From Gymnothorax reevesii (lineage: Eukaryota > Chordata > Actinopteri > Anguilliformes > Muraenidae): a stretch of DNA of 64,000 nucleotides. The position numbers and the translations under genes are program-made. Position 1 is the stretch's first letter, and every line of letters begins with the position of its first letter. The stretch spans positions 74,279,120-74,343,119 of the forward strand of contig CM056583.1 in NCBI GenBank assembly GCA_029721435.1, given 5' to 3'. Below the pieces are notes generated by a model. That model made no database searches and was not told the DNA's origin. It saw only the letters and a list, made by a program, of their open reading frames with translations. This document shows positions 1 through 64,000 of the stretch, piece by piece.

Positions 1-311
1 ATTTATCCGTTTTGGGTCTACCTGTCTCCTCTCCTGTCTGTCCTCCTGCCACTGACCCTTAATATGATGGCAGCATGTTATCTTGAAGGATGTCTCAATT
101 CCTTAAAATGTATTTTGAGGAGAAAGGAGCAAGGAGAGAGGAAGCTTGCAGGAGGAGCCATGAGCAAGGATGCGCAGGTGCATCCTTTGCCAAAATCTTT
201 TTGGCACCCGTGGCGTACAAAAGAAACGTGATACGCTGCTCACAAATTGTGAATTCAATTAAAAGTAAATATAGTATAAACTGTCATAAACACTGACTCG
301 TCTTACAGAGA
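1..311. other. Intergenic, nothing recognised
   Basis: AT-rich to mixed sequence with no convincing coding region, RNA gene or repeat boundary that I can recognise. The only longer reading frame here (90-296, plus strand) resembles no protein I know. Confidence 0.5.
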
Positions 312-1305
312 TCATAAAATACAGTGGTTCACTGTAACAAAAAAAAAACATGATACACCCTTGCCATGGATATTCAATTGACATTGCCAGTGCTGCAGCC
401 TGCATACAGCAAGAGACCAGCCTACCAGGTCATACAATACACAGTGGTGAGTTCGGTAGACAGAGTTTGAAATGTATCTCAAGGCAGCATGGTATAATGA
501 ATCAAGTTTTGTTAGGATAGTGGGGCTAGCAAATCTGTAAATGGTATCACCATAGTCCAGCTGAGACATAAACGGGGCAGTAACCAGTCTTTTACGTGCA
601 ACTGGAGAGAAACATTACTTTAGCCTATAGAGGAAACCCAGTGTAAGCTTGAGTTTCTTACATAGTATGCAAATGTGGTGCTTAAAGTTCAGGTTTTTGT
701 CCTACCAGATCCCCAAATATTAATAGGTGTCAACAAACTGAATACCAACACCTTCCAAGGTGTTGATAGAGAGAGGGGGGACTATAGTATTGCTGGGGGC
801 AAATAACATTGCCTTCGTTGTGTTTGCATTTAAAAACAGTTTTAAGTGAATGAGAGCCTGCTTCAACCAGTCATAATCAGACTGCAACTTGTCAACCGCA
901 GTCATAGGAGAGGGAGCAGAAGCATATAAAACAGTATCATCGAGATACGTGTGGTACATCCAATATTTCAACTGATCAAAAATGTTATTGATGTGCAATA
1001 AAAACAGCAGTGGAGCCAGAATGGATCCTTGAGGGACTCCCCTATCCAAAACAATAGGATCAGAAATAATGTTACCCAAATCTGTCAGTTAAGTAGCTCC
1101 GGAACCAACTGATCACTTTACGACCAATACTAGCTTTTGCAAGGGCTCCAATTAATAAAAAATGATCGACAGTATCAAATGCCTCGGCTAAATCTATAAA
1201 AATAGCAACAACATACTGTGTTTTATCGATGGCACTCTTGATGTCATCGAGGACCTTCAATCCAGCCGTCACGGTACTATGCCTAGCCTGAGAAATGAGA
1301 GGCAA
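312..1305 (-). pseudogene. Broken LINE reverse transcriptase (CR1/L2/Rex-like)
   Basis: The minus strand encodes consecutive pieces of a non-LTR retrotransposon reverse transcriptase. Piece 1305-1072 carries the palm motif FIDLAEAFDTVDH. Piece 1079-720 carries GVPQGSILAPLLF and the catalytic YLDD box (YLDDTVLYA). Piece 569-312 matches the C-terminal thumb-side region, with a LDYGD...LDSLYHAALR stretch. The pieces lie in different frames, and no endonuclease domain is joined to them. The copy is therefore 5'-truncated and frameshifted. The motifs fit the CR1/L2/Rex group of fish LINEs; I cannot fix the exact family. It is not expected to be active. Confidence 0.85.
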
Positions 1306-1879
1306 GAAGTCATTTTCGTGGCAAATATTTCAAATTCTTCCATCCTTTCTTTGCACCTGGCCACGAAATTCACATTAAATGAGTTACGATGCAAGAATTA
1401 GAGATTTCCCGAAAATTTCTTGAGCTAGGGTCTGTGGAGTGTCCCTTGAAGAGTGTTTTCTCAGGACACCAAATTTAAATCTTTCATCTGTGAACCTCTT
1501 GTCAATCGCAAAGCATCAGGCACAACCATAACTGACATTGCTTCAAAGTGACTTTGTAAAGTGCAATGTCCTTTCCCCTTACAAATTCTTATTTCTTTCA
1601 TCCCCATCTCCTCTTCCATTGTTTCCCTGACCGGTGAAGACAAGAACAAGGACAGCAAGGAAGACAGAAGGATGTACAAAGTAAGGGAGTGGAGTGAATC
1701 CTATGATTTGAAGTCCCCATCATTTGCTGTAAACTGCAGCAAGTACAAAGTACAGTAACTCTACCTGGCATTCTGACAATGACAGTAAAAAATATGGGGG
1801 AATGATCAGTTAGAAATGATAACCACGATGATAATAATTTTAAACCAGGTTTTCAGATGCACATTCCCCATACTCCATA
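1306..1879. other. Intergenic, nothing recognised
   Basis: No gene or clear repeat seen. It separates the minus-strand reverse transcriptase remnant from a plus-strand endonuclease remnant, so the two are not halves of one intact LINE. Confidence 0.4.
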
Positions 1880-2391
1880 CTGATGGTTACAACATGTTTT
1901 CCATTCATAGAACCTCAAGGAGAGGTGGTGGTGTGGCTATGTATGTGAAGGACTCAATACTTTGTTGACAGCTTACTGAGTTCCAGGTGCCAGTTGAATT
2001 CGAATGTTTATGGGTGAGGATAAGACTGGCCAGACCTCTATCTGCTGTTGTCCGTTGTGGTGTTTACTCTCCTCAAAATACACCTGATCAAGAACTTTTA
2101 CTCGATCATCTCCAGACTACCATTGATGATATTCTCTCTAAACATCCTGATACTGGCCTTGTTTTGCTTAGAGATTTGAAAAGACTCGATCTGACTCCAC
2201 AGATAAGTGACAGCCTGCTGTCACAGGTGTTGAAAAGCAACAGGAGAGGCAATGCCATTTCAGATATTATTTTGACTAACATCACCAATTACAATATGTG
2301 CCCCTCCATTCTCCCTCCAATAGGATGTAAAAATCATAATTCTGTTGTGTGGACTTCCAAAGCTGCACTGTCTAAAGACAAAGGGCTCTAA
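1880..2391 (+). pseudogene. LINE endonuclease-domain fragment
   Basis: The plus strand encodes part of an exonuclease-endonuclease-phosphatase domain of a non-LTR retrotransposon. An RRGGGVAMYVKDS stretch near 1915-1960 is followed, after a stop, by CGVYSPQNTPDQELL (about 2058-2100). Next comes a degenerate LVLLRDLKRLDL, where an active enzyme has GDFN. An ISDIILTN...PSILPPIG...HNSVVW stretch ends it. The catalytic GD is replaced and an internal stop is present, so the fragment is dead. Orientation is opposite to the reverse transcriptase remnant at 312-1305, which suggests a separate insertion. Confidence 0.75.
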
Positions 2392-2756
2392 TTTCTTGGC
2401 GCAGCCCAGGGTGGCACAGCCCGCGCCGTGGAAATTTCATCCCGTGCACAGCCACTTTGGCAATTTGGTCGACCAACGTGCGCCAACATGGGTGTGGCGG
2501 CGCAGTAGGGGGAGGTGTCACATGCCACGACTGAGAGGGTGGAGGATGCAATGTCCTCCGCCGAGCTCATGGCCATACTGGTGTAGGGGCCGCCTCCGGT
2601 GGCCATTTACCCCTTTTCCACCAAAAAGATCCTGGTGCTGGTGCCGTGCTGGTGCTAGTGCCAGTGCTTAGTTGGTTCAACCCGCGGACCTCCTAAGAAC
2701 CTGTTTGCTTTTCCATCGCCGAGGAGCCAGCTCAGAGCCACCCGATCACATCACTA
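2392..2756. repeat. GC-rich DNA-transposon-like fragment (unclassified)
   Basis: A GC-rich island in AT-rich surroundings. It contains runs of the type ctggtgctggtgcc and a ttttccacc block, which recall the ends of non-autonomous hAT or Harbinger elements of fish. I could not find a matching inverted terminus, so the classification is tentative. Confidence 0.3.
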
Positions 2757-4069
2757 AGTTAAGACCAACAGATCAGGAGAAAATAATCTTTGTTCGAGAC
2801 CTGCGTCTCTCTTAGCAGCACTGACATAACAGCTGGCAATCCAGAAATACAGTATGTACTGAGGGAAACCACAAATAAAAAATTTATAACAAAAATAATG
2901 CTTGCATTTATTGCATGTATTCGCGTCTTTGCATTGACTTTGAATGTAATGTGTCGTGCGAAAAATTTGTTTCGCATCCAGTGTGAAAGCAGCTTAATAC
3001 TATTATTGCCACTTCGGTTTAATCGTTTTTAGTGGGGGAAAGGAATACAGCCTGATTGCTATGATCTTGTACTGAGATAAGATCACATATTGAAAATAAA
3101 TGTGTAACGTATCTTGCATTGTTGTCCATGCATGTTAATCCCAAAATTTTAAGCAGCAACAGGGTGTAATAATAGGAATATCTTATCCATCGTTTCTCTT
3201 CCCAATGATGCAGGCAGAAGAAATAAATGAGCAACCGTAGTATTTCATTCCAACTTCATAAGTTTGAATGATCTGAAGTAGTTTCGTTTTGAAATTCCAT
3301 TCAAGTTATAATCATTCGCAAATGCCCAAGCTAGCCAGCTAACTCATATTCATAATGTTTAATATAGACATAAGCGGTGCAGAAAACATGCCTGAAGCAG
3401 CAAAGTAAAATGCAACATTATTGCATCATGCAGAAATAGGACAGAGGCTTCTTTATTCCAACATTTTAAAGGTGAGGAGAGGAGCTCATTTGATTGGTGA
3501 AGATTTGACTCGGCTGTGTTAAACCCACTTACGCCTTCTCTCCTCCCTCTTTGCCACTTGTGCCAGCAGGAGGGACAGAGGAGTACTTGCGCCTGGCACA
3601 AAATTGCAAAATACACCTGGATACACCCCGTTGGTGCAGCACTTCCCCCATTTGCCGCACCTGTGCCTGCTCAACGAATTTAGAGCCCAAAGTGTGGAAG
3701 AAACTAATCAGACCCCTCAGTGAAAGTGATATGTTTGCCTTTGGTAAATAAGCCACTTCACATTCTTGGGGTGAGGTATATGAAGCCAAGGATGCAATCG
3801 CCAAGGCTGATGACTTCTACCAAACACTTACCGGCGCATTGGATGTGATTTTTCCTATGAAAGTAAAGAGAATCCACTCAACTGACAAACCTTAGAAACT
3901 CCGATATCTCTAAACATTATCAGATGTGGCCAGTTTTCATTTATAACACATAAAAATTACAACTCCGGACTTCTCGCGCTTTTCTTTATTCAGGGATTGG
4001 AAGCAGTGCAAGTGTTTCACGATTCTTTAAATGAAATAAGATCATTTGAAACGCTTTAGGCAATTCTAT
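2757..4069. other. Intergenic, no gene seen
   Basis: Reading frames in this stretch are short and unlike any protein I know. No RNA gene or terminal repeat was found. Confidence 0.4.
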
Positions 4070-4184
4070 TGCTTCCAACCCCCCCAGGGCACAATGACTG
4101 ATTGAATAATTGCTGACAACAGCAGAGGAACGTAAATATGCCACTTAAACTCCCACCGAATGCGTGACAGTTGACAGGTATATA
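4070..4184. repeat. Dispersed repeat, second copy in a vcp intron
   Basis: A block reading gattgaataattgctga, acagcag, atatgccac and gttgacaggtat in that order recurs at about 59660-59842 inside vcp. The two copies are diverged but collinear on the same strand, so this is an interspersed repeat of unknown class. Confidence 0.55.
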
Positions 4185-4187
4185 TAC

Positions 4188-4400
4188 ACAGCCTGGCCAA
4201 AAAAAAAGGGACCGTTTGGAAATTAATGAACAAATTCCATAATTGGATCATTATTGCGGTTATAAATATGTTTTAGCTGGCAATAATCATTTTTACCCTG
4301 ACTGATGAAGCGCGTCGCTACTCATTTCTTAAAAAATCATGTCGGAAGACACATCCCCTGATGGTGAAAAGATGTTACAGTATTTCAGAACGGGCAAGTT
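4188..4400 (+). mobile_element. Tc1/mariner-like terminal fragment
   Basis: Starts with cagcctggccaaaaaaa, the usual outer end of a fish Tc1-like family. The subterminal sequence matches the left end I know from such elements (gataattattgcggttataaat-type, tagctggcaa, accctgactgatgaagcg). It stops near 4400 without transposase. It is a truncated non-coding end. Confidence 0.6.
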
Positions 4401-4429
4401 ATTGGCCTGTATTTAGCAAAGAAAACCCT

Positions 4430-4690
4430 TTGCCCTTATGTTGCACTAATTTTATTTTATTGCCCTTTTCTTGCACTTGTCTCTGTTGAACTTGACCTTA
4501 TTGCTATTTTGTTCACTTGACCTTGGCCTTTTTGGATTAGATCTGTAACAATGGAAAGTGTTAGTCACTTACTGTTAGCACTTGTACTTGTCTCCTTGGA
4601 GCTCAGCACTTTTGTACCGATCTTGTGCACTTTTGAACGTCGCTCTGGATAAGAGCGTCTGCTAAGAACCTGTTATGTAATGTAATGTAA
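4430..4690 (+). repeat. L2-clade LINE/SINE 3' tail with hairpin and (TGTAA)n
   Basis: Ends in cgctctggataagagcg (4641-4657), a 6-bp stem with a GGATA loop, then gtctgctaagaacc and (TGTAA)n. The eel LINE UnaL2 and its partner SINEs end the same way; their reverse transcriptase recognises this RNA hairpin. A related copy, with the same upstream block (gttagcacttgtacttgtctcc), is at 27055-27187. Confidence 0.8.
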
Positions 4691-6416
4691 AACCATGAAT
4701 GACACAAACAAGTATGAGGAGTAATTTTCACAAACAAATTTGCCACCACAAAGTCCTGACCTTTAACACATTAAAAGTTATTGGGATGTGCTCAAGAAAG
4801 ACCACCGAGTGGTTCAACCATTGTGTTGAGAAGACAAGATCTCAGCCAAAAATTATGGCATTTCTGATCGAAAATAAATGTTCTGGCATTGCATATAGTT
4901 GTCAAAACAATGACAAGACGAATATGCACTGTAATCAAAGCTACAGGGGTTCCTACTAAATATTTGAGTGTGTAAAGAGGGTTTACGTGAAGTCCGTGCC
5001 TCTCAGAATCCTGGCTGTCATTAAAGACCAAAGAGGTGCAACAAAGTTCTAACTCAGATTTTTTTTTTGATGATTCTGTAATTTTTTTTTCCTTTACATT
5101 GAGTGATTCCATAATTTCTTTTCTCACGTGATTATAAAAAAATGACATAAAATAAGATAGTTTCATCTGATTAGTTTGAGATGTGTTTCATTAAGCCTGA
5201 ATGTTAAGCTAATAATCAATAGATTTGTGCCATATCTGCGATTTGTTTATTTGCTATGAAGTAAAAAGGCTGAATAAACGTGGTTATTCCAAAAATTTTA
5301 CCAGGAATTGTACAAAATTACCACCATCTCTGCAGCTCCGACAAAGGCCGTTTCCATGGAACATCATCAGCATTTGCAACAACTGTACGGACAGAGAAAA
5401 GGCACTTTAGGGGTACATTTAGTCGCATATTTCAGTAAATAAGCCCCGCAGATTAGGCAGATTATACTAATTGGGACATCTTCAGGAGCGACTCTTCCCC
5501 AAGGGAGATTTTTCAATTTCCTCCCACCGTCTACTACAAACTAGCCCATTCCAAAAAGTGACTTGCTCAGTTCTCTTCCAGCTAGAACGGTGGAGGCACT
5601 GGTTCAGAAAACGAACTGGAACATTCAAATGCATGTAAGCCGCTGATTATCACTGCCCTAACATTATGCAATAGAGGGAATTAGTAGATCTCAAGACGAG
5701 GGAGATACATTAAAATAAATATTTTATCAATTGTAATTCCAAATACAATGTTGCGTAGCACCTCACCAGCCCAAGTGAGTGTTTCCATGGAAAAGCATTT
5801 GAAAGACAAAGCAGCAGAGTACAAATATACCATAAGACCCAATGATGTAGATTACCCTACTGGCACACCATTTCTATACGTGTCATAATGGCAATACCAG
5901 CCTGCTGACAGGGGAGACTGCTTACTGTTCCGCCTACTTGTCGTACATTTATTCTGTGATAAGCAGGTGCAATTTTGCCCCCAGACCACAGATGGCCTAA
6001 AAAAAAGAATCACAACTTTCCACTCTGGTTGCCTGGTGTTACCAGCCTTACTTGGCTTAGTGCGAGCGTACCTGATGTAGGCCCATTGGCTTCCTTTTTT
6101 TCTATTTTACATAAAAATAACTGAGTGAAGAAGCATGATGTGAACAAACTAAGGGGAGCCTGAAGTGCTGTTGGTGCTGTGTTAGTTAAGAGCCATCTGT
6201 ACCCTAATCAAATAATTAAAGCAAAAACTGGGTGATGTGTCAGCTATAAGGTTGCCATGGACACCATTCCTGTGCTAATACACGATTCTCTCCATCTGTA
6301 TTGCAGTCATTCCCCACTCATAGTAACTGCAAGCACAACTAACCATCCTCCAGCAACTTTCACCGGATCCTCTCCCTCTCCATCTCACACCTTCATTTCG
6401 TGTCATTCCTCAAATA
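4691..6416. other. Intergenic, no gene seen
   Basis: No coding region with recognisable similarity. Poly-T and poly-A runs occur around 5060-5090, and nothing else is structured. Confidence 0.4.
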
Positions 6417-6452
6417 CTCATACACACACACACACACACACGCACGCACGCA
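6417..6452. repeat. (CA)n microsatellite
   Basis: Perfect CA run grading into CGCA repeats. Reading frames through it (Thr-His repeats) are an artefact of the repeat. Confidence 0.95.
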
Positions 6453-7772
6453 CAGCACCCACGACCTGTGTGGATACAGTCACCCTCACAGACGCGAGTG
6501 GGCTGTAGCTGCTAGAAGAGGGTTAGCAGTGGGATTGCTGTTACGTTGTGTGTATAGAACATATCCCTCGAGTGCTTCCATACCTGTAGGCATGGGCATC
6601 GCTGAAGTCATGCCCCTCTTAGCGAGCCACATAGCAGAGGGAGTGGGGAAAGGTTGAATTCAGGCAGAGGCAGAGGGGGATGGAAAAAGGAAAATCTGAA
6701 ACCAAGAGGAAGCCTATTGTTATGAATAATGTATCAGTATATTAATAAATCTTTTCCTTCTCAGCTACCATCTTTGGTTCCCCCGTTACATAATTACATA
6801 TCAATGCCCATGTGATTGTACTGTCTGGTTCAAAGCCCCATGTTTCATATTGCTGTAGGGAAGGAAAATTGTGATTTTATTGACAAAAGAAGTGAAATAT
6901 TTACCTTTGGAAAAGCTCATGTTTTCATGTTAATTGATCATTCAGACCAAAACAAATCAGATTCATCAGAAAGTTCTGCATCGAAAACACACCATTAAGA
7001 TCATACTTGACTAAATTACCTTTTCTTGTGTTAAAATAATAATCAGTCAGTCATTCACATCGGCAAAGTTTTGCTTTTGACCACTTAAATACTTATTATA
7101 CCGACCATGGCAGATGATCTTATTGGCCGCTGTTTTTATTTTGTCCTGGGAATGTAATGATGAATTTTATACTGGTACTGGACATTCAGAGGACAGTCCC
7201 CTTCTGATACAACATTGTATAGAGATTTAAAAACTACAGCGAATAATTTTCTGTGTTTTAATATTTCTGTGCAAAGGTATAAAGGCTCAGAATGGCTATG
7301 AATAGTTGAAAAAGTAGAAAACCTTCATTCTGTCCTTCATTTTTACCCCTCAGCCCTGACTAAGGGGCAGAAGGGTATTTTTGTCCCCTTCGCAGACGGG
7401 GGGACAGGTGTCCAAGTGTCCAGCCATCATTCAGGCCTTTTCTCTGTAACCGCTTGGGTTAGGGTCATTCCATGCCAAACTGAACAGGGCTCCCGGCTTT
7501 ACCCCCTCTGATTTCCGTGAAAACTATTTTAAGAATAGCCCTTAGGACCAATAATGAGTCCCCATATTTCAGCGCCAACGGTGCAATAATTTTTGAGATG
7601 CACGCCTTTGAAATTTGCCAACCACACCAATAGTGCCATTTGGTACCATTTGGTAAATGGTAATGTTGACAGTTAAAATTTGTTTAAAAAGTTTCATGCA
7701 AGTAATCTCTTATCCTTTATGTCCATGTACATCAAATTCCATTGGCTTGCCAAAACTCCTTAAGACTCCTTC
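6453..7772. other. Intergenic, repeat-like, no gene seen
   Basis: No gene recognised. 7440-7620 starts with gggtcattccatgccaaact, a motif I associate with dispersed fish repeats, but no boundaries could be set. Confidence 0.35.
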
Positions 7773-8324
7773 GGTAAAAATTGATAGGACCACTATCCTT
7801 GATCACAATGAAAATGCTAATTAATCCAAAGGGGTGGCTTCTGATAGTTTTCTACTTAAAACCTTAACCTTAACCTTAACTCGATTTTGTAAGTACCAAA
7901 ATGCATTTGGCCCTTTGACTTCGGTTTGGCTCAACTAAAACAAAAGTCTGAAATACACCACATGAAAAACCCAAAATGTAAATTAAACATCAAATGCTAC
8001 TGGTTCACTTCAAACAATCTGGTTGTACTCCTGAAAAACATATACTAGGAAATTTATGATCTCTCTATATTACAAATTGTCCAGCATCATCAATAAGGCA
8101 TCTTAAAATTGCTCATCTTGAAGTCTTGAAAATATTTTTGATCAGAAATATTAATGCACCTATTTATTTTAAATATGAAGAAACGTGACTTTAATTGTTG
8201 TATAATGTAACCTGCTACCAATATCTGTTTAACTTTTATGGGTTTTTTTTTAACTATCAAAACCCCTTTGGATTAATTAGCATTTTCATTGTGATCAAGG
8301 ATAGTTGTCCTACCAATTTTTACC
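7773..8324. repeat. Inverted-repeat (foldback/MITE-like) element
   Basis: The left arm 7773-7850 and right arm 8252-8324 are reverse complements over about 75 bp with few differences. The shared core includes ccttgatcacaatgaaaatg and ctaattaatccaaagggg. About 400 bp of AT-rich sequence with no open frame separates them. The form fits a non-autonomous DNA transposon. No target duplication was recognised. Confidence 0.65.
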
Positions 8325-9107
8325 TGCAATACAGATGGAGATTGCTAAAGAGCATTGTGTGTAATTCAAATTATGGCTGGAGAAACTGAAGGCCTGCATG
8401 CAGGAAGTACTACAGTCATATTTTATAAAAATGAGCCGACACCAGTATCAAAAGCCACAATGGCTAGAGCATCATCTGATACCAAACATTTCTCCAAAGT
8501 CCTGTGTACTGGTGCGTTGCCATTGTCAAATTCACTCAACTTTACTGCAAGAAACACCCAAGTCCATAGTGTTTGAGAAAGAAGTACCTAAATTTCATGA
8601 CTGTCCGATCAAAATGCTAGTTTGAGTTACGTGATTAGCAGTGAAAATTGCGACTGAGGAGGCTGGACCAATGACGTTGAGAAAAAAACTAGACTGCATG
8701 ACTGCGTGCTCTGTATTCTTGGTGCATTTTGCCATGGTCATATAGGCACCAACTTCCGGTCATGGCAAAACGCATAGTAAACACCCCTGTTCAGAAATAA
8801 ATAATCAAATTAAAAAAATAATAAGGTTGCTATCGGGCACTTTTTCAAATAAAGACATGCTTTAGTGAAAGCTTTCAGGATATAGCCAAAATGATCAAAA
8901 TCAGTTTAACTTACAATTGAAAATCTCAAATATTTATCCATAAATACCAGTAAAACCACAGTTCTAGAGAGAATATAAAATACATAGTTCGGCACGGTCT
9001 GCATGGTTTTCACAGCCAACAGCTCAACAGGAACTAATCATTTTGACGCATAAATCATATGCATCTAAACTGGTTAATCCACTACACGCTTTGTTTTGCC
9101 TTGACTA
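8325..9107. other. Left flank of the Polinton, no gene seen
   Basis: No convincing gene; the two overlapping frames at 8355-8625 resemble nothing I know. A small hairpin (tgcattttgccatg / catggcaaaacgca) lies at 8724-8776. Confidence 0.4.
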
Positions 9108-9113
9108 GATGTT
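9108..9113. other. Left 6-bp target-site duplication GATGTT
   Basis: GATGTT directly precedes the left end of the palindromic element. It is repeated exactly at 24647-24652 after the right end. Six-base duplications are the known signature of Polinton/Maverick integration by a retroviral-type integrase. Confidence 0.9.
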
Positions 9114-9127
9114 AGAGAGATAATATG

Positions 9128-11590
9128 ATACGGTTTCTGTCAAAATTTAATTGATTTTGATTGATGGCTTTTTGATGAGTTGATGATGTAATATTAATTT
9201 TTTAATTAGGTTATAATAGTTTATTATTTATCACCCCCTGGCTGTGTGGGGTAATTCAGCACAGCCACCCTCCCTCCTTTTTGGGATAACATTTTAAGCA
9301 TCTTGTAAAACATTTATTTAATAGCATAATTATTTAGTGATTATTAAACATGTATTATTTAAGTGGTGGGGGAAATGGATGTGATAAGTGGTAAAACTTT
9401 ATTTCAAGCGTTTGTTGGTTGTGGGGAAAATGGAAGAGGGTTAAAATTCGTAGTGTTTTAAAGTTGCGGGTAATGTGTTAGTAAAATAGTGTTTTAAAGC
9501 GAAATAAAAAATAAAAAATAAAAATAAATAAGTTAGTTGTCGAAAGTTCGATGCGAAATAAGGCTGATTTCCAAAGTCTTCTCACCCCGTTGGTCATCTC
9601 ACACTCTGGCCGCGTGTATGTGAGGTGCGTGGGGTATGTCAAAGGGGGCGGGGGCTGGTTCTGTGGGTGTGCGTACTTGTGTAGGCGGGAATACGGTCAA
9701 CCAATGGCTGAGCCATACGGTTTCTGTCAAAATTTAATTGATTTTGATTGATGGCTTTTTGATGAGTTGATGATGTAATATGAGTTAATTTTTAATTAGG
9801 TTATAATAGTTAATTATTTATCAACCCTTTGCCCCCTCTCATCCCTCCCTCCCCTCCCCTGGCTGTGTGGGGTAATTCAGCACAGCCACCCTCCCTCCCT
9901 CCCTCCCTCCTTCCTTCCTTTTTGGGGATAACTCTTTTAAAACATTTATTTAATTGCATTATTGTTTAGTGCTTTTTGAACATATATTATTTCAGTGGTG
10001 GGGAAATGGAAGTAATAAGTGGTAAAACTTTATTTCAAGCGTTTGTTGGTTGTGGGAAAACGAAAGAGGGTTAGAATTCGTAGTGTTTTAAAGTTGCGGG
10101 TAATATGTTAGTAAAATAGTGTTTTAAAGCAAAATAAAAATAAATAAAAATAAAAGTTAGTAAAACTGGCTTTTTGATGAGTTGATGATGTCATATGAGT
10201 TCATTTTTAATGAGGTTATTATAGTTTATTCAGTATCACCCCTTTGCCCCCTCCACCTCCCCACCCTCTCCTCCCCTGGCTGTGTGGTGTAATTCAGCAC
10301 ACCCTCCCTCCTTTTAGGGATAACTCTTTTAAAACATTTATTTGATTGCATTATTGTTTAGTGCTTTTTAAACATATATTATTTCAGTGGTGGGGGAAAT
10401 GGATGTGACAAGTGGTAAAACTTTATTTCAAGCGTTTGTTGGTGTGGGTGTTACCAGATGCAGGATCCAGAAGTTTTTATTGAATGCAACATGAGGGAAA
10501 ACTCAGGAAACCAAAACAACACAACAAAGTCCGTCTGAAGGTCTCTTCAGTCTTCCCTTCTTAAGGACACATTGGGAGGATGCAGGAATGCAGAAGGCAA
10601 TCTACTGTGGAAACAGAAATGCATGGATTAAGGAACAAATTCACAAGGACCGGGTAACAATACTGTCTCGAGGCAAGACGCTAAGACGACCAATTAAACT
10701 AGACAGTTTAGATTGAGGTAATAATATATACACCCTTAAATAAGAGCTGGTTGGTACGGTTAGTAATGAACCTATCAGGGGATGCATTCACTCAGAGTTA
10801 TGCGAGACCCAGAATTAAGCACAGGTAGAAGCAATGAATGAAATACCAAACCGAAAGAGGAAACATGCTTGGACAACGAGACTCAGGCATGTAGAATACT
10901 GTCACACGACACCACAGGGGTCAGGGCAAGAGGTAATCAATGGTCAGACCGCGGGAATGGAGCGGAAACACAAATCAAGAAACACACGGTGTAAAATGCA
11001 CAAGCACAAACAAGCACACGAGACAGAATCATAACAGTCGTGGGAAAATGAAAGAGGGTTAAAATTCGAAGTGTTTTAAAGTTGTGGGTAATATGGTAGT
11101 AAAATGGTGTTTTAAAGCAAAATAAAAAAAAATAAATGAAACTAAATAAAAATATAAAAATAAAAGTTAGTAAAATAGTGTTAAAGCAAAAATTGTTAGT
11201 AAAAGTGTTTTAAAGTTAAAAAAAGAAATTAAAATAGTGTTTTTAAAGTGTTAAAACTGGAGAGTAATGAATGAAGTACATTTGAAATAGCTGTGAATAT
11301 GTGGAAAGAATAAAGAAAGGAAAGAAAGATAAAACTACTCACCAGTAAAGTCTGGCCCCGAGATGTAAATGGAGGGAAAAAACGTTTTTCTGAGTTAGTT
11401 GTCGAGAGCTTGATGCAAAATAAGGCTGGTTTCCAAAGTGTTCTCATCTTGCAAGTCATCTCTCACTGACAGTGTGCATGTTGAGTGAGTGGGGTATGTC
11501 AAAGGCGGGCGCAGCTGGTTCTGTGGGTGTGTGCGTACATGTGTTGGCAGGAATATGGTCAACCAATGGCTGAGCCATACAGTTTCTGTC
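9128..11590 (+). repeat. Subterminal direct repeats inside the left arm
   Basis: The terminal motif atacggtttctgtcaaaa occurs at 9128, 9715 and, with one change, about 11577. The ggctttttgatgagttgatg block occurs at 9166, 9753 and 10168. The first period is 587 bp and the second 415 bp; the latter lacks the block that encodes the PMAEPY-type frame. Each unit repeats a gctgtgtggggtaattcagc block and gtgttttaaagttg blocks. A mirror copy lies at about 22170-24632. Short frames here (9551-9751, 11485-11676) are similar to each other only because the DNA is repeated. Confidence 0.75.
10449..11036 (-). mobile_element. Solo LTR in the left arm
   Basis: A 588-bp insertion interrupts a subterminal repeat unit; the other copies of the unit lack it. 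Read on the minus strand it begins TGTTATG and ends GGTAACA (TG...CA). It has a TATA-like tatatatta stretch and an AATAAA signal near its 3' end, as an LTR would. GTGGG lies on both sides (10444-10448 and 11040-11044), with three extra bases at one edge. No internal retrotransposon sequence remains. It is present in both arms, so it predates the arm duplication. Confidence 0.65.
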
Positions 11591-11591
11591 A

Positions 11592-12419
11592 AAAAATCAC
11601 AACGGTAAAATTAAACTTACCCAGAAAACAGAAAATTGGGTCAACGACTTCTGACCAAAAGCTTATGGGCATGTGAGCGACATGGGGATGAGTGCAGCTA
11701 AGGGATATCAGAGGCCTCAAGGACTTTTCAGCCCTGCAGGGAAGTTGTGTAAATACGGTTCAGATAAGGCGCAAAGAAACAAATGTGTTTCATCAAAGAG
11801 TAACATACCTTTGGCATTTACAATTTTAATCTGTCTTTTGTCTGTACTATTCTTTTAAAGAACAGATTGATTAATTTAAGCAATAATGTATTCCACTCCT
11901 GCCAACTGTTCCAAAAGCTGTTAAAACATCTTATTATTTCATAGCACTATTATGTGTACACCTCAAGGAGAAATGATGAGGGAACTGGAAAGGATTCAGA
12001 ATGACACCATAAAACATATACTGGGACCACCAAAATCTATTTAATGAAGGATTCTTAACAGGCCATGTAAAACATATTCTGTATTTTGTATTTTACAATG
12101 TTTAATGTTTAATAAGTTATATATATTTTATTTGTAATGTATTGGATCCAGTCTTGAATCAGTCTTGAAGTAATAAATAAATTCCGACATACTCTATTTT
12201 TAACAGACCATGTAAAATATTTTCTGTATTTTGTATTTGATAAAGTTTGGTGCTTTATCACTTATAAATATTTTATTTGCATCTAGTCTTGGAAATTAGT
12301 AATAAATAAATAACTTAATTCCCGATATACTCGATTATAAATAGCCCATTTTCATAAAATTCAATACTTCATCAGTTTGTTTTTAAAGCAGTGGAAATAT
12401 ATTGGCTATTCTTTCTTTC
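11592..12419. other. Non-coding stretch of the left arm
   Basis: AT-rich DNA with repeated taataaataaat and tgtaaaa-tattttctgtattttgtattt blocks (about 12062 and 12206). No gene recognised. Frames such as 11673-11858 resemble nothing I know. Confidence 0.45.
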
Positions 12420-13252
12420 AGTATGAATAAAGGCATAGGGTCTTTTAGATTAAATTATGTTATACCATTTTTAAAGTTTTTTAACTTTAAGAAATGATAA
12501 AATTGTGTATGGAAAGCTGGAAAATGCGAGTTTTAAAGTATATCCTAGAATTTTATGTTGAATATAGGTTTTAACTAAAGTTTTTACAATTGAGCTGGAG
12601 TGCTTGCAGGTCGTGTGTGTGTGTGTGTGTGTGTGTGTCTGTGTCTGTGTGTGAGTGTGGGCAAGTGCGGAAGGTGTGGCTTGAGTGCACCAACTTAATT
12701 AAGGATTTTTAACAGGCTGTGTAAAATATTTTATTTATTATTATTTATTTGAAATATATTGCATCCAGTCTTGGAAATGAGTAACAATAAATAAATACCG
12801 ATATACTCGATTATCGATGAACCATTTTCATAAATGTCAATACAGCTTTAGTTTAAGTCTTTGTTTCTAAAATGCGAGTTTCAAAGTATATCCTGGAATT
12901 TTTATGTTGAATATAGGTTTTAACTAAGTTTCTCATTTGAGAGGGAGGGCTTGCGGGTCGTGTGATTGTGTGTGCGCGTGCTTGCGTGCGTGTGTGTATC
13001 AGTTTGTTAAATTCTATGCAAGTTCTTCCTTTTTAAAAAACAGTTTTTTTTTTTTCAGTATGAATAAACAATCAGGGCCTTTTAGATCAATGTTTGAACC
13101 ATCATGTATCATATTAAAGTCTTTTAACTTGTTAAGAAATGATAAAATCGTGTGTAGAAAGCTGGAAAATGCGAGTTTCAAAGTAGAATTTTATGTTGAA
13201 TATAGGTTTTAACTAAGTTTTTCATTTGAGCGGGAGTGCATGTTGGTCGTGC

Positions 13253-13290
<38 letters not shown>

Positions 13291-14619
13291 GTTAGTTTGT
13301 TAAATTATATGCAAGATTTTTGTTTTTAAAAAGCAGTCCAAAAGTCGAAATATACCAATTTTTTTTTTTCCTTCAGTATCAATAGGGGAGACCGTGAATG
13401 ATAGAAACACTTTTTTGCTTGAGCACGTGTAACGCAGTGGTTCCTTGTGATAGAGATCTCAAATTTTTACATGCGGTTATCCATATTTGTCTGCTATAAA
13501 TGATACACTTGGACTTCTGCTACACTATCACAGACTATGTGAATGAATGTCAAATATAAAGAGGTATGTTGTTTAAACCTACCCCCACAGCACCGGGGTG
13601 AGTTGTAACACTACGTGAGGATGGATGTAACAATTAAATTCATAGCCTTAAAAAAGATTAAAACCATTAAATGTATGGAAGCACTTTAATGAATAATAAA
13701 GAAGGGATCATAAACTTGTAAGACTACAAAATAAATATAATAAAATAAATAAAAAGTGTAAGTTAAATACGATAAAAATAAATACAATAAAATAAATAAA
13801 TATACATTACATGAAGAAATATAAAGTATAAATATGGGTGTGTTGTGTGTGTGTGTGTGTGTGTGTTCTGTAGCCTGAAACAGCTTGATGTGAAAAAGCA
13901 CTTGAACACTTGGAGGTCTGTGGAACAATCAAACTACTTTTGAACAGTGTAGTGCAAAGCTGCACTAAGTACTTAATAAGTACTGAAAGGCATTTGAACA
14001 GTTCAACTGTCTATTGAACAATAAACAAACCACTCTTAAACGCTGTTTTCAAGGTGCAGAAGTACTTAGTAAGTAACTATTAACTAAGCATGCTAGGCAT
14101 GCCGTAAAAAGGGGACCAGTACAAAATGTCAACATAAGGGGAAGATTGTAACACTTTTTAAGAACAGTTACAACCCTTCCCATGCTAGGCCACCATTAAA
14201 AAGCTAACAGTTTTTAGCATTTAGCTTCAAAGCTAGCACTAATGCAACAGGTCAAATGAAACCAGAGAAACAATTATTTGAGCTTATATACGTGAAACAA
14301 CTGTATCTACAACACAATAGACACTATACAATAATATTTGTGATGAAAATTTTTACTTGCTTACCTGAAAAATTGTTTTTGGCACCAGAACAGACAGTTT
14401 TCAACTCAGAGACATGAGGCTTCACCAGTGAGCTCACTTTGTAAGTGGGCATGGACTGTATTGATGACATCACTGCAGAGTTTTTCTAACTTTAAGAAAT
14501 GATAAAATTGTGTGTAGAAAGCGGGAAAATGTGAGTTTCAAAGTATATCCTAGAGTTTTATGTTGACTGTAGGTTTTAATTAAGTTTTTCATTTGAGCGG
14601 GAGGGCTTGCGAGTCGTAT

Positions 14620-14656
<37 letters not shown>
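12420..14656 (+). repeat. Array of GT-ending repeats in the left arm
   Basis: A unit containing taagaaatgataaaat, ggaaaatg, gagttt-aaagtatatcc and ttttatgttga-tataggtttt, then a gcttgc-ggtcgtgtg lead into a (GT)n tract. It occurs four times, with tracts at about 12613-12660, 12955-12998, 13250-13292 and 14620-14656. About 1.1 kb of unrelated DNA (13385-14478) splits the third and fourth copies. The mirror array is at about 18600-20830. Confidence 0.75.
13385..14478. mobile_element. Unclassified insertion inside the GT-repeat array
   Basis: Sequence that interrupts the repeat unit between a cagtatcaa block and the taactttaagaaatg block. It begins taggggagaccgtgaatg. It includes an internal GT microsatellite (13846-13866) and several gttacaa/gtaacac blocks. 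There is no open frame of interest and I could not find inverted ends. It is shared by the other arm, so it is older than the palindrome. Confidence 0.4.
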
Positions 14657-14657
<1 letters not shown>

Positions 14658-15062
14658 CCCCCATTCTGAGTTTCAGCAACAGAAATAGCAGACATGCCTG
14701 GCAAAGGACCTCGTGTTGGCGCTGGTGTTTAACACTGAACAACATGGAATTGAGTGGAAGATGTCCGAAAAGGAGTAGGCAAGACTACTTCGACAAGAAA
14801 AATGGCAATCGACAACGGAGAGAGAGCTATGAGAAGGACTCGATCGACTGCTGAACAAAGTACACGGGGTGGAAGACAGTGATCATCGGATAACTTTTCT
14901 TGTGGGAACAGTTCTGTCTGACTTAAGGCGTGGTTAGAGTCCACTGACATAAATATCAAGGCAGGAGTGTGTCTTGAGTGACATTGTTGGTGTGCCTTAA
15001 TTCCAACCTGTCTCAATTTTGTCAGCTTTCTTAATTACCTCAGTGCAGAAACGTCTTTTACT

Positions 15063-16190
15063 ATGGACGCCATATCTAGTAGTTCGACAGAGTTTAGAGT
15101 ATTGGAAGTTGGGCATATGACAGCATCAGAAAAATTGAATTCCTGGGCTGAAAATGTGGTTGACAGGTGTGAATCAGCCCACAGATTTTTTGGACTCTTG
15201 TACCCAAATAAGGTGAGAGCCATGCAAGTCATATTGACTGATGCTGTGAGAAGCGAATGTACTGCTGAGGCCTTCTTATCGGCCCTCAGGGATGAAGATC
15301 CTTTCCTTTTCAACGACCTGGAAACAAACGGCCCTAGAAAAACATTTGGTGAGTATCAACATTGATGGCCTCGACTTCCGTTCTCACTAAATAATTCCAC
15401 GTTGACTTACTGGTCATTTTCCTCTTTGTACGTCTATCCTGTTACCTGGTCTGTTCTTGTCATAACAGTGAGGAGTCGTCCACCGACTGAGCCGTTTGAC
15501 TTATGGAGCGCAAACCGAGGCCTGCGCAACTTCTTCGAAACACGAAGAGACGAATTCAACGTCGTGGATATACTTGTGGAATGCAACCCTTTGACTGTGG
15601 AAGAGTACGATAACATACGGCTTGCTAGAGAGAGGCCGCTGTTTCGCGCACTGCACGAAATTATGACACGGGCATCTCCGGAACATGTCGCATTTCTGGA
15701 ATGCCTGGAGGGACTGTATCGAGATGTGTGGCCGTCACCAAACACGGAGGTTGTTTCACAGGACGACACACACCAACAGAGAATCAAGAAGACTTTCAAT
15801 GGGCAGGGGAATTATGACATCATACATGTGAACAGTGCCATGACACCTGTGGCCACAGTAGAGGACGTGTGGTGGTGCCCAATTTGTACAATTCACAGAG
15901 CGGAACACGCTTTTGGGTGTGGGCATGTAACCTGTGCAACTTGCGATAGAAAGACTGGAAACAAATGCCCCTTGTGTCGGCGGCATAAGGAAGAGGTGTA
16001 CAAGGAAGCTTTCGCTGTGAAAAATGCTCACCTGCAATGTCCCGAATGTAAGGGTCCTAAAATGGTGCTTATTTACGACGGACCCAACGGGGAGGGCTGT
16101 CATCATGTTGCATGTGAGTGCGCCGTTAAAAACCATAGGTGTGCTTGTGGGCATACAGCAACTATGTTCATGACTATCTACAAGATGTGA
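15063..16190 (+). CDS. CARD-like plus RING zinc-finger protein, left-arm copy (two exons)
   Basis: Exon 1 is 15063-15348 (donor TTG|GTGAGT). Exon 2 is 15469-16190 (acceptor CATAACAG). The phases agree and give 335 residues. Residues about 1-95 are helical and unrecognised. Residues about 105-185 resemble a CARD/death-fold domain (NVVDILVECNPLTVEEYDNI). A C3HC4 RING follows (CPIC, FGCGHVTCATC, CPLC), then a second Cys/His cluster (CPEC, CHHVACEC, CACGH). RING proteins of this type are usually ubiquitin ligases, and CARD-RING pairs recall inhibitor-of-apoptosis proteins without BIR repeats. A role in blocking host death or inflammatory signalling is inference. AATAAA is at 16289. Confidence 0.8.
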
Positions 16191-16288
16191 AGAGGTAGTT
16201 TTTGCCCTTGGGGGCAATTATGTACCAAAACCTGTGTGAAACTTTGCTATTAAGATGTCTGTTTTGTTTTTTGTTTATTTGTTTTTAC

Positions 16289-16294
16289 AATAAA
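16289..16294 (+). promoter_or_regulatory. Polyadenylation signal of the left CARD-RING gene
   Basis: AATAAA about 100 bases after the stop codon. The mirror copy, read on the minus strand, is at 16950-16955. Confidence 0.65.
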
Positions 16295-16440
16295 ACAACC
16301 AGTGTATGATCAATTGACACTGCCAACAGCCACACAGCAAATTGTGTGCAATGAAAGAGGCTTCATGCTCACAAACTGCCAAGTTTCTAAAAAATTTAGA
16401 GTTGTGTTCAACAAGAGTTCCGCAGCCAGATTTCAAGACT

Positions 16441-16780
16441 TTACCATGTGGCTTTTAAAACTGTGTTTGGCGATGAGAGAGCCGTCTCATCGTGTAAAAT
16501 ATTGAGGGCAATTTCACAAATAGTTTTTATCAGCTCTGGGCTGGTAGATTGAAAAATTTCAGTGCTATTACTGGCCGCTTCCATGAGATCATCAATAATA
16601 ACCAAATGGGTTTTATGCAAAGGAAGCAGTGCTTCATCAGTCAATGATTCAGGCAGACCTTCAACAAAATGTAAATTCTTTATTTTATGGCGCAAATCAT
16701 CACATATAGGTTGCCAGCATGAATAAAAGCATACAATACTCTGTGCCACAAATGACAGGACATAGGGAGCATTTTCAAAG
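16441..16780 (-). pseudogene. Polinton packaging-ATPase fragment in the palindrome centre
   Basis: On the minus strand from 16780 to about 16560 the frame reads like the middle of the FtsK/HerA-type packaging ATPase of Polintons and adintoviruses. It has VCFYSCWQPICDDLRHK, then HFVEGLPES, then the Walker B-like HLVIIDDLMEAASNSTEI. The Walker A half is missing and would lie beyond the arm boundary. After STEI the frame continues as PELIKTICEIALNIL, which does not fit the ATPase. It resembles the start of a small basic core-like (pX-type) Polinton protein. The fragment thus looks like two truncated viral genes joined, and cannot be functional. Confidence 0.75.
16464..16780. other. Non-palindromic centre of the element
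   Basis: The only part of the element without a partner in the opposite arm. It is bordered by ttttaaaactg on the left and cagttttaaaa on the right. A small hairpin (cgatgaga / tctcatcg) lies just inside its left edge. It would form the loop of the giant hairpin in single-stranded DNA or RNA. Confidence 0.85.
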
Positions 16781-17053
16781 CAGTTTTAAAAGCCACATGG
16801 TAAAGTCTTGAAATCTGGCTGCGGAACTCTTGTTGAACACAACTCTAAATTTTTTAGAAACTTGGCAGTTTGTGAGCATGAAGCCTCTTTCATTGCACAC
16901 AATTTGCTGTGTGGCTGTTGGCAGTGTCAATTGATCATACACTGGTTGTTTTATTGTAAAAACAAATAAACAAAAAACAAAACAGACATCTTAATAGCAA
17001 AGTTTCACACAGGTTTTGGTACATAATTGCCCCCAAGGGCGAAAACTACCTCT

Positions 17054-18181
17054 TCACATCTTGTAGATAGTCATGAACATAGTTGCTGTATGCCCACAAG
17101 CACACCTATGGTTTTTAACGGCGCACTCACATGCAACATGATGACAGCCCTCCCCGTTGGGTCCGTCGTAAATAAGCACCATTTTAGGACCCTTACATTC
17201 GGGACATTGCAGGTGAGCATTTTTCACAGCGAAAGCTTCCTTGTACACCTCTTCCTTATGCCGCCGACACAAGGGGCATTTGTTTCCAGTCTTTCTATCG
17301 CAAGTTGCACAGGTTACATGCCCACACCCAAAAGCGTGTTCCGCTCTGTGAATTGTACAAATTGGGCACCACCACACGTCCTCTACTGTGGCCTCAGGTG
17401 TCATGGCACTGTTCACATGTATGATGTCATAATTCCCCTGCCCATTGAAAGTCTTCTTGATTCTCTGTTGGTGTGTGTCGTCCTGTGAAACAACCTCCGT
17501 GTTTGGTGACGGCCACACATCTCGATACAGTCCCTCCAGGCATTCCAGAAATGCGACATGTTCCGGAGATGCCCGTGTCATAATTTCGTGCAGTGCGCGA
17601 AACAGCGGCCTCTCTCTAGCAAGCCGTATGTTATCGTACTCTTCCACAGTCAAAGGGTTGCATTCCACAAGTATATCCACGACGTTGAATTCGTCTCTTC
17701 GTGTTTCGAAGAAGTTGCGCAGGCCTCGGTTTGCGCTCCATAAGTCAAACGGCTCAGTCGGTGGACGACTCCTCACTGTTATGACAAGAACAGACCAGGT
17801 AACAGGATAGACGTACAAAGAGGAAAATGACCAGTAAGTCAACGTGGAATTATTTAGTGAGAACGGAAGTCGAGGCCATCAATGTTGATACTCACCAAAT
17901 GTTTTTCTAGGGCCGTTTGTTTCCAGGTCGTTGAAAAGGAAAGGATCTTCATCCCTGAGGGCCGATAAGAAGGCCTCAGCAGTACATTCGCTTCTCACAG
18001 CATCAGTCAATATGACTTGCATGGCTCTCACCTTATTTGGGTACAAGAGTCCAAAAAATCTGTGGGCTGATTCACACCTGTCAACCACATTTTCAGCCCA
18101 GGAATTCAATTTTTCTGATGCTGTCATATGCCCAACTTCCAATACTCTAAACTCTGTCGAACTACTAGATATGGCGTCCAT
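17054..18181 (-). CDS. CARD-like plus RING zinc-finger protein, right-arm copy (two exons)
   Basis: Mirror copy of the left-arm gene: exon 1 is 18181-17896 and exon 2 is 17775-17054 on the minus strand. Splice sites, phases and the 335-residue length are the same. The only protein difference I noticed is Val to Glu in the MTP-ATVEDV segment just before the RING. All RING and second-cluster Cys/His residues are kept. The two copies are transcribed toward each other and their 3' ends lie about 860 bp apart. Read-through transcripts would therefore be complementary over the whole gene. Confidence 0.8.
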
Positions 18182-18586
18182 AGTAAAAGACGTTTCTGCA
18201 CTGAGGTAATTAAGAAAGCTGACAAAATTGAGACAGGTTGGAATTAAGGCACACCAACAATGTCACTCAAGACACACTCCTGCCTTGATATTTATGTCAG
18301 TGGACTCTAACCACGCCTTAAGTCAGACAGAACTGTTCCCACAAGAAAAGTTATCCGATGATCACTGTCTTCCACCCCGTGTACTTTGTTCAGCAGTCGA
18401 TCGAGTCCTTCTCATAGCACTCTCTCCGTTGTCGATTGCCATTTTTCTTGTCGAAGTAGTCTTGCCTACTCCTTTTCGGACATCTTCCACTCAATTCCAT
18501 GTTGTTCAGTGTTAAACACCAGCGCCAACACGAGGTCCTTTGCCAGGCATGTCTGCTATTTCTGTTGCTGAAACTCAGAATGGGGG

Positions 18587-18599
<13 letters not shown>

Positions 18600-18626
<27 letters not shown>

Positions 18627-20830
18627 GACTCGCAAGCCCTCCCGCTCAAATGAAAAACTTAATTAAAACCTACAGTCAACATAAAACTCTAGGATATACT
18701 TTGAAACTCACATTTTCCAGCTTTCTACACACAATTTTATCATTTCTTAAAGTTAAAAAAACTCTGCAGTGATGTCATCAATACAGTCCATGCCCACTTA
18801 CAAAGTGAGCTCACTGGTGAAGCCTCATGTCTCTGAGTTGAAAACTGTCTGTTCTGGTGCCAAAAACAATTTTTCAGGTAAGCAAGTAAAAATTTTCATC
18901 ACAAATATTTTTGTATAGTGTCTATTGTGTTGTAGATGCAATTGTTTCACGTATATAAGCTCAAATAATTGTTTCTCTAGTTTCATTTGACCTGTTGCAT
19001 TAGTGCTAGCTTTGAAGCTAAATGCTAAAAACTGTTAGCTTTTTAATGGTGGCCTAGCATGGGGAGGGTTGTAACTGTTCTTAAAAAGTGTTACAATCTT
19101 CCCCTTATGTTGACATTTTGTACTGGTCCCCTTTTTACGGCATGCCTAGCATGCTTAGTTAATAGTTACTTACTAAGTACTTCTGCACCTTGAAAACAGC
19201 GTTTAAGAGTGGTTTGTTTATTGTTCAATAGACAGTTGAACTGTTCAAATGCCTTTCAGTACTTATTAAGTACTTAGTGCAGCTTTGCACTACACTGTTC
19301 AAAAGTAGTTTGATTGTTCCACAGACCTCCAAGTGTTCAAGTGCTTTTTCACATCAAGCTGTTTCAGGCTACAGAACACACACACACACACACACACACA
19401 CAACACACCCATATTTATACTTTATATTTCTTCATGTAATGTATATTTATTTATTTTATTGTATTTATTTTTATCGTATTTAACTTACACTTTTTATTTA
19501 TTTTATTATATTTATTTTGTAGTCTTACAAGTTTATGATCCCTTCTTTATTATTCATTAAAGTGCTTCCATACATTTAATGGTTTTAATCTTTTTTAAGG
19601 CTATGAATTTAATTGTTACATCCATCCTCACGTAGTGTTACAACTCACCCCGGTGCTGTGGGGGTAGGTTTAAACAACATACCTCTTTATATTTGACATT
19701 AATTCACATAGTCTGTGATAGTGTAGCAGAAGTCCAAGTGTATCATTTATAGCAGACAAATATGGATAACCGCATGTAAAAATTTGAGATCTCTATCACA
19801 AGGAACCACTGCGTTACACGTGCTCAAGCAAAAAAGTGTTTCTATCATTCACGGTCTCCCCTATTGATACTGAAGGAAAAAAAAAATTGGTATATTTCGA
19901 CTTTTGGACTGCTTTTTAAAAACAAAAATCTTGCATATAATTTAACAAACTAACACACGCACACACACACACACACACACACACGCGCGCGCACGACCAA
20001 CATGCACTCCCTCTCAAATGAAAAACTTAGTTAAAACCTATATTCAACATAAAATTCTACTTTGAAACTCGCATTTTCCAGCTTTCTACACACGATTTTA
20101 TCATTTCTTAACAAGTTAAAAGACTTTAATATGATACATGATGGTTCAAACATTGATCTAAAAGGCCCTGATTGTTTATTCATACTCAAAAAAAAAACTG
20201 TTTTTTAAAAAGGAAGAACTTGCATAGAATTTAACAAACTGATACACACACGCACGCAAGCACGCGCACACACAATCACACGACCCGCAAGCCCTCCCTC
20301 TCAAATGAGAAACTTAGTTAAAACCTATATTCAACATAAAAATTCCAGGATATACTTTGAAACTCGCATTTTAGAAACAAAGACTTAAACTAAAGCTGTA
20401 TTGACATTTATGAAAATGGTTCATCGATAATCGAGTATATCGGTATTTATTTATTGTTACTCATTTCCAAGACTGGATGCAATATATTTCAAATAAATAA
20501 TAATAAATAAAATATTTTACACAGCCTGTTAAAAATCCTTAATTAAGTTGGTGCACTCAAGCCACACCTTCCGCACTTGCCCACACTCACACACAGACAC
20601 AGACACACACACACACACACACACACACGACCTGCAAGCACTCCAGCTCAATTGTAAAAACTTTAGTTAAAACCTATATTCAACATAAAATTCTAGGATA
20701 TACTTTAAAACTCGCATTTTCCAGCTTTCCATACACAATTTTATCATTTCTTAAAGTTAAAAAACTTTAAAAATGGTATAACATAATTTAATCTAAAAGA
20801 CCCTATGCCTTTAGTCATACTGAAAGAAAG
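18600..20830 (-). repeat. Mirror array of GT-ending repeats in the right arm
   Basis: Same four units as in the left arm, read as CA tracts on the plus strand (18590-18622, 19376-19400, 19955-19985, 20600-20628 and neighbours). Thr-His frames through them are artefacts. Confidence 0.7.
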
Positions 20831-22205
20831 AATAGCCAATATATTTCCACTGCTTTAAAAACAAACTGATGAAGTATTGAATTTTATGAAAATGGGCTAT
20901 TTATAATCGAGTATATCGGGAATTAAGTTATTTATTTATTACTAATTTCCAAGACTAGATGCAAATAAAATATTTATAAGTGATAAAGCACCAAACTTTA
21001 TCAAATACAAAATACAGAAAATATTTTACATGGTCTGTTAAAAATAGAGTATGTCGGAATTTATTTATTACTTCAAGACTGATTCAAGACTGGATCCAAT
21101 ACATTACAAATAAAATATATATAACTTATTAAACATTAAACATTGTAAAATACAAAATACAGAATATGTTTTACATGGCCTGTTAAGAATCCTTCATTAA
21201 ATAGATTTTGGTGGTCCCAGTATATGTTTTATGGTGTCATTCTGAATCCTTTCCAGTTCCCTCATCATTTCTCCTTGAGGTGTACACATAATAGTGCTAT
21301 GAAATAATAAGATGTTTTAACAGCTTTTGGAACAGTTGGCAGGAGTGGAATACATTATTGCTTAAATTAATCAATCTGTTCTTTAAAAGAATAGTACAGA
21401 CAAAAGACAGATTAAAATTGAAAATGCCAAAGGTATGTTACTCTTTGATGAAACACATTTGTTTCTTTGCGCCTTATCTGAACCGTATTTACACAACTTC
21501 CCTGCAGGGCTGAAAAGTCCTTGAGGCCTCTGATATCCCTTAGCTGCACTCATCCCCATGTCGCTCACATGCCCATAAGCTTTTGGTCAGAAGTCGTTGA
21601 CCCAATTTTCTGTTTTCTGGGTAAGTTTAATTTTACCGTTGTGATTTTTTGACAGAAACTGTATGGCTCAGCCATTGGTTGACCATATTCCTGCCAACAC
21701 ATGTACGCACACACCCACAGAACCAGCTGCGCCCGCCTTTGACATACCCCACTCACTCAACATGCACACTGTCAGTGAGAGATGACTTGCAAGATGAGAA
21801 CACTTTGGAAACCAGCCTTATTTTGCATCAAGCTCTCGACAACTAACTCAGAAAAACGTTTTTTCCCTCCATTTACATCTCGGGGCCAGACTTTACTGGT
21901 GAGTAGTTTTATCTTTCTTTCCTTTCTTTATTCTTTCCACATAGTCACAGCTATTTCAAATGTACTTCATTCATTACTCTCCAGTTTTAACACTTTAAAA
22001 ACACTATTTTAATTTCTTTTTTTAACTTTAAAACACTTTTACTAACAATTTTTGCTTTAACACTATTTTACTAACTTTTATTTTTATATTTTTATTTAGT
22101 TTCATTTATTTTTTTTTTATTTTGCTTTAAAACACCATTTTACTACCATATTACCCACAACTTTAAAACACTTCGAATTTTAACCCTCTTTCATTTTCCC
22201 ACGAC

Positions 22206-22792
22206 TGTTATGATTCTGTCTCGTGTGCTTGTTTGTGCTTGTGCATTTTACACCGTGTGTTTCTTGATTTGTGTTTCCGCTCCATTCCCGCGGTCTGACC
22301 ATTGATTACCTCTTGCCCTGACCCCTGTGGTGTCGTGTGACAGTATTCTACATGCCTGAGTCTCGTTGTCCAAGCATGTTTCCTCTTTCGGTTTGGTATT
22401 TCATTCATTGCTTCTAGCTGTCTTAATTCTGGGTCTCGCATAACTCTGAGTGAATGCATCCCCTGATAGGTTCATTACTAACCGTACCAACCAGCTCTTA
22501 TTTAAGGGTGTATATATTATTACCTCAATCTAAACTGTCTAGTTTAATTGGTCGTCTTAGCGTCTTGCCTCGAGACAGTATTGTTACCCGGTCCTTGTGA
22601 ATTTGTTCCTTAATCCATGCATTTCTGTTTCCACAGTAGATTGCCTTCTGCATTCCTGCATCCTCCCAATGTGTCCTTAAGAAGGGAAGACTGAAGAGAC
22701 CTTCAGACGGACTTTGTTGTGTTGTTTTGGTTTCCTGAGTTTTCCCTCATGTTGCATTCAGTAAAAACTTCTGGATCCTGCATCTGGTAACA
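22206..22792 (+). mobile_element. Solo LTR in the right arm
   Basis: Mirror copy of the left-arm solo LTR, here reading TGTTATG...GGTAACA on the plus strand. A TATA-like stretch is near 22512. The polyadenylation hexamer has become AGTAAA near the 3' end. CCCAC occurs on both sides. The frame 22208-22459 inside it is not a real gene. Confidence 0.65.
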
Positions 22793-23463
22793 CCCACACC
22801 AACAAACGCTTGAAATAAAGTTTTACCACTTGTCACATCCATTTCCCCCACCACTGAAATAATATATGTTTAAAAAGCACTAAACAATAATGCAATCAAA
22901 TAAATGTTTTAAAAGAGTTATCCCTAAAAGGAGGGAGGGTGTGCTGAATTACACCACACAGCCAGGGGAGGAGAGGGTGGGGAGGTGGAGGGGGCAAAGG
23001 GGTGATACTGAATAAACTATAATAACCTCATTAAAAATGAACTCATATGACATCATCAACTCATCAAAAAGCCAGTTTTACTAACTTTTATTTTTATTTA
23101 TTTTTATTTTGCTTTAAAACACTATTTTACTAACATATTACCCGCAACTTTAAAACACTACGAATTCTAACCCTCTTTCGTTTTCCCACAACCAACAAAC
23201 GCTTGAAATAAAGTTTTACCACTTATTACTTCCATTTCCCCACCACTGAAATAATATATGTTCAAAAAGCACTAAACAATAATGCAATTAAATAAATGTT
23301 TTAAAAGAGTTATCCCCAAAAAGGAAGGAAGGAGGGAGGGAGGGAGGGAGGGTGGCTGTGCTGAATTACCCCACACAGCCAGGGGAGGGGAGGGAGGGAT
23401 GAGAGGGGGCAAAGGGTTGATAAATAATAAACTATTATAACCTAATTAAAAATTAACTCATAT

Positions 23464-23947
23464 GGGCTGCCGGGTGGCTCACACGGTTAAGGCACTGCGC
23501 TGCAGTGCAGAGGTGATCACCCCGTCGCGGGTTCGATCCTCGGCGTACCCACCGGCAGGGGTCGGCAGCTTTTTCATAGTAGCGCACAATTGGCTATCGC
23601 GCTACAGGGTTACAAATTGGGAAGGGACTGCCGGATTTGGGCAATAGATAACAGCTTTGTTCGTTGCTCCAGCGCCTCCTGTTGGCCAGACGGGCGCTCG
23701 TCAGGAAGAATCCGGCTTGGTTCATGTCCGGGTATCCTCCGCCCTCGCTCTGAACTTGCGAAGATTCAACCAGCGAGTGTACAAGAATCAGTGGCTGACA
23801 GGCACGTGCTTCGGAGGAGAGCCGTGAACTGTCTTCACTATCCTGAGTTGGCAGCAAGGGGTCGCATACGAGCAAGCTTTGTACATAGTTCCCCAATTGG
23901 GCATTCCAAATTCGGGTGGGATTGGAGATGCCAAATTTTTTTAAAAG

Positions 23948-23978
<31 letters not shown>
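23464..23978 (+). mobile_element. tRNA-derived SINE, right arm only
   Basis: Starts gggctgccgggtggctcac, with an A-box-like tggctcacacggttaagg and a B box ggttcgatcc (about 23530). A roughly 350-bp body and a long A tail (to 23978) follow. The direct repeat TTAACTCATAT flanks it (ends at 23463 and at 23989). The matching site in the left arm (about 9780) is empty, so the SINE landed after the two arms existed. I cannot assign the family. Confidence 0.85.
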
Positions 23979-23980
<2 letters not shown>

Positions 23981-24646
23981 AACTCATATTACATCATCAA
24001 CTCATCAAAAAGCCATCAATCAAAATCAATTAAATTTTGACAGAAACCGTATGGCTCAGCCATTGGTTGACCGTATTCCCGCCTACACAAGTACGCACAC
24101 CCACAGAACCAGCCCCCGCCCCCTTTGACATACCCCACGCACCTCACATACACGCGGCCAGAGTGTGAGATGACCAACGGGGTGAGAAGACTTTGGAAAT
24201 CAGCCTTATTTCGCATCGAACTTTCGACAACTAACTTATTTATTTTTATTTTTTATTTCGCTTTAAAACACTATTTTACTAACACATTACCCGCAACTTT
24301 AAAACACTACGAATTTTAACCCTCTTCCATTTTCCCCACAACCAACAAACGCTTGAAATAAAGTTTTACCACTTATCACATCCATTTCCCCCACCACTTA
24401 AATAATACATGTTTAATAATCACTAAATAATTATGCTATTAAATAAATGTTTTACAAGATGCTTAAAATGTTATCCCAAAAAGGAGGGAGGGTGGCTGTG
24501 CTGAATTACCCCACACAGCCAGGGGGTGATAAATAATAAACTATTATAACCTAATTAAAAAATTAATATTACATCATCAACTCATCAAAAAGCCATCAAT
24601 CAAAATCAATTAAATTTTGACAGAAACCGTATCATATTATCTCTCT

Positions 24647-24652
24647 GATGTT
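24647..24652. other. Right 6-bp target-site duplication GATGTT
   Basis: Exact copy of 9108-9113, directly after the right terminus. Confidence 0.9.
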
Positions 24653-26101
24653 GAAGCCAACTTACCAAGAGAAAGGGGGCGTTGGGCAGTCTAGTTTTTT
24701 CTCTAAGTCACTGAGGCTGGTTAGTTGGCTTCATCTGTTAAAAGTACTCAAATCCAGCCCTTTAGTGGTAAGAAGTACTTAAGTCCAGGGATTTAATAGA
24801 AAAACATATTATTTTGTGACTTGGGTAGTTCTCGTGCACAGCTCTTCAATATGATGGATTTTCTGCAGAGGATCAACGTTGAAAGTCTGCATAGAAATCC
24901 AGGGGGTTAGGTGGAGTTCCACATGGTTAATATAAAAAAAAAGTTTAATATGATAAATATGATGTTTAAAGCTCAGTATGGTTGGAAATTGCCTGCGCTT
25001 TTCATCTCCTGGGCCATTATAATAAGGACATTTTGAATATACCCAGTTGTATTATCTGGTAATCCTGCTGGTAAGTACAATATCGAGAAGTCTGGCAAAT
25101 AATTACAAAGAATAGAACTTCAAATATCTAATTTCAGTGTTTTATTTGCACTCTGGCGTGATACTGACAGTACCAGGGCTACTATTGATCATCAATAATA
25201 ACAACTATTTTCCTCTGAGTTGGCATCCTGGACACACCTACAATACAATTGGAGGTTTTTTGGGTGGGAAAAGGCGCGGTGGAGATACGCTACTTCTGCC
25301 CACTGCATGCGTGGCACACATTTTTATGAAGGCCTCTGACTGGCTCATCTGTGAAAGAATCTGCCTCCCTCATGTGAAATGAAAGTGAGTTACTCTACAC
25401 ACCCACACCACCGTGCCGCCTTCGCTCGGGGACTTGACTCACAGCATGGCTGAGATCAGAGAGTCTCTTCCTATTACATCACCTCCTCCTCCACCACCAC
25501 CACCACCACCACCACCAGCATCACCATCATCTCGCTCAGTACATCTTATTCCCAACAGCCTGTAATCCTCCTTTCCTTGAGCTCCCAGCTGTGGATCATG
25601 CCAAGTATTCTAGCCAATCTGGAACAGAGAGCCAAAAACACATCGCCTGACATTTGGGGGCAGTGAGGTCGTGACAGACTGATGCAGTGGTCTTTTTCCA
25701 TAGAGCCACTGCGAATATGTTGTCCAAGCTTGGACATGGCATGATTTTGGCATTTTAGCACCCTACTAACACCTGTTGTTCCTTCCATCAAAAGGAGAGA
25801 AAATTTGTCTACTGATGGAGTCAGATAAAGTCATGCATAGCTGACATTTAGACATTTATTGTGTTGCCTTTTGATTGTGTTTTCTTGTTTTGTTGTACAG
25901 CACTCTGCCACAAAAAATTGTGATTTCACAAATCAAACATGAGCACACTGCCCAAAGGAGGAGACATGTTGAGAGCAGCTATTTGCTGAAAAAGTGGGAC
26001 TGTCAGAAAAGTATCCAACAGAACCACATAGATACATACTGTATAACGTTTAGAGTGCTGAAATAATTAAATGTATATTTTAAAAAATTTTTTCTTGTGC
26101 C
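24653..26101. other. Intergenic, no gene seen
   Basis: No recognisable gene. A (CCA)n tract lies at about 25489-25519. Confidence 0.45.
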
Positions 26102-26183
26102 GTTGAAAACCTATCATGCAGCGACTTGTTGAAAAAAGTGCAGCGACTTGTATAAGCAGGTCGCCACATGATAGGTTTTCAAC
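26102..26183. repeat. Near-perfect hairpin
   Basis: The left arm 26102-26128 and right arm 26157-26183 pair over 27 bp, starting gttgaaaacctatcatg, with two mismatches near the inner end. The loop is 28 bases. The motif gcagcgacttgt occurs twice within the structure (about 26119 and 26140). No A/B boxes or polyadenylation signal were seen, so its class is unknown. Confidence 0.7.
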
Positions 26184-27054
26184 AGCTTTGATTCTGATAT
26201 TCTGATATCTTACATCATTGAGCAACAATAGCTGCATTGAGTGCTCTAAGGGTTAATACATATATATATGTTGGAATCTCCTGTCGATTTCAACATATGC
26301 GGGCTCAAAACGTTCAACACGTGAAAAAGTCTCAGTCCTTATGCTTATGTCGAATGTGCGCCATCAGACCAGCCTTAGATTTACACGACAGGTTGCAAAT
26401 ATACATCCTATATCCTTGTGCTGAGAAAACCATTGGCTTAAAAAGTTGTTGGAAACAGATTTGAGAATCTTCTATCAGTTATGTAACAAATATCACAGAA
26501 TGCTCCTGAATGCTTCACAGTGATGAATGGATCATAATAGGCCGTTACATGAATGATTCTACGTGAGTGAGATCAGTGCAGACGAAGAAACATTGCAGTA
26601 ATTATATGATAATGATCAGGGCACTATCCCATAGAAATGAGGAGGATGGCTTAGTGAGAGTGGAAGAGAGAGAGAGAGAAAGAGAGAACAGGATGAAAGG
26701 GACCTTCCTCATGGAGCGCGGAGGAAGTGGTGGGCGTTCGGTGCGTGGGTGCGTGAAAATCAGGTCGATTTGGCTGTACCCGGAATAGAATCTCGCCGAT
26801 TGCAGCTGCTCTGTCTCTTGTTCCACATAGCTGCCAAACTCCTCGTGCAACGGTGGCGTTTCTGTTCAATTACAGGAAGTACACTATACAGCCAAAAGTG
26901 TGTGGACTGAAACCTCATTGACATACATGGAGAATGGACATTTTTAAATTCTAAATATTTGACATTTCAACTGAATTTGAATAAATTGGTCAGTATGACC
27001 TGATACGAAAGATTATCAGAATCTATTTGAGGGCGTTATAATTACTGTTACTGT
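26184..27054. other. Intergenic, no gene seen
   Basis: Contains a (GA)n tract at about 26664-26690; nothing else recognised. Confidence 0.4.
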
Positions 27055-27187
27055 CTAACTGTTAGCACTTGTACTTGTCTCCTAGGAGCTCTGCACTTTT
27101 GTACTGATCTTGTGCACTTTTGTACCTCGCTCTGGATAAGAGCGTCTGCTAAGAACCTGTAATGTAATGTATATGTAATGTAATGTA
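27055..27187 (+). repeat. L2-clade LINE/SINE 3' tail with hairpin and (TGTAA)n
   Basis: Second copy of the tail seen at 4430-4690: the GGATA-loop hairpin at 27128-27144, then gtctgctaagaacc and an (ATGTA/TGTAA)n end. Same strand and same upstream block. Confidence 0.8.
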
Positions 27188-30100
27188 ACTCAAATCAATT
27201 TTAACATTTAGATTTTGTAGCACTTTATATACTGCTTCGACCCCACTGGGCAACTAGTGTTTAGTTTTGGAGATTTCTATTAAACCTTAGAGAGTCAGAC
27301 ATAAAAATTTGATTGTTAATGACTAGTGCATTCCCCGATAATCGGTCCTGTTCCCCCTTGTCAATAAGAACTTGGTCTGTTCCATTTCTGCTCCACACGC
27401 ACAGCTGCAGGCATTCCAAGAATGACCCTTTTAGGGCCATAACAGTCAAACAGGGTAATAAACAATTAGTTAACATCCCTGTGCACCATTGTAACAACCT
27501 TGCAACCACCAACAAGATGAGAGTGTGTCCCCTTTTTATTCATTTTATGCATTTTATTTTGTTTTTTTTTTTGCACCACTCAATACTGCCCAAGATCTTC
27601 CTATACCACCCATGTTTTTAAGAGCAGTAGTCAAACTTTTCAGAGGTATTTGATAACTGAGCTTCCTTACCTCCTACCATATTCATTTTAGTCTCTTTAG
27701 AGAGAAACTAAATGCATGAATGTCTGTATAACAATTCCATAGAGCTCAGCCCTGCAGACAATTTATCATTTCTCACACCTTCAGACATCCACAGCTCCAG
27801 CAATCAGGACAGCCTACTTTCATCACCAAGAGGGGGGATGCCTTTTCTTCCCCTCTTTCTAACCACATAAAAATATGGGCCTTTCCTCAGTAAAACTGCT
27901 TGATTCAGAACCTGCTCTAAATTCAATCAAACTTCACTTCCCTGACACCCCTTTCCATACTCAAGACTCAATTGAAACTAATTGAACTTGTGAAGGAGGG
28001 GGGGGGGGGGAGAAATCATGCATGTACACACAGAGCAACAGAGAAGTAATCTCCAAATTGTGGGGCAAAATTGTATGAACTTACCCTCATATGAAAGCTG
28101 AAAGTCTGCCCTCTCAGCACATATTGACCAATTAATTTCTGATTCAATAAAATAAAAAATCTCTGTTTCCAATGTATTTCAATAAGGATTCAGCAAAGTG
28201 TCTACATGCATGAGGCTACAAAGAGTAAATATTCACATGTCATAGTCCAGCCGGCTCTAAAACATCTCCTTATACCACAGAACCCACAGTGAACATTTAT
28301 CTGCAGAGAAGTGCAGTACTCCTTCAGGGAGTAACAAGGGAGCCCTTTTCTTGGGGAAGGGGCATGCCTACAATACCCCCCCCCCCAAAAAAAAAAAAAA
28401 GAAAAAAATGCAAACAAAAGAGGGGAGCGCCTTAGGTGGCCAAACAATGGTGCCGTTTTGTTCTGTGGCATTTTTTGTGGCACTTTATTTTTGTCAAGAC
28501 TGATCCCTGAGCATCACCTCACAACAATCTCTGCATATGCCTGTAATTTGCAATGCTGCGCTCTGTGGCACAACTGTGCAGACAATAAGAAAGCATAAAT
28601 GCCCTAAAATACAGCACACTTTCAGGCTCTTATTGTATGACTGCTTTAGATTACCAGATAGCCTTAGACAAGAATGAACAATTGTAGCCTATGTGAGCTT
28701 AAGGTGTGTGTTTGAATGTTCAAACAAGGCCATTGGCCATTTCTTTAAGGAGTTTAAGTATGGTTAAGATGTTTGATGATTATGCTTGAAAACACAGTGT
28801 TGTGTCTCAAACCGTGCAACACCATAAAATAACTAGGCTACAATAGGAAATCTTTCAAAGCCAGTGCAGTGAAAAACATTCAGTCTCATACCATGTGGTG
28901 TAAATGGGGGGGGGGCTTGGATTATAAAAGGGTACGCATGGCATGGATCTGATCCCATGGGAACAGAAACTACAGAGACCGATTCCTGCGAGAGCCACAT
29001 AATTTTCGCAGTGCAGTGATTCATGTAATCCCTGTTCTGATGTTTCGTAAGCTTTGTCCTTGGCAGCGTAGACCCAGTGATTTCTCCAACACCCCTGCTG
29101 AGCGCATTCAGACCATATTTGTCTTAGTTTCCTTTTTCAGTGGAGAATCCTTGGATACAAATCGTATTCTATTGGCTGAGCCAAGGAACAGGAAACATGA
29201 CCATGTATGCCCTGCTCACTTACACGCCAAGCAATGCTGTGTTTCATAATTGAGAGCCCGAGCTATTGGCATGCATTATACTGTCTGGAACCTAGCACCC
29301 AAAATAACTAAATCTGTCCCTTCAATCAGTACCTATTTTTTAAGCATGTAAGGCAGTGACGTGCCGTCGGAGGTCAGTTAGGGTAGGCGGAATCCTCACC
29401 GTTAAACAAATCATAACTCTATTACTTTGAGTTTGTTCATATTTGCTTGGAGGAAGCTAACGCAATCCCATTAACAAATATTAAAATCTTTCTTGTGCGG
29501 CGTTCAAAGTGTGGTCAATATGTTTATGATAATACTTCCCCCCCGCCCCCGAACACGTAGGCCTATGCCATTTTTTAAAAAATAGGGAGTTTATTTTCAG
29601 ACTTCTTTCAAAATCCGAAGAAACAAAAGATCAAAACAATGTATGGAATTACCGAGAGAGTCGAGATTTAATTCCTAATAAATTATTAAGATTTACTTCC
29701 TTGCAGTCTCGAATCAAAGTATAAAGGTAAATTAATATTTTTGTCACTATCACCTCTTAATCATTACAGGCTTAATTGATCAAAATTGACAATCTATATT
29801 ATCTATATTATCTATAATCTATATTGACAATCAGGCATAGTAAGTGGAAGCAGGTTGACAAAATCTCCCTGATGTAAAGTACAACCCCCCCCCAAAAAAA
29901 AACACCACCACCACCACCATCAAAAAAAAAAAGAAACAAAACAACCAAAACCAACAAACATTGTAGAAAGAATAAGAGAATAATGCAAAGTTCTAAGGCT
30001 GAATACCGACTCTGAAAGAGAACACGATTGCCATTAGAAGTGTCAATAAATGTACAAAAATAAGCAGACATAAATCATGAGGTAATCATTTTTCTTCTTT

Positions 30101-30590
30101 AAGAATTGAAAGTGGACAGTCTGTGGAACAAATGCATTTTTGCGCAACATTGGTGAATTTTTGAACATAATTTGAATAACAGCCAAGTAGAATTAAATAT
30201 AGTTTTACTTCCTTAGTCAACTAAAAAAACTGGTCAAAAAAAGAGTGGAACGTCTCAGAGAAAAGCGGCTTAAGCGCATCGATCGAATTATATAAAATAC
30301 AATGCTGTACCAATTCACACTGAAGTGCAGACAGTGCGTGAGGAAAAACCGGAAACACCAAATTTTACAGAAAAGCAGGTGGCTTCTCTACTGACAGATT
30401 GCTAGTGCACCAATGATAGCGCAGTAGTAACGATTGGCACGGTATTCCCCCTAGTACGTAAGACTGGGCGGTTCTTGGGGAAGCTCGGTCGTGTAGTGTA
30501 GGCGGAGTTTGTGTAGACTTGGGTGACAGGCAAAGCGGAGGCAGGCAGTCAGCAAAGCGGTACGCGGACACGGTAAGGTCCTAGGGTTTT
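27188..30590. other. Intergenic, repeats and homopolymer tracts only
   Basis: No gene recognised. G or C runs at 27999-28011, 28376-28387 and 28906-28916 could be sites of sequencing error. A cagtgacgtgccgt motif at about 29353 resembles the end of a fish hAT-type element, but no partner end was found. Confidence 0.4.
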
Positions 30591-30591
30591 G

Positions 30592-30736
30592 TATAAATAC
30601 CGCGGCACATACGCTAGTGTAGATTGTGAACCTAACTTTAATCATGGTGTTGATTTGGACGCAGTTTGGTTTGAAACACAAAAACCTTAAGTGTAAGGTT
30701 CGTGTTATACACAGAAATGACAGCTGGATAATGGGG
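30592..30736 (+). promoter_or_regulatory. Candidate dnajb5 promoter and non-coding first exon
   Basis: TATAAATA at 30592-30599, a GC box-like tgggcgg near 30466, and a strong donor (GGG|GTAAGA) at 30736/30737. This would allow a short non-coding exon beginning about 30625. The first coding exon of dnajb5 has an acceptor at 32480 (TTTTACAG), so at least one upstream non-coding exon must exist. Whether it is this one, or one in the 31190-31420 stretch, is inference. Confidence 0.3.
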
Positions 30737-32525
30737 GTAAGATTTGAACAATTATTTACTTTTTTTCCTAATGTTGTTTGTTTAATTCATTTCTGATATG
30801 TTTTCTGTTTTAGTCTGACATTCAGGCCTCTTAATTTTATAAATGCATAATTTATCACGCACGCTATCCACCTCATGTAGTTTGATGTCCTTGTTCCACC
30901 CTGAAGGCTACAGCCTGTCACATCATTGAGTTAAGCATTGAAAGTAATCTGTGTTGTTTGATACGGAGCCCCTGAACTTCTGTGATTTATTCGGTTCAGT
31001 CCATTGGTTTCTCTAACTAGATATTACTCTACTGCAGTCCGCAACATCATCCAATAGATCTTCCTAATAATTTTGTTGTAACTTTTTGGCTTCTTGCTGC
31101 TATACAATTGACGTTAAGGTCGTGGGGAAACTGGTTTATTATTATTATTATTATAACATCCATGGAAGGCACGCGCAAGTTTTTTTTTTTTTTTTGTTCC
31201 GGTTATCCGGGGTTCTGCCCGTCTGGAGAGGCACTGACGTCAGTTTCGCACTGGCACCGGCTATTTCTGATTCGGGCGAATATTGATGTGGAATACCGAC
31301 AGCTATATCGTTGATTCAACCACAGATCAAGCCGGGAAGCAGCGACAGGAATATTTCGTTAAATTCTCTGCGGGCTTCGTTCATATATGAGCAAAATTGC
31401 CTCCGTATCAGCAAGTGTTTTTGGTAGGATTATTTTTTATTTGTAAAATGATTCTTTTAGTCGTTTCCATGCATCCAGTGCCGCATTCGATGTGAAATGT
31501 TGGCTATTCACTGTTGCATGTTCGTATCAATTTGCAGTTTCCTCACCGCATCCAATGTGTCTTAATTTTTCAACACAATCTGTCGGCTATGTGTTTCACT
31601 CTTAAAATAAGGGTGATCTTTCGAGTAAATACAACGTAAGCTGGTGCATTTTTCCTACTGCTATTATGGAGGCTGTTTTCGAAGGGAATCCACCTTCCGC
31701 TTAGCAACGTAAAAGGCAAATTCAATTTCACATTTTGTATATTATGAATTACCTGAAATGGCCAATTACCATTTTTTAGCATCGGACAGCCAGTCAGTTA
31801 TGCCACCACCACCAAAACTGTCTTATCTTCTCAATTAATGCTTGGAACGTCTGGATTGCGTGTTGCTATGGAGAATAGCTACAAACCATTTTAAAATGCT
31901 TGTTATGTTGTGCACGACTGCTGACAGGAGTTTTGATTGTGGTATTCAATTAATTTCCCTTGAAGCCGTACACGTAACTTTTTACTTAAGCTTACATGCA
32001 GTAAATTGAGTGGGTCAGCCAGTGAAGCTTTGTAAGGTAGGCTACATGTTCAAAGGGATTCCATATACGATTGATACAATCAGCATGATGATATTCCCTG
32101 AGGGTAATGCGGCTCCATATGGATAAACGCGGTCTACATAGCAAATCTGAATAGCAGGATTTGATTCCAGAGCCTTCGCTTCAGTGATGTATAGGGAGGC
32201 TGCATGTTGTTCCATCCAAACCCATTTGTCGTTGTGGTTGTGTTTTTTTTTCTCTCTGCACCATCAATTTGGTCAATTTTAAGCCACCCACTTTTTTCTT
32301 TGTGGAAAGATGGTCCAGTTCCGATTCTTAAACCGAAAAAAACCGCATTCCGTTTTCAGGGATATGCAAATTATGTAACGTCTTTCCAGGTGAAACTTAA
32401 GTCGAGTTTAAAGGGGACTAGACCCTCTTTCCCAGACGGGTACGAACGATCTACATGATTTTCATGATTTAATTTTACAGCAAGCTCGGGTGGTCCCTGA
32501 AGTACACTGTCTGTCCATCAAAGCC

Positions 32526-35500
32526 ATGGGAAAAGACTACTACAAAATTTTGGGGATCCCCTCTGGCTCCAATGAAGATGAAATTAAAAAGGCTTATAGA
32601 AAAATGGCCCTCAAATTTCACCCTGACAAGAACAAGGATGCCAACGCTGAGGATAAATTCAAGGAGATTGCAGAGGCCTACGAGGTGCTGAGTGACCCAA
32701 AGAAGAGGACAATCTATGACCAGTATGGAGAGGATGGTGAGTACTCACTGATCTTGAAATGCTGTAGGGATTGCCCAAAGCTGAGGATTGAGTATCTTAC
32801 ACTTAGAAGATGAATAAGAACTTGATGTGCAAAGAGATGCTATACAGACCCATGAATATATAAGGAATTGCCAAATTGCTTGCGGACAAGACAAATGGTG
32901 GCCGATGGCCAAAATTCTAAAGTAACTGAAGAAGTGGAGTGCTCTTCACTGTGACAGCTCAGTACTATTCTGCTGCCCAACATCAGTTTGCCTTTATTGC
33001 CATGCTCTGTAGCAGCCAGATTCTTTCCTATCTTTAGAGCAAGGCTTTGAAGATCCACAGAATGAGTCACCTCATCTCCTAGTACACTGCATGCCACACA
33101 TACAGCAACATAGTACAACCACAAGGGGCTAAAATATTAGGGTTACCATCCTGAAATGATTGTTTCTGGCTTGAGTTCCCTCCAGGTGCTGCCAAGTAAC
33201 TTATTTTTCCCTTTAAACAAATTGAGAAGAGTAATAGCAGATATTATAAACAAAAATCAGCAAGGCTTCTGGTGCTGAAATGGTAATACAAAAGGCATGT
33301 AGGTTGATGCTTGCATCTTCATAATTTATCAAGAAAACGCTAAAAAGTACATCTGTGAATGTTGAATGCGTGTGAGAGATTATGTACGGTGTTCTTACAA
33401 AGGATGCCACTTTCCTCAAATTTACACAGCCTACATAACAAGGACTTTCCCTTGCTAGAAAGGTATTATTTTCCCAACAGACTGCTAAATATACCCTCTG
33501 TGGTGGAATATTAGCACAATAGTGGGCGGCTCATGTAACAGCTTAGTCTAGCTGAACATGTCAATTTGTAGGGCCACTGTAGCAAATGAGAATGAAGAGG
33601 GAATTTCCTTTTGTAAGTGTATACTTGATAACACGGGTTGCAGACAAACTTGGAACTACATTGAACTGGTTTTGAATGCAAGAATTCCTTAAGTGAGGTT
33701 AGTCAAACTTGATGAGAGAACAGGAACCAACACACTAAGGAATCCAGGATTACGCTTGGATTCCACATACAAACTGCCATGTGTTGCATAATACTGCTAT
33801 ACCATATGGAAGAGACAAGATAATGATTTGCATTTCAGAGGAATCTGGGTTTCTCTAGGCAATGCGCAGCACCAGTTGAATCAAAGTGGCAGGCATGGTT
33901 GTCCATCAAAAGTTGCAATGTTATGAATACAAGACAAGCCAGTATATACACACAAAGCCTAAATATAACTCCATTCCATAGCACAGTATATGCTGCCAGT
34001 GAAAAACTGGTATTTATGACGTTTTATCTCAAAGTTCAAACTCATGACAAGATATGGGAAAAAGCTGTATAGCAATGTCTAATGTTATTACTGCTTCCGT
34101 TGTCAACTATTACAAAGCACATTTCTGAGTGTCTGAATTTGTATTATACTCCAGATTACTGTGCTGAGTCTTCCAGCACTTCATAAGTTTGATTTTTCCA
34201 CATGTGTAACTGCAATCACTGAGCAGACCCTTGTATCCAAAGCAACACACCTTCTTTATATGGCCCTGTGAATTTCTTGTTGTTATTACCTCTGTTGCCA
34301 TCTTATTAAATTGCATTGCCAGTCTGCAGATGTGGATATAAATAGGCCTTGTGTTCTTCACATCCAATAGACAAGCAGATCAGGTCTCCGAAGACCTGTT
34401 CGATGATTACCAACCGTAGCAGAGTTCCTCGCACAAAATATTGTCATTTAATCTCTCAGGCACTGTATACAGTGATCCCTTGTTTTTGCACTGTCTGTTC
34501 TAAAACCTGTATTATTACTTGGTTCATGGAGACTGTTTATTAAGGTGAACAACAGCTGCTTTTCAAATTTTGTCTGTAGAGTTTATCATGAGATGACCAT
34601 TGTAAAATTGTTTGCGAGAACATTGAAATAATTTCAGTTCAGAGTTCATTTCATTTTGATAGCGTCTCCTTTTCTGAGTTAAGGTGAATTTTTGAAGAGC
34701 ATACATTTGCCATCTCTGTCCTCTCAAGTAGAGAATGTACTGAGTGGATGCCAATTTTAGCCCAGCTATATCACTTGGTGCATATGTATGAAATTCCTCT
34801 CCTTTGTACTGTTGCAGGTCTCAAAGCTGGTGGCGGAGGACCAACAGGAGGACAAGGGAACACGTATCATTACACCTTCCACGGGGACCCCCACGCCACA
34901 TTTGCCACATTTTTTGGGGGCTCCAACCCCTTTGACATCTTCTTCAGTTCGGGACGCACTCGGGGCAACACCAATGGCTTTGGAGACCACGACATTGAGA
35001 TTGAAGTGGATGGAGACGACGACCCTTTCAACGCCTTTGGCCGCTTCGGCCTCAACGGTTTCCACCATGGTGCTGGGGCTGGCAGGCGGCACCACGCAGA
35101 GGCCCTCCACGGTCGCCGTAAGGTCCAGGACCCACCGGTGGTACACGACCTGTGCGTCTCCCTGGAGGAGATCTTCCACGGCTGCACAAAACGCATGAAA
35201 ATTACCCGCCGCCGCCTCAATCCTGATGGTAGGACCATGCGAACAGAGGACAAGATTCTCAACATTGTCATCAAGAAAGGTTGGAAGGAAGGCACCAAGA
35301 TCACCTTCCCCAAAGAGGGCGACGAGACACCGGAGAACATTCCTGCTGACGTTGCCTTTATCCTAAAGGACAAAGGGCACCCACACTTCAAGAGAGACAG
35401 TTCCAACATCATCTATGTTGCCAAGATCAGTCTTAAAGAGGTGAGTATTCAACTGAGCTGGGAGCAAGAGGGAGGCTTGAATAGTATGTCATTTTAATTG

Positions 35501-38500
35501 GTTAGCATGAACCAATTAAATAAACCTTCATTATCTGCCTATGAAATTTAAAACTATATCAAACAATATTTGCTTGAGATAAAATCTCCCTTAATATCTT
35601 GCGATGCACTGAGTCACATAGTTATCAGGCATTTTCAGACTCGGGAATGTGATAGACGTGTGACACTGACTGTGAAAAGGAGATGACGCATTGGTCAACC
35701 ACCACAGATGCAGTTTTATTTTGATTAGCAGGTGACTTGCTGCACACTTTTAACCTCAAAACACATCAGAAAACATAATCTAATCACACAACCGTGCAGT
35801 TTAATTGACAGTTTAGTCTGCCAAAATGCTATATCACTGCCTCATGACAGTCTAGTGCATGGGCAGTATCACAAAAGGGAACAAGTGATTTAGTGGTTTC
35901 TTTGTTCTTTCAGAATTATATTAATACAATAAGTTCTATTTATGCTTTTGCACTTATACTTCAGGAAGCTGTGAAGGGCTGTACATCACTTACTCTGCCT
36001 TGGTAATGAGAAGACTCTGGAATTTCATACTTGAATGTCATGTGTTCAGCAGACCACACTGTGACATAGCTATTCCAGATGTTTGAAAGAATAGATCAAC
36101 TTATTCAGCAACAAAAATGCTACAAAATTCAAGTTACCTTAAAGTAGGGGCAGTTTTCACTCTTCATGGGCCATCAGATGGTAAAAGAGGCAAGAACTCA
36201 AGAACATAAAAACACTTCTGGATGAAATGATCCAGAGACTGACAAAAAACATCTATGTTATGAATCATGGACTTGGAAGAATAATTGGATTTAAATTGCA
36301 TGCAAACAAGTGCCACAAAGTTGGCATAAAAGTAGAATAGGCCTAATCACTTCTATGCAGACAAATGCTTGCATACATGAAGCACAGATATTTGTACCAT
36401 GTGTAATATCCCTCGCTTCAAAAAAAAAAAAAAAAAAGTCTGATATCCTGCGCTGTTTGTGATATTTGACTTAATTCAAATGTGTGTTGCATCTTAGCAG
36501 TTGAATAATGTGGACTTTGCATGGCCTTGTGGACATTTTTCAATGAAGCATCTGCTTATTTGTCAATAGGGCCCACATAAAAGTTTGGCTGAACAGAATG
36601 AAAGGTAAAGCACTGCAGTGTCTGCTTGCCTTGAATGGAGGTCTGCATAATTCTGCATGCAGTGAGTTTACTGCTGCACTCACAAGGCCAGCAGCCAACT
36701 TTGTTAACATAGTTTCCAACTGATGTAAGTTACTGTATACGAGCTGGAGACAGATACAGCCAAAAAAAAAAAAAAAAAGTCCAATTACTTCAATCCAAAT
36801 TGATTGCTTCGCTCAAACGCTTGCTTTTCTAAGTCCAATAAAACAAAACAAAAAAGATTTAATGATCTGGAAAGTTATCCGACATCTGTCCGACATCTCT
36901 GGAGACAATAGTTGTACTACCCTAAAATTAACCTCTGCCGGTGCAAAATAAATCAAACCATACCGTGCCATGGATCAACGACACTGCTTATGATATGATA
37001 AATTTAGATTTAGCAGCTTTTAGACAAGAATGCAGCTTTATTGTAAACACAAAATGGAAGGATGGCATAATATTTAGGTGCTAGGGAAATAAACATTCAC
37101 CAGAGGGTGCCCTAAGTGCTTTCACCAAATGTCAGAATGAAGTGCTGGCAATTGCAACAGAATGATTCATAGGTTTAACAGCCCTCTAGTGGCAAAACGC
37201 AGTTTAAAGCTAATGTACTCCCAAATGAGAGGAATGACATCATAAGTGGGCAGTGGTAATGTGGTAAAGAATTTCCATGGATTTGATTGCAGATTTCAGG
37301 CATTCAGGAGAAAATATTGCACAACTATCAATGAACAAGATGACTATAGTCATCTTTACAACAAATGCCATGGATATTTTCATCTACAGACCAATGCAAG
37401 ATCTGACACATGGTGTAATTTCAAGCTAAAGTTTCATCAGATCTTTAAAATCAACAATTTATCCAATATTTTAAAGATGAAATAGCCCTCATCCCTGGCC
37501 GCAGATATACAGACCCGTATTTGGACAAATGGGACTGATACAACATCTAAATGTTACATTTGTTAAATTAATTAACTGCCTTTAAATTTACATTCAACAA
37601 TAATCACAGATGGAATATTGGAAAACATTCAGTACTGTTGCGAGAAATCGCACAAACACTCATGAATATCCATTGATATTCATGCATTTTGTATTTATGT
37701 TGATTATTTCAAGGCAAAATGGGCATTGCTCCCTTGAATTAATCTACAGGAGTAAGAGAGGGGAATCTGAGCAGCGTCTGGATGCTTTTTTTAGGGATCT
37801 GGCTGTCTCAGTGATGCTTGGCTGTTGAACATTTTGTCCTGTTCTCCATCCCTCCCTCTGAGCCTGCACTCCCACGCCTCTGTCCTCAGTCTTTATCCCA
37901 GCCTGCCTCATTGCTAGTTTATGCAATCAAATGATCCAGCAGTTACCTTATCTGTGCCATAGAATCAGTGGTGGCTAAATTTATCCACACTTCTGCACTC
38001 CCCCGCTCCCTCATTCAGGCGCACTCCTGCACAGTACACAGTGTGCCTATCCACACTGCCAGACAATCTCCCACACACACTTACACACACAAACCTAGTC
38101 GCTCAACTTTCTCCAAATGTCTACACACCCACTCTCACACATCTGTCATGGGTTGACCCAGTTAAATTGCTGTAACTGTCTGAGGTGAGGAATCTTGGGA
38201 AACATTTTGGCAAATTGTGTAACTGGCAAGTACAGTTCTGAAGAGGGGGGAAAAAAACAAAACTAACAATCGGGTCTATTCTTCTCCTGTTTTCTCTCTG
38301 CAGGCTTTGTGCGGTTGCATGGTGAACATTCCTACCCTCGATAACAGAGTGATTCCCCTTCCATGTAATGATGTAATCAAGCCTGGCTCAGTAAAACGGC
38401 TGCGAGGAGAGGGACTGCCATTCCCCAGGAGTCCCTCACAGCGAGGGGACTTGATAGTTGAGTTCCAGGTGCGCTTTCCCGACAGGATACCCCCGCAGTC

Positions 38501-38537
38501 CAGAGAAATCATCAAACAGAACCTACCCGTGTCTTAG
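32526..38537 (+). CDS. dnajb5: DnaJ (HSP40) homolog subfamily B member 5
   Basis: Three coding exons: 32526-32736, 34818-35440 and 38304-38537, joined in phase to give 355 residues. The first coding exon starts at an acceptor (32480), so it also carries 5' UTR. Residues 1-70 are the J domain with the HPD motif at 32-34, which stimulates HSP70 ATPase activity. A Gly/Phe-rich linker follows ([21 protein letters not shown]). Then come the two substrate-binding beta-sandwich domains ([51 protein letters not shown]). Length and the [14 protein letters not shown] stretches fit DNAJB5 better than DNAJB1. It acts with HSP70 in the cytosol and nucleus. In mammals DNAJB5 also lies near VCP, which supports the call. 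Confidence 0.96.
32737..34817 (+). other. dnajb5 intron 1 (between coding exons)
   Basis: GT-AG intron (GATG|GTGAGT ... TTGCAG|GTCTC), phase 1. No other gene recognised inside. Confidence 0.9.
35441..38303 (+). other. dnajb5 intron 2 (between coding exons)
   Basis: GT-AG intron (AAAGAG|GTGAGT ... CTCTGCAG|GCTTTG), phase 0. A-rich runs at 36420-36437 and 36761-36778, and ACACAC-rich sequence near 38070-38150. No other gene recognised. Confidence 0.9.
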
Positions 38538-40756
38538 GATCATGGCTGCACTCTGGAATTCCAGGAATCGCAGGGAAGAATTTAGATTTTCTTTAGAAAA
38601 TCATCTCCCTTTTCAAAGACAAATATTTATTCAGAGGGAAAACCGATAGTGGGTGCAGAACCATTAAGTTGTTCTCCATGTAAAGGTGTTACTTGTGGAT
38701 CTGTAGACACCTTGAGGGACTAGGTGGTTGTGTAACGCTGTGCTCCTGAGCTAGCAGCTCTATTCTTGGGCACAATATCAGTACTTTATTTCTAAAGGAC
38801 TTATTGCAACTGTTCATTTCCTCTTCAATTTTTTTTCTATGAGGGGGGATTTGAGGACAAGTGTTTATTTATATGGGGAGAAGTGAAAAGTACTTGACTG
38901 TGGAGGCAAGAAGAATGCTGTGATGTTTATGTTGTCAGTGTAGTTTGGCTCTTTTCTCAGCTAAGTACTGTTTATGATGTGGGCAAGCGTTTGCTCGTAT
39001 GATTATTATTCAAAATAGATACTGTTTCAATCTTTTATTTGGTATCAGATCATTCACCGTAATATGCTACGACAATATTGTATAGTCATCCCTAACATGG
39101 TAAGCTACTCCATCCATTTCACTTTCAGGCCCAAATTAATGCCAGGAAGACCCACAATTAAAAAGGTGCTTTGCTCCCTTCGTCCAGTGGCAATGGAGCA
39201 TTACAGAACGACAAACCAGTCTTAACTGCCTTAAACTTCCAATGGTTTTTAAACCAGGTCAAACATCAGATTTCAGGTGCCTTATTCTGGCTCATACCAG
39301 CAGCCATCAATGGGTCGACATTTGTCAGGCATCAGGTACAATTCATGTTTTAACCAGTGCGTTAAAAGATGTTTGGAAAAAAGTACCACAAAAAAATGGA
39401 GAATAAATTTGTATGAAGCCATGCTTCCCATATACTACAACAGGTTAGTGTCTTATAGTATACTGAGCCTGAGGTACCATCTGAGCTCTTTATTCTTGTG
39501 GTATTCAGGTTTAGGATGTGGAAAGTTACAGTGTTCTCCTGTCCTGACCTTGACCAGTGTAACAGGCAGTGGCATAAACGATGCCGATTCTTCCTGACTG
39601 ATAGCAGGCCATTAGGTCTCAACAAGGTACATGTAAAATTCCATGAGTATTAAATATTTGAGGAGTATGATTGTTCCTTTGAAAACTGCACGTATATATA
39701 TATTTTTTAAATATAAATTACTAATCATGTATTAGTAGCTGTTCAATCTGTTGATGTGTTCAGTTTTCACTCAATTGTGGATCCCTCACTGGTGACAAAA
39801 AAGGCAAAGACTTCTTTGAGTATTGTTTTGCATTCGCCAATTATACTCATCCTGTTCATTGTGCTTCAACTTTGGAATTCAACTGTGACATGCTGTGGGT
39901 CTAAAGTATGACATGGTCAGTTGATTTTAAGTTTATTGAAATGTCATGCCAGTTATCAATAAAATGAGTCAATCAGCTGAGGCAACCCTAGCTCTGCAGT
40001 AACATCAGGAGGGCTAATCATTGGTGGCTGCTGCACATTCAGTGCAGAGAAAGTGGGTGGAGTTACACCTTGTTCAGGCCCACCCCAACTCATATCAATT
40101 ATACAACTAAGGGTGGAGCTTCACTTGGTCAAGCTCCACCCACTTGGCTCAGCAGTGAGCATCACATTGGAGTACTGCAATGCCAGTCAAGCTGCAAGCC
40201 ACTTGCACTTGGAAATGGTCCTCGCATTGGCTTTCTGCTTCATGTGAATGTGACAAAGACTTAATGCTACATGCTGTTTGAATTTCACCATTTAAAAAGT
40301 CATCCTTCAAAATATGAAATATTCATACTGTTCAGTGAACTTGGTTAGATATCTTTCTTGATAAGTTACACAAGTTTCTTTTGTAAAACAATATTCCAAC
40401 TTTTTTATGGAATGTCTATTAAAGGTCTTCTGGTATTACTCTTTCCCATGGACTTTTTTAAAAAAAGAAAAATGCTATTGTAACAACTTGTATGTTAAAA
40501 ACCAATTCACAACTGTTCTGATGGAAGGACTGCATTTACTAAGCTTTAAATCCAAGTTGGTCTACTCGAGCACATACAGAATATGAGCTCATGCGTATGT
40601 CGATTTCCATGTTATAGACAAAACAAATGCACTTTACAATGATTCGGTCTTCAACTTAATGCTGATAGTTGTCAAATGCAGTCAATGAATGCATTGGTTT
40701 TCATATGCTTTGTAACATGAAATACAGCAGAGAGGGTTTGTAGTTAAAACAATAAA
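38538..40756 (+). other. dnajb5 3' UTR with two candidate poly(A) signals
   Basis: Follows the TAG stop at 38535-38537. AATAAA occurs at 39958-39963 and 40751-40756. Either could end the transcript, giving a 3' UTR of about 1.4 or 2.2 kb. No open frame in the stretch looks real. Confidence 0.55.
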
Positions 40757-41995
40757 AATATAAAACTTGTCCACAAGTGCCGCCTTGTCATTTCTCAATT
40801 CATCCTACTGTTCAAAGCAAAGTAAGGCCACATACAAGAGCTGGGACAGTTCATTTCTGCCAGAACGTGATTTCTTGCACCAGATGAAGTGTTTCAAAAC
40901 AAAGACAGGTGACAGCTTAAAGATGAGCAATGAAAATTAATCTACATTTGGCTGTTACAATAGCCATTACAATCTAACATAGTAGCACCAACCAGCCTTT
41001 TCTTTTTAACTTGCTGTGTGAGGATAATGACTGCGTTAGTATCCGGGTGATGCCTTGATGAATGCTTATACAAGGCTTGGAGGGCTGAGATTAGTGGATT
41101 TACTAAAAATAAACTGATTCCATTTGTTGTTACAATGTTGACGTTACCCAGCAGGCAGCCAAGGACCTGCTTCCATTAGCTGCAACTCATAGTCTCAGTA
41201 TAGACAGCGAAGACATTAGGTGTGGTCAAACAAACCAGTTAATACATATACCTGTACATGGAGATGTCTGTCTGTCCTTTGATTTTACCTTGATAGGTGT
41301 ATTGCTGAGGACCCCAAAAAGGGCAGCATCCAGTGTGGAATTGTTTGGCTAAGTAGCTCTTGAAATCTCAGGTAGTCTAAGAGAAGTTCATGTAAAATGA
41401 CATAACCACTGTCATGATTGTCAAACATGCAGATTCATTGCAATGCATGATCAATACCCAATATTATTGATTAGTATGTATAATCAACACAAATGGATAA
41501 ATTTCAATATTTCATGGTGCAGGAAAAGCATGGCTTTGGGTTGGTTTCTGGAGACCAAAAGTGTTCATCCCCGCCTATATTGATGGAGTCAAGACAATTT
41601 CCACTTAAATCATTCATTTATATTGACTGTCATTCAACAAAAGAGTTGATTTATGGTAAGAATATGACAATTTTATGATTCGATTTTGCACAATTTGCCA
41701 CTTGTATAGCTTGGAAAATGTGAAGAGCCATTTGGAAAGCCACTAGGGTAAGCAATGTTATTTGGCTTATTGACAATAGGCAATTTCAAATATCACACTC
41801 AGACACACACTTGCGGTCAAGGAAATAATGATTGCGGAAGTGTATTGTTTTACAATCCCAGCCATTTTTCAATTCATTTTTTTTTGTTGATAACTTCACT
41901 ATTGAATCTACATGATGATTTGAATTCAGATGGTATTCTGCATTCGACAAGAAACTCATTTCATTTATTTAATCACTATCTGGAATGCACAAATC
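40757..41995. other. Intergenic, no gene seen
   Basis: AT-rich DNA between dnajb5 and the next repeat element; nothing recognised. Confidence 0.4.
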
Positions 41996-42780
41996 TTAAA
42001 GGGGACCTATTTTGCAATATTTCCAAGGTAACAGTTTGATCTTGGACTCCCCTAGAGCACTCCTGATCGTTCAAAGTTCTGAACAGAGTCCTTATTTAGC
42101 TCATACTGCCATCCTCAAAAAACCCCATTTGTAGTCTCTGCCTGAAACGCATCATTGGGGTGGCTCTTCCGCTATGGCCCCCACTCCCCATGTGCCCACT
42201 TTCTTCAGATTGGCCAGCTCTGTGGAGGGCGGATCTAGGTGGGACGAGGCAGCAGAATGCAGTTTTCCAGTTCCGCCTCTTGAGAGTGAAACTGAGACAC
42301 GTCTCCCAAAGGAATCGACGGGCATATTCCGGAATCAAACGCAGTACATGTGTATAGATCTAGAGAAATTAACTTGTTCTAATAAACGCAACGGCAAAAA
42401 TGGAGGACGCAGTGCGAATGTCTGTGAGGTCAAGCTCGGATTCGCTGTCTACCTACGGCTACTATGGTGGGTACACCGGTGTTTCTACTCAATAGCTAGG
42501 ATTGAGGGAAAGCTAGAATCCACCCCGTATAGACACATTTGTAGAACGGGTCGACAAACCCAAGTGTAGACCGGACACCGTAGAAATCCGGTGGGTCTGA
42601 GTTCAGTGGGAAACATGGACAGTGAGGAGCAGCAAAAAGTGCTTCAGTGTATACTATAAGGACCTGCTGGTTTGTGTGCATAGCTGTGGTGTGTCGTTAG
42701 CGTGGAGTAACGAACAGCTTATGCGCTGGTGTATGACGAAGGGGCGAAAGCTCCAGGCTAACAGCCTTTTCAGAAATTGC
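41996..42780. mobile_element. Candidate TTAA-type DNA transposon remnant (one end only)
   Basis: Starts TTAAAGGGGACCTAT, which resembles the TTAA-flanked ends of Kolobok-like fish transposons. The following GC-rich segment (about 42150-42300, tatggcccccactccccatg) is a type I associate with such repeats. No opposite inverted end was found, so the right limit is a guess and the call is weak. Confidence 0.35.
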
Positions 42781-45405
42781 CCATGGTGAATTCATCATTT
42801 TCTGGTTGAATTTGGCATGAGTTTATCAATATAGGAGCAGTTGGACATCAGTGGTCACTAGTAACCTCTTCAAACACAAAACATGCCTTTTCTCCATGAT
42901 AAAGTTTAGAATTTTGTCCATTTTTCTTTAGAGTCCCACAAGCCAGCACACAAACTCAAAAGAACTGCTTATTTCATGGTCTGAACATTCACCCTACAAT
43001 GAAAAGCCAGCAGTTCCCACTTCTGAGCTTGCAACCTTATATAAACACTTTCCACACCTTATAAGGAACAAGTATAACTCACTAACTCAGTAATATCAGA
43101 ACTATACCCAATTACAACAGAACAGACATTCCACTATCAGGAAAAATCAGGCAATATTCCACCTAAATTGAACAGAATGGTGCAATGAACGTACGGGGGG
43201 GAGGGGGGGGGGGGGGTCTACCGAAGTCCTAGAGCTGTTGGCATGATAAACAAGCCAAAACAGCATTTGATTTTGTTGAATATGGCATAAAATCAAAGAC
43301 AAAAAGCCACATTGAGCAAAATGCAACTACAGCAGCAGTATTTCTTCACTGATCCAGAGACAGATGTATCCAGTAGAAGGGACCCTCCAGTCCAGTTTCA
43401 TTTGGAATAACTCCCACTCACCATGTGCGTACCTCATTTAAATCCCATAAATTTACATTTTTTTCTTCCTTTACATCGCGTCATTTTCAGGTGCGCAACT
43501 GTGCCCAACGTTAACTGAATACAACCTACCTTGCTTTTACGCAAAGACTTTTATACACTTCTCATTGTCCAATCAGTGTCTGTCAGTAACTGCGGAAAGT
43601 TCATATACTCTGGCATTGGATAAAAAATTAGTTAATCAAGACAATCACTACCGGGGAAGCTTCAAGGGGGCGTGAACTATAAGTGTGCAGTTACGCAGAT
43701 GAGCCTAAGTAAATAATTGAGTGATTGGCTATCGACATGAGTACTAAGGATTTAAAGGTGTGCTGAATTTGTCATTGGAGGAATCTACATGTAAATACGC
43801 AGTGGGGAACTACATGTTTTTGATATGTGATGACTACAGTTGATAGTAGAATGACATAGTATCAATATCATGTCGAATTTCTGCTTCTTGACTACTAATT
43901 GGGATACCATTGGCTCACTGTAGATTAAGTGCTTGCTACAGAGGATAATGATTTATCCTGTCACAAGAGATCATTTTTTTTAACTGCTGGATAGATACTA
44001 TGGGCAAGTATATTGAGCAGTCTGCATATCAGGCTTAGCTGAGGAGTTCAATTCATGTAACTCCTGAAAAACAGGGATGAGACTGAACTCATCCAAATCC
44101 TAAACCGTGTTCAAGCTCAGCTTGCTTGTGAATATTCAATAACTGACCTGGGTGTGCCAACTGTGTGTATAAATTTGCAGCTCCATGTCCGCCGGCGGAC
44201 ACATCTGCAGTTTCTGCACAAAGTGGTTAAATAGAGGAACGCAAAAATTGCCAGATTTGGCTTCTTTACAAAGGTTTTTACACAGGAAAACATGATCTGA
44301 GAGCAGAAATATTTAAATTTTCAGATGGTTCAAGTATTCACAAAATCTTTTCCATGGATGCCAAACAGCAGAATGTTTTTTTTTTTTTTTTGAGAATCCA
44401 TGTTGTGAAATGGCCCAACAAAAAATAAACAGAGAAATGTACATCAAACTAGTAAATTACAAGATGTTAACATGGGACAAGTGCATTCTAAAATTATTAG
44501 ATTTCAAGAAGCCCCGGTCAGATAGATGAATAAATAAATTGCTATGGATATATTTCTCTTCATCACACATGTACATCTCAGTTCCAAAAAACGATCACTG
44601 TGACATGTGCAATGATTCAAGTTCCATTACGAAATCACCAAAATACTGCAACTCAACCAAATTTAAATGCACCGGCACCTCAATATATACCAGAAAATGC
44701 AGAATTTTCCCATGCAGCAGACAGGTAGAATAACACCTCACAGGTAGTCAGAGACTGCACAAAGTATGGATTCTCTTCAAATGCCACTGTTATATTTCTA
44801 CTCCCTTGACTGTAAGTATGTGATGTTGCACAACCAAACTATCATCCCACCATTCCTGTCACTATCATTACCCAACCTGAGTATACAGCAAGCGAGTGTG
44901 GAACCACACAGACCCATGGCACGCAATGACATGCCCTTCATGTCCTTATTAAACATCCACGAGTGAGTGAGTGAGGGAGTCTATGAGCGAGTGACCAGAA
45001 TTTTCAAGGCATAATCTACTGCAGCATTTTGTCGTGCCAGGGGAAAACAGTTACATAATGGCAAAAAGACCCAGCACTCTTAACTCTATAGAGGTGCTGA
45101 AGGTTCCAAGTAAGAACTTGACATTTGCTCCTAATGCAAAAATGAAGTGAAAATAATCCTTGAATTTACCATTGAAATGCAAATAACCTGTCACCCACGG
45201 TCAATCTTGGAGCACACAGCACAGGGCAAATGATTATTAAACTTTCACTATAAATATGAAGCCATTCAAACTGCACATTCCTGTCAGGATTTTTATAAAG
45301 ACTTTTATTCGCAAAATATTTAGCTGCCTAATACAGACCTTCTCCGTCAAAAGCTATTGAAATAAGTGGACAGAACAGGAAGTTGAGAGAGCAGAAGTAT
45401 TCATA
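42781..45405. other. Intergenic, no gene seen
   Basis: Long G tract at 43195-43216 and poly-T at about 44378-44392. No recognisable gene. Confidence 0.4.
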
Positions 45406-46077
45406 AAGCCCCATTCATATGCCACCGAGGGCTTCTTTTAACGTTCAGACGTTTACTAACCCAGCGGAGTCAACCTGCAAAAATTAAAATCGCCAGACAC
45501 CGTCTTCTACCGCTGCTCGCGTCAAAGCTCTCCTTTGTCTTACCTTGTGTCTGGTATCAGCGTTACAACGACATATTAAAGTTTCGTTCGGCAACAACCC
45601 TTCATCGTAACTCCCTCTCGTTCCGAAGAATAAGTCTAGAAAAGGATAAACTTCACCCCTGAAATCTAACATCCTGCCCGGAATCGTTCACGGCAATACT
45701 CTACACAGCCATGAAAGTGTGACACGTGCGCTGATTGGCTGGCGCTCGAGAGGTCTGCCAGGTCTCTCAAGCGCCAGCCAATGACCGCGCAATGTCACAA
45801 TTTCATAGCTGTGCCATGACGGATTCTGGGCACGAAGTTAGATTTCAGGGGTGAAGTTTTGCCTTTTCCAGACTTATTCCTCGGAACTAGAGGGAGTTGC
45901 GATGTATGGTTGTTGCGCCCCAGACACAAGGTAAGAGAAAAGAGAGTTTTGACGCTAGCAGCGTGTCTGGCGATTTCCATTTTTGCAGGTTTGGTCAATG
46001 GCACGGCATGTGACTCCGCTGGGCCATTAAATGTCAGAATGTTAAAACAAGCCCTCGGAGGCACATGAATGGGGCTT
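45406..46077. repeat. 0.67 kb palindrome with twin CCAAT boxes and exon-like arms
   Basis: The left arm (45406-45753) and right arm (45763-46077) are diverged reverse complements. The ends read aagccccattcat and atgaatggggctt. At the centre ATTGG (45734-45738) and CCAAT (45778-45782) face away from each other, as in a bidirectional promoter. Both arms then read gttagatttcaggggtgaag outward and reach a perfect splice donor context, CACAAG|GTAAGA. In the left arm a 43-codon frame (45672-45544, minus strand) runs in phase from ATG to that donor. A short intron (69 nt) with acceptor TTTTTGCAG follows. In the right arm the ATG has become AAG and about 33 bases are missing. I do not recognise the peptide. 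Confidence 0.6.
45544..45672 (-). other. Possible first coding exon of an unknown short gene
   Basis: 43 codons from ATG (45672) to a consensus donor at 45543, beginning MLDFRGEVYPFLDLF. It lies about 60-70 bases downstream of a CCAAT box within the palindrome. If spliced to 45474 the frame ends after nine more codons. Without transcript data it could equally be a relic of a duplicated exon. The opposite arm encodes a similar but start-less frame. Confidence 0.3.
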
Positions 46078-47245
46078 GTATACATACAAAACAAACAAAC
46101 AAAAAAATCAAAGGCACACCTAGCGAACAAAAGCAAACTTTCTACAACGGTTTATGGCAATTTAAGCATGACCAATCACCAGCAAGCAGGGATGCATGGT
46201 TTCTACATTTTGTAAAATCATTTACATTTTGAAGAATGAAAAATTATATTTTCCTCACCCCAAAGGACAAATACACAATCCTAAACTGGCCACTCCGATG
46301 CAGCTTCTCGCAAGAGAGCACCATGTGATTACACTGAGCCAAAATGTTCTGAGAGTCAGCAGATCCTCAGGGAGTTTGACAATGCAAGAGACTCGACCAG
46401 CATTGGACAAAGTAAATATGGAATCAAGGGAAAAGTCAAGCCTGCTGTGCTCATACCAAGTCTTCGCGCAGACCAGACCCCGAGGTCGGCTCAACTACTT
46501 GGATTGAGAGGCCGACTGAACAGTTCACGATTAGTCAATATTACGAGTCACAGGCAAAACAAAACATTTTCAAGGCGCAACGTCCAACAAAAATCAAAAT
46601 ATCCACACGTAGCATGCAAAATGAAAAGTCCATAAATATTTCAATTTTTCCTAATGTTAATGATGGAAATTACCAATACATTGGGTGCTAGCATTCTTCT
46701 CACTTCCGCTCTATGCCAATGATGTAGTTATACCTTCAAGCCCTTGTAAATCTCATTTCATGATCATATCAACTTGCCCAAGACCAATCCAAGTGCTTTG
46801 CGAAATAAAAAAGAGCGAATTTTATCATTTTTACTAAGGTAGCCCAGAGATTATCAACAACATAACGGCTTTTATATGTGACTTTTAAGGAATTAGGCGT
46901 ACCAAATGTTGATTTGCTGCGGGCCTAGCCCCATGAGCCTTTAGCCATATTGTGACTTTACCTCGGCATCTACCATCAGTAAAAGCCTTTTTTCAAGCTC
47001 AGTACCGGCTGTCTGAGCCAAACCCCCTGTAAAAATGCAGTCATGCATCCCACTGGGTATTACAGCCGCGGCAAAATCGAGTAGCTTGAGGCGACCTAGA
47101 TGTCTAACCTTAGGTTGAAACATCGCGCACGTGTGTTCAACGGCAAGAATCGGTATCTCAAATTTTAATTTCAATGCCACCGCTATATTTTAATGCTTGA
47201 GTTACCTTCTTTAAGTGGGCCTGACAGACTACCACAGAGTTTGAA
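46078..47245. other. Intergenic, upstream region of hwa
   Basis: No gene recognised. A CACGTG E-box at about 47127 and a tatatttt stretch near 47182 lie within 130 bases of the hwa start. They could belong to its promoter, but nothing fixes the transcription start. Confidence 0.35.
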
Positions 47246-47275
47246 ATGCAATGTCGCAAACTGGCCCACCTGTAA
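47246..47275 (+). promoter_or_regulatory. Overlapping upstream ORF at the hwa start
   Basis: An ATG at 47246, five bases before the hwa ATG (47251) and in another frame, opens a nine-codon frame ending at TAA 47275 inside the hwa coding sequence. Both ATGs have G at position -3. Ribosomes that use the first ATG would miss hwa, so this could tune its translation. Confidence 0.5.
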
Positions 47276-48423
47276 CGGCCTCAATTTTGACTGAAGGCTT
47301 GTCAATCTCAAGTTTGACTCTGCTAGTTCTTTTACTGATACCATGCGTGGTTCTCCTCCTCGTATTGAACTGTGTGATACTGGGCTGCAAATTGCTAATT
47401 TTAGCGAAGAAAAAGAGGGTTGCGAGACGCATGAGCTCCGAAAGCACGCTTTTACAATCAACCTTATCTACTCAACAAAGAATAACAAGAATCTCGGTGC
47501 CTTCATTCTCGAACAAAAACGGGCAAAGAAACTACATATCAGCTTCAGATCCAGTGTTGACACAGCCAGTGACTTCATCCCTCACCTCTTCCAAGGAACG
47601 GGCGGCCTCAGGTCAAAGAATCAGGGTCATGAAGCCAGATGGAGCTACAGGAGGATCCGAGTCCTTGAGAGCACCGAGCACTATACTGGTCACGATGTCA
47701 ACAACTGGATCGACCACAAGAGCCGACCTACCCCAAAGAACATACAAGTACCCAAAGACTGCGCTAGACTGGCGGAGAAGCGCACCGGTTTTACTGCAGT
47801 CCAGCGATTCAGAGGTTGAGCGCAATCACCGAGTGCCACCGAATTCCCCGGAGCTGAGCGCGGCGACTGTAGGGGTAAGTAGACGCATTGCGCTGATTTG
47901 AATGTCTGTTCATAATTTATTAGGAACATTTAACTCTATAATTTTTTTTCGGCCATGACAATAGGACACTTCTGCATCCATGCGTCGGAGCAGTACAATG
48001 GAGCTGTTGAATGAAATTAAGAACACAAGTGTCAACACTGTTGACGCCATTTTAGAGTACGAGCATGCCAGCAGCATTCCCCAGGAGAGTTTTATTGCGT
48101 CTGCAAATTCCTCGATCGTGGGTCCTGGCTTAGACAGTGACTTCGGAGCCAGCGCAGGTGGGTTCTTGCGTTTTCATAATTGTGTCTGTCAAGGAGATTT
48201 GATCGTCACCATGCTGTAAGTGGATGTGCAAGTCTGAAAACTGCGTTTACTTCCAGGAATTTCCCTGCGGATCCTTTCCTCTGACAGCGACGGCTTTTCT
48301 AATGTGTTTTTAGGGTCAGGCCTTGAATGGGACTACTACGACCCATGTTATGTGAGCCAAAACCATGTACCCAAACACCTGCATCACATGCCCACAGTTA
48401 CCACGAAGCAGTATTGGGTTTGA
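47251..48423 (+). CDS. hwa: Huluwa, maternal dorsal-axis determinant (membrane protein)
   Basis: Three exons, 47251-47874, 47965-48157 and 48314-48423, join in phase to give 308 residues, close to the zebrafish protein as I remember it (about 290). There is a short extracellular N-terminus and one hydrophobic segment at about residues 22-50. A basic stop-transfer KKKR and a long Ser-rich cytoplasmic tail follow. The tail has PPNSP (196-200), the motif by which Huluwa binds Axin, and SMRRSST (213-219), matching its SLRRSST-type motif. The C-terminus LEWDYYDPCYVSQNHV looks strongly conserved. Huluwa promotes Axin breakdown and stabilises beta-catenin to form the dorsal organiser in fish and frogs. 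All splice sites are GT-AG. Confidence 0.88.
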
Positions 48424-48882
48424 CGTAATTTGTTCCCCCCCCCCCCATTTTCTTATGCTGCAGAACATTTCCGGATATCACAAGATGAATTATTAGTTAT
48501 GGCCACAAAACAAATTTAAATGTTCCCTCACGATAATATATTTGTCACGGTCTGTTAAGAGACTGAAATGCCTTGGTCACGTTTCACAAGCACATTCTTG
48601 AATATTCATGTCATTTCGTTCCACTGAGAAAATGCACCAAAGCTCCACAACTTTTATTTATGAATCACCTGAGAGCACGGTTTGTTTTTTTCCCCTTTTC
48701 GTTTGGTTTAACACATTTTGCGACATAGTTGCACAGGCAAGGTCTCTGCGTTTCTTTTATCACAATTTAAAAAGTAATGTTCTAAACACGACTTTCATAT
48801 CTATGGTTTTGTCATTTGTTTTTTACGCGTTTTAAGCTTCAACTGTGTGCTGAAATATTAAGCGTACTTAAACGTTATGTAT

Positions 48883-48888
48883 AATAAA
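48883..48888 (+). promoter_or_regulatory. hwa polyadenylation signal
   Basis: AATAAA about 460 bases after the hwa stop codon, followed by an AT-rich stretch. Confidence 0.55.
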
Positions 48889-49989
48889 ATATTTTAAGAT
48901 GATCTTAAATCAAAATGTTTTTTTCCCCCATTGATTTCTTGACGTTTTAATTAAGTGCACCATTGTTTTTTATTTGCATTTTGCCATCTTACAATCTTTA
49001 AGGTTTTCCATCCCTGACCAATGAGTGTCACTTACACTCTTAATCTGAAAAAAAGTGAGTAGGCCTATGTAGAGAGAGAACCCAGAGAAACATTAACAGA
49101 CTTTCATTGTTAATTCTTAACTATTTTTACACAAGTATAATGTTGATCCTCACTTCAGTCTAATCTTGAAATTGACTAATTCAGCAGTGATGGGAACACT
49201 ATCGAGTACTTCCAAATTTATGCCATATCGGTGGCTAAATGTCCTTGTACTATACAGGGAATTCAATCTACATCGAATGGCTACGCTTATGTTTCAATAC
49301 CATTATACTTTTTGGGCAGAGAATAACTCCAAAGAGCAACTGCCTCTCTACCCAAATACAGACCTCCAATGCACAACAGGTGGATCGATTCCCAACCCCT
49401 CGCCCATTGTGATCAAGCACCATTTGTCTACCCATTACATCATTTCCTTTTTGATACCCTTAAGAAATATATTAGAAAGGAAAAAGGCAGCCAGATGTCT
49501 TTTTAACCCTTTTCTGTCCTGGTTTTCTTGAGGAACTTAGTCATTTTCCAAGTTGTAAACGTGGGCAAAACCCTCCTGGGTTAAGTTTAAAGTAGAAATT
49601 GACACCCTATTAAAGCAGGTCTCCCAGAGGATGGTCCTCTACTAATCCCCCTCAGACACCTCCCATTGGCAAACTCCCCACTCTCACTCCTCCATTCACC
49701 CTTCCCCCATCCTCATTACCAGCTTACCACACAACTGGTAACCAATTGGACTTGGTAGTTACCCATATCTGCTACCCTACTGAAATCAGCAACTCGGATA
49801 ATTTCAACAGATCATTTCTGTGCTCAATTCTCATGCTTTATTCATGCACAAAATAACTCCTCTATAAAGGAGTGACATCTCAATGTGGATGACTAGGCAT
49901 CACCTAAAGGGGAGGGGGAGGGGGTTGAAAAACCACAGTTTCTCTTCATTCTGAACCTTCACTCCACAAGAGCTAGCCATTACCATAAA
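48889..49989. other. Intergenic, no gene seen
   Basis: No recognisable gene; the frame 49166-49531 resembles nothing I know. Confidence 0.4.
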
Positions 49990-50450
49990 TGGCATTTTAA
50001 TAGCTGCCTCTTGCTTTGCAAGGAACCTGGTGGTAGTCTTGTACAACCAGCTAGACATCACTTCACAGAAACGGCATGGTCCGGAAGATTGCCTCTGTGG
50101 AAAATCAGGATTCAACTGTATCTGAACACAAACTCTACACAGCTCCTGATCCAAGCCACAGTGATCTCCCACCTAGACTACTGCCAATCCTGGCTTGCTG
50201 GTCCACTATCCCTTGCCTTCAACCAATCAGCTCATTCAGACTGCTGCTGCTTGACATGTCCTCAATGTTTACAAGTTCCCACTTGGAACTTTCCAACAGA
50301 GATCTCTGCACTGGCCACTAGTTGCAGCCAGGGTCAAACTGAAAGACTTTACTCTGACTTAAGGTCCAGCACACAAGTCAGAACTATCCTACACAAGGTA
50401 ATCATTCTGCATAAACCAGCTCAGCCATTCCCTTCTGCTGCAATAGCAGA
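49990..50450 (+). pseudogene. L2 LINE reverse-transcriptase 3' fragment
   Basis: Frames on the plus strand include QATVISHLDYCQSWLAGPL, a TNQLIQTAAA stretch and LHWPLVAARVKLK. These correspond to the typical SRLDYCNSLLAG, LIQNAAAR and LHWLPVAARI blocks near the C-terminus of L2 reverse transcriptases. Frames are broken and the catalytic core is absent. Confidence 0.75.
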
Positions 50451-51110
50451 AATGTGCTCTCCAGTCATTCACCCAACAGTTGGAAGCTAATCCAGAAATC
50501 AAAGATTCGCCAACCTAAATCTCGAGGTGGAATGACCTGCCCATGTCCCCTCAAAAAAAAGAAAAGAAGAAAGAAAAAAAAAGGCTTATCTGTACAGACA
50601 ATGCCCGACCAAGCACCGCCATTCTCCCCCCCCCAAAAAAGGGTTTATAACATTTGTTTCTCGTTGCAATTTTCTCCTAGTTTACATGCCAGTCTTTGTA
50701 ATGCTTGCATATAGCAGACATATGCCTTCCATATAGTCAACACATTAAATATTCATGACAACACTAATACTTGATACAAAGTGTACACAGTCTGATCTGC
50801 TGTGAAACTGTTTAAATTACATTCTATGCATTTCCTGTCAATGACTTTGGGGGGGGGGGGGGGGAAAGAAAAAAAAAAAAAGCATCTGCCGGTAAATGTA
50901 ATGAAATGCAGTCTTAATTATAAATATGAGAACCTGGATAGTTAAGCTTTGAAAAAAAGGTCATGTGCTCAAATCATCTGTAACCAGTCAAAAGGAGGGA
51001 AAAAAAAAAAAAGTTAGTCCCTCTCAGAAGGGAAATGGATAAAAGGACAAACATATTTCAGCATGCCAGAACCATCACACTCACAATTGACAGGCACCAT
51101 TACCAGTTAA
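50451..51110. other. Intergenic, homopolymer-rich
   Basis: Long A and G tracts (50558-50582, 50850-50881, 51000-51012). No gene recognised. Confidence 0.4.
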
Positions 51111-51563
51111 TTTATTGTTCCGGTCCTTAAGTTTTATTTTAAACAAACAGTTGTCAAACTTCTAATACATTATGTGCTACGTTCATAAAAAATGAAGCCA
51201 TTAGTAATTTTTTCTCTCTTCCTTCCTTACAGACTAACTTGGTTACCATGACTTAAAGCGGCTCAAAATGCAAGGTTCAGAATTATGAACTTGAACACAA
51301 AGCCAGTCCAGATTTATTTCCCTCCAATGGAATGTTCTCCACCCAGCCCCTTCACCTAATAACAGGTTCTTAAATATTGTTCCCCACAAACCAGATTGGA
51401 GACTAGCAGCTGCATGCTTTCTCCAACATTTGTAGTGGAAGAGACAAATGTTTTTAAAAATTAACAATAAGAAGCATATAGTCTTAGAAACGTGAAATTT
51501 TCAGAGGTTTGTACAACATGGCCTTTGTTGGATAGATAGCTGTGGTCCTCCTGGTGGCCAAGT
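51111..51563 (-). other. vcp 3' UTR and polyadenylation signal
   Basis: AATAAA on the minus strand at 51116-51111, about 450 bases past the vcp stop (51566-51564). The length is plausible for a vcp 3' UTR. Confidence 0.6.
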
Positions 51564-63279
<11,716 letters not shown>

Positions 63280-64000
63280 TTGTTCAAACAGATCACTCAT
63301 GTGAATGAATAATTGCCCCCTAAACCTAATAACTGGCTGAGCCACCCTTGACAGCAGCAACTGCAATCAAACATTTGCAATAACTGGCAATGAGTGTTTC
63401 ACATGGCTGCACAGGAACTTCAGCCTGCTATTGAAACAGAATTGTTTTAATTCAGCCACATTGGTGGGTTTTTTGAGCATTAACTGCCTACTTGAGGCCA
63501 TGCCACAGCATCTTATTTGGATTCAAGTCAGGGCTGTGACTAGGCCACTCCAAAACCTTCATTTGGTTTCTTCTGAGACATTCAAAGGTGGACCTGCTTG
63601 TGTGCTTAGGATCATTGCGCTGCTGAAAATACCAACAAAACGCTTGAGCTTTATGTAACAAACTGATGGCCGGACATTCTCCGTAGGATTTTCAGGTAGA
63701 GAGCAGAATTCATGTTCCAACAATTTTGGAAAGCTGCTGAAGCAGCAGAGCAGCCAAAGAGTATCACACAGCCGCCATCACCATCATTCCAGCTGTCAAA
63801 CTTGTTCTGAATGCCATGTGTAATGTCAGCTTTAAACCAGAAGCAACCGGACCCATGTCTTCAAGAAAGCTCCAGTTTTGACTCATCAGTCCACTAAATA
63901 CCATCCAAAACGTCTCAAGGGTCATTAAGGTGTTTTTTGGCAAATGTGAGAAAAGAGCGTGTGTTCTTTTAGGTGAGCAGTGGTTTTCGCGTCTCAGCTC
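63280..64000 (-). mobile_element. Tc1-like transposon remnant, runs off the right edge
   Basis: The plus strand reads the familiar antisense of a fish Tc1-like transposase gene. It has gagccacccttgacagca, aactgcaatcaaacatttgc, a cagccacattgg...catgccacagcatct block, gtcagggctgtgactaggcc, gatggccggacattctcc, and a tcatcagtccact...aaaacgtctc block. The transposase would be on the minus strand. Small indels and stops break it, so it looks inactive. It sits within a vcp intron. Confidence 0.8.

Follow-up and report, generated by a model that had tools for sequence, protein, structure and literature searches.

Palindromic elements with Maverick ends form a multicopy family in the genome of Gymnothorax reevesii

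The element located at positions 9114-24646 (15,533 bp, sequence read directly and aligned) of the window, the whole 64,000-nucleotide stretch of Gymnothorax reevesii DNA analysed here, belongs to a family of near-perfect palindromes of ~14–15 kb that includes at least two subfamilies. Such a palindrome is most probably (at about 0.85) a non-autonomous derivative of a vertebrate Maverick (Polinton) that originated by fold-back and was mobilised in trans; we infer both the fold-back and the mobilisation, the latter by relatives sharing the same ends. An earlier note had described the window element as a palindromic Polinton, and two features go beyond it: the palindromes are a multicopy family, and a CARD-RING gene is present in each arm.

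Structure and gene content of the window element

The features of the element are as follows.

9108..9113, no strand: target-site duplication, left copy, GATGTT (read directly)
9114..16463, + strand: left arm, 7,350 bp, starting with (AG)3 (arm alignment)
15063..15348, + strand: CARD-RING gene exon 1, left arm (spliced like Gymnothorax P0001)
15349-15468: CARD-RING gene intron, left arm, 120 bp
15469..16190, + strand: CARD-RING gene exon 2, left arm
16464..16780, no strand: centre between the arms, 317 bp (arm alignment)
16464..16487, + strand: counterpart of the start of the ATPase gene, 24 bp, adjoining the arm (comparison with copy L019)
16555..16776, - strand: Maverick packaging ATPase fragment, 222 bp (residues 36-109 of P0003, 55% identity, E 1e-21)
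16781..24646, - strand: right arm, 7,866 bp with the SINE, ending with (CT)3 (arm alignment)
17054..17775, - strand: CARD-RING gene exon 2, right arm (differs from the left copy by one amino acid)
17896..18181, - strand: CARD-RING gene exon 1, right arm
23453-23463 and 23979-23989: duplication of the SINE, TTAACTCATAT (alignment and sequence)
23464..23978, + strand: SINE-like insertion with a poly(A) tail, right arm only (alignment gap)
24647..24652, no strand: target-site duplication, right copy, GATGTT (read directly)

Reading and alignment confirm both the GATGTT duplications and the palindrome claimed by the earlier note, as well as its two 7.35-kb arms around a 317-bp centre, with the right arm being longer than the left because of the 526-column SINE insertion. 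The ends and duplications are as it described them, although its coordinates, 9108..24652, include the duplications and thus extend beyond the element proper. Inward from either end the element reads 5'-AGAGAGATAATATGATACGG, giving the end motif AGAGAG ... CTCTCT. The identity of the arms, a computation proposed in that note, is 99.73% with the SINE left out (20 mismatches in 7,335 aligned positions, omitting six duplication columns with four mismatches and two matches), and there are, in addition, eight small indels. An inverted match of 7.35 kb is not due to chance. The 20 mismatches are clustered, with seven of them found within 350 bp (P 0.004 for that single window size). In each arm a terminal repeat is followed by ~5.3 kb of repeat-rich sequence and then by the CARD-RING gene, and the arm stops where the ATPase gene begins; internal repeats account for 2,910 of the 7,350 bases of the left arm. 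When the two flanks were compared with each other, no continuation of the arms was seen, and the sole strong match was a 133-bp direct repeat elsewhere.

Among the core genes (pPolB, integrase, ATPase, protease, and capsid proteins), only the ATPase fragment was seen in the window element, and a six-frame Pfam scan of the left arm and centre detected no polymerase and no integrase. The element is therefore non-autonomous and is classed only as a Maverick derivative, in agreement with the earlier view that nearly all core genes are gone. Its assignment to Polintons/Mavericks is likewise upheld by the (AG)3//(CT)3 ends, the 6-bp duplication, the ATPase remnant, and tips common to pPolB-bearing elements. 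The ATPase fragment in the centre is devoid of the P-loop half, and P0003, its full-length relative, matches adenovirus IVa2 just above the cut-off. The position of the start of the ATPase gene was located through copies L015 and L019. An assignment by eye of the inner arm as the P-loop half was dropped, since 31% of 500 random windows scored at least as high as its local score of 27.

The CARD-RING gene contains an intron in each arm of the element. In Pfam, the CARD domain (PF00619) is above the cut-off in the relative P0002 and weak in the window itself (E 0.17), while every RING match is below the cut-off; the domain call is based on Pfam alone because the predicted structure of another relative, P0001, is poor (mean pLDDT 29.6). 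The ratio pN/pS is 0.48–0.79 in comparison with five second-subfamily arms and 1.11 in comparison with C16, and it is undefined for C3, where there is no synonymous change, so that purifying selection on the reading frame is only suggested. No relatives were found in IMG/VR, whether by scans based on the RING protein, on the frame of the centre, or on the alignment of the ATPase, or by an exact tip search.

Members of the family in the host genome

The exact 20-bp tips are present 72 times in the host genome (control: 0) and form 29 head-to-head pairs. The content of 26 of these pairs was examined, and 19 are palindromes (the window element, the 16 pairs of L053-L057 and L059-L069, L020, and C13:55.36M), six enclose a pPolB match, and one is truncated (C20). 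Perfect 6-bp duplications were found at all 17 palindromic loci checked, the window element included. Since two of the 17 loci are segmental duplicates, the number of independent insertions is 15, with 15 different sets of flanks; the members of the family spread by transposition, and not in all cases by segmental duplication. Because each of these 15 insertions has a perfect 6-bp duplication, the palindromes integrate as whole units. The earlier conclusion that the window element was integrated as one unit thus stands through the 15 insertions, but the duplications of the window element by themselves are insufficient as its proof, because rearrangement in place also preserves them. An extra AG/CT unit is present at one or both ends in eight of the 15 independent insertions, with some copies carrying (AG)4; this is what jumping-back at repeated ends would leave.

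Among further mid-regions taken from the assembly, 17 of 18 are head-to-head, and copies L025 and L027 exhibit another, asymmetric arrangement. C13:55.36M was considered as a full-length parent with 7-kb repeats, but its middle holds a reverse-transcriptase element, so that it is a palindromic copy into which another element has inserted. Two other suspected parents, L024 and L031, were likewise rejected, their extra DNA matching reverse transcriptase, endonuclease, hAT, and SCAN; L024 is a head-to-head copy with deletions, and both are kept outside the palindrome count.

The 317-bp centre of the window element is also found at C12:40.2M, C4:75.98M, C6:88.39M, and C3:69.58M, with 99.4–100% identity. 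In copy L019, both arms are followed by a nearly identical 24-bp start of the ATPase gene, beyond which they diverge, one arm leading into the ATPase and the other into a different piece of about 60–90 bp, as would be expected at a fold-back junction. Neither the centre nor the ATPase of the window element has left any trace in the nine second-subfamily mid-regions or in the two centre-less copies, so the palindromes may have had more than one origin.

The two arms within one element are 99.63–99.94% identical in 14 elements and always fall in one subfamily, with the identity between the two subfamilies being about 95%. In six further copies that have the centre junction of the window element, the identity of their own arms is 98.6–99.6%, versus 96.2–97.6% to the window element. 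The two arms of one element thus appear, usually and with exceptions, much closer than the lineages are. An arm of another element is closer than the element's own second arm in eight of the 14 (four of them segmental duplicates) and tied in one; best matches to other elements have a median of 99.91%, higher than the median of 99.84% found within elements, and the two arms are sisters in only eight of the 14. Homogenisation is absent from L020 (own arms 96.4%, versus 95.9% to the window element) and L019 (own arms 94.2% over 241 bp). The likeness of the arms could also come from gene conversion after integration.

Origin of the palindromes

The six tip pairs that enclose pPolB (PF03175) matches have 20-bp tips identical to those of the palindromes, five of them spanning 17.98–18.61 kb and one 30.65 kb. 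The ends of one of these six, C10:31797380-31815571, were compared on partial stretches. At its left end the match to the arm of the window element stops at position 619, its right, polymerase-side end continues as arm sequence, and identity is complete over the final 99 bp of the shared part. Because these ends match over ~620 bp only, the 7.35-kb arms appear to have arisen by inverted duplication of one end. A parent with long inverted repeats, the case that the earlier note had set against its own reading, was not encountered in this one pair of the six. No element was found in which terminal repeat, CARD-RING, ATPase, and polymerase core follow one another in this order, and the parental junction is unseen.

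A fold-back origin would begin with a displaced strand, or a stalled nascent strand, folding back near the ATPase gene and being copied to its own terminus; events of this kind would be permitted by protein-primed strand-displacement replication. Both termini of the product would then be ends fit for replication and integration, and it could be replicated and integrated by the pPolB and integrase of relatives with the same tips, in line with the template switching and the integrase supplied in trans that the earlier note had proposed. Hairpin copying or conversion, at or after integration, would make the two arms alike, and the centre might later be trimmed differently among lineages, or some lineages might have formed separately.

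It is unlikely that the parent was a Maverick already endowed with ~7-kb inverted repeats including CARD-RING, from which the palindromes were derived by internal deletion. The centres do vary among copies, as deletion products would, and the side of L027 that has no CARD-RING region keeps arm sequence from position 5543 outward; however, the ends of the C10 pPolB element, the sole one compared, match for ~620 bp only, and the repeats of vertebrate Mavericks are 46–1,447 bp long (PMC8097293). Formation in place after a normal insertion, by break-induced copying from one terminal repeat and with no subsequent movement, would be compatible with intact duplications at one locus, but one 317-bp centre recurs at five loci that differ in their flanks and duplications, and there are 15 independent palindromic loci. 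For copies with a common centre at different loci this route is refuted, and it is very improbable overall.

Given the difficulty of assembling palindromes and the existence of fold-back reads, an artefact of such reads or of misjoined copies has to be weighed. The chances of that are just as slim, with differing flanks, a one-sided SINE with its own duplication, 20 mismatches between the arms, and the head-to-head arrangement of 17 of the 18 further mid-regions, 16 of these 17 having been checked and found to have perfect duplications, all standing against it. The arms, long and internally repetitive, are also reminiscent of Foldback- or Galileo-type transposons unrelated to Mavericks, but the 6-bp duplications, the (AG)3//(CT)3 ends, the ATPase remnant, and the tips common to pPolB elements make such an identity scarcely credible; in addition, the six-frame Pfam scan found no P-type transposase or its remnant in the left arm and centre.

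Beyond the fold-back derivation preferred here, we can tentatively speculate, at rather less than even odds, that the palindromes are defective-interfering-like genomes of an endogenous DNA virus, possibly packaged by a helper capsid. Protein-primed fold-back would then double the ends, the size would be kept at ~14–15 kb (SINE removed), re-integration would follow, and each cycle could rebuild one arm from the other. Palindromic tip pairs outnumber the pPolB-bearing ones 19 to 6, or about three to one. If this is true, two CARD-RING copies would be delivered, and they could affect host cell death or immunity.

Relation to known systems

Mavericks have so far been seen as virus-like transposons with short terminal repeats, represented mostly by degraded fossil copies. 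In the present family a defective, fully palindromic form has succeeded as a mobile lineage, whose arms carry paired CARD-RING copies across a vertebrate genome. The family may document fold-back errors of protein-primed replication as they occur in nature; it also offers an example of mobile palindromes whose arms are homogenised, and a means of testing whether Maverick replication and integration act in trans.

Vertebrate Mavericks are characterized by 6-bp duplications, ends of (AG)3//(CT)3 or (AGT)2//(ACT)2, terminal inverted repeats of 46–1,447 bp, and a size of 12.7–24.6 kb, and the genes of the intact ones are reported to be intronless (PMC8097293). The palindromes resemble them in their ends, perfect 6-bp duplications, size range, ATPase gene, and an accessory gene beside the terminal region. 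They differ in that their inverted repeats, at 7.35 kb, are outside the known range, no polymerase was detected and only a fragment of the ATPase is present, the cargo gene, CARD-RING, has an intron, and the element moves as a palindrome. The pPolB elements of the same host share the tips of the palindromes, whereas the inverted repeat of the C10 element is ~620 bp. Foldback and Galileo transposons have very long, internally repetitive inverted repeats (PMC3573991, PMC3688188). They belong to another transposase class and are not known to have Maverick ends, an ATPase, or tips common to pPolB elements.

Another parallel might be the kalilo linear plasmid of Neurospora, for which Vierula and Bertrand (1992, cited in PMC11071308) reportedly described a deletion derivative that forms hairpin and duplex DNA. 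To go by the title, this is likewise a hairpin-forming deletion derivative of a protein-primed linear element, although kalilo is a mitochondrial plasmid, whereas the eel palindromes are a chromosomally integrating family with target duplications.

The right-arm SINE lies outside the family structure. Rfam gave a single chance-level match there (E 4.5, far below the gathering score), and direct reading of the insertion revealed GGTTCGATCC, which we take to be B-box-like.

Structure and cargo of the palindromic Maverick

The window contains one element, a palindromic Maverick (Polinton), flanked on each side by GATGTT, as read directly. It starts with AGAGAG, finishes with CTCTCT, and comprises ~15.0 kb when the SINE-like insertion is subtracted. 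Its parts are as follows:

9114–24646, entire element
9114–16463, left arm (7,350 bp)
16464–16780, centre (317 bp)
16781–24646, right arm (7,866 bp)
15063–16190, CARD-RING gene copy in the left arm, with one 120-bp intron
17054–18181, CARD-RING gene copy in the right arm, with one 120-bp intron
23464–23978, SINE-like insertion with poly(A) and its own 11-bp duplication, confined to the right arm (empty site in the left arm)

The arms differ by 20 mismatches in 7,335 aligned positions and by eight small indels, with six duplication columns excluded. This alignment, which the earlier note had proposed, agrees with its description of two arms around a 317-bp centre between GATGTT duplications. 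Seven of the 20 differences are located inside 350 bp, at 14178–14523 (P 0.004 when stretches of this size are considered).

No polymerase, integrase, or capsid gene was detected when the left arm and the centre were scanned in six frames against Pfam. The second exon of the CARD-RING gene has its closest match in P0001, a protein of a moray eel (88% over 83% of the query). Since the C-terminal part of P0001 is radial spoke head protein 9, its record is probably a gene model fused around an inserted copy. The CARD is above the cut-off in a second moray relative, and all RING matches are below it. In the aligned part, the CARD-RING frame is free of stops in 29 of 32 family arms, one of which carries a one-base insertion and another lacks 204 bases.

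On the minus strand of the centre, 222 bp match residues 36–109 of a 227-aa ATPase, P0003, with 55% identity (E 2e-16 in the database search), and a further piece of ~60–90 bp adjoins this fragment. P0003 itself scores just above the cut-off for the adenovirus IVa2 family and weakly for poxvirus A32, with the family matches of P0004 and P0005 below the cut-off. These matches fit a virus packaging ATPase.

The family in the host genome and its movement

The host genome (2.17 Gb, 421 contigs) contains 72 exact copies of the element's 20-bp tip (33 forward, 39 reverse; control, 0), which form 29 head-to-head pairs under 40 kb. Six pairs enclose a match to the protein-primed polymerase (PF03175), and 19 are palindromic, namely the window element, 16 pairs of L053–L057 and L059–L069, C10:32.07M (L020), and C13:55.36M. 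Thus, the search for copies with the same ends, suggested in the earlier note, extends the support for its palindromic Polinton from one locus to a family. An inner-arm query, with 40 of 142 candidates scored, revealed four further loci where a 317-bp gap likewise separates a head-to-head pair. Among the fetched mid-regions, 17 of 18 are head-to-head, with part of one arm absent in C10, C16, C7, C1, and C4:75.98M. When C13:55.36M is left out, 16 of 18 palindromic pairs are 13.9–15.1 kb long, which is within the 12.7–24.6 kb given for intact vertebrate Mavericks in PMC8097293, where a constrained genome size is proposed.

The centre of the palindromic copy C13:55.36M harbors an insertion of ~12.4 kb (C13:55369993-55382406) that matches RT and RNase H and whose two ends resemble each other in inverted orientation; we take it to be DIRS-like. 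Another of the 29 pairs is a truncated 4.5-kb copy (C20:45794352-45798830), in which arm 1–3818 is joined to arm 1–632 and which lies inside the arm of another copy. The other three tip pairs, of 6.4, 7.1, and 10.8 kb (C12:79010915-79017326, C19:27923091-27930147, and C11:11914703-11925505), may be further deletion forms.

Perfect 6-bp duplications are present at all 17 palindromic loci checked, including the window. Automated comparison at 10 loci gave five true, three false, and two unread results. The latter five had an end lengthened by an AG or CT unit, which misled the comparison, and there the duplications were read by eye from the sequence letters. Since C4:77.28M and C12:82.3M have the same flanks as C4:77.22M and C12:79.89M, respectively, the 17 loci represent 15 independent insertions. 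It follows that the palindrome is mobile as a whole, as had been claimed from the window alone. Eight of the 15 insertions have an additional AG or CT unit at one end or both, in agreement with the jumping-back that PMC8097293 proposes at Maverick ends.

Origin of the arms

One of the six polymerase-bearing pairs, C10:31797380-31815571, was compared with the window arm. Over the 1 kb of its left end that was aligned, the match to the arm stops at position 619, a break that an insertion in this end could imitate, whereas on the right 401 bp, ~0.5–0.9 kb from the tip, continue as arm sequence, and arm positions 3121–3505 are present farther inward on this side, past the polymerase. The 99 bp common to both ends are identical. 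The inverted repeat is thus ~620 bp, with the outermost 0.5 kb at the right read at the tip only, and falls inside the 46–1,447 bp reported for vertebrate Mavericks in PMC8097293. With such a short repeat, and with the right side continuing as arm, the palindrome seems to be one end duplicated in inverted orientation, extending far beyond the parental-type repeat, as judged from this one element of six.

Fold-back replication is the best account of this origin, though not the sole one. In protein-primed strand displacement, the single strands released carry a protein cap at the 5' end. If a displaced strand ended early and folded back, extension would copy it to its own terminus; the following replication round would yield a linear palindrome, each terminus of which is an end for replication and integration. 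Because the tips are common to palindromes and polymerase-bearing elements, helper polymerase and integrase would act on the palindromes in trans, as the earlier note had supposed for the integrase. Palindromes are known from adenovirus and yeast linear plasmids, neither of which turned up in the literature searches. The titles and abstract openings searched contained no palindromic or non-autonomous Polinton family like this one.

Turn point, centre variants, and arm divergence

In L019, both arms enter nearly the same ATPase start for ~24 bp and then diverge, one side into ATPase residues 11–122 and the other into the piece that adjoins the ATPase fragment. In the window element, the 24 bp and the start of the ATPase are lost from one side, so that its arms end at AAAACTG. 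L021, L022, L023, L026, L028, L029, and L032 have the window's centre junction with a different secondary break, and in L025 and L027 the ATPase is present in both orientations between unequal arms. Traces of the centre or ATPase are absent from the nine second-subfamily mid-regions (L061–L069) and the centre-less L059 and L060. This variety would be explained either by several ways of trimming a longer first palindrome or by multiple events.

In 14 elements for which a 1.6-kb segment of each arm was available (C10, C7, C1, and C16, with a single usable arm, were left out), the two arms are 99.63–99.94% alike and always belong to the same one of two subfamilies, which are ~5% apart. Against a general closeness of own arms, the arm of another element is closer than the own one in eight of the 14 (four being segmental duplicates) and tied in one; own arms are sisters in eight, and best matches to other elements have a median of 99.91%, versus 99.84% within an element. 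The own arms of L021, L022, L026, L028, L029, and L032 are 98.6–99.6% alike and 96.2–97.6% alike to the window arms; by contrast, those of L020 and L019 (241 bp only in the latter) are about as distant from each other as from the window. Thus, the arms of young copies seem to be alike and to drift later, and the copies within a subfamily are recent. In lineages with a common junction, copying or conversion must have transferred the sequence of one arm to the other.

Outside the element, the window contains host exons at 32490–35497 and 59159–62981, of DNAJB5 and of a VCP-like AAA ATPase. A DNAJB5 exon shows 92% identity to that of Anguilla rostrata and 91% identity to that of Conger; an anguilliform eel is the most likely host. 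The window also contains dispersed direct repeats of ~180–226 bp, 92–93% identical (53245–53468/61223–61448 and 58691–58869/61771–61950).
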